Below are positions 1 to 56,205 of a DNA stretch of 56,205 nucleotides, one piece after another. Numbering within the stretch: position 1 is the stretch's first letter; each line of letters begins with the position of its first letter. Both the position numbers and the translations under genes were made by a program. The notes beneath the pieces were generated by a model that searched no databases, was not told the DNA's origin, and saw nothing but the letters and a program-made list of their open reading frames with translations. Source of the stretch: Bacteroidaceae bacterium (lineage in GTDB: Bacteria; Bacteroidota; Bacteroidia; Bacteroidales; Bacteroidaceae); NCBI GenBank assembly GCA_017535725.1, contig JAFXTO010000027.1, positions 1-56,205 on the forward strand. The letters are read 5' to 3'.

Positions 1-42
1 GACCAGCATCTCGTAGTCGAATGATGAATGTTTCTTTGCCAT
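1..42 (-). CDS. 5' end of an unidentified gene (partial)
   Basis: Fourteen codons (MAKKHSSFDYEMLV) run off the left edge on the minus strand, starting at an ATG at 42-40. The start is supported by a TAnnTTTG promoter box only four bases upstream. Too little of the protein is present to name it. Confidence 0.5.
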   Translation of the reverse strand, partial: MAKKHSSFDYEMLV

Positions 43-46
43 GGTG

Positions 47-54
47 CAAAGGTA
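47..54 (-). promoter_or_regulatory. -7 box (TACCTTTG) of the left-edge gene
   Basis: Minus strand TACCTTTG fits the Bacteroidota TAnnTTTG consensus. It sits so close to the ATG at 42 that the transcript would be leaderless or nearly so if this ATG is used. Confidence 0.55.
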
Positions 55-111
55 ACACTTTTAAACGACATTTGTTCCGTTGTGGGAAGATTTTTTGGTT
101 AGGCTATGGGG

Positions 112-249
112 CTATCCACGGAAAATCACACCTGCGCCAAAAATTCCCTTATTTTGCGACAAAGAATTCTCTGACGATACAATTTTACCACAATATTTGC
201 AAAAGAGAGAATCTTCTTCAATCTGCTTACCACAATTCCTGCAAAACAT
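112..249 (-). CDS. 45-aa double-CxxC zinc-ribbon protein
   Basis: A short ORF starts two bases after the DUF805 stop codon, so the two are almost certainly co-transcribed and translationally coupled. The protein begins MFCRNCGKQI and carries a second knuckle FCKYCGK, so Cys3/Cys6 and Cys17/Cys20 form a four-cysteine zinc ribbon of the type often found at the N-terminus of bacterial membrane proteins. After the ribbon there are only about 20 further residues and a TAG stop. It may be a free-standing ribbon serving the adjacent DUF805 protein, or the N-terminal stub of a longer protein; no continuing frame is visible downstream. The metal site is clear; the cellular role is unknown. Confidence 0.7.
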   Translation of the reverse strand: MFCRNCGKQIEEDSLFCKYCGKIVSSENSLSQNKGIFGAGVIFRG

Positions 250-251
250 AT

Positions 252-722
252 TTATAAGTCTACGTCTGTAATTACTTCGATTTTTTCTTCTTTTGTTGGA
301 CTCTCTTGAATATTTCCCTCCTTAGGAATTGTGTTAGAGTTCACAAAGTTTTGACTCGAAGGACTGGGACCGTATTCATTATCTCTATCACTCCCTTGCA
401 ACCATGCTATTAAGAGAATTAAGCCACCAACATACGGAATACAGCACCAAAGCGTATACCAACCAGAATGTCCACCATCATGAAGTCGTCTTACATTGAC
501 ACAGAAGCCTGGAATATACATAATAATCATGAAACATATGGCTATAACAGCGAAAATATCTCCACCATTTTTCCCAAGTTGAGCCCCTATAATTATAGGA
601 ACAAATATCACTAATAAATTAAATAACTGAAACCACCAGAATTCAGCTCGTGTTGCTCGACCAGAAATAGTCGCAAACTTTTTTGTAATGCAAGTTTTAA
701 TTGCTTCTGTAAATGAAACCAT
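252..722 (-). CDS. DUF805 family inner-membrane protein
   Basis: 156 residues. An aromatic/Arg-rich start (GRATRAEFWW, about 20-29) precedes hydrophobic segments near 33-47 and 57-73, the hallmark RRLHDGGHSGW (about 78-88), another membrane segment (90-107) and the closing GSDRDNEYGPSP. These are the conserved landmarks of DUF805 (YhaH-like) proteins, four-helix membrane proteins of unknown function. The last 35 residues are a polar, Glu/Lys-rich tail that is longer than in minimal members. A 45-aa zinc-ribbon gene follows after two bases. A TACATTTG box at 861-854 could be its promoter, leaving a leader of roughly 125 bases. Family assignment is firm; function is not known. Confidence 0.9.
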   Translation of the reverse strand: MVSFTEAIKTCITKKFATISGRATRAEFWWFQLFNLLVIFVPIIIGAQLGKNGGDIFAVIAICFMIIMYIPGFCVNVRRLHDGGHSGWYTLWCCIPYVGGLILLIAWLQGSDRDNEYGPSPSSQNFVNSNTIPKEGNIQESPTKEEKIEVITDVDL

Positions 723-1474
723 ATTCTTAAATGTTAAAATTAGTATGATTATAGAGTTCTTTATCTGAATTTTGTATTATTTTGTAACGACTAAACTACA
801 AATGCCTGAAATTATGAGAGTTGAGCAGAAAAACCTTAAAATCGTTGTTATTACAAATGTAACGACAAAAGGCACGTGTATATTGTCTGTCAAACAGTGA
901 TGCGCTCTCAAGTTACTGATAATTAACGTGCTGGTAAAAACGCAATAATTGGTACAATTAAATGCAAAATCCAGAAAGCGAATGTCATAGTTGTTAGGAA
1001 TAAGGCTATATAGTTCTATCTCATGGCTATCTGAGCCTTGTGCCTCCTGACCTCTCCAGCGTAGGCGGTTGTTGTTAGTATAGGTTAACCCCTATATACA
1101 AAAGAAGCGTGAGAGTCAGTACTGCTGCCTGTCTCACGTTCAGAAGCTCTGGCATCGCTTAGTAGTCGAGACAAGCAACGCCGAAGCCCACGCCGATATG
1201 CAAACGGCACCATGTCATTGATGACAAGTGCTTGGTATTACATACCCATGGACGTCATTGTTGCTTCGTTTTTGACTACTGTTTGTGGAACTGCCAGATT
1301 CCTGAACGTCAAGAACAAAGCGTCAAGTAACGCCTTTCTATATATAGCGACTCACATACCCACCCTTTCGGCGTGAGCGTCTTGGCATTACGGCGTTCTT
1401 CGAGGAATCGAAGCGACCAAAGGTCGAGCAGCAGAGCACGTCTGCGGGGCCAGAAGAGGCACAAGACTTCAAGA
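723..1474. other. Gene-poor stretch, no supportable gene
   Basis: About 750 bases without a convincing gene. One minus-strand frame stays open for 104 codons (1091-777) and a plus-strand frame for 55 codons from 1212, but neither resembles a family I know, and the first has no start codon after the stop that precedes it. A minus-strand -7 box at 1490-1483 in repeat copy A points into this stretch, so a transcript may exist. It could be a decayed gene or a non-coding RNA. Confidence 0.4.
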
Positions 1475-1681
1475 GTCGAGTGCAAAGATAGGGGATAATG
1501 GGATTCGCTCCAAAGAAATCTGAGCATTTTTTTCGAATGCCCCTTTAATTTGGAGCTAATTAAGGGAGAAAAGGGAGGGAAATGGGAAATATGGGTGTAG
1601 TATGTAGTCTGTTTTGAACAAAAAAATACGCCCCGCCACAGATTCGTGACGGGTGCGTTTTTTCTGTTAGAAATTGAAAAA
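1475..1681. repeat. Dispersed repeat, copy A (about 207 bp, with promoter box and terminator hairpin)
   Basis: Nearly identical to copy B at 2097-2304 over its whole length; shorter relatives lie at 3034-3116 and 31643-31745. It contains a minus-strand TATCTTTG box (1490-1483) at its left end and at its right end a hairpin at 1629-1657 (CGCCCCGCCAC paired with GTGACGGGTGCG, one bulge). Read on the minus strand the hairpin has a G-U in place of a mismatch and is followed by TATTTTTTT, the form of an intrinsic terminator. The plus strand also has a T-rich tail. Here it would end the transcript of the 80-aa gene at 1807-2049. Confidence 0.85.
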
Positions 1682-1806
1682 GTAGAGGGAGGGGGAGACT
1701 GTGCTCCTTGTTTATCAAGCAGAAATCTATGATTTCTTATACTTAGACTTTTGAGCCCAGTCCTCTAATATAATGTTGGGAATAAAGTAAGTATTGTGCC
1801 ATTGTC

Positions 1807-2049
1807 TCACCAACTTTCTACCGTGCGTCCATGATATTCATGATTTCGTAGTGCTTCTGCATCCACATCAGACCAGTCACCCTTGAAGCATGTGCGTAGA
1901 TTAGGACGTCGACGCCTTGTATCTGCTGTAGTGCGCATGGAGTCAGACAACTTGGCAATCAGTTCAAGCTTGTCACTGTTACTTAGTGAAGCAAGTATAA
2001 TCATATAAAGGTCTGATACACCTTTCTTGTTTATAGTTTCTACCATCAT
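1807..2049 (-). CDS. 80-aa solitary antitoxin-like protein
   Basis: The N-terminal half contains the helix LSNSDKLELIAKLSDSM, which matches in pattern the helix DDSQKLELAAMLIESI of the antitoxin-like gene at 2464-2739. The rest is basic (TRRRRPNLR) followed by an acidic, aromatic tail (DWSDVDAEALRNHEYHG). This is how small antitoxins with a degron-like or toxin-wrapping C-terminus look, but no toxin gene follows: only 25 codons are open in the overlapping frame after its stop, ending at about 1729. It has its own -7 box at 2111-2104 and is bracketed by the direct repeats A and B. A 48-bp piece of its 3' half recurs at 3211-3258. Antitoxin function is inferred from resemblance only. Confidence 0.55.
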   Translation of the reverse strand: MMVETINKKGVSDLYMIILASLSNSDKLELIAKLSDSMRTTADTRRRRPNLRTCFKGDWSDVDAEALRNHEYHGRTVESW

Positions 2050-2096
2050 CCTTCTTTTCTTTTATGGTAGACCGCATTTTCGCGGCCCTACGTGTT

Positions 2097-2304
2097 TCGA
2101 GTGCAAAGATAAGTGGAAATGAAATTCACTCCAAAGAAATTAGATCCTTTTTTCGAATGCCCCTTTAATTTGGAGCTAATTAAGGGAGAAAAGGGAGGGA
2201 AATGGGAAATATGGGTGTAGTATGTAGTCTGTTTTGAACAAAAAAATACGCCCCGCCATAGATTCGTGACGGGTGCGCTCTTTTTCTGTTAAAATTGAAA
2301 AGAT
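2097..2304. repeat. Dispersed repeat, copy B
   Basis: Direct repeat of copy A with a few substitutions, in the same orientation, so A and B bracket the 80-aa gene as a cassette of about 620 bp. The minus-strand promoter box at 2111-2104 in this copy drives that gene. The hairpin near 2249-2278 is conserved, with CTCTTTTTCTG following on the plus strand. Confidence 0.85.
2104..2111 (-). promoter_or_regulatory. -7 box (TATCTTTG) of the 80-aa gene
   Basis: Minus-strand TATCTTTG followed by GCAC, 55 bases upstream of the ATG at 2049. It fits the TAnnTTTG consensus and lies inside repeat copy B. Confidence 0.6.
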
Positions 2305-2436
2305 TGATAACAGGAAGCGCTTTCAACTACTTAGGGTTCGGTAATTATATGGTCCATTAAATGGTAATTACTCATAAATTCTTGTGTCTTCGACAAATCT
2401 TACGTGAAAAAAGAAAAGAATGTCGGATATTTGTCG

Positions 2437-2444
2437 TACCTTTG
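2437..2444 (+). promoter_or_regulatory. -7 box (TACCTTTG) of the toxin-antitoxin pair
   Basis: TACCTTTG 19 bases before the ATG at 2464. It lies inside a longer reading frame that could begin with GTG at 2404, which argues that 2464 is the true start. Confidence 0.7.
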
Positions 2445-2463
2445 TACGCAAAATCTTAAAACA

Positions 2464-2739
2464 ATGGGAATAATGGAAGCGACAACCGCAAGAAGACGAA
2501 ACAGTGCACACCCCATGAGCTACTACCAGAACATGGTGAAGGACATGGACGACAGCCAGAAGCTGGAACTCGCCGCGATGCTCATCGAGAGCATCAAGCC
2601 CATAAGGACTTCGCCACTGGTCGATATTCCAATGGATGAGGAGTTTGCCGACATGGACAAGGAACTATATACGCCCGAAGAGGCCTACGAAATGACGATG
2701 AAGGACATCAAGGCTATCTACGACGATGCAGCAGTATAA
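2464..2739 (+). CDS. Antitoxin of a type II toxin-antitoxin pair (putative)
   Basis: 91 residues from the ATG at 2464; a GTG 60 bases upstream is in frame but precedes the promoter box. The middle contains a predicted helix VKDMDDSQKLELAAMLIESI, followed by an acidic C-terminal half (DEEFADMDKELYTPEEAYE...). A short N-terminal basic segment (ARRRNS) could touch DNA. The stop codon overlaps the start of the next gene by 14 bases, the usual antitoxin-first, overlapping arrangement. The partner downstream has RelE/ParE features, which is the main reason for calling this an antitoxin. No named antitoxin family is recognised with certainty. Confidence 0.7.
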   Translation: MGIMEATTARRRNSAHPMSYYQNMVKDMDDSQKLELAAMLIESIKPIRTSPLVDIPMDEEFADMDKELYTPEEAYEMTMKDIKAIYDDAAV

Positions 2740-3025
2740 GTACCTGTACGCCAAGCGCACCGTCGCCAAGATAAGGTCGTTCTACAAGAATGTGGCCAAG
2801 AAGTACCGTCACACCTACTCTTATGAGGATATGGAGCGCAACGTTCGCGATGCCTTCTTTGCCATCTACGCTATAGAACGTACGTTGCCGCGTTGGCAGC
2901 CTACTATCAGCCGATGGGCGGGCTACTACATGGCGAACACTGACAAGTGGTATTACGCTTACACTATCGATGGTGACACAATAAAGGTGGTTGATGCATG
3001 CCACGCTCAAAATATGCATGAGTAA
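2726..3025 (+). CDS. RelE/ParE-superfamily toxin (putative)
   Basis: 99 residues, very basic in the first third (YAKRTVAKIRSFYKNVAKKYRHTYS). The second half has the RelE/ParE strand pattern: aromatic WYYAYTIDGDTIKVVDACHAQNMHE, where the last strand carries the conserved residues typical of plasmid-stabilisation toxins. Such toxins either cleave mRNA at the ribosome or poison gyrase; which one cannot be told from sequence alone. It overlaps the antitoxin-like gene by 14 bases, and repeat copy C with its terminator hairpin begins nine bases after the stop. Length is normal for the family and nothing looks broken. Confidence 0.75.
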   Translation: MQQYKYLYAKRTVAKIRSFYKNVAKKYRHTYSYEDMERNVRDAFFAIYAIERTLPRWQPTISRWAGYYMANTDKWYYAYTIDGDTIKVVDACHAQNMHE

Positions 3026-3033
3026 TACATCAC

Positions 3034-3116
3034 GTATGTAGTCTGTTTTGAACAAAAAAATACGCCCCGCCACTGATTCGTGACGGGTGCGCTCTTTTTC
3101 TGTTAAAAATTGAAAA
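3034..3116. repeat. Dispersed repeat, copy C (terminator part only)
   Basis: Shares only the right-hand 80 bases of copies A and B: GTATGTAGTCTG, the A-run, the CGCCCCGCCAC / GTGACGGGTGCG hairpin and the T-rich tail. It lies directly downstream of the toxin and probably terminates the toxin-antitoxin transcript. Confidence 0.8.
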
Positions 3117-3210
3117 GTGGGCGAAGAAGCCAGATGAAATGATGATAAAATAGGCCAAGCGTACCTGACTTCCGAAAAAAATGCGTAAATACGCAAAATG
3201 TTCGGATTTT

Positions 3211-3258
3211 CATGGTATTCATGATTTCGTAGTGCTTCTGCATCCACATCAGACCAGT
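3211..3258 (-). pseudogene. 48-bp fragment of the 80-aa antitoxin-like gene
   Basis: Matches 1830-1877 at 47 of 48 positions, coding for WSDVDAEALRNHEYH in the same strand. The match stops abruptly on both sides; to the right it abuts the broken 3' end of the secreted-protein pseudogene. It marks a former copy of the lone gene lost by deletion or recombination. Confidence 0.8.
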
Positions 3259-3811
3259 ATGTAGTTTATCTGACGACTGCGTTTCCGTATAGTTATCACG
3301 GAAATAGCGAACGAGGTAAAAACCCGGTTCGGGGATATTGAGCTTATAGACTCTTTCTTCCCTGCCTCCGCCCGTATAAGCCTTGGGTAGTCCTTGGCCA
3401 CCACGTTGCCATTGAGATCCAGGACATCTACACCAGCGATGTCCAGACGGTGGCTCCCGCTGGTGTATTCAGCGAAGCCTTGGCAGCATTGGCATCAGGA
3501 GTGAGATCCACGAGATTTACATCATTCAATGTCATTGCCGACGATGACACCTCCGTGCCGTTGCCCAAACGGATGCTGAACAAGTCGTCGCTGGGTTGTA
3601 AGCCCATCGCCGCACAACCGCCGAAAGTCAGTTTTCCATCGGCATGAATGAACGTTGCCGAGAGCAGGTCGTTGGCCAGCGTGTATGTATCCTCAGAGAC
3701 AGAGGAGGTGGCCGTTCCCGCCTGTTGGGCTTGCGGGAAAATCACTTTTTGGGCGTATGATTGCGCCATGAGCAGCAATGTCACACAAGTCAATATGAGC
3801 TTTCTCATCAT
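3259..3811 (-). pseudogene. Frameshifted, 3'-truncated secreted protein
   Basis: The reading frame starts at 3811 with a signal peptide (MMRKLILTCVTLLLMAQSYA) and runs 127 codons to a stop near 3428. The homologous-looking protein continues in a second frame (SGSHRLDIAGVDVLDLNGNV, about 3437-3380) and then a third (GREERVYKLNIPEPGFYLVR, about 3365-3300), so at least two indels are needed. It then runs into the 48-bp antitoxin-gene fragment, so the 3' end is lost. The SGSHR..IAGVDVLD pattern is one I associate with beta-sandwich modules in Bacteroidota secreted glycan-active proteins, but I cannot name the family. Sequencing error is an alternative explanation for the shifts, not for the abrupt 3' junction. 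Confidence 0.7.
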
Positions 3812-3871
3812 ATTATCGTTTAATTTGGGATGGAAGAGGCGGGTGTGGAACGGGAAGGGAAGGGTAGAAAA

Positions 3872-4756
3872 TCAGAGCTGGCTCTCGCTGATGCTGAAGG
3901 TGTCGCCACGGCTCATGTCGCCGGTCTGGAGTCCAAGCTTCAGCCATTTCATACGCTGGGCGCTGGTGCCATGAGTGAAGCTTTCGGGTTGTGAGTAGCC
4001 GCGGGCTTTCTCCTGGAGGTAGTTGTCGCCGATGACCTGTGCGCACTGGATTGCTTCCTGCAGGTCGCCGTCCTGGAGTGAACCGAAGGTCTTGCCCTCG
4101 TGGTATCCCCAGACACCGGCATAGAAGTCGGCCTGCAATTCGATACGCACGCTGACTTTGTTGGCGGAGGTCTCGTTCATCTTCGCCATCTGGGAGTGGG
4201 CGCTGTTGAGGGTGCCAAGGAGGTGCTGTACGTGGTGTCCTACCTCATGGGCGATGACGTAGGCGTAGGCGAAGTCGCCGTCTGCGCCGAGGGTCTTTTT
4301 CATGTCGGAGAAGAAACTGAGGTCGATGTAAAGTGCCTGGTCAGCAGAGCAATAGAAGGGGCCCACCTGAGCATTGCCCTGACCACAGCCGGTCTGCACA
4401 CTACCCGTGTAAAGCACCATACGGGGCGGGATATAGGTCTTGCCGAGTTGCGTCTTGAAGACCTCGCTCCATACGTCCTCCGTACTGGCCAACACCTGAC
4501 TAGCGAAGAGCGCCAGCGCCTGTTCTTCCTCTGTAAACTCGCGTTCCTGAGTCTCGCTGGTGCTTACGTTCTGATTGGTGATGGCTTCGAGGCCGCCAGC
4601 CTGCTGGAAAGCCTGGAACACATCTCCTCCGGAGAGCCATGCCATGAGACATGCGATGATAACACCTGCGAGGCCGCCGATACCGGCCTTCGTTCCGCCG
4701 CTAAGTCCACGGCGGTCATCGACGTTTGAACTTTGTCTTCTGCCTGTTAAATCCAT
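3872..4756 (-). CDS. ypfJ: Neutral zinc metallopeptidase (YpfJ family)
   Basis: 294 residues with the family layout: a charged cytosolic start with the DDRRG motif (13-17), one membrane segment (about 24-43), a Gln/Ser/Thr-rich stalk, then the peptidase domain. The zinc site HEVGH is at 170-174 after DFAYAYVIA, followed by QHLLG. Also present are the conserved CGQGNAQVGPFYCSADQ (about 123-140), a Cys pair typical of these enzymes, and the C-terminal THGTSAQRMKWLKLGL. Length equals the usual 280-300. It is anchored in the inner membrane with the catalytic domain probably periplasmic. Physiological substrates are unknown. The pseudogene lies 60 bases downstream on the same strand. Confidence 0.93.
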   Translation of the reverse strand: MDLTGRRQSSNVDDRRGLSGGTKAGIGGLAGVIIACLMAWLSGGDVFQAFQQAGGLEAITNQNVSTSETQEREFTEEEQALALFASQVLASTEDVWSEVFKTQLGKTYIPPRMVLYTGSVQTGCGQGNAQVGPFYCSADQALYIDLSFFSDMKKTLGADGDFAYAYVIAHEVGHHVQHLLGTLNSAHSQMAKMNETSANKVSVRIELQADFYAGVWGYHEGKTFGSLQDGDLQEAIQCAQVIGDNYLQEKARGYSQPESFTHGTSAQRMKWLKLGLQTGDMSRGDTFSISESQL

Positions 4757-4762
4757 AAGGGT

Positions 4763-4862
4763 GAGTTTTTAAGTTTATAAGTTGTTTAGTTTATGAGTAT
4801 ATAAGTTTTTGAGTTTATGAGTTGTTAAAGTTTATGAGTTTATAAGTTGCTAAGTTTATGAG
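4763..4862. repeat. Imperfect AT-rich tandem repeat (AGTTTATGAGTTTATAAGTTG type)
   Basis: About five loose copies of a 20-base unit upstream of the metallopeptidase start. Together with the terminator at 4961-4997 it fills the gap of 313 bases between the two genes; nothing else is visible there. The leader or promoter of the metallopeptidase should lie in or just right of it (CAAAAGTA at 4882-4889 reads TACTTTTG on the minus strand). Confidence 0.7.
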
Positions 4863-4960
4863 ATTTCTCTGCTATCTGCGTGCAAAAGTACACTTTTTGA
4901 CTGAAAGTGCAAAGAAAATCGGCCATTAAGTAGGTATTCATAGCAAAAAGGGCATAAAAA

Positions 4961-4997
4961 CCCCCTACCTCGGGGCGGGAGAGAATGAGGTAGGGGG
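4961..4997 (-). terminator. Intrinsic terminator of the 1079-aa secreted protein gene
   Basis: Perfect 11-bp stem CCCCCTACCTC / GAGGTAGGGGG with a 15-base loop. On the minus strand it is followed by TTTTTAT. It lies 73 bases after the stop codon at 5070. Confidence 0.9.
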
Positions 4998-5069
4998 AGA
5001 GGCGCCTGAAGATGGAAGGGAGGTGGAGATAGAAAGGCGCCTCAGAGAATGGCGGGATTACCGCTGATA

Positions 5070-8000
5070 TTATTTCACAATCATCTTGCTGGCCTTGCCG
5101 TCGCGGACGATGATATAGAGGCCACGAGAAGTAGTGCTTACGCGACGACCGTCGATGGTATAGATGCCGTCCACAGCTGTGCTCTGTGCGGGTTTGAGGC
5201 TGTTGACACCAGTGAGCGGGCCTTCCCAGCCGTCGTTGTTACCCTTGGCAGTGAGTGTCAGGCTCCAGTCGACGACGGAGAACCAAGTACCCTCGAAGGG
5301 CTGGCCAGTGAGGAGGCTGTTGGTGGTCTGACCGATGGTCATGCGGTGATCCTTGACCTCAATGCCCTCGATGGTGACCCAACGCCAGCCGCGACCAGTA
5401 TTCGCATTGCAGGTAGCAATGGTGGTCTCTGTTTCGTCGGCTTCGTTCTTCTCATACTTCTTCCAGGCTTCTTCCCAAATGCTGCCGTATGCATCGGTTG
5501 CATTGACGGTAGTGTCCTTATCCTCGCTGATTTGGTAGGTATAGGTCTCCAAGTGGATTTCCTTCCAGATGGTGTCAGCCTTGGCCTCGCCGGTAGCAGC
5601 GAAGAGGAAGGCACCCTTTCCAGAAGTACGAGCAGCTGCGCGAGCGGTGTAAGTACCATTGGGCAGACCTTCGATGACCTGCTCGCTGTAGATGTTCAGC
5701 TCACCGGGAGTGGGATTGTAGCTGTCGAAGTACTTGTGGTCAGCGTCGCCGGTATAGTACTGGCCAGCGTTGAGGGGACCGTTGCCAGTGCCCTTTTCGA
5801 CATTCCATCCATCGATAGCTGCGAAGTCAGGATTGAGAATCCAACCCGTGTAGTCGGTGTTGTTCGGGTTGCGATCGAAGGTGTTCTGGGCTGTAGCCTT
5901 AATCATCAGCTTGTCCAGGTCGGCCACCATATCTTCAACGGTTGGGATAGAGAGCATCACGTTCTCTCCGGGCATCAGGCGAGCCTTCTGAGCTGCAATG
6001 GCATTCTCGACGACATTACGCGGACCAGAGCGGAATTCGCTGGCAGTCTCGGCGGCTTGGATAGCAGCCTGGCCGTAGGTGTTCACGTAAGCCTTCATGA
6101 CATTCAGGATGCTGTCCACCTGCTGGTAGGTAGCGGTGCTGGAAGCAATCCAGGCGAGAGTGGCCTCGTTGGCGTACTTCACAACTTCAAGAGCCACGCC
6201 GTAGCTTTCGGGTTCGTTCTCGAGGGTTGCAGCCACCGTCGGCAGGGTCTTGCCCTCTTCCATAATCTCATTGTACTTGCCTTCGGACTTCTGTGCGAAA
6301 GCGATACCATTGTTCAGCACGTTTAAGTCCTTCGTCTGGTTGTAGGCAGCGATGGAGTCGTTCGCAGCCTTCTTGTCGGCAGCGAAGTGCATGGCATCGA
6401 CCAGATCCTGAGCCGTCTTCACGCGGATACCCAGAGCAGCGTCAACCTGTTCCTGAGTAGCGGCACCATGATAGCGAAGCGTCACATTGGTGAACCAGAA
6501 GCTACCACGACGCTGAGCATCGCTGACATCTTCGATTTCGGGATCTCCGTGGGTAGAGCGTGCACCGATGGTCAGCTTGCCATCGACAACGATGACGGTC
6601 TGCTCGGTGGTTACGGTCTCCCAAGGATCCTCGCCGGCGAAGGGATATTCACCCTGATAGCCGTTGCCGTCGCTAATCCAATCATAGCAAACACCTGCCT
6701 CGGTCATATAGCCTTCGGTCTGACCCAGAGAGGAGGTAGCGTAGATGTGCTGGTCGCTGAGGGCGTTGGCGTTGGCAATCAGGTCCATACTGACGCTGTA
6801 AATACCATTGGGCAGGTTGGTCAGGTCGGCGTGTGCATCGAGATAACCTGTGAAATTGGTAGCCCAGAGCTGGTAACAGGTGCGGCTCACCTTGCAGTAA
6901 CCGCCAGTAGTGCCACCAGCAGTGGAACCATTGACCCAAGCGCCATCAACGTGGATGTCATCAGCGGTCAATGCAGCATCGGCGATGACGGACATCTCAT
7001 TGCTACCGGGTTCGCGGCTTTCCTGGCAGAACCAAGGACTAGGAACGAGGAAGCTGTAGTTGGCGGGATTCTCCATGTCAGCGGGCTGGCTGAAGTAGTA
7101 CTTGTTCATGGCCTCTTTCAGCTCGGCCTCAGCGGCGGTGATGGTCTCTACGGTACCTGTTTCATAGAGGAGCTTACGGATATTTTCGCAGTAAGCAGAG
7201 AACTCGGCCTTGCCAGGATAGTCGGTGACATCCAGCAGGGTGAGGGCCTTAAGGTACTGAGCCTCGACGCGGCGAGCAGTCTCGGCAGCCTCAATCATGC
7301 TGTCATACAAGCCCTTGAGCTTATTGATGGACTCCTGAAGCAGAGCGGTGTCATCACCATCATAGAGGTATTCCCTCTGCAGGCTCTCTGCTTCCTCCAC
7401 AAGTCCATAGAAGAATTCATTATCGATACCCATCAGCGAGTCGGGCAGGTTTGCCAATACCTCGTCGGTGTAGTAGTACAGGTCGGAGCGAAGCACCTCA
7501 GCGGGGTCGGCATCCTCAATCTTGTAGAGCTTAATACCATCGATAACCATCCAAGGAGTCGTATTCGAATTATTGTTGCTCACCTGAATACCAAATTCCA
7601 TAGTGAACTTATCCACAGGCGTGAATTCAAATTCGTGATAGGTCCATTCGGTAGAATTCAGAGCTTCACCTCCTTCTTCCTGGAAGACATCGCGACGGCA
7701 GGTAATCTTAGTGAGGTCAGTAGCAGAACCGGAGGTGTTCGGGTTAATGTTGATGGTCCAGTACTCCAGGCGATACACGGCGCACGGGAGTCTCACTTCC
7801 TGCTTGTAGCTGAAGGTTCCGTTCCATCCAGCACGCAGATACAGGTAGCCCGTTCCTCCGTCGAAATCTTCGGGACGCTCGGGCACGGTGATATAGCCAG
7901 CTCCATCATCAGCGATAGGAATGGCTTGTTCTTCCAAGTCGTAGGGGAAAGTGCCGAAGTACACCCACTCGCAACCATCGTTCGTGCGGGGAGTAACCCA

Positions 8001-8309
8001 ATCCCAACCCTTGATTTGTCCGACGAAACCGTTGGTAGCCTCGAACGTGCGGCCGTCACCACGGCTTTTGGGTGTTGACGGATTAACGGTAGCGTAGAGA
8101 GAGCCGTCCTCGGTTACATAGGCGATGGAGCGGTCGCTGAGCGTGGTCTCGCGCACCTTTTCGCCTTTCTTGGAGCCGTCCACGTTCCAAGTCAGGTCCT
8201 CGTCGAAGCCGGCGTTGGCGATGTAGTGGGTCATGTCTTCTTCCCTTTGTGCCGACATCGGCATAGCGGCGAAGACGCCCAGAGTCATGAGAAGTAAAGC
8301 TTTCTTCAT
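5070..8309 (-). CDS. Large multi-module secreted protein with type IX sorting tail
   Basis: 1079 residues from the ATG at 8309, where a clean signal peptide (MKKALLLMTLGVFAAMPMSA) begins; the frame is open 30 codons further upstream but that part is not protein-like. Reading along: a beta-rich galactose-binding-like module (about 25-265), a helical linker with ala/glu-rich repeats (about 270-420), a second beta-sandwich (about 430-620), another helical stretch (about 625-765), a third sandwich beginning NPDFAAIDGWNVEKG (about 775-1010), and a C-terminal tail VDGIYTIDGRRV...GLYIIVRDGKASKMIVK (last 35 residues). The tail has the pattern of short Prevotella type IX secretion sorting domains. No catalytic motif is seen, so surface binding or adhesion is the best guess. 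Confidence 0.75.
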   Translation of the reverse strand: MKKALLLMTLGVFAAMPMSAQREEDMTHYIANAGFDEDLTWNVDGSKKGEKVRETTLSDRSIAYVTEDGSLYATVNPSTPKSRGDGRTFEATNGFVGQIKGWDWVTPRTNDGCEWVYFGTFPYDLEEQAIPIADDGAGYITVPERPEDFDGGTGYLYLRAGWNGTFSYKQEVRLPCAVYRLEYWTININPNTSGSATDLTKITCRRDVFQEEGGEALNSTEWTYHEFEFTPVDKFTMEFGIQVSNNNSNTTPWMVIDGIKLYKIEDADPAEVLRSDLYYYTDEVLANLPDSLMGIDNEFFYGLVEEAESLQREYLYDGDDTALLQESINKLKGLYDSMIEAAETARRVEAQYLKALTLLDVTDYPGKAEFSAYCENIRKLLYETGTVETITAAEAELKEAMNKYYFSQPADMENPANYSFLVPSPWFCQESREPGSNEMSVIADAALTADDIHVDGAWVNGSTAGGTTGGYCKVSRTCYQLWATNFTGYLDAHADLTNLPNGIYSVSMDLIANANALSDQHIYATSSLGQTEGYMTEAGVCYDWISDGNGYQGEYPFAGEDPWETVTTEQTVIVVDGKLTIGARSTHGDPEIEDVSDAQRRGSFWFTNVTLRYHGAATQEQVDAALGIRVKTAQDLVDAMHFAADKKAANDSIAAYNQTKDLNVLNNGIAFAQKSEGKYNEIMEEGKTLPTVAATLENEPESYGVALEVVKYANEATLAWIASSTATYQQVDSILNVMKAYVNTYGQAAIQAAETASEFRSGPRNVVENAIAAQKARLMPGENVMLSIPTVEDMVADLDKLMIKATAQNTFDRNPNNTDYTGWILNPDFAAIDGWNVEKGTGNGPLNAGQYYTGDADHKYFDSYNPTPGELNIYSEQVIEGLPNGTYTARAAARTSGKGAFLFAATGEAKADTIWKEIHLETYTYQISEDKDTTVNATDAYGSIWEEAWKKYEKNEADETETTIATCNANTGRGWRWVTIEGIEVKDHRMTIGQTTNSLLTGQPFEGTWFSVVDWSLTLTAKGNNDGWEGPLTGVNSLKPAQSTAVDGIYTIDGRRVSTTSRGLYIIVRDGKASKMIVK

Positions 8310-8419
8310 AAACAGTTGTTTTTTGTTAGTAAATATAATAGTTATTAATAGTTTTGAAACATCTGTGAATGGTTTTTTGAAACATCTCCAAAACTGCAAG
8401 GCGCAGGCGAAATGCGGCG

Positions 8420-8427
8420 CAAATGTA
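8420..8427 (-). promoter_or_regulatory. -7 box (TACATTTG) of the large secreted protein
   Basis: Minus-strand TACATTTG followed by CGCC, about 110 bases upstream of the start at 8309, so the leader would be about 100 bases long. Confidence 0.65.
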
Positions 8428-8456
8428 GTACTTTTCGCGCAAACAACGACAAAAAG

Positions 8457-8485
8457 AGGTGTTTTTTTTGCTCCTTATCACACCT
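8457..8485 (-). terminator. Possible weak terminator of the NlpC/P60 gene
   Basis: AGGTGT / ACACCT six-base stem flanked by A- and T-runs; on the minus strand CTTTTTG follows. It lies 28 bases after the stop at 8513. The stem is short. Confidence 0.4.
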
Positions 8486-8512
8486 TTTTTAATAAATAAA
8501 GGGAAAAAACGG

Positions 8513-9118
8513 TCAGTTTTCATTCCCGAGGATGCGTCGTCCACTCAGGAAATGACGGTTCCAGTAGTCCGCCTTGGGGTAGCTGTCGATGCGCACACCA
8601 TACGAGCTGCTGCTGTGGATGAATTCGAAGGTACCATTCTCGCTATCCACGGAGGTGACGATGCCCACGTGGTTCACGGCCTCACCCCGTCGGCCATTGT
8701 TGCCAAAGAAGACCAGGTCGCCGGGAAGCAAGTCTGCCACGGAGGCCACGCGTTCGCCCTGTGTGTTCTGTTCGCGCGAGGAACGTTTCAGCTGGATGCC
8801 CATCTGGCCGAATACGAAACTCGTAAAGCCTGAGCAGTCAAAAGCCTTGGGGCCGCTGCTGCCTCTGCGATAGCGCGAGCCTATCAGCTTCTTGGCGGAA
8901 TCGATGAGGTCGGTGGCGACCGTGCTGCCGAGACCCGTCAGTAGGTTGGCGTGCACCATGGGACTGATGGGCGCAAGGATGGAAGCCAACGTCTTCTGGA
9001 TTGTCAAGGGGCTGACAACAGCATCCGGCTCCGTGGTCAGGGTGCGATGGCGCTCCGGCGTACGGGCAGACAGGACTGTCGACAGACACAGGAACAAAAC
9101 GAATACTTTTTTAGACAT
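8513..9118 (-). CDS. NlpC/P60 cell-wall hydrolase (secreted)
   Basis: 201 residues from the ATG at 9118, where a signal peptide MSKKVFVLFLCLSTVLSA begins; the frame extends 26 codons upstream but across the promoter box. The C-terminal half is a complete NlpC/P60 domain: catalytic Cys95 in FDCSGFTS, His150 in NHVGIV and a third polar residue His168 in FIHSSS. The domain opens with AKKLIGSRYRRGSSGPKAFD, the standard substrate-groove segment. These enzymes cut gamma-D-Glu-diaminopimelate or related peptide bonds in peptidoglycan. The 60 residues between signal and domain have no recognised SH3 module. It is divergent from tyrS and has its own promoter. Confidence 0.92.
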   Translation of the reverse strand: MSKKVFVLFLCLSTVLSARTPERHRTLTTEPDAVVSPLTIQKTLASILAPISPMVHANLLTGLGSTVATDLIDSAKKLIGSRYRRGSSGPKAFDCSGFTSFVFGQMGIQLKRSSREQNTQGERVASVADLLPGDLVFFGNNGRRGEAVNHVGIVTSVDSENGTFEFIHSSSSYGVRIDSYPKADYWNRHFLSGRRILGNEN

Positions 9119-9183
9119 TCTTGATACCTTAGTTAATAAAGTAAACGCCCCTCTCACAGGGGACTTCGCTGTAAAATCGGGCG

Positions 9184-9191
9184 CAAAGGTA
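9184..9191 (-). promoter_or_regulatory. -7 box (TACCTTTG) of the NlpC/P60 gene
   Basis: Minus-strand TACCTTTG followed by CGCC, 66 bases before the ATG at 9118. Confidence 0.75.
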
Positions 9192-9254
9192 GACAAAAAT
9201 CAGTAAATTGACAACTTTTCTGTGCTAAAAAGCCTCAAAACGGAAAAAAAGTCG

Positions 9255-9262
9255 TACCTTTG
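9255..9262 (+). promoter_or_regulatory. -7 box (TACCTTTG) of tyrS
   Basis: TACCTTTGCGCCC 59 bases before the tyrS ATG. The leader is too short for a T-box and shows none. Confidence 0.8.
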
Positions 9263-9320
9263 CGCCCGCAAATCAATGAAATACGCAATTTGTAAATCTT
9301 AAAACCCATAAATTAACAAG

Positions 9321-10616
9321 ATGAACTTCGTTGAAGAACTCACTTGGCGCGGCATGATTCACCAGATGATGCCGGGCACGGAGGAACTCCTCCAGAAAGA
9401 ACTGGTTACGGCTTACGTCGGCATCGACCCCACCGCCGATAGCCTGCATATCGGCCACCTCTGCGGCGTAATGATGTTGCGTCACTTGCAGCGTTGCGGC
9501 CACAAGCCCCTGGCGCTCGTGGGAGGCGCCACAGGTATGATCGGCGACCCCAGCGGCAAGAGTCAGGAGCGCAACCTGCTGGACGAAGCTACGCTGGCCC
9601 ACAATGTCGCCTGCATCAAAGCACAGCTGGCCCATTTCCTTGACTTCGAGAGCGATGCTCCTAATCGTGCAGAGCTGGTCAACAACTACGACTGGATGAA
9701 GGACTTCACCTTCCTCGCTTTCGCCCGCGACGTAGGCAAACACATCACCGTCAACTACATGATGGCCAAGGACAGCGTGCAGAAGCGCCTCAACGGCGAG
9801 GCTCGCGACGGCCTCAGCTTCACCGAATTCACCTACCAGCTCCTGCAGGGCTACGACTTCTACTACCTCAACACCCACAAGGGCTGCAAGCTCCAGATGG
9901 GCGGCAGCGACCAGTGGGGCAATATCACCACGGGAACGGAACTCATCCGCCGCATGGGTGGTGGCGAGGCGTACGCCCTGACATGCCCCCTCATCACCAA
10001 GTCCGATGGCCGTAAGTTCGGCAAGACGGAGCAGGGCAACATCTGGCTCGACCGCCGCTACACCTCACCCTACCGCTTCTATCAGTTCTGGATCAACGTG
10101 GCCGATGAGGATGCAGAGCGCTACATCAAGATATTCACCAGCCTTGAGAAAGAGGAGATTGAAGACCTCATCGCCCGCCACCGCGAAGATCCGGGTCGCC
10201 GTGAACTCCAGCGCCGCCTGGCCGAGGAGGTCACGAAGATGGTACATAGCGAGCAGGATTTGAAGATGGCTCAGGAAGCCAGCCAGATGCTCTTCGGCAA
10301 GAGCACCAAGGAAGCCCTGATGGCACTCGACGAGCAAACGTTGCTCGACGTCTTCGATGGTGTGCCCCAGTTCCGCATCAGCCGTAGCCTGCTCGAAGGC
10401 GAAGGCATCAAGGCCATCGACCTCATGGCCGCCGAAACCCAGTGCTTCCCCAGCAAGGGCGAGATGCGCAAGACCACACAGGGCGGTGGCGTCAGCCTCA
10501 ACAAGGAGAAGCTCACCGCCTTCGACCAGCCCGTCACCACCGCCGACCTCATCGACGGCCGCTACCTCCTCGTGCAGAAAGGCAAGAAGAACTACTTCCT
10601 GATCATCGCCGAATAA
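9321..10616 (+). CDS. tyrS: Tyrosyl-tRNA synthetase
   Basis: 431 residues, the usual bacterial length. Class I signatures are both present: HIGH at 43-46 (DSLHIGHL) and KFGKT at 232-236, the TyrRS form of KMSKS. The tyrosine pocket is seen in [10 protein letters not shown] (32-41), [12 protein letters not shown] (173-184) and [11 protein letters not shown] (192-202). The C-terminal region from about 360 carries the S4-like RNA-binding domain ([20 protein letters not shown]). It charges tRNA-Tyr in the cytoplasm. It stands alone with its own promoter, and the gene for tRNA-Gln follows 166 bases later with a separate promoter. Confidence 0.98.
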
Positions 10617-10744
10617 CGGATATTCTGGAATTTTGAAATTATAGAATTGAAAACAGAGATGCCTCAAGCGTGAAAGAACGTTAAATAACACGCCATAAGC
10701 ATCATTTTCAACTTTCAACTTTCAACTTTTATCTTAAAAATCCG

Positions 10745-10752
10745 TACCTTTG
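10745..10752 (+). promoter_or_regulatory. -7 box (TACCTTTG) of the tRNA-Gln gene
   Basis: TACCTTTGCGCC about 30 bases before the mature 5' end of the tRNA. Confidence 0.8.
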
Positions 10753-10782
10753 CGCCGCTTTTAGTGATAAAAGCTTCAGGAT

Positions 10783-10856
10783 TGGGATATGGTGTAATGG
10801 TAACACAACAGGTTTTGGTTCTGTTTTTCCTGGTTCGAATCCGGGTATCCCAACCA
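10783..10856 (+). tRNA. tRNA-Gln (anticodon UUG)
   Basis: Full cloverleaf: acceptor TGGGATA paired with TATCCCA, D arm with GTGTAATGGTAACAC, anticodon stem ACAGG/TCTGT around loop TTTTGGT giving anticodon TTG, and T arm CCTGGTTCGAATCCGGG. The discriminator is A and the CCA end is encoded (10854-10856). The U-A first acceptor pair is typical of glutamine tRNAs. Confidence 0.97.
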
Positions 10857-10874
10857 CTTAAAGGTCAAACCCTC

Positions 10875-10906
10875 AACTGCCAGTTCGCCCCCGCGAGCTG
10901 GCAGTT
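10875..10906 (+). terminator. Terminator of tRNA-Gln
   Basis: Nine-base perfect stem AACTGCCAG / CTGGCAGTT with a GC-rich 14-base loop, followed by TTGCTTG. It lies 19 bases after the tRNA. Confidence 0.75.
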
Positions 10907-11070
10907 TTGCTTGATTTCGACCCAAATTCTGGCGAAAAGGATTCATCTTTTACAGGAATTTCTCACAAATTCTCGGCGAATAGTGTAGCATTTTGTGCAA
11001 AAAAATCATAAAAACACAGCGGGAAGTACACTTTTCTCGATGTGGGCGAGGAAATATGCGGGAAAATCCA

Positions 11071-11078
11071 TAACTTTG
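11071..11078 (+). promoter_or_regulatory. -7 box (TAACTTTG) of the small gene / DUF6169 pair
   Basis: TAACTTTG 27 bases before the ATG at 11106. It rules against the longer in-frame start at 10995. Confidence 0.7.
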
Positions 11079-11105
11079 CCATCGGAAAAATTAAAGACGC
11101 AAATT

Positions 11106-11234
11106 ATGGACGAAAAGGATTTCAGACAATTGTCGGACAGCGAGTTCAAGGCAGCTCTTATCGCCACACTGAATCTGAAGAAGGAGTGGATGGCCTCGGT
11201 GGAGAAACGCGAAAAGGAACTGGGAATAAGATGA
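11106..11234 (+). CDS. 42-aa small protein coupled to the DUF6169 gene
   Basis: MDEKDFRQLSDSEFKAALIA followed by a Lys/Glu-rich helix ending KEKELGIR-like. The start at 11106 is chosen because it is just downstream of the promoter box. The stop overlaps the next start as ATGA, so translation is coupled. The protein is predicted to be almost entirely helical and highly charged. I do not recognise a family. The tiny charged upstream partner with a coupled larger gene resembles antitoxin-toxin or adaptor-effector pairs, but that is only an analogy. Confidence 0.65.
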   Translation: MDEKDFRQLSDSEFKAALIATLNLKKEWMASVEKREKELGIR

Positions 11235-11737
11235 GACTTTCGGTTGACAACATCAACAACGGGTCGCCCTATTGGGTCATCCAGTTGGACGATTTGACGT
11301 TCCGCTTCGTGACGAAGAACGGCATCGTTTATCGTGTCGGCTTCTACAAGGATCCGTATTTCCTAGGCAGCAAGGCTTACCACTTCTTCATCGCCAACGA
11401 GAACGACGCATTTGCGCCGAAGGATGCGGACGTGTTCCGCGTCATCACCCGCGTGCTGGAGGAGTTCTTCCGTCAGGACGCCTCGGTGATGCTCTATATC
11501 TGCGACCCCTTCGACCACCGCGAGGCCACGCGCGACAGCTTGTACAAGCGTTGGTTCAACGGCTATTCGCGCCGCGACGAACTGACACTGCGGGCCGAGG
11601 CTATCGACTTTGATGGCTACGTGGTCTATACAGGCATGATTCTGCGTAAAGATCACCCGGAGTACGACAGCCTGATTGAGAAATACGACGAGTTCGTGAA
11701 ACGCGCTAACAAACTGTACCGCATACAGCCGAAGTAG
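11231..11737 (+). CDS. DUF6169 family protein
   Basis: 168 residues from the ATG that overlaps the previous stop. The strand-rich N-terminal half (WVIQLDDLTFRFVTKNGIVY) is followed by a helix with EEFFRQDASVMLYICDPFD (about 77-95) and RDSLYKRWFNGYSRRDE (about 100-116). This order of an aromatic-start beta half, a VMLYICD core strand and an RWF motif is what I know as DUF6169, a Bacteroidota family of unknown function. No enzyme motif is evident. The leader gene of 42 codons and this gene form a two-gene unit with one promoter. Confidence 0.75.
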   Translation: MRLSVDNINNGSPYWVIQLDDLTFRFVTKNGIVYRVGFYKDPYFLGSKAYHFFIANENDAFAPKDADVFRVITRVLEEFFRQDASVMLYICDPFDHREATRDSLYKRWFNGYSRRDELTLRAEAIDFDGYVVYTGMILRKDHPEYDSLIEKYDEFVKRANKLYRIQPK

Positions 11738-11854
11738 TCTCTTACAGATACGGAACATACATCGGTTGAAGATGAATCCGAGCAAGCAATGTGAGGTTGC
11801 TAGGGAAATAGATATAGATGCATGGACCGGTTGACGGTTGTCAAATGATTCACT

Positions 11855-11980
11855 CGTCCAGACGTGTTTGACTTCACGTCCGTACGTGTTTAAGTTTTCG
11901 TCCAGACGTGTTTGACTTCACGTCCGTACGTGTTTAAGTTTTCGTCTAGACGTGTTTGACTTCACATCCAGACGTGTTCG
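11855..11980. repeat. 22-bp-period palindrome array 1 (CGTC-NN-GACG cores)
   Basis: Six units start at 11855, 11877, 11899, 11921, 11943 and 11965, exactly 22 bases apart. Odd units read CGTCCAGACGTGTTTGACTT or nearly so; even units read CGTCCGTACGTGTTTAAGTT. The cores are palindromic, perfect in unit five (CGTCTAGACG). The array lies between the 3' ends of two converging genes (DUF6169 and the symporter), so it is not placed as a promoter operator. The rest of the 293-base gap holds nothing else visible. Confidence 0.9.
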
Positions 11981-12030
11981 CTCAAATGAATATGCCAATT
12001 GGAAGAAAAGGAGGGAGGGTGTGAGAGGGG

Positions 12031-13449
12031 TTAATCCCAGCAGGATATGTCTTGCTCGATTTCAGGCAGTTGGCTGCGATGGAAGGTGGGGTGCTGGATG
12101 CCGCGGCGCTTCTGGCTGCGATAGTCGTCGAGCAGGCGGAAGGCGTACTTGCCGAGGCGGAGGATGGCGATGAGGTTGCAGGCGGTGAGGAGGGCCATGA
12201 AGAAGTCGCCCAGATTCCAGACGAGCTCCAGCGTGGAGAGGGCGCCGAACATCACCAGCACACCGCCCGAGAGCAGGCGGTAGATGATGAGGGTTGCGCG
12301 GTTGGAGGTGATGAAGCGGATGTTTGCCTCACCATAATAATAATTGCCGATGATACTGGAGAAGGCGAAGAGAAAGATGGCAACGGCGATGAAAGTGGGT
12401 CCCCACGCCCCAATCTCGGATTGCAGGGCGGACTGCGTCAGGGCGATGCCATTGAGCTCCGGAACATCGTAGAGGCCGCTGATAAGAATGACGAACGCCG
12501 TGCAGGAGCAGACGAGGAGCGTGTCCGTGAAGACTCCCAGCGCCTGTATCAACCCCTGCTTCACGGGGTGAGACACCGTGGCGGTGGCTGCTACATTGGG
12601 TGCGCTGCCCTCGCCGGCCTCGTTGCTGAACAGGCCTCGCTTGACGCCATTCATGATTGTTGCACCTATCATGCCGCCTGCCGATTGGCGTAGCCCGAAG
12701 GCATCGGCAAGGATGACATGCAGCACATGAGGTATCTTCTCGATGTTCATCACGACGATGACAACCACCAGCACGAAGTAGCCGACGGCCATCAGCGGAA
12801 CCAGCACGGCGCTGACATTGGCAATGCGATGGATGCCGCCGAATACTACGAGCAACGACATCACGGACAGGACGATGCCCACGGCCATGGGATCCCACCC
12901 GAAGGCCTGCTGCATGGCATCGCAGATGGTGTTGATCTGGATGGAGTTGTAGGCCAGTCCGAAAGTGAGCGTTATCAGCACGGCAAACAGCACGGCCATC
13001 CAGTGCTTGTGCAGTCCTTTCTCGATATAGTAGGCGGGGCCTCCGATGAACGACTCCTGATGGCGTTGCTTAAAGAGCTGACCCAGCGTTGATTCCACGA
13101 ACGCCGTGGCAGAGCCTATCAGCGCGATGACCCACATCCAGAACACCGCCCCTGGTCCACCGATGGCTATCGCCGTGGCCACACCAGCCAGGTTCCCCGT
13201 GCCGACACGTGTGGCGACAGACACGGCGAAGGCCTGGAAGGAAGAGATATGCTTGAGACCCCGTTCCTTATCCGTCGGGTGGTTGTTGCCCGTTCCGGCC
13301 GTGTCCGCGAGTAGGCGAATCATCTCTCCAAGCATTCGGAATTGTACGCCACGAGTGCGCAGGGTGAACCAGAGTCCACACAGCACCAGTGCTTCGATGA
13401 GCAGGTAGCTCCACAGCACATCATTCACTTGGGTAATAACATCATTCAT
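12031..13449 (-). CDS. Sodium:alanine/glycine symporter (AGCS family)
   Basis: 472 residues from the ATG at 13449; the in-frame extension to 13551 crosses the promoter box. AGCS landmarks are clear: SSFQAFAVSVATRVGTGNLAG (about 69-89) with the GTGN sodium/substrate loop, GGPGAVFWMWVIALIGSATAF (about 96-116), FIGGPAYYIEKGL, and GLFSNEAGEGSAPNVAATA (about 270-290). About ten to eleven hydrophobic segments span the protein. It takes up alanine or glycine with sodium across the inner membrane. Length is normal (450-490). It is a single-gene unit converging on the DUF6169 gene. Confidence 0.95.
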   Translation of the reverse strand: MNDVITQVNDVLWSYLLIEALVLCGLWFTLRTRGVQFRMLGEMIRLLADTAGTGNNHPTDKERGLKHISSFQAFAVSVATRVGTGNLAGVATAIAIGGPGAVFWMWVIALIGSATAFVESTLGQLFKQRHQESFIGGPAYYIEKGLHKHWMAVLFAVLITLTFGLAYNSIQINTICDAMQQAFGWDPMAVGIVLSVMSLLVVFGGIHRIANVSAVLVPLMAVGYFVLVVVIVVMNIEKIPHVLHVILADAFGLRQSAGGMIGATIMNGVKRGLFSNEAGEGSAPNVAATATVSHPVKQGLIQALGVFTDTLLVCSCTAFVILISGLYDVPELNGIALTQSALQSEIGAWGPTFIAVAIFLFAFSSIIGNYYYGEANIRFITSNRATLIIYRLLSGGVLVMFGALSTLELVWNLGDFFMALLTACNLIAILRLGKYAFRLLDDYRSQKRRGIQHPTFHRSQLPEIEQDISCWD

Positions 13450-13468
13450 TGGTTGTCGATTTTTGGTG

Positions 13469-13476
13469 CAAAGGTA
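13469..13476 (-). promoter_or_regulatory. -7 box (TACCTTTG) of the symporter gene
   Basis: Minus-strand TACCTTTGCACC 19 bases before the ATG at 13449. Confidence 0.75.
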
Positions 13477-13624
13477 GCAATTATATTTAAGGAATGTCCT
13501 AAAATCGGATGAAAACGTTCTGGAAAAGGAACAGATTGGGTGGAAAAACATTCGAAGGAGGTCGAAATGTAGTTAAAAGACCAAGTTTTCTTCCTCCCTC
13601 GATAGCTTTCACAGAATAAAATTG

Positions 13625-13632
13625 TATTTTTG
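13625..13632 (+). promoter_or_regulatory. -7 box (TATTTTTG) of the Cthe_2159-type gene
   Basis: TATTTTTGCGCC 50 bases before the start at 13682. Confidence 0.7.
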
Positions 13633-13681
13633 CGCCGAAATCTAAACACTAAGGACTATACAACAAAGATTATCTGTCAAA

Positions 13682-15301
13682 ATGATGAAAAGGATTCTTT
13701 TGGGGGTGCTGCTTTTCTGCATCGGTGGCGTCTGTAGCGCAGAGGACATCACCATCCGCTACAAAGGAAACAAGGCAACGGTACAGCAATCGAAGAAGGA
13801 CAGCGTGCAGGTGACGGTGGACGGTGCCTGTGTGAACATCGAGAGCCGGTACGTAGAACATAAGCTCACCCTGCGCCTTACTGGCCGAAGCGACGACGGA
13901 CAACTCATCCTGAAGACGGCAGGCAAGGCCAAAGTGACACTCGATGCGCTGGTGCTGACCAGTCAGGAGGGGGCTCCGCTCCACCTGAAGAACAAGAAGA
14001 AGGTGGAAATCGTGGCCAGCAAGGGAACGGAGAACACCCTCACCATCACCGCCTGCAATGATACTGCCAACCACAAGGCAGCCGTCATCTGGGCGAAAGA
14101 CAAGCTTCTGCTTTCCGGTAAAGGGACCTTGAATATCATCGCCACCGGCGACGGTTGCCGAGGCATCAAGAGCAAGAAGGATATCACCGTCGAGGACGTG
14201 ACGCTCCAGGTGACAACTTCCGGCAACAACCTGGGTGAAAAGCCCTTTGCCTTCGGCGGTTTCCCCGGAGGATCAGAAGGAGGATTCCCAGAAGGTGGAT
14301 TCCCGATGGGTAATGATAGCATCCGAGGTGGCGGCTTCCCTGGAGGGCCTGGCGGCATGCCTCCGTTCAACTTCGATGACATTCCAGAAGAAGTGAAACA
14401 GCAATTCGAGGAAATGCGCAAGCAGTTTGAAGAGCGGATGGCTGCTGACAGCACCGGGCGAGGCGGCTTCCCTGGTTTCTTTGGCGGCATGCCTCCTTTC
14501 GGAGGGATGCGTCCAGAGGGCGGCGATAGTATTGAAGGTGACTTCCCGGACTTCGGCGGAGAAGGCTTCGGAGGGGACTTCGGAGGAGGCTTTGGCGGCA
14601 AGCACAAGTACGTGGCTTCCACCAAGGGCATCGCCTCGAAGGGCAAGATTACCATTAATAGCGGCAATGTCACCGTTCGCACCTCCACGGCAGGAGCCGA
14701 AGGCATAGAGGGCAAGAAGGGCGTCGTCTTCAATGGCGGCAACATCGATGTGCTGAGTCCCGATGATGCGGTCAACGCCAGCGGCTGCATCGAGTTCAAT
14801 GGTGCTCATGTCCTTGCTCGCAGTACGGGTAATGATGCCGTGGATTCCAATCCCGCGAGCGGCTTCTTCTCGCCCTTTGGTAGCAATGAGCAGAGCAATG
14901 AACCAGCTATCGTCATTCGGGGTGGTACCGTTTATGCGTGGAGTCAGGTGGGCTCGCCCGAGGAGGGCCTCGATTGCGACTTCGCGGCACTCATCATCGA
15001 GGGTGGCAACGTCTTCTCGGTCGGCGGAGGAATGGGCGAGATGCCTTCTGTACCTACCAACGAAACCGCCAAGCAGCCCGCTGTCTTGCTCATCGGCATC
15101 CCAATCGCCAAGGACGAACCCATACAACTCCTTGATGAGGGAGGCAAGGTCATCGAGACCATCCACATTCCTTTTGCCCTTCGGCGCAGTGCCAGCCTGG
15201 TGAGCAACGCGGCCTTCAAGCTCGGTGGCACTTATACAGTGAAGACCAAAGGCTACGAAAAAACCTTCTGCCTGAACGAATCGTTCACCCAGGTCAGATA
15301 A
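13682..15301 (+). CDS. Secreted Cthe_2159-type carbohydrate-binding beta-helix protein with G/F/P-rich insert
   Basis: 539 residues with a signal peptide (MMKRILLGVLLFCIGGVCSA). Two blocks of parallel beta-helix-like repeats, about 22-185 (LTLRLTGRSDDGQLILK, GKGTLNIIATGDGCRGIKSK) and about 310-480 (STKGIASKGKITINSGNVTV, EGIEGKKGVVFNGGNIDV, DDAVNASG), match the pattern of the Cthe_2159 family, calcium-dependent binders of acidic polysaccharide. Between them lies a 125-residue linker rich in Gly, Phe and Pro (GGFPGG, GGMPPF) interrupted by a Glu/Lys helix (FEEMRKQFEERM). A CotH partner, often seen with this family, is not present here. ATG at 13685 is an equally good start. Confidence 0.8.
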   Translation: MMKRILLGVLLFCIGGVCSAEDITIRYKGNKATVQQSKKDSVQVTVDGACVNIESRYVEHKLTLRLTGRSDDGQLILKTAGKAKVTLDALVLTSQEGAPLHLKNKKKVEIVASKGTENTLTITACNDTANHKAAVIWAKDKLLLSGKGTLNIIATGDGCRGIKSKKDITVEDVTLQVTTSGNNLGEKPFAFGGFPGGSEGGFPEGGFPMGNDSIRGGGFPGGPGGMPPFNFDDIPEEVKQQFEEMRKQFEERMAADSTGRGGFPGFFGGMPPFGGMRPEGGDSIEGDFPDFGGEGFGGDFGGGFGGKHKYVASTKGIASKGKITINSGNVTVRTSTAGAEGIEGKKGVVFNGGNIDVLSPDDAVNASGCIEFNGAHVLARSTGNDAVDSNPASGFFSPFGSNEQSNEPAIVIRGGTVYAWSQVGSPEEGLDCDFAALIIEGGNVFSVGGGMGEMPSVPTNETAKQPAVLLIGIPIAKDEPIQLLDEGGKVIETIHIPFALRRSASLVSNAAFKLGGTYTVKTKGYEKTFCLNESFTQVR

Positions 15302-15327
15302 GGAGGGGAATAATAATTAAAAAAAAT

Positions 15328-15364
15328 GTGCGTCACGCTCTGACATTTGCAGAACGTGACGCAC
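15328..15364. terminator. Bidirectional terminator between the converging Cthe_2159-type gene and the PUL
   Basis: Ten-base perfect stem GTGCGTCACG / CGTGACGCAC, 17-base loop, with an A-run on the left that becomes TTTTTT on the minus strand. It serves the PUL transcript ending at 15406 and probably also the plus-strand gene. Confidence 0.85.
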
Positions 15365-15405
15365 GCTTTAAATGATATCCTCTCAGTTAGAGGGACAGGG
15401 GAATC

Positions 15406-17625
15406 TTACTTGGCAATATACTTGCTACCGTTTTTGATAACGATGCCCTTGTAGTCCTTGTTAACACGCTGACCAGCGAGGTTGAAGGTAACGGTGGAAG
15501 CATTGTTGCTCTTCATGACGTTGTTGATGCCATTTGGATCAGTACCGAACTCATAAGGATCGGTTCCTGCGCCTTCCTTGACAAAGAAGTTCTTGGTGCC
15601 TTCCTGGTCAATGAGGGACTCGGTCTCATCCTCGAGCTTCCAGACGACGTTGGAGATCTTGTAGACGCAAGCGCCCTTGATTTCAGCCATGTTGAATGCG
15701 ATGGTCTTCATATCCTTGCCAGCGCACTCGTTGGGAACGGTGAAGGTATATTCGAAGTGCTGCGATTCGGTAGTGAAGTTTACATCACCGATGCAACCCC
15801 AGTGGATGTAACCGCCAGGCATAGCATGGCACTGAGTCGTGGTCTTAGCATCGACGGTGCTCTCATAGTCAAACTCGAGGACGGTGACTTCACCAGCATC
15901 CAGCACACGGTTAGCAACGATGAAGAACTGGTTGTCCCAAGCCTGTCCAGGATTTTCGGGCTTGTCAACACCTGCTTCCTCAGCCTCAGCTTCGGTGTAC
16001 TCTCTCTCCTGACCGTTGACGATAACAACAGTCGGGTTGGGATTGATCTCGATGGGTTCCTTGTTGGCTTCACCTTCAATCTTCTCGAATTTCATAATCC
16101 TGTCATCGGGGGCGACATAGATCTTCCAGACACCAGCTGCGGGGAGCTTAATCTTAGCAAGGCTACCTTCTGTGTAGTCCAGCCATTCATCTTCTTCGAC
16201 AGAGCCGGTTGGTTTGAGGGTAGCGCCCTTGAAGGCAGCATCATTACCGCGAACGGTGGAAATCATGACTTCATTGACCCATGACTCCTCGTCGCCCTTG
16301 GTACCAACGGTAGCAACGAATGCTTTCTCGTCAGCGTCCCATACGAATTCGGTAGCGTTGGCGTAGTCATATTCGAGACCTGTTTCAGCATTCTGAGAAG
16401 CAACGAAGTAACCTTCGTCCAGCTTCATAATCTGCCAGGAGAGGTCGTCGAAATAGAAGACATTAGGCTCCTGAGGAGAGTCCACTGTAGACTCCGCGCA
16501 AAGGTTGAATGCGATAGACCAGCCACCACCTTGACTCTCATTGAATGTGATGGTCTTGTCAAACTCCTGCCACTCAGTGGAGAAGTTTATGTCACCAATA
16601 GCCTCCCAATGCAGGTAATCAGACGGATGCTGTTTGTGAATCTGAGTTGCTGTCTTAGCAGCCTTTTCGGCCTTATAGCGGAAGTGAACCTTAATCTGTG
16701 TGCCACTCTTCCAAGCCTGGGGAGACTGAATCCAGAACTGGTTAGACCACTGGATGGAATTGTCATCATCAATCTTATCGATTCGTGTCATATGAACAGC
16801 GAATACATGGTTGCTTTCATTACCTGGCTCTGCTTCAATATCAGCAGGGAAAGGACGAGAGCGTGGACTATCCTCTGAAATAACCGTATTCTGATCATCG
16901 AAGTTGCGACCCATCGTCAGATTCCATGCGCAGATTTCACCTGTACGGTCGCCGCGCCAGTTGGCATTAATGCCATCTTTCTCTTCAAGAGCCCATGCCG
17001 GCCATGCTTGTTCTGCATTACCGTTAACAATCTGTTCGAGCCATTCCACGGGGCGCTCTTCCTTCTTGCTATGGCCTACGGTCACATACTTCCATTCGAT
17101 AGTGGCAGTGGAGGAACCGGGCTGAGCGACGAGGTTACAGGAAGTACCACCGACGCCGGTGTAATCCCATTCAACCTCTTCCCATTCTGTACCAATAGAT
17201 ACAGAAGCGCCTATGCTCTGGCCTTCGTTCCAGCCCCAACCCATGTTGACGTTGATGGTGCAAGCTTCGGAAGCCTTGACCATAGCCTTCACGGTGTAAG
17301 CGCCATCAAGTTCGGTGGGAATACCGTCAGCAATGAAATACTGGTGCCATGCCGGTTCTGCAAGTTCAATCTTGTAGTACTCAACATTACCCTGAGTCTT
17401 GACGATCACGTCGCTGGTCTCTTGAGCGCCCTCCACAGCTACATACTTGTAGTTAGCACCGAAGTCGGTCATCACACCGTCGATCCATTCGGGCACATAA
17501 CCCATTACGTAGAATGGGAAGCCGGTGTTCTGTGAGTAGTCGATTTTGTAGTCTTCTACCCACTCTACTGCATTTGCCCCCAAAGTCATTGCAAAGAGAG
17601 CAACAAGAGTAAGAAATTTCTTCAT
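15406..17625 (-). CDS. Secreted multi-CBM-like protein with sorting tail, last gene of the PUL
   Basis: 739 residues with signal peptide MKKFLTLVALFAMTLGANA. Three beta-sandwich segments can be made out: 20-190 (with AWHQYFIADGIPTELDGAYT, CBM4-like strand pattern), 195-400, and 560-665. The last two share a recurring unit: SNQFWIQ...HFRYKAEKAAKTATQ...YLHW.AIGDINFSTE.Q.F near 294-355 and DNQFFIV...EFDYESTVDAKTTTQ...YIHWGCIGDVNFTTE.Q.F near 564-624. The C-terminus (VTFNLAGQRVNKDYKGIVI, then KNGSKYIAK) is a Prevotella-style sorting tail. No catalytic motif. It lies 69 bases after the GH10-like gene, in the same direction, so it is probably the last gene of the same transcript. The likely role is glycan binding at the cell surface. 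Confidence 0.8.
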   Translation of the reverse strand: MKKFLTLVALFAMTLGANAVEWVEDYKIDYSQNTGFPFYVMGYVPEWIDGVMTDFGANYKYVAVEGAQETSDVIVKTQGNVEYYKIELAEPAWHQYFIADGIPTELDGAYTVKAMVKASEACTINVNMGWGWNEGQSIGASVSIGTEWEEVEWDYTGVGGTSCNLVAQPGSSTATIEWKYVTVGHSKKEERPVEWLEQIVNGNAEQAWPAWALEEKDGINANWRGDRTGEICAWNLTMGRNFDDQNTVISEDSPRSRPFPADIEAEPGNESNHVFAVHMTRIDKIDDDNSIQWSNQFWIQSPQAWKSGTQIKVHFRYKAEKAAKTATQIHKQHPSDYLHWEAIGDINFSTEWQEFDKTITFNESQGGGWSIAFNLCAESTVDSPQEPNVFYFDDLSWQIMKLDEGYFVASQNAETGLEYDYANATEFVWDADEKAFVATVGTKGDEESWVNEVMISTVRGNDAAFKGATLKPTGSVEEDEWLDYTEGSLAKIKLPAAGVWKIYVAPDDRIMKFEKIEGEANKEPIEINPNPTVVIVNGQEREYTEAEAEEAGVDKPENPGQAWDNQFFIVANRVLDAGEVTVLEFDYESTVDAKTTTQCHAMPGGYIHWGCIGDVNFTTESQHFEYTFTVPNECAGKDMKTIAFNMAEIKGACVYKISNVVWKLEDETESLIDQEGTKNFFVKEGAGTDPYEFGTDPNGINNVMKSNNASTVTFNLAGQRVNKDYKGIVIKNGSKYIAK

Positions 17626-17694
17626 ACGAAAAAATGATTAAAGTTAATAAAAAAATGAATGTTAAATTATGATTTTTGAGAATCCTTCTATACC

Positions 17695-19356
17695 TTATTT
17701 TCCGCTGAGCGCATCGCAGAATGCCTTGTAGGTGGCGGTTCGCACCCAATCTTTGCTCTTGGAATCTACCGACCAGAGTCCGACAGGATCGTTCGTATCA
17801 GCCAAGTTGCCCTTGCAGATACCAGCCTGCTTCTCGTTAGGAATCTTGGTCATGTAGGTTTTGATGACAAGTGCATAGTAGTCTGCCAGCTTCTGGCGCT
17901 GGGCTGTTGTGATATCTTTTGCTATCACATTAGCGCCTGTTGCATCCTGGTACTTGATGTCGAAGTTGGAGAGACGAATCAGTTTGCCCGTCTTGGCCAG
18001 GTTGTCGAGGAGGGTGTTCAGCGTGGCCACGTTGGCGGTCTGCGTCGCTGCATCCTCGCTATAGACGAGACTCAGCTTCGCGTTGATGCCGTCGAGCTTG
18101 GCACCCTTGCCGTCCCAGATGTTCATCCAGTACTTGAGGCTCTCGAATTTCTTCGCGTCATCGAGACCGCTCTCGCTGATAAAGAACTTCATCTCGGAGG
18201 AATCGCCCTGATACCTCTGGAAAGCAGCACGTGCAGCCTTTGCTACAGCCGGAGCATAGTTCTCGCTACCGAGGATATCCTGCCAGAAAATCTTTTCCGT
18301 AGAGTGCTTGAGGTCGTACATGCCGTTCTCGAGCGTGGAATTCGCATCAATAGCCTCGTCAATGAGGTCGAAGGACTTGATACGACCGGCGTTGATCTTC
18401 ATCAGACCATCGCACCAGGTGTTGAGTGCATAATTAATCGTATCACTCTTTTCTTGTGCCGTCTGCGGGCGGTGGTTGTCTGGATAGTAGCCGACCTGCA
18501 CCTTCTGGATGTACATAACCGCCTTACGGGTGTTCTCGATTTTCAGGTAGCCTTCGGTCTCACCTTTGGCACTTTGTCCTTCCACGACAAACTTCGTCCA
18601 TTTGCCGGGCTTCAGGATATACTTGCCGTCTGCGCCACTTCCTGCAATACTGTTGCCAGAGAAAACAACCGTGAAAGAAGCTTCCTTGTCGGCCTTAGCC
18701 CAGAAAGTGATGGTGTAGTTGGCGAGCGGATCCACGTCGAAACCTTCCACGATGCGCACCTCTGCTTGTGCATTCTTGGATGTTCCGATTTGGAGGGCGT
18801 TCTGTCCATCGTATTTGACGATGGAAGCGTTACCCTTTTCCACCTTGCCATCGAATGTGGTCATGGTGGTGAAGTCTACAGACTTCCCTTCGACATAGTC
18901 CACAGAAACCTCAATAGGAGCGGTGAGCGTATTCAGCCAGTCGTCAGCCTGGTTGGCATTGGCCACAATCGGGCTACCGAATACATTGCCTCCGATTTCC
19001 TCTACGTGGTCGAGCAGGTCCTTCATGTCGAGGAAGTTCATCACACCCTTGGCGTTGACGATGGCACCTGACATCAGGGTCGTCCCGAAGGCGAGGTCGT
19101 CGAAGTTGGTGACGGCGGCGGCATGTGCCAGTTCCTGCTTGTTGAATTCGGCCACCTTAAGTTGTGCGCCGAGAGACATATTGGGATACTTGGCTCTGTC
19201 GATGTAAGACTTCACGGTGGCGTAGTCCTTGTAGGGCTCCACGAAGTTAGGATCTGGTTCGGCCGTGAAATCATCTGTCACATTATAGTCGGCACAGGAA
19301 ACGGCAAGTGCGGCCGCTGCCAACAGATAGAATGCGTTTTTAAACATCTTATTCAT
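17695..19356 (-). CDS. GH10-like lipoprotein with an inserted CBM-like module and lost catalytic residues
   Basis: 553 residues with lipobox Cys21 (LAAAALAVSC). The layout follows Bacteroidota GH10 xylanase lipoproteins: N-terminal VKSYIDRAKYPNMSLGAQL, a first half of the barrel, an inserted CBM-like sandwich (about 146-292), then the second half. Key sites have changed. Where GH10 has NFDEVTAGNAMK it reads NFDDLAFGTTLMS (84-96); where GH10 has GHTLVWH it reads GSPIVAN (127-133). The acid/base segment WDVVNEA is FDLIDEA (329-335), keeping Glu334 but losing the Asn. The nucleophile segment TELD/SELD is SNFD (463-466), with Asn464 in place of Glu. It should not hydrolyse xylan by the normal route. 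It occupies the xyn10C position of a Xus-type operon, so a surface glycan-binding role is inferred. Confidence 0.8.
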   Translation of the reverse strand: MNKMFKNAFYLLAAAALAVSCADYNVTDDFTAEPDPNFVEPYKDYATVKSYIDRAKYPNMSLGAQLKVAEFNKQELAHAAAVTNFDDLAFGTTLMSGAIVNAKGVMNFLDMKDLLDHVEEIGGNVFGSPIVANANQADDWLNTLTAPIEVSVDYVEGKSVDFTTMTTFDGKVEKGNASIVKYDGQNALQIGTSKNAQAEVRIVEGFDVDPLANYTITFWAKADKEASFTVVFSGNSIAGSGADGKYILKPGKWTKFVVEGQSAKGETEGYLKIENTRKAVMYIQKVQVGYYPDNHRPQTAQEKSDTINYALNTWCDGLMKINAGRIKSFDLIDEAIDANSTLENGMYDLKHSTEKIFWQDILGSENYAPAVAKAARAAFQRYQGDSSEMKFFISESGLDDAKKFESLKYWMNIWDGKGAKLDGINAKLSLVYSEDAATQTANVATLNTLLDNLAKTGKLIRLSNFDIKYQDATGANVIAKDITTAQRQKLADYYALVIKTYMTKIPNEKQAGICKGNLADTNDPVGLWSVDSKSKDWVRTATYKAFCDALSGK

Positions 19357-19371
19357 AATCTTAGCCTCCTA

Positions 19372-20565
19372 TTAGGGTTTAACGTATTTGGGTGAGAAGA
19401 GCTCTCGCTTATTGGCCTCACGAGTCTGAACGACGAGGGTGTCGGTGGTTGAGATATCAATGTCATTTGCAAGGATTATGTCATTTCCTTTATCATCCTT
19501 TCCAATGACACGCCCTTGCTTGAACTTCACATTGTATGCCAGACGGAGTATGTCGCGTTGAACAAGTGCTCCGTTGTTGCTACCCCACTGGTAGTCCTTG
19601 TATTCCGGCTTCTCGGTTCCCTTGGTGATGAATTCACCAGAACCAGAGGCAGGCACTTCTGTGTCATCACTGGAAATCGTACATTTGTTGCCATCGAAAG
19701 TGAGGATGAGGTTGCAACTTTGAGATGCTCTGGCTTTTCCAGCTGCATCCTTACCTATATTAAAGGAAACGGGGAAGATGGCCTGAGTCATGTTCTTGGT
19801 GGTGATGCCGCAGACTTCGTCATTCTGGTTCACGGGATTTTCCTTGTAGTGTTCAAGGTCTGTGTTGACCAAGGAGGTATCCTTGCGGACAACCGTGGTG
19901 ATAACACCAGCTTCGGTCAGCACATCAACACCACGGCGGATGTATTTACCCTGCCAGGGGTTCATATACTTCACGCAGTAGAGTACATAGTCCTTTGCCA
20001 GGACATCCCAATCCTCCGTATTCGTGCGGGAAGGAGAGAGGCCTTCGCGCGGGGAACCCGTCAGGATACGGTCGATACCCCTCACGTTAGTCATCAGGAG
20101 AGGAATGACGTATGTGTTCTCGATAGCCTTGGGGTCGTTGAAGAACGCGTCTGTGAACTGCACTTCCACATAACCACGAGAATTCCCATTGTATGGAATG
20201 ACGTTGGACGAAAGACTATAGTATGCCGTGGGCATGGGAAGGACAGGATAGGCAGCATTGCCACCTTCATCGGTAAAAAAGAGGTTGTTGCAGAGAGTTT
20301 CATCGACAACAATATCCACCGCTGCATCGCGCCCGCCGTAGGCTCCACCCATGGTAGACCAGATCTGACACTTGTGCTCTTGGTCAAGTGCGTTGTCGTA
20401 GGTATCGTTTCCAAGGACGAGGGTACGGACGGGGAACTGATAGGCGAAGTAAGCGGTCGTACCTCCTTCATAGTCCGGGAATTTATTCTCTTTGTTGCAG
20501 GCTACAACTGTGAGAGAGAGTACTCCCAGGACTGCGCCATATATATGATTCTTAAGTTTCACCAT
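19372..20565 (-). CDS. Surface glycan-binding lipoprotein (DUF1735 / DUF5627-type), XusE position
   Basis: 397 residues with a lipoprotein signal ending VVAC (Cys23). The N-terminal half (ENKFPDYEGGTTAYFAYQFP, then IWSTMGGAYGGRDAAVDIVV) has the DUF1735/BT_3987-like pattern of SusE-position proteins: FPDYxxGTTAYFAYQ and the GGRDAAVDIVVD strand. The C-terminal half (WQGKYIRRGVDVLTEAG ... YNVKFKQGRVIGKDDKGND) fits DUF5627. It follows SusD after 59 bases and precedes the GH10-like gene by 15 bases. The role is to hold the target polysaccharide at the outer surface for the SusCD importers. Glycan specificity cannot be read from sequence. Confidence 0.82.
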   Translation of the reverse strand: MVKLKNHIYGAVLGVLSLTVVACNKENKFPDYEGGTTAYFAYQFPVRTLVLGNDTYDNALDQEHKCQIWSTMGGAYGGRDAAVDIVVDETLCNNLFFTDEGGNAAYPVLPMPTAYYSLSSNVIPYNGNSRGYVEVQFTDAFFNDPKAIENTYVIPLLMTNVRGIDRILTGSPREGLSPSRTNTEDWDVLAKDYVLYCVKYMNPWQGKYIRRGVDVLTEAGVITTVVRKDTSLVNTDLEHYKENPVNQNDEVCGITTKNMTQAIFPVSFNIGKDAAGKARASQSCNLILTFDGNKCTISSDDTEVPASGSGEFITKGTEKPEYKDYQWGSNNGALVQRDILRLAYNVKFKQGRVIGKDDKGNDIILANDIDISTTDTLVVQTREANKRELFSPKYVKP

Positions 20566-20624
20566 AGTAATTCAATAATCTTTAAACTGTAAACTTTGAA
20601 CTTTAAGCTAAGTGCTTGTACGTA

Positions 20625-22454
20625 CTACTTCCAACCCTTGTTTTGCTTGAGGTTGCTCCACTTGAGTATTTCGCTCTTGGGAATGGGTCCGTAGAACTGA
20701 TAGGAACTGTCGTATTTCCGATCCTCCACCTTAATGATTTTATAGGAGAGGGTACCAGTTGCTTCGTCGCGGTCAATCTGCACCCCCTTCACTCCTTCGT
20801 CAAGCGGCAGCATCCAACGACGGAGGTCCCAGAAGCGCTTGTTCTCGAAGCAGAGTTCCAGACGACGCTCGTTGCGGATGAGGTTGGTCATATCGGTCTG
20901 GTTGTTTGCACATTCTTCGAGATAGGCGTCGCCTTCGGGAAGAGGCATTCCAATGGCGTCCGTTCCGAGTCCGGCACGATTACGGATAGCCTTAATCACA
21001 TCGTAGGCCGTGAAACCAACGCCTGTAGGATCGCTCTTGGGACCCCATGCATCGTTGGCGGCTTCGGCGTAGGCCAGGAAGATTTCCGTGTAGCGAATGC
21101 GGGGGTACAGGTGCTGACGCTCCATGAGTGAGCTCTGCAGGGGATTCGCGTCCTCACGTAGCAGTTTCCTCAGGTAGTAGCCTGTGCGGGTGGAAGTGCT
21201 TTGATTGTTAATGTTGTCAGCCGTCTCACTCTTATCGCCATTGACAGCAGGATAGGTACCGGTTATAATCAAGGATTTCCTGAATGTCGTACCATTGTAG
21301 AGAACGATGTTGGCCAGACGTGGGTCGCGGCCTGTATAGGGATCGTTCTTGTCGTAACCTGACTTGGCCACGTTGCTGATTGGATAACCGTTGCGCATGG
21401 GGAAGGCGTCAACAAGGTTCTGCGAGGGATTGACCTGACCGTCGCCATACAAGGTGGGAGGGAAGTTGTCGCCTTCTTGGCTTGCATTATTATCATAGTC
21501 CTTGCGCCAGAGAATCTCATCGAAATCTGACAGGCTTTGCAGCTTGGTGGAATTCATGTACCAGTTGATGTTTCCATCCTTATCGAATCCGTTTAATCCA
21601 CCTATCCGATTGAGTACATTGCCACAAAGAGTTGCAGCCTCTGCGGAAGTCACGTTGCTTTGGTCACGGAAAGCAGGACTTGCGGCGAGGAGTGCGACCT
21701 GTGCCTTGATAGCCTCGGCAATCTTACCAGAAATAAGGTTCTTGGCTTTGGAACCAAATACGAGGTTATAGCCAGAGTAATTGGCACCCAACGACAGGTA
21801 TTTGGCGGGAATGTCTTCGGCACTACTGATGTCGGTATAATCTAAAGGAAGGAGTGCCATTGCGCTATCGCAGTCGGCAAAGCATCGCTTCACACAGTCG
21901 GCAAACGTGGCGCGAGGCTGGTTGAAGTCGGAGCTACCGTCTTCAGCATTCGTCAGAAGGGGCACGCCATAGAGAACACCATCGTCTGCATAACCTCCAT
22001 GGGCCTGGAGCAGATAGTAATAGAAGAGTGCACGAAGGCCGAAGGCTTCACCCTTCAGACGGTCGATGAACATCTGCTGCTTGGAAGCTGCGCTGGGAGC
22101 CCATTTGGTCTTTTCTACGATGGCAAGGAAAAGATTGACATACTGGATGCCATCCTTGCAGTTATCCCATTGGGACACAGGGTTGTTGTCCGAAGCCCAT
22201 GCGCCCGTTGCCATATTCAGATAATTACTGTTTTTCAGGTTGGTAACAGCATCATCTGTAGCAATGTCCGTCTGGGTTGTCGTCAAATCAGGAATCCGAT
22301 CATACGCATAGATCAGCAGGCCATGTGCATACTTGGACTCCTCGGTCATGTCTTCTGCCTGTCGGTTGTTCTCATCTGCCGGTACGAACATATCATCGCA
22401 GGAGCAAAAAGCGAGAACCCCGATTAAGTACATTATAATATTTCTTGTCTTCAT
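20625..22454 (-). CDS. SusD/RagB-like starch-binding-type lipoprotein 2 (XusD position)
   Basis: 609 residues from the ATG at 22454; the frame's nominal TTG start nine bases upstream is not needed. Lipoprotein signal MKTRNIIMYLIGVLAFCSC with Cys19 followed by DDMF, the classic SusD start. TPR-like helices are visible (GLRALFYYYLLQAHGGYADD; RYTEIFLAYAEAANDAWG), and the C-terminus carries RNERRLELCFENKRFWDLRR, the SusD hallmark. It forms the lid of the SusC barrel gene immediately upstream (22491-25448) and captures oligosaccharides at the cell surface. Length is slightly above the 520-560 average. Confidence 0.95.
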   Translation of the reverse strand: MKTRNIIMYLIGVLAFCSCDDMFVPADENNRQAEDMTEESKYAHGLLIYAYDRIPDLTTTQTDIATDDAVTNLKNSNYLNMATGAWASDNNPVSQWDNCKDGIQYVNLFLAIVEKTKWAPSAASKQQMFIDRLKGEAFGLRALFYYYLLQAHGGYADDGVLYGVPLLTNAEDGSSDFNQPRATFADCVKRCFADCDSAMALLPLDYTDISSAEDIPAKYLSLGANYSGYNLVFGSKAKNLISGKIAEAIKAQVALLAASPAFRDQSNVTSAEAATLCGNVLNRIGGLNGFDKDGNINWYMNSTKLQSLSDFDEILWRKDYDNNASQEGDNFPPTLYGDGQVNPSQNLVDAFPMRNGYPISNVAKSGYDKNDPYTGRDPRLANIVLYNGTTFRKSLIITGTYPAVNGDKSETADNINNQSTSTRTGYYLRKLLREDANPLQSSLMERQHLYPRIRYTEIFLAYAEAANDAWGPKSDPTGVGFTAYDVIKAIRNRAGLGTDAIGMPLPEGDAYLEECANNQTDMTNLIRNERRLELCFENKRFWDLRRWMLPLDEGVKGVQIDRDEATGTLSYKIIKVEDRKYDSSYQFYGPIPKSEILKWSNLKQNKGWK

Positions 22455-22490
22455 ACTATTCAATTTTCAATAATCAATAGTCAATTAGAA

Positions 22491-25448
22491 TTAGAACGTT
22501 ACCTTGACACCGAGGTTATAGAAACGAGTCTGAGGTGCATAGCCTACAGTGGTCTCCATCAGCTTGCGCTCCTTGGAGATGGTGAGGAGGTCGTTGGCGT
22601 TCAGATAGATGGAGAGGTCCTTGACAACCTTACCCATGAGGTTCTTCGGGAAGTCGTAGGTAAGCTGTATCTTGCGAAGGTTGAAACGGTTGGTGCTGTA
22701 GATCCAGAAGGTGGATGCGGCAGCATTGTGATTCGAACCCTGGGCGCTCAGACGGGGATGAGTAGCCACATCTGCGGTCTCGGGGGTCCAGCGGCCCCGT
22801 GCATTGACGGAGTACTTGGCGTCGCCACTCATATAATAGTAACCGTTGTTCTTCATACCGTAGGCTCCGAACTGACCGTTGCCGACGATGAAGAGTGTAA
22901 AGTTATTGTACTTGAGGGTGAGGTTCACGCCGAGTGTGAAGGGAGAACCGTAGCGACCGTCCTTGCCCAAATCAACCTGGTCCTTGGAATCGATAATTCC
23001 ATCGCCAGTCACATCTTCATATTTCAAGTCACCAGGCTGGATGGTACCGCCAATCTTGGAGGTGGGGAGTCCATCCTTCAGGGTGTACTTAATATTGCCG
23101 TCGGAAGTCTTGGTCTCGTTGAAGTCATCGTACGTGTAGAAGCCTAAGCACTGGTAGCCGCGGATGGCGTCAATGGCATGACCCTCTACCTTCTGGTTCT
23201 CATATTCTACGATTTCGTCGTACTTCTTGTTGTTGGTTGCGAGATAGGTTCCGACCACACCAAGGGCTGCATAGACCTTGCCAAACTGCTTCTGGGCAGT
23301 GATGCTGAAGTCAAGACCCTGGCGTGTCTGAATGTTGTTGTTGATAGCCGGCTTGAAAGTACTACCTTGGAGGCCACTCTGCAGGTGAGAGGGGAAGGTG
23401 GTCGGGTTCTGGACAATGAAGCCGTCCATATCTGTGTGGAAGTAAGTGAGGTCTGCGGAAAGCAACTTATTAAAGATTGAACCACGCAGACTGACGGAGA
23501 ATTCCTTGCGATGGATGAAGTCGAGGGCGGGATTGCTACCCATGGTGGAATAGGTGCGGTCTGCGTTAGAACCTTCATTCCAGGAGAAGCCACTACCGAC
23601 GGTTTCCCACAGGGCATCGTAGAGATAGAAGTATTTTTCACCCATATAGACGTCGATGTCCTCACTCAGATTACTGTAGGAGGCGCTGAGCATCAAGTCA
23701 TCGACCCAGCTTCCTTTTAGGAAATTCTCCCTGGCCATATTCCAGCCAATGGTGAAGGAGGGAGAGATGGCATTGCGATGGCCTTCGGCAAGGCGAGCGG
23801 AATGCACACCGGCCAAAGTTACATCGGCATAGTAGCGACCCATGAAGTCATAACCTGCCTGCAGGCCTAAGTTGGCATTTGCATAACGGTGGTACTGACC
23901 GCTGGAGGTGGTTGTGAACATATTAGCGAGGAACATACCCGTTACGTGGTGCTTGCCACCGAACGTATGGTCATAGTCAAAATGTCCATTCCAACTGATG
24001 GTCTGGCGATAGGCGGTATTTGACATTGACATGTGACCACTCACAATCTCGTCGTTCTGCTGGGTGAGACCTACAATGACATCCTCTGAGTTGTAGTTAC
24101 TCCAAGTGGGGATGAACACAGCGTACTTGTTGTCGTACGAAAGGCCATAGTTGGCGGCATAGTCGATGGCGAACTGGGTCTTGAATGACAAGCCCTTGAC
24201 GAACTTGTTCATGTCGTAGATGATGCCGGCATCAAACTGGAACTGACGGCTGACGTCCCTTGTCTGGCCACCGAAATAGCAATCGGCGATGGCATTGGTC
24301 TGGGTGGTCTTGGTGCCGCCGGGGAAATAGACTCCGTCAAGCAGGTTGAGCGACTTGCCAAGGATGGCAAGAGCTTTGCTGGCATTGGGGTCAACCATAT
24401 TAATATGAATCAGCGGAGCTGCGTTTTCCGGGAAGTTAGGACGACCATATTTTCCAGTGTTGTTGCGATTTTCATCCTGACCAGCTGCCTCGCGCCAGAA
24501 GTCGCCTTTGTTCTTGTTGGCATTGTAGAAGGTAGCACTGGCGTTGGCATATCCCTTGATGAACTCGTTGATGACGAGATCCACATTACCACGAACACTG
24601 AATCGGTCGGTGTAGTTGTACTTAGCCTCTCCGAAGTTGAGGAGGTCGGCAACACGATAGTAGTTGACATTCGTGTAGAAGTGAGCACGACTACCACCAC
24701 CCTGAATCTCTGCAGTAGCTTCTGTACGGTTGTATGCCTTGCGGACATATTCGTCAGAATAGTAGTTTACGTTGGGATAACGATAGGGATTGATACCTGA
24801 AGCGTGATTATAGATATCCTGTTGGCTATACTTAGGAACGTAGGGGTTACCTAAGCCACGGGCATCGTTAGCAACGGCTTCGTTGTAGAGGGTCATGTAC
24901 TCTGCCGAACCCAGATACTCTGGGAATTCCTTGGCGACGTGCCAGCCAGTATTGGCGTTGGCTACAATCTGGAGGCCATCCACCTTACCGCGCTTGGTGG
25001 TAATCAGGATGGCGCCCTTTGCAGCCTTGGAGCCATAGAGGATCACTGCCTGTGCGCCCTTGAGGAAGGTGACCTGCTCAATTTCAGAGGGAAGAACATT
25101 GTTGGACGGACGCTTCACACCGTCGATAATCACGAGCGGCATGTTGCTGTTGTCGTTGTTGTCCAAGCGGTCGTTGTCCATTCCCCAAAGGTTGTTGCCA
25201 TTCCAACCACCGACAAGCGCATACAGATCTTCGAGACTGCTCATTGTATAGTCTTTCTTCTGCAGATCTTCCATGTCAACGTATGAAATGCCTCCGAGCA
25301 GTTGGTCGGCATCCTTGTCGCGGAAAGCAACGTGGACTTTCTTGACTGCCAAGGTTGAATCCGCTTCGTCTGCGGCCTGGGCATTGACCGTCAGGGGCGA
25401 AACAGCAAACAAGGCAATGAGAAATATGTTTGTCTTTATTCTTTTCAT
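22491..25448 (-). CDS. SusC-like TonB-dependent outer-membrane receptor 2 (XusC position)
   Basis: 985 residues from the ATG at 25448, where the signal peptide MKRIKTNIFLIALFAVSPLT starts. Unlike the first SusC of this locus it has no N-terminal carboxypeptidase-D-like domain; the mature protein goes almost directly into the plug (DMEDLQKKDYTMSSLEDLYALVGG), then PLVIIDGVKRP, VTFLKGAQAVILYGSKAAKG and ILITTKRG, followed by the 22-strand barrel and a terminal aromatic strand ending VKVTF. This short form is typical of the second SusC in tandem Xus-type loci. It imports oligosaccharides bound by its SusD using TonB energy. Confidence 0.95.
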   Translation of the reverse strand: MKRIKTNIFLIALFAVSPLTVNAQAADEADSTLAVKKVHVAFRDKDADQLLGGISYVDMEDLQKKDYTMSSLEDLYALVGGWNGNNLWGMDNDRLDNNDNSNMPLVIIDGVKRPSNNVLPSEIEQVTFLKGAQAVILYGSKAAKGAILITTKRGKVDGLQIVANANTGWHVAKEFPEYLGSAEYMTLYNEAVANDARGLGNPYVPKYSQQDIYNHASGINPYRYPNVNYYSDEYVRKAYNRTEATAEIQGGGSRAHFYTNVNYYRVADLLNFGEAKYNYTDRFSVRGNVDLVINEFIKGYANASATFYNANKNKGDFWREAAGQDENRNNTGKYGRPNFPENAAPLIHINMVDPNASKALAILGKSLNLLDGVYFPGGTKTTQTNAIADCYFGGQTRDVSRQFQFDAGIIYDMNKFVKGLSFKTQFAIDYAANYGLSYDNKYAVFIPTWSNYNSEDVIVGLTQQNDEIVSGHMSMSNTAYRQTISWNGHFDYDHTFGGKHHVTGMFLANMFTTTSSGQYHRYANANLGLQAGYDFMGRYYADVTLAGVHSARLAEGHRNAISPSFTIGWNMARENFLKGSWVDDLMLSASYSNLSEDIDVYMGEKYFYLYDALWETVGSGFSWNEGSNADRTYSTMGSNPALDFIHRKEFSVSLRGSIFNKLLSADLTYFHTDMDGFIVQNPTTFPSHLQSGLQGSTFKPAINNNIQTRQGLDFSITAQKQFGKVYAALGVVGTYLATNNKKYDEIVEYENQKVEGHAIDAIRGYQCLGFYTYDDFNETKTSDGNIKYTLKDGLPTSKIGGTIQPGDLKYEDVTGDGIIDSKDQVDLGKDGRYGSPFTLGVNLTLKYNNFTLFIVGNGQFGAYGMKNNGYYYMSGDAKYSVNARGRWTPETADVATHPRLSAQGSNHNAAASTFWIYSTNRFNLRKIQLTYDFPKNLMGKVVKDLSIYLNANDLLTISKERKLMETTVGYAPQTRFYNLGVKVTF

Positions 25449-25498
25449 AAAAGTGTCAATTTTCAATTTTCAGTATTCAATTTTCAATTGCCTTTGTA

Positions 25499-27532
25499 TT
25501 ACCATCCGGGATTCTGGGGGAATCCTTCGTAGAGATAAATGTCCTTGTCAGGAAGCGGGAACCAATAATGCTTTGATTCCAAACGGCGGACAATGAGCTC
25601 CTTCTTCTGGAAGTGTGCTACTTTCGCGTCTTTGGGATCGTGAGTCTTATACCAGTCATCCGTTTCCAAACGCTCGAACTCATGGGAGTATTTCACCGTG
25701 TAGGGAGGCTCGGTCAGGAGAAGCCAACGCTGCAGGTCGCACCAGCGGAAGCCTTCGAAGGCAAGTTCCACGGCGCGTTCGCGACGTATCTCATCCATGA
25801 AGTGTTCCTTGGTGTCCATGAGGTTAGCCTGCACGTGTTCCATCGGGAAATCGTCGGTGTTGACGCGGTCGCGGAGCGCGTTGATGGCTTCCACGGCAGA
25901 GAGCGTTGTGCAGTATTCTGGTCTTTCCTTCAGGGCTGCAACATTTGCTGCAACAACAGCCTGTGCCTCGGCATACATCAAATAGACATCAGCCAGACGC
26001 ATGTAGGGGAGGTAGGATTGGAGAGCCCAGTCCCAATCATAGTATTTGTCACCTTGGTTACACTGGTGGGGTATCAGCTTCTGGATGAAATAACCCGTGC
26101 TGCTTCCGTCGTCCACACCGCGCATGTCACCACCAGTGGCTAAGGTGCAATAATCATACTTCTTCTGGTCTGTGGTCAGAGCATCTGTGCTGAGCACATA
26201 GTGGAAACCATCAAAGATGATATCATGGTAGAAACGCGGGTCACGATCCTTGTAGGGGTGCTCCGGATCCCAGCCCGAGGCGGGGTTGAGTACATATTCA
26301 CCGTTACGAACCAGATAGATGGGCTGTCCGTTGGCCATTCCATACTGGTCAATCAGGTTAGCTGTGGGGTGGTGGATGATTTTGTCATGATCCACAATAC
26401 CTGCGACCTTAGGGCCGAAAATCTTTGCGCAGTTCCAGTTGGCGCTATTCTGACCAGGATAGGCACCACGCATGATGGCTTCCGGTTCGCCCGGCATCTT
26501 CCAGCTCTGCTTGACGGTATAGAAGATATCCGAGTAGCAGGTCTCGGCGTTCTCATCCTTCGTGTGGTCGTAGAGGTTGGAATACTTGAATTCAGCAAGC
26601 TTGTAGCTGACCGTTCCTTTGTTGACCATATCAAGGGCCTTGCCTAAGGTCTGGGCAGCCTTCTGGCAGTATGCGACGTCATAATCATAGGTCTTGCCGT
26701 TGGAACTGGCACCTAACAACTGGGCCACTCCGCCGTTCTTGGTCTTTTCCATTTCCTTCATGAGCGGCGAGCCAGCCCAGAGATAGCACTTGCCCAGGTA
26801 GCAGAGAGCGGTGAACTTATTGACGCGCAAATCGTTGTTCCCGGAAGTCTGCATACCAGCCAGTGTTTCGTCCCAACCCGTAGGATCGGTAGGAAGCAGG
26901 TTATATGCTTTCTCGAAGTCTTCTGCACAGCGGTCTGCACATTCCTGGAAGGAAAGACGGGGTAGTTCAGGAATCTGATCTGCCTCAAATGCTTTGTCTA
27001 TATAGGGAAGACCGCCGAAATAGCACATCAGTTCGAAATGCCACCAAGCACGGAAGAAATACATCTGTCCGAGCAGCAGGTCGCGCTCTTCGTCAGATCC
27101 TACGAGAGACTTGATGTTCTCAATACCCATATTGCACTTGCGGATGCAGTACCAGGAGTTGTCCCAAAGGGATTGTCTTCTGTTATTAAAGGTATTACCC
27201 TTCAGCCAGCACTGGTTGTTTTTATACCAGTTACGATAGTTGCCGAGGTCCACCTGATGATCCATGTGCGCAAAGCCTTCCGTGTTGTGAACGGCATCGT
27301 CGCCAAAGTTCCATGCGGTACAATAGTTGACTTTCTCTTTGTCCGGAATCAGATTATAGATTTCCTCAAGATACCCCTGGAAGTTGCGATAGTTCTTGAA
27401 AGCCTCATCCTCGGCCACAATGGACTCCGGATCCTTATCAAGCCAGTCGGTGCAAGACGTGAAGCAAACACCGCAGGTCAGCAGGAGAAGCAAACCGTAT
27501 AAAAGGGATTTTATATTTTTAAAATCTTTCAT
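25499..27532 (-). CDS. SusD/RagB-like lipoprotein 1 (XusB position)
   Basis: 677 residues. Signal peptide and lipobox end TSC (Cys27) followed by TDWLDKDPESIVAEDEAFKN, a textbook SusD N-terminus. It has LLGQMYFFRAWWHFELMCYFGG (about 154-175), MRLADVYLMYAEAQAVVAAN and the C-terminal block IRRERAVELAFEGFRWCDLQRW. It is larger than most SusD proteins (about 550), with extra loops around 230-300 and 350-480 that could shape the glycan site. It follows SusC 1 after 11 bases. Anchored in the outer membrane, facing outward. Confidence 0.96.
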   Translation of the reverse strand: MKDFKNIKSLLYGLLLLLTCGVCFTSCTDWLDKDPESIVAEDEAFKNYRNFQGYLEEIYNLIPDKEKVNYCTAWNFGDDAVHNTEGFAHMDHQVDLGNYRNWYKNNQCWLKGNTFNNRRQSLWDNSWYCIRKCNMGIENIKSLVGSDEERDLLLGQMYFFRAWWHFELMCYFGGLPYIDKAFEADQIPELPRLSFQECADRCAEDFEKAYNLLPTDPTGWDETLAGMQTSGNNDLRVNKFTALCYLGKCYLWAGSPLMKEMEKTKNGGVAQLLGASSNGKTYDYDVAYCQKAAQTLGKALDMVNKGTVSYKLAEFKYSNLYDHTKDENAETCYSDIFYTVKQSWKMPGEPEAIMRGAYPGQNSANWNCAKIFGPKVAGIVDHDKIIHHPTANLIDQYGMANGQPIYLVRNGEYVLNPASGWDPEHPYKDRDPRFYHDIIFDGFHYVLSTDALTTDQKKYDYCTLATGGDMRGVDDGSSTGYFIQKLIPHQCNQGDKYYDWDWALQSYLPYMRLADVYLMYAEAQAVVAANVAALKERPEYCTTLSAVEAINALRDRVNTDDFPMEHVQANLMDTKEHFMDEIRRERAVELAFEGFRWCDLQRWLLLTEPPYTVKYSHEFERLETDDWYKTHDPKDAKVAHFQKKELIVRRLESKHYWFPLPDKDIYLYEGFPQNPGW

Positions 27533-27543
27533 AATATATACTA

Positions 27544-30500
27544 TTAAAGGTAAAGCTTAAATCCGAAGTTGAAACGTCTGACCGTGGGATAGGCACCACC
27601 AGCACCGCTCCATCCATAGTTACTCTCGCGGTCGTCAGGCATCTTTGTAATCAGGAAGAGGTTGTTGGCATTCAGGTACAACTTCAGGCTGGTGAAACCA
27701 ATTCTCCTAATCCATCCTTTCGTAAATGTGTAAGCGACTTCTACGTTCTTGAGTCGGAAGTAGGAACCATCGTAGAGGAACTGAGTTCCGTTGTTCCAGT
27801 CCTCTTCATTCTCAGGAGCGCCGGTGGTGAAACGGTTGGGTACGACTTCACCGTTGCCATCGACCGGATTCCACAGAGTACCAGTATTGTATACGGTGAG
27901 GAGGGTGCTGGGGAAAGAACGGAGTGTGACATCACGTGTGACGCCGAACACGCCATATAACTGAGCAAAAATACTCCAGCCTTTCCACTCCCAGCCGATT
28001 GTACCATTGTAGGTATGTTCTGGGATTTCAGTGTAGCCGTAGGGAGCCTTGTCATTTGTTTCGTCAACGATACCGTCGCCATTGAAGTCCACAAGGTAAT
28101 GGTCACCGATGAGTACCTGACCGTCGTTCTTCTCACGAGCTGGCGTGCTGTAGAGCTGGTCGTAGGAACCTATGAATCCATTGTCGATGAACGAAACGTA
28201 CTGGCCCTGAGAATAGCCCTGGGCCTTGCGGTAACTGGGAATCAGAGCGGGGTCATCCTTCAATTTAATGATGTTGTGCGCATACGTATAGTTGGCATTA
28301 GCCCAGAAACGCATCTTATTCCTCAACACCTTGTTGAAGCGAAGCTCCAACTCGAAACCGGAATTCTTGATCTTACCCTTGTTGATGTCAGGTGTCTTTG
28401 CGGCACTATACTGGGCATCGTTGAGTGAACCGAAATATGAGGGCACGGTACGGTCGGCACCCGATATGAAGATATCGTTACGGTCGTCACGGAACCAGTC
28501 AAAACTACCGGCAAACATGCCACCGAGGAATGCGTAGTCGAAACCGATATTCTTCTTCACCACGGTAGCCCAGCGGAGGTCGGGGCTGGCAACACCAGCC
28601 TCCTTATAGCCAGTGAACGGGCTGGCAGATCCGTCCAGATTCATTGCAATGGGATCAACGACAGACCACTCTGTCAGGTAAGCCCAGCGATTACCAGCAT
28701 TGTCATCACCAATCTGACCGATAGAACCACGAATCTTGAACATATCGATAATGCCTTTGTCGCGGAACCATTTCATGAATTTCTCCTCAGAGAGCATCCA
28801 ACCGGCAGCTCCTGAACAGAAGAATGCGAAGCGATTTTCAGGAGAGAACTTTTGGGAACCGTTGTAAGCGCCATTGAATTCGGCGAAATACCTGCTCTTC
28901 AGGTCGTAGGTGGTACGGAAGACCCAGTCCTCACGACGGAATTCAAGGTCGGCATTACCTGCATTGGTGCGACGCTTCCAGTTACCCATTGCAGACACGT
29001 TGTGAATGCCGAACTGACGTCCCCAATAGAGTTGAATGGACATTTCCGTGGCACGGCTTGTGGAACTTACGCTACCGGCTTGTTGTTGCCAATCACGACT
29101 TTCATAGAAATCGAAACCCGTGTTAGGATAAATTTCCGTTCCAGGAACAAACACACCGTTCTCAGGGAGGATATATGCAGTCTTCGTTGTATGCTGGTCA
29201 GCAATACCGCGGCTACCCTCATCAAACCGGTTGTCCCAGGATATCGTTCCGCGTGCAACCAGTCCCTTTGTCACGAAATCAAGATTCTGCTCCAGGGCGA
29301 AGTCGGTATAGACGCGTGTGATGGATTTCGTCTCAAAACCAGAAGTTGCCACATTCATGGAGGAGTTTGCAACGTTGGAGGCAAACTGCTTGGAGAAACC
29401 CCATGAACCATCGGAGTACTGAACCGGGAAGATGTTTGGCGGCATACGATAGGCACCAGCCCAGTTCTGCTGCTGGAAGAACTCACCATTATTACCATAA
29501 TAATAACGCGGTGACTTCTGCTGAGCATTGGAACCTGCCAGGTTGACCCTGAACTGGGTAGTCTTCGTAATTTGGAAGTCCAGGTTGGAACGTACATTCA
29601 GACGGTTGTATGCATAACCACCGGTATAGCCCTGATGGTTATCCCAGATCTTGGTCATATCACCTTCGTTCTGGAAGTCGAATGCCACGAAATACTTCAC
29701 AAAATTCGTACCACCGGAAATATTGAGATTCGCATTATAAGATAAGGCAAATTGCTTGAACATCTCATTCTGCCAATCGACGTTGGGATAGCGTTCTGCC
29801 TGACTATAGTCACCGAGGTACACACCAGCTGCATCATAATTGGGCTTTACTACAGTGCTCTGATTGCGGAAATTGTTGATGAAGGTCTGTGGACGATAGT
29901 ACTGCCAAGAACCTGTTCCGCCTAAAGCAAGCTCATGCTCAATAGCCTGGTTACGGTACATATAGCCGTCGTATGAATCGTACTTGTTCGGTAGCTTTGA
30001 CACGGCCTTCAATGTGGCGTTGAAGCCCACATCAATTCTTGCCTTGCCTTCCACGCCACGTTTGGTGGTGATCAGGATAACGCCGTTAGCACCTTCCACA
30101 CCATAAACGGCTGTAGCCGACGCGTCCTTCAGTACGGAGACGGTAGCCACGGAGGTGATGTCGACGGACTTGATATCACGCTTGACACCATCGACGAGGA
30201 TCAGAGGCTGTGCGTCCTGATTCCAGGCTGCTGCACCACGAATGTAAATACGCGGGTCCTCTTCACCAGGCTGACCAGAGGAAGCGATGGTGGCCACACC
30301 AGGCAGGTTACCCGTGAGGGCGGCACCCACACTACCGATACCGGCAGCTCGTTCCAATACTTCACCCGTGGTCTGCGTAATAGCTCCCACCACAGAAACT
30401 TTCTTCTGCTGGCCGAAACCGACAACCACGACTTCATCCAGCTGGGTGTTGTCTGCGAGCGTAATCTTGAGGTTACGCTGCTTGCCGACCTTGACTTCCT

Positions 30501-30786
30501 TCGTGGTCATACCCACGTAAGAAATCACCAGCACCGTCGACTCGGAAGGTACTTTCAGTTCAAAGTTTCCATCCATGTCAGCCATAGTGCCCACGCCGGG
30601 TTTTCCTTTCACTTTTACCGAAGCGCCTATTAAAGGCTCGGCAGCTTCATCGGTGATAGTACCCTTTACCGTGATTTCGTTCTGGGCAGACAGCATAGAG
30701 CTGAATGCGAAGAGCATCAGAATCGCGCAAAAGGCCTGTCTAATCAGCTGCTTTAGATTCTTCGATCTTGACAGAATTTGACTCAT
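27544..30786 (-). CDS. SusC-like TonB-dependent outer-membrane receptor 1 (XusA position), first gene of the PUL
   Basis: 1080 residues. After a signal peptide (AFCAILMLFAFSSMLSAQ) comes a carboxypeptidase-D-like domain (ITVKGTITDEAAEPLIGASV ... AMD.DGNFEL, about 38-112), the TonB box region LDEVVVVGFGQQKK (about 117-130), the plug (SVGAALTGNLPGVATIASSG; IYIRGAAAWNQDAQPLILVDG; VLKDASATAVYGVEGANG; ILITTKRG) and a long barrel closing with RRFNFGFKLYL. It starts the locus and has a strong -7 box 61 bases upstream. The SusC-SusD-SusC-SusD order matches xusABCD of xylan loci, but the cargo here is unproven. Confidence 0.96.
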   Translation of the reverse strand: MSQILSRSKNLKQLIRQAFCAILMLFAFSSMLSAQNEITVKGTITDEAAEPLIGASVKVKGKPGVGTMADMDGNFELKVPSESTVLVISYVGMTTKEVKVGKQRNLKITLADNTQLDEVVVVGFGQQKKVSVVGAITQTTGEVLERAAGIGSVGAALTGNLPGVATIASSGQPGEEDPRIYIRGAAAWNQDAQPLILVDGVKRDIKSVDITSVATVSVLKDASATAVYGVEGANGVILITTKRGVEGKARIDVGFNATLKAVSKLPNKYDSYDGYMYRNQAIEHELALGGTGSWQYYRPQTFINNFRNQSTVVKPNYDAAGVYLGDYSQAERYPNVDWQNEMFKQFALSYNANLNISGGTNFVKYFVAFDFQNEGDMTKIWDNHQGYTGGYAYNRLNVRSNLDFQITKTTQFRVNLAGSNAQQKSPRYYYGNNGEFFQQQNWAGAYRMPPNIFPVQYSDGSWGFSKQFASNVANSSMNVATSGFETKSITRVYTDFALEQNLDFVTKGLVARGTISWDNRFDEGSRGIADQHTTKTAYILPENGVFVPGTEIYPNTGFDFYESRDWQQQAGSVSSTSRATEMSIQLYWGRQFGIHNVSAMGNWKRRTNAGNADLEFRREDWVFRTTYDLKSRYFAEFNGAYNGSQKFSPENRFAFFCSGAAGWMLSEEKFMKWFRDKGIIDMFKIRGSIGQIGDDNAGNRWAYLTEWSVVDPIAMNLDGSASPFTGYKEAGVASPDLRWATVVKKNIGFDYAFLGGMFAGSFDWFRDDRNDIFISGADRTVPSYFGSLNDAQYSAAKTPDINKGKIKNSGFELELRFNKVLRNKMRFWANANYTYAHNIIKLKDDPALIPSYRKAQGYSQGQYVSFIDNGFIGSYDQLYSTPAREKNDGQVLIGDHYLVDFNGDGIVDETNDKAPYGYTEIPEHTYNGTIGWEWKGWSIFAQLYGVFGVTRDVTLRSFPSTLLTVYNTGTLWNPVDGNGEVVPNRFTTGAPENEEDWNNGTQFLYDGSYFRLKNVEVAYTFTKGWIRRIGFTSLKLYLNANNLFLITKMPDDRESNYGWSGAGGAYPTVRRFNFGFKLYL

Positions 30787-30846
30787 AAAGTTAATTTTTA
30801 ATATTTGTTTTTATTTGGATTTAGCGTCTGGGGTTAGTTTTGCGTG

Positions 30847-30854
30847 CAAAGTTA
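30847..30854 (-). promoter_or_regulatory. -7 box (TAACTTTG) of the PUL
   Basis: Minus-strand TAACTTTGCACG, 61 bases upstream of the first susC. A direct repeat for a hybrid two-component regulator is not evident in the preceding 100 bases, and no regulator gene lies nearby. Confidence 0.75.
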
Positions 30855-31019
30855 CATTATTATATATATACGCGACTTTAGTCTGTGATTCAAAAACCTT
30901 TGATTTTGTATCATTCATTGATATTCATGCCAAAGAGACGGGTTTGTGAGACCATTTAACCGATAGAAAAGGCCATTTTGATTTCAGCAATAATAGCTTT
31001 TATTAACATTCGGTAAGGT

Positions 31020-31230
31020 GTCGCCGTCTTCCTGAGGGTCTTGAACCAATCGCGGAAGAGTTACTCGTGCCGCCGTCTTCCAGAGGGCTTTGAACTAATC
31101 GCTGAATAGTTACGGGTGTCGCCGTCTTCCTGAGGGTCTTGAACTAATCGCGGAATAGTTACAATGCCGCCGTCTTCCAGAGGGCTTTGAACTAATCGCT
31201 GAATAGTTACGGGTGTCGCCGTCTTCTTGA
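31020..31230. repeat. 49-bp tandem repeat, alternating A/B units
   Basis: About 4.3 copies of a 49-base unit beginning GTCGCCGTCTTCC or GCCGCCGTCTTCC. Two variants alternate: A contains TGAGGGTCTTGAA and CGCGGAA, B contains AGAGGGCTTTGAA and CGCTGAA. Units A are more alike than A and B, so the array grew by duplication of a 98-base pair. There are no unique spacers, so it is not a CRISPR. It lies 170 bases upstream of the PUL promoter. Confidence 0.85.
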
Positions 31231-31642
31231 TTCGTCTTCTTTGGAATTTGAAGCCCGTACCTATTAACAAGTGTTTACATCACACAAGGCGGTTATTTGG
31301 TAGGCCATTTGCCGCTGCAATGCGCCCCACGTCCGCAGTAGGATTTTGCCTTGTTTCACGTCACTTTTTTAATTAAAATGTTACTTTCATGATGCAAATT
31401 TATTTAAAATTCATTAACGCCACAAAAAAATACTGAATTTTTTTACTTCTTCCCTCCAAAATCCTCCGTTTTTAACAAGATGCAGGGCCTTGGGCAACAT
31501 ATCCGCCAGCACCTTATTATATATAAGGCAAAGAAACAGCGCACGTATGACAACAATAGCGCGCATAAAACAAAAAAAAGGCGCACCACCCTGTCTCACG
31601 CTTTTTTCAGATGAGACTTTGATATGGGGCAACTTCTGGAAA
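31231..31642. other. Non-coding stretch between tandem repeat and repeat copy D
   Basis: AT-rich sequence with several A- and T-runs. The one longish minus-strand frame lacks protein-like composition and overlaps the repeat. I see no gene or RNA here. Confidence 0.5.
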
Positions 31643-31745
31643 AAAAGGAGGGAAATGGGCAGAATGTGTGTAGTATGTAGTTGAAATTGAAGAAAAAAAA
31701 TACGCCCCGCCACTGATTCGTGACGGGTGCGCTCTTTTTCTGTTT
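31643..31745 (-). terminator. Dispersed repeat, copy D, acting as terminator of the gltX-waaA operon
   Basis: It shares AGGAGGGAAATGGG, GTGTAGTATGTAGT and the hairpin CGCCCCGCCAC...GTGACGGGTGCG (31703-31731) with copies A-C, 28 kb away. On the minus strand the hairpin is followed by TATTTTTTTT. It starts ten bases after the stop of the fucosyltransferase-like gene, so it works as that operon's intrinsic terminator. Confidence 0.85.
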
Positions 31746-31755
31746 CATCACATCT

Positions 31756-32607
31756 TCAACGCTGAAGGATGGTGAGGGGAGTACCCGAGAATTTGACGGC
31801 TATCTCGGAGAAGGTGCTGCCGGCGGAGCCGTAGACGTGGGAGGTACGGGCGAGAAGGAGCATCTCGATGAGGGCTTCGCGGATGCCAGCGACGCTGTCG
31901 CGGGTGGCCTGAGAGGGAGCTGTCTGGATGCGGTCGGAGCCGTAGCGTTGACGGAAGAGGGTCTTGGTGGGTTCGTCGTCCGTGGCGAGGTAAACGTGAA
32001 GGTCGTCGTGCTCCGCGAGTTCGTGGTCTACCACATCGAAGAAGAGTTCCACGGGGCTGGCGTCGATGGAGGCCTGGTTGTCGGTGCGACGGATGTGAAG
32101 CCCGATAGTGTAGGGCGTGAAGGCTGTTGTGCGGGCATTAACTTCCCGCTCGATGGCGGGCAGGGGGCGGAAGAGGAAAGGGATGAGGCCGTCCTCCCAC
32201 TCGCAGAAGTCGCGGTAGGCGGTCATCAGCGTGCCGCCCTGCTGGAACCACGTTTCGAAATCGAAGCCGTCGCGCTGCAGGTAGTAGATCTGCGGTGACA
32301 GGATGATGTGGCGGTAGCAGAGTCGCTGTAGGAGGCGGGGAAGATAAAGGTTCTTCAACGTCGGTCTCGCAAATATCACTTTCTCGAAACCCTGAGCATC
32401 CCGAAGCACATATTCTCCTCCCTCCTTAGCAGCGGAGGGGGCGGGGGAGGTGATGAAGAGGTCGTCAAACCTGCACCGCATTCCCCATTGCGAGGTCCAT
32501 AGCACGCGCATAGGTATGCCTGTGCGCTGGGCCATCGTATAAGCGGCTGCTGCTACACGCATGCGGTTACCGAGCCCGCCTTCGAGTATGATTGTATTCG
32601 TTTTCAT
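31756..32607 (-). CDS. Fucosyltransferase-like glycosyltransferase (GT11/GT23-type fold)
   Basis: 283 residues without signal peptide, so cytoplasmic. The N-terminal EGGLGNRMRVAAAAY (9-23) is the G-G-x-G-N-x-x motif of GDP-fucose transferases. The donor-binding HIRRTD (171-176) corresponds to the HxRRxD motif, and GSAGSTFSEIA (about 262-272) to the third conserved block. The preceding LHVYLATDDEPTK also fits. Alpha-1,2 (GT11) versus alpha-1,6/NodZ-like (GT23) specificity cannot be settled by eye. It overlaps nothing but follows the M16 peptidase gene after only three bases, at the end of an operon with the Kdo transferase and a flippase, which suggests a role in surface glycan decoration. Confidence 0.75.
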   Translation of the reverse strand: MKTNTIILEGGLGNRMRVAAAAYTMAQRTGIPMRVLWTSQWGMRCRFDDLFITSPAPSAAKEGGEYVLRDAQGFEKVIFARPTLKNLYLPRLLQRLCYRHIILSPQIYYLQRDGFDFETWFQQGGTLMTAYRDFCEWEDGLIPFLFRPLPAIEREVNARTTAFTPYTIGLHIRRTDNQASIDASPVELFFDVVDHELAEHDDLHVYLATDDEPTKTLFRQRYGSDRIQTAPSQATRDSVAGIREALIEMLLLARTSHVYGSAGSTFSEIAVKFSGTPLTILQR

Positions 32608-32610
32608 TGA

Positions 32611-35469
32611 TTATTCTGTGGTCAGATATCCGATGTGCTTATTCCCTTTCTTCTGCAGCTGGCGCAGATGAGCCTTGAGCGATGCGGGGGTGACTTGCTT
32701 GATGTAGGTGATGTCGTTGGCATCGATGACAATGTCGCCCAACTCGCGTGTCAAGTCATAGTAGCGACTGCCGTAGTTGGTGTCGTTCACATGCTTCTCA
32801 CGCTCCTTGACGTAACTATCGATAAGGTCTTGGGTAATCAAGTTGTCCTCGGCCATCTCGCGGATGAGTTGGTCGGCGTCCTTAGCTATGCGTTCGCGCT
32901 GAGTAGGATTACAAGAGAAGGTGATGACGCAGGCCATGTGGTCCAACGGCAGCTGTTTGTCGTCAATTTTGCAATTCACTGAATAGACATCGCTGTGCTG
33001 TATGCGTAGCTTATTGAGCAGCAAGGCAGTAAGTACGCTTTGCAGCACTTGGTTGTGGGCGTGAGTTTCCTGCGAGAACGGGTAGTCTTTCTCCCAAGTG
33101 TAGTACATGTATGCTAAACAATAGGGCGTGGCGTTTGTGATTTTCTCAACAGCAACGGTGTCAGTTGTGCGGTAATGGTCGGATGGCCATATCGTGCGTT
33201 TCACGGGCTGTGGCTTCGATGGCAGCGAGCCTATGTACTTGCATACCAATGGTATGACGCTGTCGGTGGAGAACAGCCCCTTAACGATGAGCGTCGAGCC
33301 GTTGAAGTTCGAGAAGTAGTCCTTCACCACATCGCGGAAGCCGTCGACCGTCAACGCCTTGGCATCGTCAATGGAGAGAATTGCATTGCGCTTGGAAGGC
33401 ATGAGAGGTAGGCTTTGTATCTTAATCTGCGAGCGCATAAACGGTTCGTTTAGCGTCATCGCAGTGGCCTGCATCTGAGAGATTTGCTCTGCAGCTGCCA
33501 CCGAATCTACCTCTGTCGTGGTCAGCGAAGCGTACATCATCTTAAGATAACGCTCCACATCTTTATAGAATAACGTGCTGTCTTTAGAAGAATAGGTGCC
33601 GAGATCCATTCTGTCGTAGTAGGGATCGAACTCAACATCATTGCTTCCGCTGTCGAATTGAAACTTCCTTCGTCCGTTGAAGAGCAGGCTTTGATAGTGA
33701 AAGTCTTCGTCACACAGGGATGAGTAACCCAATGGCCGCCCAAATCTCAAGTCAATGCTGTAGGGAATGCTGTCTTTTGGAAGGGATTTCCACAACAGCA
33801 CCTTCATGCCATTGGACAGGTGCAACTCGGTGATGCTGTCGTTTCGCATGGTGGTCTTCGTGATGGTGGCGGGTGTGAGTTCGAAGTCAAGGGAATCCAC
33901 ATGGAGTCGCTCCAGTTTCTGTCCTTTCTTGACGTCCATCGCGGCCAACTCCTCGTCGGTCATCGCTCTGACGCGGTTGATAATCTCGTTTACTTCGTCC
34001 TCCGAAGGCTGGGTGGCGCTTGCAGGAAACATCTCAGCCACGAGCATATTGCGCCCCGTGGTCATCTCGCGGAACGCCTCAAGGAGCTGCTCCTGAGTAA
34101 TGGTGTTTTTGATGTGTCTCTTGCAAGTGTTCTCACTTTTGAAGTCATGGATGACGGTGCTGAAGAAGAAGTTGTTGTAGAACTTCTCCGCCCAGTCCGT
34201 GCTTCTGTGACTGCCGAAATCGCTTCCTGCGGTGTCGGGCAGCAGGATGGCTGTGGAGTCGGCGTTGTAGGCGTGGACATACCAGTTGCCGGGCTTCCGT
34301 TCGTAGTCCTTGAAACCGAAGCGGCGGGTGTGTTCAAGGGCTTTGAGGAGCGTTTCGAGAGTCTGTTTCCAGTTGTCGGCGTTCGTGCTCATCTCGAGGA
34401 CGATGTTTTTGCTGTTTTTGATGTCGCCCAACGGAAGGAACGAGGCCGAACAGTTGATGATTTCCTTGCCTTTGAGAGCTTCGAGCTTGTCCTTCATCAG
34501 GTCTTTCAGCTTGTCTCTGACCAAGTCCTTGCGCAGGGCGGCAATCGTGTGGTCGGTCGTCACGTCCGGCACTCGGACGATGATGGAGCTACTGTGGCTC
34601 GATAGCCGCTGGTCTTGATAGAAACGGATGCGCGGTTGGTCGGCATCTGGTATTGAGGGCTGCGCTGGCACAAGGTTCTTGCCGCGCTTCAGCGAGCCGA
34701 ACAGTTTCTGAATCTTCGCCACCATCGCGTCGGGGTCGAAGTCGCCCATCACCACGATGGCTTGATTCTGTGGCTGATACCATCGCTTGTAGAAGTTGCG
34801 CACTACTTTAGGCGGACAGTTCCGGATGACCTCCATGTCACCGATGGACAGGCGTTGGGTGTATATGGAATTATTCAGGAGGTCGGCTATCAATTGCTGC
34901 CCGAAGGACACGGTATTCTTTATTCGCCATTCCTCGACGATGATGCTGCGCTCGCTCTCGATGGCGCTATCGGCCATGGTGGCCGCACAGGCCCAGTCGT
35001 ACATCAGCAACAGGCAGGAGTCCAACTGAGCCGTATCACCGCAGGGAATGCCATTGAGCAGGTAGCGCACCGAGTTGCAGCCCGTGAAGGCATTGCTGTC
35101 GTGGCCGAAGGGGATGCCGTTGCGGCGCATGAAGTTCATAACTTCCTGTCCCGGGAAGTGCTTGGTGCCGCGAAACAGCACGTGCTCCACGAAGTGAGCT
35201 ACGCCCCGCTCGTTATCTTTTTCGAGCACGGAACCAGCCTTGACGAACAGGTTGAAGTCGACCTTCCCCTTGGGTTCCGTGCAGCGCCGCACGTAATAGG
35301 TGAGGCCGTTTTTCAGGACACCTATGCGCACGGAGGTATCGGCGGGTATCTCCTGACGGTCAATGGCATCCAAGTGCACCATCAGCAGCGAGTCACTCTG
35401 CTCTTGGGCGATGCATGAAGCAGACACTAATCCAAAGGCCATCAGTAGGCAAGTGATTATCTTTCTCAT
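32611..35469 (-). CDS. M16 family zinc metallopeptidase (pitrilysin-like), periplasmic or outer-membrane associated
   Basis: 952 residues with an N-terminal signal; ASC at 17-19 could be a lipobox. The inverted zinc motif HFVEH is at 92-96 in GVAHFVEHVLFRGTKHFPG, with the downstream ligand Glu in ESERSIIVEEW (171-181). It has two halves as in M16B proteins: the active N-terminal half (about 45-480), the inactive half starting near 520 (LHLSNGMKVLLWKS), with a second pseudo-core later. Length matches the 900-950-residue Bacteroidota group. It degrades peptides or partly folded proteins in the cell envelope. It sits between the flippase (41 bases) and the fucosyltransferase-like gene (3 bases). 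Confidence 0.93.
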   Translation of the reverse strand: MRKIITCLLMAFGLVSASCIAQEQSDSLLMVHLDAIDRQEIPADTSVRIGVLKNGLTYYVRRCTEPKGKVDFNLFVKAGSVLEKDNERGVAHFVEHVLFRGTKHFPGQEVMNFMRRNGIPFGHDSNAFTGCNSVRYLLNGIPCGDTAQLDSCLLLMYDWACAATMADSAIESERSIIVEEWRIKNTVSFGQQLIADLLNNSIYTQRLSIGDMEVIRNCPPKVVRNFYKRWYQPQNQAIVVMGDFDPDAMVAKIQKLFGSLKRGKNLVPAQPSIPDADQPRIRFYQDQRLSSHSSSIIVRVPDVTTDHTIAALRKDLVRDKLKDLMKDKLEALKGKEIINCSASFLPLGDIKNSKNIVLEMSTNADNWKQTLETLLKALEHTRRFGFKDYERKPGNWYVHAYNADSTAILLPDTAGSDFGSHRSTDWAEKFYNNFFFSTVIHDFKSENTCKRHIKNTITQEQLLEAFREMTTGRNMLVAEMFPASATQPSEDEVNEIINRVRAMTDEELAAMDVKKGQKLERLHVDSLDFELTPATITKTTMRNDSITELHLSNGMKVLLWKSLPKDSIPYSIDLRFGRPLGYSSLCDEDFHYQSLLFNGRRKFQFDSGSNDVEFDPYYDRMDLGTYSSKDSTLFYKDVERYLKMMYASLTTTEVDSVAAAEQISQMQATAMTLNEPFMRSQIKIQSLPLMPSKRNAILSIDDAKALTVDGFRDVVKDYFSNFNGSTLIVKGLFSTDSVIPLVCKYIGSLPSKPQPVKRTIWPSDHYRTTDTVAVEKITNATPYCLAYMYYTWEKDYPFSQETHAHNQVLQSVLTALLLNKLRIQHSDVYSVNCKIDDKQLPLDHMACVITFSCNPTQRERIAKDADQLIREMAEDNLITQDLIDSYVKEREKHVNDTNYGSRYYDLTRELGDIVIDANDITYIKQVTPASLKAHLRQLQKKGNKHIGYLTTE

Positions 35470-35510
35470 TGAGTAGGTCTTCTATTAATTGGTTGGTGAC
35501 ACATAACCTA

Positions 35511-37133
35511 TTATTTCTTCCGCTTGAAGATATAGTCGATGCTCTCCATCAGAATCTGGGCACGGGCGAGCCAGAGGCTGCCGACGTAGAGGGCCACGGC
35601 GAGGAGGATGCGGAGAATCATGCGGAACCAGCTGAGGGGCATGGAGGAAGTGAGCCACCAGCAAGCAGTCATCACCCCGAGGGCAAAAAGGAGGAAGGGA
35701 GTGATATCCAGCAGGGCGTGGCGGTAGCGAAGGCCGATGAGACGACGGGCACAGGCCTGCCAGGCCACAAGCCATGCGATGTTCAGCACAACGTAGAAGA
35801 CAACCATCTCACGCAACTCGTAGCCGAGGGCGTGGAGCATGATAATACCACCCCAGACGAAGGCGCAGTTCACGAGGCCGATGACCATATTAATAGTGGA
35901 ACGCCCGCGTGAGACGACGAGGTTGCTGTAGAGGGTGACCACGGGCGCGAAGGCTCCGTAGACACAGAGCAGCGAGAGGAGGAACGCGCTCTCGTGCCAC
36001 TTCTCGCCTGCCAGCAAGACAATGAAATCCTCGGCTATCAGGGCGAGGCCGAAGAGACAGGGGAAGGAAACGAAGCAGGTGAAGCGCAGGAGCTTGCGAA
36101 AGGCACCTGCGAGACCTGCGCCTCTGGTCTCATGGGCACTCTCCCGCAAGACTGGCTGTGCAACGCCATAGACCATTCCACTTATAGTACTGATAGCCAT
36201 ATCGTTCCACTTGCGGGAGTTAGAATAAATGCCAGCCACGTGGCCACCGGGGAAGAAGCGGTTGAGAAGGACGCCGAAGGCATTGTTATTCAGTTGGAAG
36301 GCAAGGCTGTTGACAAGCAGTTTGCTGGAGAAACCAAACATCTGCCAGGCGGGAAGCAAAGTAATGGAAAGTGAAGAAATGAAAAGTGAAAAATAAGATT
36401 TACTTTCGAGTGCAGTGAGTCCTTCTGTTGATTCTGGTGAGTTATATTTTTCACTTTTCATTTTTTCATTTTTCATTCTTGCAGGCAACGCCGGAAATGT
36501 TGGTCTCCACGGCGAGAAATACCAGGCGAAGGCGGTCATGGAGCAGATGTAGATAAGGCTCTGGGCGGCCAGTCCCCAGTAGGCAAAGCCTGCGTAGGCG
36601 AGACAAATGCCTATTACATTGGAAATGGTGATGGACGCCATCTGCATGATGCTCGTCTGCTTGACCATTAGGTGGCCGAAGAGGTAGGCACGCTGAGCGG
36701 TTCCGAAGCTGGCTGCCACAAAACCGAGGAAGGCAAAGCGACCTAGGGGGCATAGAATGGGGTCGCCATAGAAGGCTGCAATAAGAGGCGATGCGCAGAA
36801 GAGTACGACATAGAGCCCAAGACCCACGAGGACATTGAACCAGAAGACCGCGTTATACTCTTCGTGGGTGGGTTCCTGCTTGTTGGCCAAAGCTGCCGTG
36901 AAACCGCTCTCCTGCAGTACGCTGGCGAGGTTGGAGAAGATGACCAGCGCCGCCATTTTGCCGTAATCTGCAGGTGAAAGGATATTGATAAGCCAGATAC
37001 CGAAGAGGGCACCCAGCAGCTGAACCATGCCATTACTGAACCCTCCCCAGATGAGCCCCTGGGCGGTGCGCTGCTTCAGGGAAACAGACTCTTTCCCCTT
37101 CCCCTCCCGCTCAGGGAGGGAATCCGTATGCAT
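35511..37133 (-). CDS. Lipopolysaccharide/O-antigen flippase (MOP superfamily, Wzx-like)
   Basis: 540 residues from the ATG at 37133. The frame also contains an in-frame TTG at 37157 that would overlap less well with the upstream gene's end; 37133 is a judgement. About twelve to fourteen membrane helices, beginning with TAQGLIWGGFSNGMVQLLGA and LSPADYGKMAALVIFSNLAS, the start typical of polysaccharide flippases (LxxxDYGxxA). A long polar loop at about 220-250 (MKNEKMKSEKYNSPESTEG) lies in the middle. It moves undecaprenyl-linked oligosaccharide across the inner membrane. It follows waaA by 30 bases, in an envelope operon. Confidence 0.9.
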   Translation of the reverse strand: MHTDSLPEREGKGKESVSLKQRTAQGLIWGGFSNGMVQLLGALFGIWLINILSPADYGKMAALVIFSNLASVLQESGFTAALANKQEPTHEEYNAVFWFNVLVGLGLYVVLFCASPLIAAFYGDPILCPLGRFAFLGFVAASFGTAQRAYLFGHLMVKQTSIMQMASITISNVIGICLAYAGFAYWGLAAQSLIYICSMTAFAWYFSPWRPTFPALPARMKNEKMKSEKYNSPESTEGLTALESKSYFSLFISSLSITLLPAWQMFGFSSKLLVNSLAFQLNNNAFGVLLNRFFPGGHVAGIYSNSRKWNDMAISTISGMVYGVAQPVLRESAHETRGAGLAGAFRKLLRFTCFVSFPCLFGLALIAEDFIVLLAGEKWHESAFLLSLLCVYGAFAPVVTLYSNLVVSRGRSTINMVIGLVNCAFVWGGIIMLHALGYELREMVVFYVVLNIAWLVAWQACARRLIGLRYRHALLDITPFLLFALGVMTACWWLTSSMPLSWFRMILRILLAVALYVGSLWLARAQILMESIDYIFKRKK

Positions 37134-37163
37134 CTGTGAGGGAGTGTCTGTATTCAAGTCTTA

Positions 37164-38453
37164 CTATGAAAAAATCTTCCGAAAGATATAATCCGTGGCA
37201 CCGGCGTTGTCGGCGATGTAGCGGCGTGCTGCTTCGGCGGCACGGCTATAGGCTTCGTCATCACCAAGCAAGCGGTCTGCTATCTGCGTGAAGTCTTCGG
37301 AATTGTGAATCTCGAAGCAGGCACCGGCGTCCAGTAGGTGACGCGCTTCGCGGAAATTCTGATTGTTGGGGCCGATGAGTACGGGGATTCCATAGACGGC
37401 CGCTTCCGCAACATTGTGGATGCCCACGCCAAAACCGCCTCCGACGAGGGCGAGCTTTCCATAGCGATAGATACTGGAGAGGAGACCGAAGCAGTCGATG
37501 ATTAGTACCTCAGCATCGGACACATTCTCCTCTGTAGCAGCGGAGTAACGAAGGACACAGCGTCCCTGCAGACGGCTCTCGATATCCCGGAGATGATCTT
37601 CGCCGATGAGGTGGGGGGCGATGATTAACCTCGGCGATGACATCGCCGAAGAGCCAACGGAAGGCGTTGTCGGGGAGAATTTCCCAAGGAACCACGGGAT
37701 GAAGAGGGCTTCGTCGGGAGGCCAGCTGGAGCCGGCGACGAACACGGTGTGGCCGGAGGCAAACTTCTCGACAAGAGGCAACGGCCGCGCGGCAGCACGA
37801 ATATCAAGGACGCGGTCGAAGCGGGTGTCGCCGACGACAGTGACATTGTCCGTGTGACCCAACGTGGCGAGGAGGTCGGCGGACTGCTGATTCTGGACGA
37901 AGAAATGAGTGACTTTGGACAGAACCTTGGCATAGCCACGACCGTACCACCGGAAGAAAATTTGATCGGGGCGGAAGATACTGCTGACGGAATAGACAGG
38001 AATGCCGAGGCGTTGACAGCCAGTCAAATAGTTCTTCCAAAACTCGTATTTGATGAGGAACAACATCTCTGGCTTCACGAAATGGAAGAACACGCGGACA
38101 GCTCCGGGCGTATCGAGCGGCAGGTAGCAGACGAGGTCGGCGCCCTCCCAGTTCTTGCGTACTTCATAGCCCGACGGGGAGAAAAAGGTGAGAAGGATTT
38201 TGTACTCCGGGTGCTCGCGGCGTAGGCGTTCCATCAGTGGACGGCCCTGTTCGAATTCGCCCAGGGAAGCCGCATGGAACCAGATGTATCGGCCATCTTT
38301 CTGTACTTGACGCTTCAACTGGAAGAAGGCTTTGCGATGCCCCACGGCAAGCTTGCGCGCCCGCTTGTTGAAGATGGCGGCAATGCCTACGGCACACATA
38401 TAGAGGAAGATGACAATGCTGTACATAGAGCGCGGCGTACGCCGCAGTTTCAT
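37164..38453 (-). CDS. waaA: 3-deoxy-D-manno-octulosonate (Kdo) transferase
   Basis: 429 residues. An N-terminal membrane anchor (SIVIFLYMCAVGIAAIF) is followed by the GT30 hallmarks: IWFHAASLGEFEQGRPLMERL (about 57-77), LTFFSPSGYEVRKNW, DLVCYLPLDTPGAVRVFFHFVKPEM, EFWKNY, and the C-terminal GFGVGIHNVAEAAVYGIPVL and GPNNQNFREA. It adds Kdo to lipid A precursor at the cytoplasmic face of the inner membrane. It starts nine bases after the gltX stop, a conserved Bacteroidota pairing in one transcript. An internal Met at residue 10 is an alternative start. There is nothing odd about the domain. Confidence 0.95.
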   Translation of the reverse strand: MKLRRTPRSMYSIVIFLYMCAVGIAAIFNKRARKLAVGHRKAFFQLKRQVQKDGRYIWFHAASLGEFEQGRPLMERLRREHPEYKILLTFFSPSGYEVRKNWEGADLVCYLPLDTPGAVRVFFHFVKPEMLFLIKYEFWKNYLTGCQRLGIPVYSVSSIFRPDQIFFRWYGRGYAKVLSKVTHFFVQNQQSADLLATLGHTDNVTVVGDTRFDRVLDIRAAARPLPLVEKFASGHTVFVAGSSWPPDEALFIPWFLGKFSPTTPSVGSSAMSSPRLIIAPHLIGEDHLRDIESRLQGRCVLRYSAATEENVSDAEVLIIDCFGLLSSIYRYGKLALVGGGFGVGIHNVAEAAVYGIPVLIGPNNQNFREARHLLDAGACFEIHNSEDFTQIADRLLGDDEAYSRAAEAARRYIADNAGATDYIFRKIFS

Positions 38454-38462
38454 GTTTGAGGT

Positions 38463-40028
38463 TTATCCCAGTTCATTGATGGCGAAGTCCATACGACGCA
38501 GCACCTCGTCCTTTCCGAGGAAGGCGGAGAATGCGTACATATCCGGTCCCTGACCCTCGCCGACGAGACATACGCGCCAGGCGTTCCAAGGCTTGAAGCC
38601 AGTCTGTTCCACCCACGGATCCACGACTGCCTTCTGCCCTTCGGCGCTGAAATCATCGATGGAAGCAAGGACATCGCGCAACTGCTGCATCTCGGCAGCA
38701 GTATCGGGTTTCCAGTTCTTCTTGACAAACTTGTCCTCGCGGTCGAAGGAGGTGGGAGCGACGAAGAAGAAGCGGCAGAGGGGCCAGAGGTCGCTGACGA
38801 AGGAGATATTGCGCTTGCGAGGGCCTTCCTTGGTCTCGTATTCAATAACCTTGGACTTCATCAAGGCGACGACCTGTGCGGCACGCTCCTCGCTGCATTC
38901 GATGCCTTGTTCCTTCAGCAGGCGTACGAAGTCTGGAGCCCACGCGGAGTCGGGAAGCTGCATGAGGTATTCACGGTTGAACCAGAAGCCCTTGATGTAG
39001 TCGAAGCGGGCTCCGTTCTTGGAACATTTCTCGAGGTTGAACTTTCCAACCATCTCGTCCAAGGACATGATTTCCTGGTCATCACCGGGGTTCCAGCCCA
39101 GCAACGCGAGGAAGTTTACTACAGCCTCCGGGAGATAGCCTTGCTCGCGGTAGCCCGACGAGACCTCGCCGGTCTCGGGGTTGTGCCATTCCAAGGGGAA
39201 GACGGGGAAACCGAGGCGGTCGCCGTCGCGCTTGCTGAGCTTGCCTTTGCCGTCGGGCTTCAACAGCAGGGGCAGGTGGGCAAAGCGAGGCATCGTGTCC
39301 TCCCAGCCAAAAGCACGATAGAGCAGCACATGAAGCGGTGCCGAGGGTAACCATTCCTCGCCGCGGATGACGTGGGTGATTTCCATGAGGTGGTCGTCCA
39401 CGATATTTGCCAGATGATAGGTGGGCAGCTGGTCGCCGCTCTTCCAGAGAACCTTGTCGTCGAGCACGCTGGAATTGATGCAGACATCGCCGCGGATGAT
39501 ATCATCGACGTGTACGTCCTCGCCCGGTTGGATGAGAAAGCGGACGACGTAGGGTTCCCCGGCAGCAAGGAGGCGGTCGGTCTCTTCCTTACCCAGGGTG
39601 AGGCTGTTGCGCATCTGCATACGGGTGCTGGCATCATACTGGAACTTCTCCTTCTCGCCACCCTCAGCGCGGCGGGCATTCAGTTCCTCGGCCGTATCGA
39701 AGGCGATGTAAGCACGGCCGTCATCGAGCAGTTGCTGTACATATTTAATATAAATATCCTTGCGCTCGCTCTGGCGATAGGGACCATGGTTGCCACCGTA
39801 GCTGACGCCCTCGTCGAACTGGATGCCCAACCAGCGGAAGGACTCGATGATGTATTCCTCGGCGCCGGGAACCAACCGGGTACGATCGGTATCCTCTATG
39901 CGGAAGATGAACTCACCTCCATGCTGACGAGCAAAGAGGTAATTGTACAAAGCGGTACGGACACCACCAATATGCAGGGGGCCAGTGGGCGAAGGAGCGA
40001 ATCGAACGCGTACTTTTGGGGAATTCAT
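38463..40028 (-). CDS. gltX: Glutamyl-tRNA synthetase
   Basis: 521 residues from the ATG at 40028; the frame continues 31 codons upstream, but that part crosses the promoter box. [21 protein letters not shown] opens the protein with the HIGH-equivalent HIGG at 19-22. KLSKR at 263-267 is the KMSKS motif. [10 protein letters not shown] (42-51) and [20 protein letters not shown] (201-220) are also invariant. It charges tRNA-Glu in the cytoplasm. It heads an operon of five genes with waaA, the flippase, M16 peptidase and fucosyltransferase-like genes, and is divergent from the HD phosphodiesterase. Confidence 0.98.
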
Positions 40029-40051
40029 AGGTCTTCTGATGAAATTTTGTG

Positions 40052-40059
40052 CAAAAATA
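40052..40059 (-). promoter_or_regulatory. -7 box (TATTTTTG) of the gltX operon
   Basis: Minus-strand TATTTTTGCAC 23 bases before the ATG at 40028. It lies back to back with the plus-strand box at 40094. Confidence 0.75.
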
Positions 40060-40093
40060 CAACAAATATTGCACACGGACGAAAGATTTATTG

Positions 40094-40101
40094 TATTTTT
40101 G
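40094..40101 (+). promoter_or_regulatory. -7 box (TATTTTTG) of the HD phosphodiesterase gene
   Basis: TATTTTTGCATC 37 bases before the ATG at 40139. Confidence 0.75.
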
Positions 40102-40138
40102 CATCTGAAATGAGCAAACAACGCCTAAATCATCCCTT

Positions 40139-42265
40139 ATGAGCAGATATAACAAGCCCGTTAACTTCAAAACGAAGGACATCCTACTGCAAGCAGTGGT
40201 TCTGGCAGGAACGATTGCACTGCTGGCATGTTTCATCCCACGCGACCACTCTTTCCTACAATACGAGTTGAATCATCCGTGGCCCTACAGCCAGATTATT
40301 CCCGATTTTGAATTCCCGATTCTGAAGAGCGATGAACAGCTGGCACACGAACGCGACAGCATCCATGAGCTGTATGAACCCTACCTGCAACTGCTGCCCC
40401 TCGTGGAGTCGGCGCAGTTGAACCGCTTCCGCTCGGACTTCAGACAACTTAACCCTCAAGAGTATCCTGTTGCGTACCGCTCGTTCATCGAGGGACGCCT
40501 GCGCCAAGCCTACGAACGAGGAATCATCAGCAACAGTGACCGCGAAGTGCTGATTGGAGACAGCGTTCACAACGTACAAGTATATTATGGTATAGAGGCA
40601 CAGAGCCGTTCGCTGGCACGGTTGCTCACCCAGAAAGAGGCCTACGAATCGCTGCTTGCCGATACAGATACGCTGGGATATAGCAGCCAAAAGCTGAAAA
40701 AGCTGAACCTGAACCAATACCTCGAACCCAACCTGAGCTACGACAAGGCAAAGAGCGAGGCCGAATGGAAAGGACTGGAGGAAGGCCTGCTGACCAGCTC
40801 AGGTATGGTAATGGCCGGACAAAGTATCGTAGACCGCGGACAGATGGTCGACGAGAAGACCTACCTGATTCTCAAGAGCTACGAACACGCCTTGGACCAG
40901 CAAAGGAGACAGGGGACAGACGACGACCTTCAGCTGGCAGGGCAAGTCCTGTACATCGCCGTCATCTGCCTGGGTCTGCTTCTTTACTTTGACCTCTTCC
41001 GTCGCGACTACGTGAGCAGCTTGCGCAGTGTCACCCTGCTGCTGACCCAGCTGTTACTGTTTCCGCTACTAACCAATATTTTGGTCAGTCACGGCATGAT
41101 AATGGTGTATCTCATCCCTTACGCCATGCTGCCAATCTTCGTGCGCGTCTTCATGGATTCCCGTACGGCCTTCATCACTCACATGGCCACGATTCTACTT
41201 TGTTCCATGACGCTGAAGTACCCTTACGAATTTCTGGTGACCCAGTTCGTGGCAGGTCTGGCAGCTATCTATTCCCTGCGCGAGTTGTCCACCCGCTCCC
41301 AGATTATCCGTACAGCCATCCTCGTGACAGTGGCCTCGCTGCTGGTATATCTTTCCATAGACCTGTTGCACGGGCGGACGCTCATGAAAGGGGATGGCAT
41401 TATGCCGATTGAATGGAACTACTACAAGCATATCATGATCAGCGGTACACTGCTGCTGTTCTCCTATCCGCTGATGTATTTCTTAGAGAAAATTTTCGGC
41501 TTCACGAGTAATGTGACACTTGTGGAGCTCTCGAATATCAACAGTGACCTGCTCCGCAAACTCTCGGAGGTAGCTCCCGGCACCTTCCAGCACTCCATGC
41601 AAGTGGCCAACCTGGCCGCCGAGGTCGCCCTGAAAATAGGAGCCAAGAGCCAGCTGGTCAGAACGGGAGCGCTGTATCACGACATCGGCAAGATTCAGAA
41701 CCCTGCCTTCTTCACTGAGAACCAGGCTGGTTCCATTAATCCTCACGACCAGATAGACAACCGCCAGAGCGCACAGATTATCATTCGGCACGTCAGCGAC
41801 GGCGAACAGTTGGCCGAACGCCACCGCCTACCGCGCGTCATCCGGGATTTCATCTCCACACACCACGGACGCGGACTGGCCAGATACTTCTACGTCTCCT
41901 ATCAGAATGCACACCCCGAGGAAGAAGTGGACCCCGAACCGTTCAGATACCCTGGACCCAACCCCTCCACAGCAGAGCAGGCCATACTCATGATGGCCGA
42001 TGCCGTGGAAGCCTCGGCACGTTCGCTGAAGGACTACAACGAAGAAACCATCGGCGCCCTGGTTGACCGCATCATAGATGCACAGATGGCACAAGGGTTC
42101 TTTGTGGACTGCCCGATTACGTTCAAGGATATCAAACTGGCAAAAGAGGTGTTCAAGGAGAAACTGAAAATCGTCTATCACACCCGAATCAGCTATCCGG
42201 AACTGAAGAAGAAGGACGAAGGAGCAGAGGGCTCGGTTGTGACGCCGCAGCTGCCTACAGCTTAG
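40139..42265 (+). CDS. 7TM-HD domain cyclic-di-AMP phosphodiesterase (PgpH/YqfF type)
   Basis: 708 residues. The layout is that of PgpH: one N-terminal membrane helix (about 13-33), an extracytoplasmic domain (about 35-265), six membrane helices (about 265-465), and a cytoplasmic HD domain. The metal site is HD at 514-515 in LYHDIGKIQNPAFFTENQ; further ligands are in FQHSMQVANLA (His near 484), IIIRHVSDG and ISTHHGRG. The family cleaves c-di-AMP to pApA. The extracytoplasmic part starts with basic and aromatic residues, as usual. It stands alone and converges with priA; a small hairpin GTAACC/GGTTAC sits between the two stop codons. Confidence 0.93.
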   Translation: MSRYNKPVNFKTKDILLQAVVLAGTIALLACFIPRDHSFLQYELNHPWPYSQIIPDFEFPILKSDEQLAHERDSIHELYEPYLQLLPLVESAQLNRFRSDFRQLNPQEYPVAYRSFIEGRLRQAYERGIISNSDREVLIGDSVHNVQVYYGIEAQSRSLARLLTQKEAYESLLADTDTLGYSSQKLKKLNLNQYLEPNLSYDKAKSEAEWKGLEEGLLTSSGMVMAGQSIVDRGQMVDEKTYLILKSYEHALDQQRRQGTDDDLQLAGQVLYIAVICLGLLLYFDLFRRDYVSSLRSVTLLLTQLLLFPLLTNILVSHGMIMVYLIPYAMLPIFVRVFMDSRTAFITHMATILLCSMTLKYPYEFLVTQFVAGLAAIYSLRELSTRSQIIRTAILVTVASLLVYLSIDLLHGRTLMKGDGIMPIEWNYYKHIMISGTLLLFSYPLMYFLEKIFGFTSNVTLVELSNINSDLLRKLSEVAPGTFQHSMQVANLAAEVALKIGAKSQLVRTGALYHDIGKIQNPAFFTENQAGSINPHDQIDNRQSAQIIIRHVSDGEQLAERHRLPRVIRDFISTHHGRGLARYFYVSYQNAHPEEEVDPEPFRYPGPNPSTAEQAILMMADAVEASARSLKDYNEETIGALVDRIIDAQMAQGFFVDCPITFKDIKLAKEVFKEKLKIVYHTRISYPELKKKDEGAEGSVVTPQLPTA

Positions 42266-42282
42266 TAACCATTAACGGTTAC
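42265..42282. terminator. Short hairpin between converging genes (weak candidate)
   Basis: GTAACC-ATTAAC-GGTTAC six-base stem in the 17-base gap between the HD phosphodiesterase and priA stops. There is no T-run, so it is at best a minimal overlap terminator. Confidence 0.3.
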
Positions 42283-44337
42283 TTAGAGCGGGTCAACATC
42301 AAAGTAGATTTGCGCGGAACTGAAGGTCGATGCGGCCAGCAGTTCCGCTTTTGTCTGCATCAAGGCCTCGCGCACCTTGTCGCGGGGAAGGGCGGGTTCG
42401 AGCTTTAGCATCACCCTACGGATAAAAAGGCTCTGGACGCGCGCCACGGGAGGCTCGTCGGGACCCAGTACGCGCTGCCCGAATACAGCCTTCAAGCGAA
42501 GAACCATTTCCTCTGCAAGACGGCTGATGATGTCGGCACGACGGTGCTTCATATAGATAAAGGCCATCCGGAAAAATGGGGGATAAGCAAACTGGCGACG
42601 CTCCGTCATCTGGTCGATGTACATGGCGTCGTAGTCCCCCGCCACCACTTGCTGGATAAGTGGGAGCCTGGCTTCCATCGTCTGGAGAAGTACCTTACCA
42701 CGGCGCTGACGACGACCAGCGCGCCCTGCTACCTGGGCCATCATCTGGAAGGAACGCTCGTAGGCGCGGAAGTCTGGTTGGTTCAACAGGTTGTCGGCAG
42801 AGAGAATGCCTACCACGCTGACCCGCTCGAAGTCCAGCCCCTTGGTGACCATTTGTGTGCCGACCAGGATATCTGTCTCTCCTGCGGCAAAGTCATGCAG
42901 TATGGCTTCGTAGGCCGAACGGGTATGAGTCGTGTCGAGATCCATGCGTGCCACGCGCGCTTCGGGAAAAAGGAGCTGGATGTCTTCTTCGATGCGCTCG
43001 GTGCCGAAGCCATGCTGTCGGAGCTCCGTGTTCTCGCAGTTGGGACAACGTGCTGGAATCTCTGCCGTGAAGCCACAATAGTGGCAGGTCATGCGGCCAG
43101 AACGGGCATGCATGGTTAGCGAGACATCGCAGTGAGGACAACGGGGCACCCAGCCGCAGACGTGGCATTCGATATGCGGTGCGTAGCCACGTCGATTCTG
43201 AAAGAGGATGACCTGCTCATGGGCAGACAGGGCCTGGCGCATCTGCTCCAGAAGCTGGGGTGAGAAAGGTCCATGCACCAGCCGCTTGCGCCGCAGTTCC
43301 TTCATGTCCACGATCTCGACCTCCGGCAGCTGCACCTGACCGTAGCGCTCGCTGAGACGTACCAACCCGTACTTCCCAAGACGCGCATTATAATAGCTGT
43401 CTAACGAGGGAGTGGCTGTACCAAGGAGCACACGCGCCTTGGCACGTGATGCCATGAGGATAGCCACATTACGAGCGTTATATCGCGGAGCGGGGTCCTG
43501 CTGCTTGAAGTTCACCTCATGTTCCTCGTCAACAATCACCAACCCCAACTTCCGAAAAGGCAGGAATACAGAGGAACGCACGCCCACGATGATGTCGTAG
43601 GGTTCGGAGGACAGTTGCCGAAGCCACACATGGGCACGCTGAACGTCGGTGTACTTGCTGTGGTAAACCCCCAGTCGGTCGCCGAAGACGGCTTGCAGGC
43701 GGTCTGTCAGTTGGCTGGTGAGAACGATTTCGGGCAGAAGGTACAGCACTTGTTCACCTCGTTGCAGAGCCTCTGCTATGAGGTGGATGTAAATCTCTGT
43801 CTTACCGCTGGAGGTGACACCGTGGAGGAGACAGACAGCGTGCTGCTGCCATTGCTGATGAATCCCATGGAGGGCGGTTTGCTGGGCAGGAGAGAGAGTA
43901 GGAAAAGAGCTACTCCCGAGGAAGGAACCGTCAGAGGGAAGGCTGTCAAGGGAAGGGGAGTCAAGAGAGGAGGGGGCGATGGTTCGTCTGCTGGTGGCCG
44001 GTCTGGTGGGGGCTTTCTTCATTTTACCAGGCAACGCTGCCTTGAAGACCTCGCCGATGGAACATAGGTAGTAGTCGGCTATCCACTGCCAGAGGCTGAG
44101 CTGATGGGGCAGAACAACGGGATTCTCATCTACGATTTCGAGGATTGCCTTGACCTCAATGCCTTGCGGCTCCTGATTATGCAGACGAGCAATGAGTCCT
44201 ACGTGAGTCTTCTTGTTTCCGAAAGGCACAACAACCCGCACCCCCACCAGAGCACGCGAAGCGAAGCCTGCGGGCAGGGAGTAGGTGAAACACCCTTGCA
44301 AAGGCACGGGAAGAATAACGTCGGCAAAACATGTCAT
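42283..44337 (-). CDS. priA: Primosomal protein N' (replication restart helicase PriA)
   Basis: 684 residues, somewhat shorter than the usual 730-830. N-terminal 3'-DNA-binding domain (ADVILPVPLQGCFTYSLPAG; GVRVVVPFGNKKTHVGLI), winged-helix part, then a Ser/Pro/Leu-rich low-complexity linker at about 110-148. Walker A is GVTSSGKT (173-180), Walker B DEEH (270-273). The eight zinc cysteines fall in CHVCGWVPRCPHCD and CHYCGF ... CPNC (about 395-440). The C-terminal helicase domain ends normally. It restarts stalled replication forks. It is the last gene of the porP-gld run, five bases after the OMP gene. Confidence 0.96.
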   Translation of the reverse strand: MTCFADVILPVPLQGCFTYSLPAGFASRALVGVRVVVPFGNKKTHVGLIARLHNQEPQGIEVKAILEIVDENPVVLPHQLSLWQWIADYYLCSIGEVFKAALPGKMKKAPTRPATSRRTIAPSSLDSPSLDSLPSDGSFLGSSSFPTLSPAQQTALHGIHQQWQQHAVCLLHGVTSSGKTEIYIHLIAEALQRGEQVLYLLPEIVLTSQLTDRLQAVFGDRLGVYHSKYTDVQRAHVWLRQLSSEPYDIIVGVRSSVFLPFRKLGLVIVDEEHEVNFKQQDPAPRYNARNVAILMASRAKARVLLGTATPSLDSYYNARLGKYGLVRLSERYGQVQLPEVEIVDMKELRRKRLVHGPFSPQLLEQMRQALSAHEQVILFQNRRGYAPHIECHVCGWVPRCPHCDVSLTMHARSGRMTCHYCGFTAEIPARCPNCENTELRQHGFGTERIEEDIQLLFPEARVARMDLDTTHTRSAYEAILHDFAAGETDILVGTQMVTKGLDFERVSVVGILSADNLLNQPDFRAYERSFQMMAQVAGRAGRRQRRGKVLLQTMEARLPLIQQVVAGDYDAMYIDQMTERRQFAYPPFFRMAFIYMKHRRADIISRLAEEMVLRLKAVFGQRVLGPDEPPVARVQSLFIRRVMLKLEPALPRDKVREALMQTKAELLAASTFSSAQIYFDVDPL

Positions 44338-44342
44338 CGCGT

Positions 44343-44972
44343 TCAGAAATAAAAGTCCGCACTTATCTGCCAGGAGTAAGTTTTCATCTTGATATTCTCG
44401 GCCACCTGACGGAAGGTGTTGTAAACGACGGAACTATAGGTCCCCTGAGGAGTAAAAGGTATATTGTACGTCAGCCCGATATTTAAGTGGTTGAATAGCC
44501 ATACGCCAGCACCCACGTTCCAGCTGAAAATGCTGTGCTCCAATTCGTTCTTGAACCGACCGGGCGAGGACCAGTCGCTCTTCCCTATATACAAGTCCCA
44601 TTGCGGTCCGGTGGCTACGTAGATGCCCCACGACTTGATACCTATATCCCAGCGGATATTCAGGGGAACCTCGAGATAACTCATGTTGTTGTTTTCGTAG
44701 GTCTCGCGTTCGTATGAGCTCAGGTCATCGACCACATGAATACTCCTCTGGGCATAGCGCAAGGCAACGTCAGCTCCCAGACCAATCTTGGGAATGGATG
44801 CTTTCAGCTTAGGACCCACGAAGAAGCCTTGTCGGAGTTTGGAATCCGCTATTGCTTTTTCAAAACTGACCTGACTGAGGCTAAGGCCCACGTCCACTCC
44901 GAAACGCAGTTGAGCGCTGACCTGAATGGTTGCGCTCAATATAATAAGGAGGAAGGCGAGGGTTTTCTTCAT
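44343..44972 (-). CDS. Outer-membrane beta-barrel protein (PorT/OMP_b-brl_2-like)
   Basis: 209 residues with signal peptide MKKTLAFLLIILSATIQVSA. The mature part alternates hydrophobic and polar residues (LRFGVDVGLSLSQVSFEKA, YLEVPLNIRWDIG, GAGVWLFNHLNIGLTYNIPF) and closes with a C-terminal aromatic strand YSWQISADFYF. About eight strands fit a small barrel of the PF13568 type. PorT of the type IX system belongs to this broad class, and the position between gldN and priA makes an accessory role conceivable, but family membership is not specific enough to say so. Confidence 0.8.
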   Translation of the reverse strand: MKKTLAFLLIILSATIQVSAQLRFGVDVGLSLSQVSFEKAIADSKLRQGFFVGPKLKASIPKIGLGADVALRYAQRSIHVVDDLSSYERETYENNNMSYLEVPLNIRWDIGIKSWGIYVATGPQWDLYIGKSDWSSPGRFKNELEHSIFSWNVGAGVWLFNHLNIGLTYNIPFTPQGTYSSVVYNTFRQVAENIKMKTYSWQISADFYF

Positions 44973-45011
44973 GGAAGCAGGGTTTATAGAGGAGGTGTGG
45001 GATAAGGAATG

Positions 45012-46100
45012 CTATCGCCGCTGGCGCCGGGCCGAGACACGGGGCGAGGAACTGCCGCCACTGCTCTTCTCGCGCTTGTTGTTGGCTGCAGCAGCCGATG
45101 CCTTGCTGCGTCGCGAATCCGAGGCCTCCTTCTTGGAACGGCGTGAAGACTTCTTGTCATCCGCCGCCTGCTGCACGGCGAGGCTGTCGAGGCTGTCCTT
45201 TGGCGCGTGCCAGATATTCTCCTCGAAGTCCTTCAGCTGCTGCTCGATGCGCTTCTGCTCGCGGGTGCGGGTGCTGTCGGTGGGGATGGCACGACCCTGC
45301 AGGTTGTTCGTCATGTAGATTTGGCCGTCGTAGTGGTTGAGGGTGAAGTAGTCATCGGCCGTCATATTGGTGACATTATTGAAGTTCGACACCATCAGCG
45401 GCAGGCGAGAGAGGTAGATGGCGACATCGTCGTACTTAATCCAGAACATGGGCTTTGTAATTGCCGTGGAGGCGCTGTCGTCGATGGAGGCGAACTCATC
45501 CTCTTCCACCATCACAGGGCAGAGGGCCGTGACGCGCTTCTTGTAGGTTGCAGAGCGCTGGTCAAAGTAGCTGCTCTCCTTAATATATAACTGCTTGACG
45601 GCAGCCGAGGGGATATCGCTTTCGGCAATGTTAATCTTGCCGTCCTTCTCTTCGTAGTAGATGCCGAAGTTTTCAAGGATGTCCTTGGGCTTGACTTTGT
45701 TGCTGACCTCGAACGACTCGTTGCCGTCGAGATTATACTTATAGGCCTCGATGCGCCCTGAAACAAACAGCCGCAGAAGGTAGGTGAAAAGGTTCTGGTC
45801 TTTGCCGCGGGGCTCCACAGGGTAGTAGAGTGGGGCATTGGCATCCTTCAGGAGGTTGAGCTGACGGTAGATATCGCGTCGCCACACCACGTCTTCAGGC
45901 ATTTCGGCCGATGTGGGAAACATCAGCGCCGCACGGTCGCCCTTCTTCTCGGTCGTCGTCGTTGTCGTTGTCTTCTTGGCTGCGGGAGTATTCGTGGTAC
46001 CACTGGAAGGCACGGTGGTCATCCGGCGCTTGGCAGGCTGTGCACTGGCCGTCAGGGAGCCTATCAGCGCAGCCGTGAATATGATGAGCATTCTTTTCAT
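45012..46100 (-). CDS. gldN: Type IX secretion protein GldN/PorN with basic Ser/Arg tail
   Basis: 362 residues. Signal peptide to about residue 20, then a Thr/Lys-rich stretch (TTNTPAAKKTTTTTTTEKKG). The GldN core begins EDVVWRRDIYRQLNLLKDAN (about 68-87) and includes PLYYPVEP, LFTYLLRLFVSGRIEAYKY, and MFWIKYDDVAIYLSRLPL (about 230-250). With GldK it forms the periplasmic ring under the outer membrane. The last 55 residues are a low-complexity Lys/Ser/Arg tail (SSRRSKKEASDSRRSKAS ... ARRQRR) not required by the family core. It lies 42 bases after gldM. Confidence 0.95.
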   Translation of the reverse strand: MKRMLIIFTAALIGSLTASAQPAKRRMTTVPSSGTTNTPAAKKTTTTTTTEKKGDRAALMFPTSAEMPEDVVWRRDIYRQLNLLKDANAPLYYPVEPRGKDQNLFTYLLRLFVSGRIEAYKYNLDGNESFEVSNKVKPKDILENFGIYYEEKDGKINIAESDIPSAAVKQLYIKESSYFDQRSATYKKRVTALCPVMVEEDEFASIDDSASTAITKPMFWIKYDDVAIYLSRLPLMVSNFNNVTNMTADDYFTLNHYDGQIYMTNNLQGRAIPTDSTRTREQKRIEQQLKDFEENIWHAPKDSLDSLAVQQAADDKKSSRRSKKEASDSRRSKASAAAANNKREKSSGGSSSPRVSARRQRR

Positions 46101-46142
46101 AGTCTTCTGGTGTTTCTATGTTATCTGGTTAATCCAGTCTTT

Positions 46143-47708
46143 CTAATTAATAATCACTTCCATCGTGGCATCCAACGTGCGTTCCACGCCATCCGGTCCG
46201 ATAGCCTTGATACCTCTGATGAAGAATCGCTTGCCCTTGCCGAGGCTGCGGAACATATTCTTCTGGCGGTCGGTGAACTGAGCAGCGTGCGAGACTTCGG
46301 GCACCGCATTGCCCATACGGTCGAAGAATAGGGTTTCAAACCCTAACACGCGGAAGGGGATATTCAGCAGGCCGTCGTCCACAGCAGCACCAAGGACATC
46401 AGCGTTCATAAGAATCTGCTTTGACAACTTGCCACCGCGGAAGCGGTTTTCGCCACCTTGACCGTCGCTATAGGCAATGAAGGCTGCGGGGTCGGGCAAC
46501 TTGCGCACACGGAAGGAAAACTTACCCATCTCCTGAACGCGGCCCTCGGTCTTCGCAGATACGGAGAAGACGGCTTCGCCACCAGCAGAGGTGGGTCGTG
46601 CGATAAACTTGCCTTCGCCCTGGGGAGTCAGACTGCCGCCGGTCATCGAAACTTGAAGCTGGTTGGCTGCTATACCCGGAACGCTCACGGACATGGGGTT
46701 GTCATAACCGGCATAGAGCACATTCATCAGGTCGGCACTGACGGTGGCAGAGGGAGCTACGACCGTGTATTTCTGTTCAAAGTTACGGCGAACCAACTCG
46801 CCCTGGGCATTCATCATCTCGATATATCCCACGAGGTTGAAGTCACCCGTCTTGGAGCAGACGGTCTCGTAGATGCCTCGGTCACTCTTGAACTCCTTGC
46901 CGCCTATGTAGATAGTCGGGCGGTTGGTGGTGTCAACAGCAGCCATCAGAATCTGAGCGGTGAATTTGCCACCTTGTACCACGGTCTGTGCGCTGGGTAT
47001 CACGTAGGCGTTGAGCTCGTTGACGCGGATATCCTTCACGCCGATATTCGATGCCAAGCCGTGCAAAACCTCGCCCTCTGCATAGCGGACGTCGCTCTGC
47101 AGCTTGGTCAGCAGGGTGACGGCAGCAGCCGTTGGCATGGATTCAAACATATATTCCTGCCAATTCTTGCCGAGAGTACGTATATTAGTGGGTACTTCCG
47201 TGGCAAGGTTGCTGGAAATGATGCGGCGCTGGGCAGAGTCGGTGACCATCTGAACGATGCGTTCGCGGTAGTTGTTGATGCCATCATAGAGTTCGCCACC
47301 GCGTCCGGTTCCTGGGGCAAGCATCACGCTGGTGGCAGCCTCCAGGTCTTCACGGTTCTGAATGGAGTCCACACGGCCGTCCTTGCCGTCGCTTTTGCGG
47401 ACGATGAGGACTTTCAGCTCCTCGGCGAGGTTATAGAGTGAATCGGACATTTGGCGAACGACCTGTGCTTTGTCATACCACTCCTTCACCTTCTTCGGGT
47501 TAGCCTTCATCTGCTCTTCGAAATCATCATAGATGCCTTGGTTAACCTCCGTGGCATTCTTCGTTGTTATCTGCAAACTCTTGTCAACCAGAGAAAAACC
47601 ATTGAGTACATCGCTCGACACATTCAGCGCGAGCATTGCCATCAGAACGACGTACATCAGATTGATCATCTTCTGGCGCGGAGAGACTGGTCTTTTCTTA
47701 ACGGCCAT
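46143..47708 (-). CDS. gldM: Type IX secretion inner-membrane motor protein GldM/PorM
   Basis: 521 residues from the ATG at 47708 (MAVKKRPVSPRQKMINLMYV). The start five codons upstream would not fit the conserved GldM N-terminus. One membrane helix (about 15-34, YVVLMAMLALNVSSDVLNGF), then a large periplasmic region with the helical D1 (NREDLEAATSVML...) and immunoglobulin-like D2-D4 domains; D4 ends FIRGIKAIGPDGVERTLDA. With GldL it makes the proton-powered motor that drives type IX secretion and gliding. It follows gldL by 156 bases with no obvious promoter between. Confidence 0.96.
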   Translation of the reverse strand: MAVKKRPVSPRQKMINLMYVVLMAMLALNVSSDVLNGFSLVDKSLQITTKNATEVNQGIYDDFEEQMKANPKKVKEWYDKAQVVRQMSDSLYNLAEELKVLIVRKSDGKDGRVDSIQNREDLEAATSVMLAPGTGRGGELYDGINNYRERIVQMVTDSAQRRIISSNLATEVPTNIRTLGKNWQEYMFESMPTAAAVTLLTKLQSDVRYAEGEVLHGLASNIGVKDIRVNELNAYVIPSAQTVVQGGKFTAQILMAAVDTTNRPTIYIGGKEFKSDRGIYETVCSKTGDFNLVGYIEMMNAQGELVRRNFEQKYTVVAPSATVSADLMNVLYAGYDNPMSVSVPGIAANQLQVSMTGGSLTPQGEGKFIARPTSAGGEAVFSVSAKTEGRVQEMGKFSFRVRKLPDPAAFIAYSDGQGGENRFRGGKLSKQILMNADVLGAAVDDGLLNIPFRVLGFETLFFDRMGNAVPEVSHAAQFTDRQKNMFRSLGKGKRFFIRGIKAIGPDGVERTLDATMEVIIN

Positions 47709-47864
47709 AATAGCAAGACCCACCCCTCACCTTCCCTGTGTGGGAGGAAGTAGCTTGGACTCCAAGGATGAAAGGTTTAAGGGTCATATAATATAGGTTA
47801 TTGTTTTATGATTCAATGTTTATAGGTGGGTACTCCCTCGCAGGAAGGGTGGGAGAGGAACCTT

Positions 47865-48986
47865 TTAAGCTTGTGGTGCTGCGCCTTTGGGCATATTGAC
47901 GGTCAGGGCCTCAATCATTCGGGCGTAGATAGCATTCAGTTCCTCTATCTGGCGTGCCATCTTGCGCGTCTGGTCGTTGATTTGGTCAATGGTTCCCACC
48001 TGCTGACTGACACTCTTGAGCTGCATTTCATAGATGGTATTGATGCCAGTAAGCGTACGATTGAGGTTGACCATTTCCTCACTTTCCTGTGTCATGCGAT
48101 CGGCTTGTTCACGGACTCTGACAAGCACCTCTGTGAGTTGCGAGAGCTGGTCAACGTAAGCCTCGATGGCATCTTCGACTTCGGGTGCATTGGCAGCCTG
48201 GGCGCTGGAGAGCAGGTTCTGTGCCTCCTGACCGAGGTTGGCCGCGTTGGCAGCAGCTTGTGCGGCAGCAGCCAGATTGGCGGCATCCTCGGAAGAGAGA
48301 CCTGGGCCTCCGCCACCGACATAACCTCCACCGACAACGCCTCCGCTGACGGCACCGCCTCCGATGACTCCGCCACCAGCAATAACGGTACCCTCACCTG
48401 CAGCTTCGCCACCACTAACAACAGTTCCTCCGACCACGGGGGCACCGCCGCCGATAACGACCGTTCCGCCTGCGGGAGCTCCGCCACCACCAATAATGAC
48501 GGTACCGCCGCCACCTTGAACGACAGCGCCACCGCCACCAGCGATGACCGTGTTACCACCATCAACGCCTTCACCAGCGATATCCTCACCTCCAGCGACT
48601 ACGGTGCCACCACCCACGATGGCTCCGCCGCCTCCACCGACGACCACAGGCTGCTGGCCAGCTCCTACGGCTGTTCCGGCAGCGGCGGCAGCTTCTGCGG
48701 CAGCCTTCAAAGCTTCCATTTCGTCGAGGCTGACGAACTCCTCGCTGAGTTCGCCGTCTTTCTTTGCGTCGAACGGACGATCGAAACCAGAGATGAAAAA
48801 CACGAATACTTCAGTACCCATACCGATGAACAACATCAGATTGGCACCAGGTATGTGGGTCAGCTTGAAGAGCGTACCAAGAATAACGACGGCAGCACCC
48901 CAGCTGTAGGCGTAGTTCATAAATGTCTGACCCGGCACGGAATCCATCCAATGCTGCAAACGGGCTATAAGGGAGAACTTTGACAT
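47865..48986 (-). CDS. gldL: Type IX secretion motor protein GldL/PorL with a 125-residue Gly/Val-rich insertion
   Basis: 373 residues; GldL proteins are usually 215-300. The N-terminal part is typical: two membrane helices about 24-42 and 49-66 in FMNYAYSWGAAVVILGTLFK and GANLMLFIGMGTEVFVFFIS, followed by DEMEALKAAAEAA. Residues about 105-229 are then almost only Gly, Val, Ala, Ile and Thr in GGGTVVAGG-, GGTVVIGGG- and GGGVIGGGAVSGG-like units, without charged breaks except three Glu/Asp patches. A normal C-terminal coiled-coil follows (LTEVLVRVREQADRMTQE; IYEMQLKSVSQQVGTIDQIN). The frame is continuous, so the insertion is real coding sequence. It is on the cytoplasmic side if GldL topology holds. 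Confidence 0.95.
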   Translation of the reverse strand: MSKFSLIARLQHWMDSVPGQTFMNYAYSWGAAVVILGTLFKLTHIPGANLMLFIGMGTEVFVFFISGFDRPFDAKKDGELSEEFVSLDEMEALKAAAEAAAAAGTAVGAGQQPVVVGGGGGAIVGGGTVVAGGEDIAGEGVDGGNTVIAGGGGAVVQGGGGTVIIGGGGAPAGGTVVIGGGAPVVGGTVVSGGEAAGEGTVIAGGGVIGGGAVSGGVVGGGYVGGGGPGLSSEDAANLAAAAQAAANAANLGQEAQNLLSSAQAANAPEVEDAIEAYVDQLSQLTEVLVRVREQADRMTQESEEMVNLNRTLTGINTIYEMQLKSVSQQVGTIDQINDQTRKMARQIEELNAIYARMIEALTVNMPKGAAPQA

Positions 48987-48990
48987 ATAT

Positions 48991-49092
48991 TGATTTGAAG
49001 ATTTAACGATTTGACGATTTTAGGATTTCTCGATTATCCGATTAAACGGTTATCCGAATCCTCGATTAAACGTTTTTTCGATTAAACGATTT
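48991..49092. repeat. AT-rich tandem motif (CGATTAAACG type) between gldK and gldL
   Basis: About eight loose copies of a 10-12-base unit (CGATTTAACGATTTGACGAT; CGATTAAACG; CGATTATCCG). It lies in the leader of gldL on the minus strand. It is not a clear hairpin. Confidence 0.6.
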
Positions 49093-49099
49093 GGTAAAC

Positions 49100-50596
49100 T
49101 TATTTCTTTCCTTTATTCTTTATTCCACTGGCATCCTGCACCATACTGCGTACACAGCGGAATCCGATATAGCAGCGGGGCTGATTCTGATATTCGTAGG
49201 AACGCCAGGCAGAGCGAATCATACTTTCAGGGTCTTTCCATGAGCCACCTCGTACACTTTTCTTTTTCAGGCGGTAGGGATCTTCCTTGGCGGCGTTGTA
49301 GCGCAGCTCGGGATTCATGTCGCTCATGGCCTGCACTCCAGCTTCGGTATAGACGGTGCTGGTCCACTCTGCCACGTTGCCAGCCATGTCATAGAGCCCG
49401 TTGCTGTTGGCTGAGAAAATGCCACACTTGGAGGTGATGAGCGAACCGTCCTGGGTATAGTCTCCGCGGTCGGGCTTGAAGTTGGCATAGAAGCAGCCTT
49501 TGTCACTTTTCACCTCCTTGGCCTCCCATGGGAAGGGATTGCCTTCCTTGCCACGAGCGGCATATTCCCACTCGATTTCAGTAGGCAGGCGATAAGGCTG
49601 GAGTTCTGCGGGGTTCTGCCCGAGGCCCTTGGCCAGAAACTCCGTGCGCCAGTGGCAGAAAGCCGTAGCCTGTTCCCACGACACACCCACTACAGGGTAA
49701 TCATCGTAGGCTGGGTTAGAGAAGTACAGGCGGAGGTAGCGCTCGTTCTCGGCATTCTGGAAGTCGTTGACCCAGCAAGTCGTGTCGGGATAAATATTAA
49801 CAATGTAGGTATTCAGGAAATCCCAGGGACCCGAGAGGGGGCGGGTGATGGTCTGACGTACAATCTTACCCTCGTCGTCGATGTAAGCCGTGTCCTTCGA
49901 AATCATCACATCAGCCTCGGTCGTTTCGTGGTCGGTGTTCAGGTCGCGCATTTCCAGGGATGAAGCGCCGATGCCCTTCTCCTTATTGTCGGTGACGTTC
50001 TTGATACGGTGGCGGCGCATGGCAGCTGCAGCGTAGTCGTAGACCTCATACCGATAGTTCATCTGACTGGCATCCAGCATTTTGATTCCATTGACAGGGT
50101 GTATGATATACACACTCTCTATGGCACGCTGTTCGTCTTCATTAGCCTTGCGCCAAGGGATGGATTTGTTCCAGTCCAGCCGTGGAGTGATGGGGTTTCC
50201 TTCCTTGTCCTCCTCAATCTTGTAGGTCTCATCGCCGCCAAAAGCAGGGTCTGCCAACCGTTCGCGGATGATGCTATCGCGCACCCACATAACGAATTGG
50301 CGGTATTTGGCATTCGAGACCTCTGTCTGGTCCATCCAAAAGCCATCCACACTGATTTCACGCGAGGGGAAATCCTTCCCCCAGAGGGTGTCGTTCTCTT
50401 CCAGGCCTATTCGTAGCGAGCCTTTCTGAACAGCAACCATACCGAAGGGCGTGCTTTCACCCATGGCAGTACCACGCACACCTGTCACCTCGCCGCCTGT
50501 TGCCATGGCGTTGGACTTAGCGCCGGCGCAGGCAGTGAGCAACGTTGTGCAGAGACCAACGCAGAGCGCGTAAACTATTACCTTAGAATGATTCAT
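49100..50596 (-). CDS. gldK: Type IX secretion lipoprotein GldK/PorK
   Basis: 498 residues; lipoprotein signal MNHSKVIVYALCVGLCTTLL with Cys23 (TAC). The core is a formylglycine-generating-enzyme-like fold without a copper or calcium enzyme role in this family: SREISVDGFWMDQTEVSNAK (about 79-98), PVVGVSWEQATAFCHWRTEF (about 317-336), LPTEIEWEYAARGKEG, NGLYDMAGNVAEWTSTVY, VRGGSWKDPESMIRSAWR, and a closing GFRCVRSM. GldK plus GldN build the large periplasmic ring anchored to the outer membrane. It follows porP after 161 bases of A/T-rich repeats. Length matches family members. Confidence 0.96.
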   Translation of the reverse strand: MNHSKVIVYALCVGLCTTLLTACAGAKSNAMATGGEVTGVRGTAMGESTPFGMVAVQKGSLRIGLEENDTLWGKDFPSREISVDGFWMDQTEVSNAKYRQFVMWVRDSIIRERLADPAFGGDETYKIEEDKEGNPITPRLDWNKSIPWRKANEDEQRAIESVYIIHPVNGIKMLDASQMNYRYEVYDYAAAAMRRHRIKNVTDNKEKGIGASSLEMRDLNTDHETTEADVMISKDTAYIDDEGKIVRQTITRPLSGPWDFLNTYIVNIYPDTTCWVNDFQNAENERYLRLYFSNPAYDDYPVVGVSWEQATAFCHWRTEFLAKGLGQNPAELQPYRLPTEIEWEYAARGKEGNPFPWEAKEVKSDKGCFYANFKPDRGDYTQDGSLITSKCGIFSANSNGLYDMAGNVAEWTSTVYTEAGVQAMSDMNPELRYNAAKEDPYRLKKKSVRGGSWKDPESMIRSAWRSYEYQNQPRCYIGFRCVRSMVQDASGIKNKGKK

Positions 50597-50603
50597 ATTT
50601 TCA

Positions 50604-50757
50604 ATGTTTCAACTTTTCAATTTTCAATATCTTCGCGGTCTTCGTTATCTCGTTATCACGTTATTCCGTTATTCCGACGATTTATCGGCCGCTTTCAATG
50701 TTTCAACTTTTCAACTTTTCAATGTTTCAACTTTTCAACTTTTCAACCTTTCAACCT
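50604..50757. repeat. TTTCAACTTTTCAA-type low-complexity repeat between porP and gldK
   Basis: Repeats of TTTCAACTTTTCAA/TTTCAATG and of CGTTATTCCGTTATTC. It is part of the gldK leader on the minus strand. Similar TTTCAACTTTC runs are seen at 10711-10735. No structure is apparent. Confidence 0.6.
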
Positions 50758-51705
50758 TTACAACAGTCTCACACTCTGATGGCGATTTCTCCCCTTCTTG
50801 AAGAGATCCAGGTCTGTGACGTAGCCCAGGCTGAGTTCGTGGGTTCCTTGCAAGGCTCCGATTCCACCCGTGTATATCTCATAGCAATAACCGAGTTGGA
50901 CGCCATGGAAATTACCTCCGATGAAAACGGATGCAGAGATTGTGGGACTGTAACCCAAGCCAGCGTACAGCTTGCCTTTGGGGCCATCATACAGCAACCG
51001 TGCCGTCACGTCGCCTCGCCAGGCGGTCAAGTCAGAACGTACGATTGCAGAGGTCTGCACTTTAAATAACGGATTTTTGAGTTTAATATTGTATCCTCCT
51101 GTTAAATAAAATGTAGCTGGCACCTCATATTCGTTCGCTTTTGTATCTCCGAGGGACACTAAAGGCGAGAGTGAATGGAGTATAGAGAACCCTGCATACC
51201 ACACTTTCGCGTCGTAGCGAAGACCTGCATCGAGGTCGAAAGCCGTGCCCTTGACATCCGATGTGGGAAAAGCCTGGTCGCCGGACTCCTCTGTGTCCAC
51301 TCCAGAACCGTCGAAGCCCTCGGACAACATAGCTGCACGCACTCCAACACTCAGGCGCCCACCCCACAGCTTCTGATGGTAGGCATATTGGAGATAGAAC
51401 TTCTGGTGGGAAAACAGACCTATCTTGTCATTGATGAAACCTGCTCCCACCCCATGAGCTGGCCCAATCATCCACAGCGGGATATCAGCAGTCAGGAGTA
51501 TCGACATCGGCGCATGTGTGTAGCCCAGCATTTGCATGGAGAAGGCACCGTGAATGTCTAATTGGCTATTCAAACCTGCAGCGGCAGGGTTGTAGAATGA
51601 CTGCAACGCCCAATAATGGTTGAACGCTGGGTCATACTGAGCCTGAACAGGAACAACCTGCCACAGACTCCACAACAACAAAAATAGGGCCTTTGTATGT
51701 CTCAC
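50758..51705 (-). CDS. porP: Type IX secretion outer-membrane protein PorP/SprF
   Basis: 315 residues starting with GTG at 51705; an in-frame TAA lies five codons upstream and no ATG lies between, so GTG is the only sensible start. Signal peptide, then YDPAFNHYWALQSFYNPAAAGLNSQLD (about 24-50), the classical NPAxAG of PorP/SprF proteins, followed by a barrel with repeated aromatic strands and a late HELSLGYVTDLDLFK. It is an outer-membrane barrel that anchors the export complex or partners. First gene of the porP-gldKLMN run. Confidence 0.93.
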   Translation of the reverse strand: MRHTKALFLLLWSLWQVVPVQAQYDPAFNHYWALQSFYNPAAAGLNSQLDIHGAFSMQMLGYTHAPMSILLTADIPLWMIGPAHGVGAGFINDKIGLFSHQKFYLQYAYHQKLWGGRLSVGVRAAMLSEGFDGSGVDTEESGDQAFPTSDVKGTAFDLDAGLRYDAKVWYAGFSILHSLSPLVSLGDTKANEYEVPATFYLTGGYNIKLKNPLFKVQTSAIVRSDLTAWRGDVTARLLYDGPKGKLYAGLGYSPTISASVFIGGNFHGVQLGYCYEIYTGGIGALQGTHELSLGYVTDLDLFKKGRNRHQSVRLL

Positions 51706-51733
51706 GATGTGGATTTACCCTTGAATTCAGGCG

Positions 51734-51741
51734 CAAAGTTA
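51734..51741 (-). promoter_or_regulatory. -7 box (TAACTTTG) of porP and the gld run
   Basis: Minus-strand TAACTTTGCGCC 28 bases before the GTG start of porP; a short leader results. Confidence 0.75.
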
Positions 51742-51815
51742 GGTATATTCGTTGGATAAGCCAAACAAAAAACGCATTTCTCGCTAAAAACGTATCGTTG
51801 TATGATGATTTTATG

Positions 51816-51823
51816 TATCTTTG
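51816..51823 (+). promoter_or_regulatory. -7 box (TATCTTTG) of the adenosyltransferase gene
   Basis: TATCTTTGCAC 55 bases before the ATG at 51879. The leader is too short to hold a cobalamin riboswitch, and none is seen. Confidence 0.75.
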
Positions 51824-51878
51824 CACTCCAAAACGATAGGAAATACACCTTTATTTAATATATATTAGGAACAAATAA

Positions 51879-52457
51879 ATGAAGAAAAGTCATCTTTACA
51901 CCCGCTCAGGCGACAGCGGCATGACCAGCCTCGTAGGTGGTCAGCGCGTACCAAAGACTCATCTGCGTCTGGAGGCATACGGAACCGTCGACGAACTCAA
52001 TTCGCAGCTGGGTCTCCTGCTGACCTACCTGGACGACGACGAAGACCGCGACATACTCCTTGCTGTGCAAAACCAGCTATTTGTCATCTGCTCCGAACTG
52101 GCAACGGCGGATGAAGACCTCCGAGCCCGGCGGTCTTGCGTTGTACAGGAAGATGTGGAATGGATGGAACGAGCCATTGATGCGGCTGAGGAAGGTCAGG
52201 GAGGCTGGAGGGGATTCATCCTGCCAGGAGGCACACGCGGAGCCGCTGTGGCCCACGTTTGCCGCACCGTTTGCCGAAGGGCAGAGCGACGAATCCATGC
52301 TCTCGCAGCAGAAGCAGAAGTGAACCCATTGCTGCTCGCATATATCAACCGTCTGAGCGATTATCTCTTTGCTCTCGCTAAGAAAATAAACCTCAAAGCA
52401 GGAAAAGAAGAAAATTTTTGGCATAAAAACGAAAAAAATCCAGAAACAAAAGAGTAA
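51879..52457 (+). CDS. ATP:cob(I)alamin adenosyltransferase (PduO type)
   Basis: 192 residues. The ATP-binding N-terminus GDSGMTSLVGGQRVPK (12-27), VDELNSQLG (37-45), the active-site block FILPGGTRGAAVAHVCRTVCRRAERR (about 112-137) and the C-terminal YINRLSDYLFALAKKIN are the standard landmarks of PduO-type enzymes. It makes adenosylcobalamin from cob(I)alamin and ATP for mutases such as methylmalonyl-CoA mutase. Full length and intact; a possible partner, the DUF2795 gene, has its own promoter variant (TATCTTCG at 52473). Trimeric, cytoplasmic by family. Confidence 0.95.
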   Translation: MKKSHLYTRSGDSGMTSLVGGQRVPKTHLRLEAYGTVDELNSQLGLLLTYLDDDEDRDILLAVQNQLFVICSELATADEDLRARRSCVVQEDVEWMERAIDAAEEGQGGWRGFILPGGTRGAAVAHVCRTVCRRAERRIHALAAEAEVNPLLLAYINRLSDYLFALAKKINLKAGKEENFWHKNEKNPETKE

Positions 52458-52560
52458 ATCGTAAATTATATGTATCTTCGCGCCCGATTTCGGCAAAATC
52501 AGCACCAAACGTTAAACCTCGAACACTAATAAACGCTAAAATCTAAACTCTATATACACT

Positions 52561-52782
52561 ATGTACTGGACACTTGAACTTGCATCCAAACTGGAAGACG
52601 CTCCCTGGCCTGCTACCAAGGAGGAACTCATCGACTATGCCGTCCGCAGCGGCGCACCACTTGAAGTCATCGAGAACCTTCAGGAAATCGAAGACGAAGG
52701 AGATATCTACGAGAACATCGAAGATGTATGGCCCGACTACCCCACGAAAGAAGATTTCTTGTTCAACGAGGACGAATATTAG
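52561..52782 (+). CDS. DUF2795 family small acidic protein
   Basis: 73 residues: MYWTLELASKLEDAPWPATK, then EELIDYAVRSGAPLEVIENL and a tail dominated by Asp/Glu (QEIEDEGDIYENIEDVW). The W-P-A-T-K-x-E-L-x-D-Y-A-x-R-x-G-A pattern is the DUF2795 fold, a helix-rich small domain of unknown function in Bacteroidota. It has a -7-like box TATCTTCG 80 bases upstream and a strong terminator 32 bases downstream. It is probably a single-gene unit. Confidence 0.88.
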   Translation: MYWTLELASKLEDAPWPATKEELIDYAVRSGAPLEVIENLQEIEDEGDIYENIEDVWPDYPTKEDFLFNEDEY

Positions 52783-52813
52783 TAGCTTATTTTAAGCGAG
52801 ACTAATTGAGAAG

Positions 52814-52854
52814 AAATGATGTGTGCAAGTAGTGATTATTTGCACACATCATTT
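52814..52854. terminator. Terminator of the DUF2795 gene
   Basis: Perfect 15-base stem AAATGATGTGTGCAA / TTGCACACATCATTT with an 11-base loop. The T-run is weak (GTTAAT follows), but the stem is long and begins 32 bases after the stop. Confidence 0.8.
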
Positions 52855-52902
52855 GTTAATGCACCCTATGACGTACCTTTTCCTAAGATTGATACAGCGG
52901 GG

Positions 52903-52980
52903 GAAGTATAGTCGGTCGTCGAGGGAACTATAGTTCCTCGCCCGATGAACTATAGTTCCTTGGCCGATGGAGTTTAGAGC
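52903..52980. repeat. 22-bp-period palindrome array 2 (GAACTATAGTTC cores)
   Basis: Units start at 52903, 52925, 52947 and 52969, exactly 22 bases apart. The two middle cores are perfect palindromes GAACTATAGTTC (52925-52936 and 52947-52958); the outer two are degenerate (GAAGTATAGTC, GGAGTTTAGAGC). Spacers share CGCCCGAT / TGGCCGAT. Like array 1 it lies between converging transcripts, but the core sequence is unrelated. Confidence 0.85.
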
Positions 52981-53074
52981 GCTCTGTCATTCCTTTTGGC
53001 GCTTATCCATCCTTTGATGCTATCGGGTGTTTCAGTCACTATCTACTCGTAACCTGCTGATTCCTAATCAGAAG

Positions 53075-53130
53075 AAAAGTGACCGAAATTTGTTATCAGT
53101 CACTTTTCGGTCATTTTCGGTCACTTTTTT
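53075..53130. terminator. Long AT/GC hairpin with T-run (terminator-like)
   Basis: AAAAGTGACCGAAA pairs perfectly with TTTCGGTCACTTTT, and a further TTTTTT follows on the plus strand, where TTTTCGGTCA also recurs. A terminator is possible, though no gene ends nearby on the plus strand after the DUF2795 terminator. Confidence 0.5.
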
Positions 53131-53501
53131 CCCATAGTTTCTACTTCTATATATAATAGAACGCAGAAAACAGGATTTTATTTTATGTAGATTAATTTTG
53201 AACACTTACTTAATTGATAAGTAGGTACTCAATAATAGTGTACATAATAATATTTAGGACACAGAGATACAGAAAAATGAAAAATGAAAGAATGAACTAT
53301 TGGAGCAGCGAGTGCTATCAAGTTTGTTTGAAATGGCCGAGTCGTGAAAGGCTACGTGTTCTTGAAGTGTCAAGCGTCGCAGAGCGCCGAGCGGGCGAGC
53401 AAAGCTCGGGAATCAAAAGTCAACGAAGTTAAAAATGAAAAATATATGATACCTATGTGTCTCAGTGTCCTAAAACATGTCATTTATTTGTGATTAGTTA
53501 C
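53131..53501. other. AT-rich non-coding stretch including a MITE-like element
   Basis: A 72-codon plus-strand frame at 53214-53432 has no promoter or family resemblance and overlaps the repeat described at 53253-53474, so I do not call a gene. Confidence 0.5.
53253..53474. mobile_element. MITE-like element with about 19-bp terminal inverted repeats
   Basis: The left end TTTAGGACACAGAGATACA matches the reverse complement of the right end, TTTAGGACACTGAGACACA, at 17 of 19 positions. The interior (222 bp total) has no transposase. GAAAAATGAAAAATGAAAG near the left is echoed by TTAAAAATGAAAAATATATG near the right. No target-site duplication is obvious. A miniature inverted-repeat element or a bacterial REP-type repeat are both possible. 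Confidence 0.5.
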
Positions 53502-54188
53502 TTAGAAAATAAGTTTTAAAACAGGAATGGAACAGAATTTGTTTGCAATTTCAATTAGTTCTTCCATATTGTCAATAATGAAGTCAGCGCCAGCCTTTTG
53601 AAGTCCTTTTCTTGTTCCGTTTCCCCAAGTCACGCCACAAGTCTTAGCCCCGGCATTAACCCCCATCAGAATATCAACAGCCATATCCCCAACCACAAGT
53701 GTCTCACTGGCCTCGTAACCCATAGTTGACAGCGTATTCAGGACTGGCTCAGGTTCGGGCTTTGCTCTTTCCACGTCATCAGCTCCAATCAGGTAAGAGA
53801 TACTTTCTGAAATCCCCATGCCCTTGGTAAGTTCAGATAGAGAGGCATGGGAACGGGATGATGCAATAGTGAGCGTGAATCCTTGTTCCTTCAGGGCCGT
53901 CAAGGTTTCCACTACATGAGGAAAAGCTTGCGGCTTGATGGCTCGCTGATTCTCATTGAAGATTCTCCTGTAAGTCTCAGCACAGAGTCGGTACTGCTCT
54001 GTCTGCAAATCTGGGAACAAAGCTTTGAAACAGCCAACTAATGGCAATCCGATGGTAGCAGCACATTCGTCATCACTACGCTCAGGCAGTTGCAGTTCCT
54101 TTATGGTCATTTGCATAGTGGTAACGGTAGTCCGTCTGGTATCACCCAGCGTACCGTCAAAGTCGAATATAATCAGTCTCTTCCTCAT
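53502..54188 (-). CDS. HAD-superfamily phosphatase (phosphoglycolate-phosphatase-like)
   Basis: 228 residues. Motif I is DFDGTLGDT (9-17) with nucleophile Asp9 and Asp11; motif II is TIASSR (about 108-113); the Lys of motif III lies in AKPEPEP; motif IV is GDMAVD with the acid pair. A four-helix cap between motif I and II (QLPERSDDECAATIGLPLVG) is of the subclass seen in phosphoglycolate phosphatase and pyrophosphatase PpaX. It hydrolyses a small phosphoester in the cytoplasm; substrate uncertain. Its start overlaps the MmcQ/YjbR gene stop by four bases, so the two are coupled. Confidence 0.9.
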   Translation of the reverse strand: MRKRLIIFDFDGTLGDTRRTTVTTMQMTIKELQLPERSDDECAATIGLPLVGCFKALFPDLQTEQYRLCAETYRRIFNENQRAIKPQAFPHVVETLTALKEQGFTLTIASSRSHASLSELTKGMGISESISYLIGADDVERAKPEPEPVLNTLSTMGYEASETLVVGDMAVDILMGVNAGAKTCGVTWGNGTRKGLQKAGADFIIDNMEELIEIANKFCSIPVLKLIF

Positions 54189-54526
54189 CTTTTCTTGCTC
54201 TTTACTAATTCGTATGACTTGCGGACTAATGCCTTAACTTCATCATCAGGGACATCTTGCCCTAACTGTACGCTTATCCAGTATCTCTTATCTCCATTGA
54301 ACGGTTCCCCAATAGCTTGATAACGCTCCTTCAGTTCTCCCATTTCGGCAGGGTCGCACTTGACAGTAATGGCCGTGAAGTCATCGATGTTGAAATAGCA
54401 GAACATGTGACCGTTGACATATAACACGAGAATAGTGAACCTGCCCCTTGAAAACTTCTCAAAGGGTGTAGCCTCTGTCACTTCTGGCAACGAAAGGCAA
54501 TATTCACGGAATTCTTCTATGCTCAT
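54185..54526 (-). CDS. MmcQ/YjbR family protein
   Basis: 113 residues, the usual size. EEFREYCLSLPEVTEATPFEK (about 3-23), FTILVLYVNGHMFCYFNIDD, ITVKCDPAEMGELKERY and the late HRYWISVQL-type strand (DKRYWISVQLGQDVPDDEVK) are the conserved blocks of MmcQ/YjbR, a CyaY-like fold of uncertain function once thought to bind DNA. It overlaps the HAD gene by four bases (ATGA). The upstream unrecognised gene ends 45 bases before its start and may share the transcript. Confidence 0.92.
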   Translation of the reverse strand: MSIEEFREYCLSLPEVTEATPFEKFSRGRFTILVLYVNGHMFCYFNIDDFTAITVKCDPAEMGELKERYQAIGEPFNGDKRYWISVQLGQDVPDDEVKALVRKSYELVKSKKR

Positions 54527-54570
54527 TTAAACCACAAATAACCTATTAGTGATAACTGTATAATGGCTAT

Positions 54571-55104
54571 TTAGTTCATCTTAGTCATGTGATAGCCCAT
54601 CCGTTTCAGCTGAACGGCAACTCCGAAGAGATAGAGCTGATGCAGACAGGAGAGATATGCTTCGAAAGCCTCTTTGGTTCCTGGGTCTATGTTCTGGTGG
54701 CGTAGTGCGTTGTTCACACGGGAAGCACATTCACCTACCAGTTTCTCCAAGGCATCATAGTCATTCCCATTCAGACGGAGGACTTCTTCACGAATATACT
54801 CATCCAAACAATCGTAACCGCGTTTGTCTCTCATGTAGGAGTAGAGATCTTCCATGTTACCATAAATCTCCCATTCCTCATCCCAAAACTTAGCCACAGC
54901 CATACCAATATACATCATCCAACCGAGGGACGTAGAGGGATAGGCGGTAAACTCACGAATGCCATCCGGGAGGTAGGATTGAGCTATCGATTCCCACTTC
55001 TCTTCGACATCCTGACATTGTGGTAGCTTATCATCGACCTCATGCATACCAATGAGGTACTTATGGAGGTCATTATGTATCATTTCGGTGAAGCTTTCGG
55101 CCAT
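54571..55104 (-). CDS. Uncharacterised helical protein
   Basis: 177 residues with no signal peptide or membrane segment. It is rich in acidic and aromatic residues; predicted to be nearly all helical with segments such as WMMYIGMAVAKFWDEEWEIY (about 61-80) and FEAYLSCLHQLYLFGVAVQL (about 147-166). I do not recognise the family. A TAATTTTG box lies 30 bases upstream (55141-55134). The gene has normal codon use and looks functional. It precedes the MmcQ and HAD genes, with which it may form a three-gene operon; no function can be inferred. Confidence 0.8.
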   Translation of the reverse strand: MAESFTEMIHNDLHKYLIGMHEVDDKLPQCQDVEEKWESIAQSYLPDGIREFTAYPSTSLGWMMYIGMAVAKFWDEEWEIYGNMEDLYSYMRDKRGYDCLDEYIREEVLRLNGNDYDALEKLVGECASRVNNALRHQNIDPGTKEAFEAYLSCLHQLYLFGVAVQLKRMGYHMTKMN

Positions 55105-55133
55105 TTTCTTTCTATTTTTCGTTAAATTGACTG

Positions 55134-55141
55134 CAAAATTA
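55134..55141 (-). promoter_or_regulatory. -7 box (TAATTTTG) of the uncharacterised gene
   Basis: Minus-strand TAATTTTGCAG 30 bases before the ATG at 55104. Confidence 0.65.
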
Positions 55142-55184
55142 GAAGTTTCTGAGCAAATATGCCATTTTTAACGGGTCTTTTTGC

Positions 55185-55192
55185 TATTTTTG
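55185..55192 (+). promoter_or_regulatory. -7 box (TATTTTTG) of the cyclophilin gene
   Basis: TATTTTTGTAC 22 bases before the ATG at 55215. Confidence 0.75.
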
Positions 55193-55214
55193 TACTCTCA
55201 AATATTGATTTCTA

Positions 55215-55943
55215 ATGAAAATTAAGATTCAAACCACACTTGGCGACATCGTAGTTCGCCTATATGACGAGACTCCCATTCACCGTGACAATTTTGTAAA
55301 ACTGGTGAAAGATGGCTATTATGATGGGACACTGTTCCATCGGGTGATTAAAGACTTTATGATTCAGGGTGGAGATCCAGATTCAAAGGGCGCACCAGCT
55401 GGAAAGATGCTTGGAGTGGGAGATTCTGGCTATACACTTGAAGCTGAGATTAAGGACGGCCTTTTCCATAAACGTGGAGCTTTGGCTGCTGCAAGACAAG
55501 GTGACGAGGTGAATCCTGAACGTCGCAGTAGTGGATCTCAGTTCTACATCGTCTGGGGACAGGTGTATAATGAAGGACAGCTTCGCCAGTTCTCCAAACA
55601 ACTGAGGATGCAGAAAGTCCAGGCTGCTTTCAATGAACTTGCAGCAGAACATCGTGCGGAAATAATGCAGATGCGCCGTGACAGGAATCGTGAGGGACTA
55701 CTGGAACTGCAAGACAAACTGGCTGCGGAAGCTGAGAGCAAGGTCGGGAAGTCTGGTTTGACCGATGAACAGTTGAAGATATACTCTACTGTTGGCGGAA
55801 CTCCCCATCTTGACGGGCAATACACCGTATTCGGAGAGGTTGAGGAAGGTCTTGATGTGGTTGAAATGATACAAGGCACAACAACTGGACGTGCTGACAG
55901 ACCTATAGATGACATTGTAATGAACATGACAGTTATTGAGTGA
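55215..55943 (+). CDS. Cyclophilin-type peptidyl-prolyl cis-trans isomerase
   Basis: 242 residues without signal peptide, so cytoplasmic. The core strands are present: TTLGDIVVRLYDETPIHRDN (8-27), YDGTLFHRVIKDFMIQGGDP (37-56), GSQFYIVWGQ (about 109-118) and GQYTVFGEVEEGLDVVEMI (about 201-219). An insertion of about 70 residues (120-190), rich in helical Arg/Glu/Gln, sits between the FYIV and the final VFG strands, as in other Bacteroidota cyclophilins. Active-site Arg is in FHRVI and Gln in FMIQGGDP. It speeds proline isomerisation during folding. The thioesterase gene follows after one base. Confidence 0.95.
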   Translation: MKIKIQTTLGDIVVRLYDETPIHRDNFVKLVKDGYYDGTLFHRVIKDFMIQGGDPDSKGAPAGKMLGVGDSGYTLEAEIKDGLFHKRGALAAARQGDEVNPERRSSGSQFYIVWGQVYNEGQLRQFSKQLRMQKVQAAFNELAAEHRAEIMQMRRDRNREGLLELQDKLAAEAESKVGKSGLTDEQLKIYSTVGGTPHLDGQYTVFGEVEEGLDVVEMIQGTTTGRADRPIDDIVMNMTVIE

Positions 55944-55944
55944 T

Positions 55945-56205
55945 ATGCTGGAAATAGGACTGAAACATACAAGCGAACTGACTGTAAGTGATGCTCTGAC
56001 CGCTATTCAGATGGGGTCTGGGGATATGCCTGTACTTGCTACCCCTGCAATGATGGCCTTGATGGAAAACGCTGCTATGCTTGCCGTTGCTGATGAACTT
56101 CCTGACGGTAGCACAACTGTTGGTGGTCACATAGAATCCTCGCATCTGAAACCCTCAAAGATTGGTGATAAGGTGTCTGCAACAGCCGAAGTGACCAAGG
56201 TCGAA
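55945..56205 (+). CDS. Hotdog-fold thioesterase, fluoroacetyl-CoA-thioesterase-like (3' end outside window)
   Basis: 87 codons run off the right edge. MLEIGLKHTSELTVSDALTA, then VLATPAMMALMENAAMLAVA and GGHIESSHLKPSKIGDKVSA form the N-terminal half of a hotdog domain: the ATPAMMALME helix and the THxVGxxxxxxHL-type motif (TTVGGHIESSHLKP), as in the FlK group of thioesterases. It follows the cyclophilin stop after one base, so the genes are co-transcribed. The substrate is probably an acyl-CoA. Confidence 0.85.
   Translation, partial: MLEIGLKHTSELTVSDALTAIQMGSGDMPVLATPAMMALMENAAMLAVADELPDGSTTVGGHIESSHLKPSKIGDKVSATAEVTKVE

Follow-up and report, generated by a model that had tools for sequence, protein, structure and literature searches.

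A GH10-derived, lipoprotein-like protein without the catalytic nucleophile, probably glycan-binding, at the Xyn10C position of a Xus-type operon

Our analysis concerns a GH10-derived, lipoprotein-like protein encoded at positions 17695..19356 (minus strand) of a 56,205-nucleotide stretch of Bacteroidaceae DNA, hereafter the window. The results favor a model where the Xyn10C-type GH10 xylanase of a Xus core operon gave origin to a surface lipoprotein that no longer cuts and that probably acts as a glycan-binding partner of SusC/SusD, with xylan as the most likely ligand. In an intact Xyn10C, a single protein both cuts xylan and grips it through inserted CBMs; here, we propose, cutting was lost and gripping may have been split between the remodelled barrel and an adjoining, free-standing protein with three CBMs. 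As the non-catalytic partner of two SusC/SusD transporters, the protein would most likely hold xylan chains or xylo-oligosaccharides near them, and xylan would be cut by enzymes whose genes lie elsewhere in the genome or that other microbes release. An earlier, sequence-only reading had seen here a maintained occupant of the Xyn10C slot that had lost its nucleophile and glycone subsites and become a surface binding protein, perhaps for a different glycan. The slot, the losses and the maintenance stand, the different glycan has little support, and a surface binding protein is still the best reading, now with a precedent from the same slot that the earlier reading lacked, BACOVA_03431.

The open reading frame runs from ATG to stop (553 aa, zero internal stops) and starts, as judged by eye, with a lipoprotein-like signal (...LAVSC21ADYN), whose Cys21 is seen in 77 of 79 sequences, the other two being cut. 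Pfam recognizes GH10 in it (47.0 bits, cut-off 22.1; 2.7e-12) and places CBM_4_9 on residues 173-269 below the cut-off (18.6 against 25.9 bits). Against the PDB, the A1 profile found zero chains at E 0.001, and phmmer with the single sequence brought up GH10 xylanases at E 0.016; comparison of folds gave a clear result, the predicted structure being a (β/α)8 barrel of GH10 type. By sequence the protein is a member of GH10, with the acid/base Glu after β-4 present as E334 and the Glu nucleophile after β-7 absent, Asn464 standing there in 79/79 sequences. In a profile-profile alignment with 23 slot-type GH10s that have both Glu (E 9.3e-80), N464 faces the nucleophile Glu; in the predicted structure N464 comes directly after strand 459-463 (β-7), with no Glu at that position, and E334 directly after strand 328-333 (β-4). 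MAFFT, hhalign and the strand positions of the model agree on the SNFD segment, as first read by eye, and an alignment error masking a nucleophile Glu is ruled out.

The motifs themselves have been rewritten. L462-S-N464-F-D (S463-N464-F465-D466) stands at the (V/I)SELD site of intact relatives, the codons of S463-N464-F465 lying at 17962..17970 (minus strand, counted from the ORF start), and F329-D-L-I-D333-E334 stands at the WDVVNE site (D333-E334 at 18355..18360, minus strand, counted likewise), the Glu being retained without its preceding Asn. T92-T-L-M95 occupies the NAMK site and G127-S-P-I-V-A-N133 the GHTLAWH/GHTLCWH site, both replacements (TTLM for NAMK, GSPIVAN for GHTLVWH) reading exactly as previously claimed. 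Two losses go beyond the earlier list: the Gln and His of GTQMH are K427 and S429, and the Trp of QWC is G516. G91 is no loss: where most GH10s have a Glu before the Asn of the first motif, the Xyn10C-like group already has Gly. The Asn and Lys of NAMK, the His and Trp of GHTLVWH, the Asn before the acid/base, the Gln and His of QMH and the Trp of QWC, which we take to form the -1 and -2 subsites of GH10, are every one replaced in the window protein; Asn is found at the first of them in 7 of 79 orthologues. Since all these mapped residues are replaced, the old cleft could not bind xylose in the GH10 manner, and any xylan binding must therefore run another way. The protein is derived from GH10 but very probably not a GH10 enzyme.

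A genome scan gave 78 loci, which with the window's own copy make n = 79 sequences. Nearly all loci are titled Prevotella, Prevotellaceae, Bacteroidaceae or Bacteroidales MAGs, many of them ruminant-derived, and an orthologue also occurs in a named strain, Prevotella sp. P5-92 (locus L058); full-length relatives were found in 11 of 399 genomes of the family, own genome included. The frame is open in 79/79 (512-578 aa, some ended by contig ends), and the 16 closest pairs have dN/dS values (Nei-Gojobori) of 0.067-0.207; the gene is under purifying selection. Taken alone, the loss of catalytic residues would fit gene decay, but this conservation refutes a decaying gene and likewise an artefact of assembly: open frame, low dN/dS, constant operon position (synteny) and a fixed N464 rule out a dead gene, leave an artefact vanishingly improbable, and uphold the maintained protein first proposed from the intact frame. 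Invariant in 79/79 are N464, N133, S128, P129, M95, E395, D466 and K515. The replacement at the nucleophile site is not due to chance, since N464, N133, M95, E395 and K515 are each found in all 79 and E334 in 74. With 15 positions taken as the former pocket, mean entropy is 0.376 there and 0.791 in the remainder of the barrel (p 0.010); this extra conservation depends on the list, narrower ones giving p 0.075 (12 positions) and 0.065 (10 positions). The invariance of E395 and D466 would be in line with a new enzyme of changed chemistry, E395 or another acid replacing the nucleophile; we hold this to be very unlikely, given that the window protein lacks the His, Asn, Trp and Gln of the -1 subsite and that the acid/base Glu itself gives way to Lys in four and to Gly in one of the 79, always with a change at 427.

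Indeed, the two positions are strictly coupled. Position 334 is Glu in 74, Lys in 4 and Gly in 1 of 79 sequences, position 427 is Lys in 74, Glu in 4 and Gln in 1, and the pairs are E/K (74), K/E (4) and G/Q (1) only. On a tree built without both columns this pattern amounts to two events, each altering both residues. Matched by motif, the counterparts of 334 and 427 in a P. copri GH10 are Glu161 and Gln235, both assigned to subsite +1 in the model described for it (PMC8631079). The acid/base Glu listed earlier as kept is present (74/79); because it is coupled to 427, we infer that E334 may survive as one partner of a salt bridge spanning the old cleft and not as a catalyst, though two events are few. 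Among 28 pairs screened, drawn from eight mixed-sign, nearly always charged positions, only 334-427 and 544-548 behave as coupled. Residues 544 and 548, four apart on the last helix of the predicted structure, show a perfect charge swap (68 +/- against 11 -/+ of 79). The coupling of 334 and 427, together with the replaced subsite residues, would also suit a structural or docking subunit of an outer-membrane uptake complex, in which no sugar is bound by the barrel, an E334-K427 salt bridge closes the pocket, the barrel serves for protein contacts, and sugar is bound by the CBM protein next door and the SusDs. Levan and dextran SusC/SusD systems are described as complexed with accessory lipoproteins (PMC7618045), and the B. 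ovatus protein BACOVA_03430, the type of the upstream neighbor, is reported as not binding xylan (PMC4491172). Nonetheless, such a subunit appears unlikely: BACOVA_03431, in the same slot, binds xylan, and many aromatic residues of the barrel are invariant in the orthologue alignment, and some of these might form part of a sugar site.

Seven genes of the same direction, with gaps of 11-69 bases, form the operon, all on the minus strand: a first SusC-like TonB-dependent transporter (27544..30786), a first SusD-like protein (25499..27532), a second SusC-like TonB-dependent transporter (22491..25466) and a second SusD-like protein (20625..22463), these four by Pfam, followed by a BT_3987-like_N and DUF5627 protein in the XusE position (19372..20565), the GH10-like gene and a 739-aa protein (15406..17625). 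This is the order susC-susD-susC-susD-xusE-xyn10C as given for Xus (PMC7848910). The DUF5627 protein matches PDB 3n91 (E 5.5e-59), the entry named as BACOVA_03430 (PMC4491172), and gene order and this 3n91-related neighbor together bear out the Xyn10C slot. To judge from the missing nucleophile, the last Xus position would hold no active GH10. The order of the recognized genes is unbroken in 78 loci, a count that is blind to unrelated genes in between, and the single DUF5627 gene of the own genome is the one in this operon. The second SusC-like protein, unlike the first, has no CarboxypepD_reg match, and its Plug domain match is weak (5.5e-06; first SusC, 8.3e-13). A Cthe_2159 carbohydrate-binding domain protein is encoded immediately beyond the operon on the opposite strand (13682..15301, plus).

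A CBM-like insert (about residues 152-291; 18484..18903, minus strand) follows barrel strand β-3, of the right kind and in the right place for the insertion that was earlier said to be kept; yet it varies more than any other part of the protein (mean entropy 1.40 bits; barrel, 0.79) and matches the CBM inserts of other slot-type GH10s weakly, a divergence that counts against our reading. The adjoining 739-aa protein houses three copies of the CBM type found as an insert in Xyn10C-type xylanases. It has no Pfam match above cut-off; its residues 67-187 match 4mgs/4qpw (2.3e-9), entries named only as GH10 that we presume to be xylan-binding CBMs of Bacteroides GH10s, its residues 270-399 and 553-672 match a CBM insert of the L058 GH10 (37 and 31%), and the best matches of the three copies among slot-type GH10s reach 44, 40, and 45% identity. 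Its C-terminal tail resembles, by eye, the tails of secreted Prevotella proteins, and its relatives (32-77% identity) lie directly downstream of the GH10-like gene in 78/78 loci.

Among the 29 of 62 window ORFs that were scanned with Pfam, none besides the GH10-like gene matched a glycoside hydrolase family. Besides the window gene, the own genome (76% complete) encodes a single GH10 (L079), with both catalytic motifs by eye, 21 GH43-matching stretches, several within one frame, and one GH115 frame. Twelve query enzymes were run against the 57 loci that extend 5 kb or more downstream: relatives appeared in the flank of 29 (two-domain esterase query, 13; GH30, 10; intact GH10 with CBM inserts, 2), several of the matches, such as esterases and GH2, not being xylan-specific, and these queries had no match at the other 28 of 57 nor in the window itself. 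A GH115 is also among the relatives beside some orthologues, and in 6 of 10 cases (L003, L007, L008, L036, L049 and L071) the GH30 frame starts at most 250 bases from the relative of the 739-aa protein. Because of the operon partners, the triple CBM copies next door and the enzyme relatives at 29 of 57 loci, xylan is favored as the ligand, and the protein most likely works as a surface binder in an operon for the uptake of xylan fragments. The same evidence leaves little support for a different glycan. Several replacements in the former pocket are fixed, not drifting, as fits a new site, and the pocket has gained two lysines; an acidic or decorated polymer, for instance, might be held through K427, K515, E395, N133 and N464. 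We consider this improbable in a Xus core operon with three adjoining Xyn10C-type CBM copies, with GH30, GH115 and intact GH10 beside some orthologues and with the BACOVA_03431 precedent; moreover, decorated xylans themselves carry uronic acids. Elsewhere in the window, a 1109-aa minus-strand ORF overlaps two plus-strand ORFs of 425 and 563 aa (5049..8399), the three having no Pfam match at E 0.01, and type IX secretion/gliding genes (GldN, GldM, GldL and PorP/SprF) occupy 45012..51705 (minus strand), an FGE-sulfatase-domain gene among them. Matches of P0001 to designed PPR proteins (phmmer) were set aside as repeat matches, as was an NCBIfam hscB match below cut-off.

A tested protein of this kind is already known. 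BACOVA_03431, from PUL-XylL of B. ovatus, is described as an inactive, GH10-like surface lipoprotein with the nucleophile lost and the -2 subsite disrupted that binds birch and corn xylan, the authors stating that they knew in 2015 of no other natural inactive GH10 (PMC4491172). It has been assigned to the "core xylan utilization cluster" (PMC4855328), and the same idea was speculated for a Phocaeicola GH10 (PMC11610566). The window protein shares with BACOVA_03431 the slot (tandem SusC/SusD, 3n91-type protein, GH10-like lipoprotein), the loss of the nucleophile and the disrupted -2 subsite; the next gene differs, a triple-CBM protein in Prevotella and a 678-aa protein in the PUL-XylL-like locus L194. 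The protein of the Prevotella clade is a further variant of a kind known from that one tested protein. With Xyn10C and Xyn10C-like proteins, reported behind susC-susD-unk in 44 of 45 PUL cases, it has in common the slot, the barrel, the CBM insertion after β-3 and the Gly in the -2 motif; Xyn10C, on the other hand, has both catalytic Glu and two CBM4 modules, whereas the window protein has lost the nucleophile and carries one diverged insert (PMC7848910). In a termite-gut locus, the UNK protein upstream of the Xyn10C-like one was reported to bind arabinoxylan (PMC7848910). With SGBPs of SusE/SusF type the window protein shares its expected role and a position among outer-membrane lipoproteins; SGBPs such as BACOVA_04391, however, are chains of β-sandwich domains (PMC4491172), and the window protein is a former glycoside hydrolase. 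The GH10 is said to appear invariable in structure and position (PMC7815789). In open-licence PMC papers we found neither the Prevotella clade nor repeated loss in this slot nor the 334/427 coupling described; new here are the coupling, more than one catalytic loss in the slot and the Xyn10C-type CBMs in a separate neighbor.

The search for the slot covered three partly overlapping genome sets, 393 from the order, 399 from the family and 158 from one genus, and was seeded with the window protein or the G677 protein, so the proportions in the resulting table (31 rows) are biased. Among the loci retrieved outside the Prevotella clade, GH10-like genes stand behind a DUF5627 gene at 24 distinct places, 21 of them readable at both Glu: 12 are intact, 3 have both Glu with altered or unaligned glycone motifs, and 6 are without one or both Glu. 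The tree comprised 70 rows, 14 of them degenerate; 8 of the 79 Prevotella-clade sequences were kept, and contained copies, 8 truncated or near-duplicate rows and L079 (too distant) were left out. The 14 degenerate rows fall in several places, with 6 changes, 4 of them forced by well-supported branches, and holding all 14 together, as a single common loss would require, is rejected (p 0.000215). Because the one-origin tree is rejected, catalytic loss in this slot occurred more than once. The exact places in the tree and the number of losses are unsure, since the branches of four degenerate rows are very long and the bootstrap did not converge. The free tree places the window protein apart from L194, our stand-in for the B. 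ovatus-type protein; holding these two together, as one common loss would require, is not rejected (AU p 0.434), nor is holding the window protein with the G677 group (p 0.384). At L194, the degenerate GH10 (Asp at the nucleophile, no acid/base Glu, 24% identity to the window protein) lies among GH115, GH2, GH97, GH95, GH43-CBM6 and GH3, and downstream of it come the 678-aa protein, with weak β-helix matches, and then the GH115. In G677 the operon of the degenerate copy, like that of the window, has no recognized enzymes in the scanned parts; a BACON-domain protein and then efflux-pump genes lie to one side of it, genes of histidine-degradation type to the other. The degenerate GH10s of L146, L197, L169, L170 and L155 resemble the window protein in slot and in the loss of one or both catalytic Glu, but they have Gly, Ala or Asp at the nucleophile, or a change of the acid/base only, and belong to other lineages of the tree.

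More tentatively, and with less than even confidence, we suggest that in several Bacteroidales lineages the xylanase of the last Xus slot was independently converted into a non-catalytic barrel, that rumen Prevotella split binding between the barrel and the triple-CBM protein, and that an operon without an adjoining enzyme gene captures xylan fragments cut elsewhere. If so, the fragments would be cut by the scattered enzymes of the cell itself or by neighbors. Counts of GH10 genes would overstate the number of surface xylanases, since the Prevotella clade and several other lineages carry the barrel without the full catalytic pair. Intact, partly degenerate (L196) and fully rebuilt proteins together make a natural series that would also be of use for testing how an enzyme turns into a binding protein. 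The L196 protein (9036-10808, minus strand) keeps both catalytic Glu with most -1/-2 subsite residues gone (DAMS, GNSLCSY); it looks like an intermediate stage, and its relatives have lost the nucleophile Glu. In L148 (5934-8716, plus strand) the slot GH10 is spread over two overlapping frames of 434 and 544 aa, a frameshift or an assembly error. In L146 (7283-9457, minus strand) a 725-aa BACON-domain protein takes the position of the triple-CBM protein behind a degenerate slot GH10, an arrangement shared by L196 and L197.
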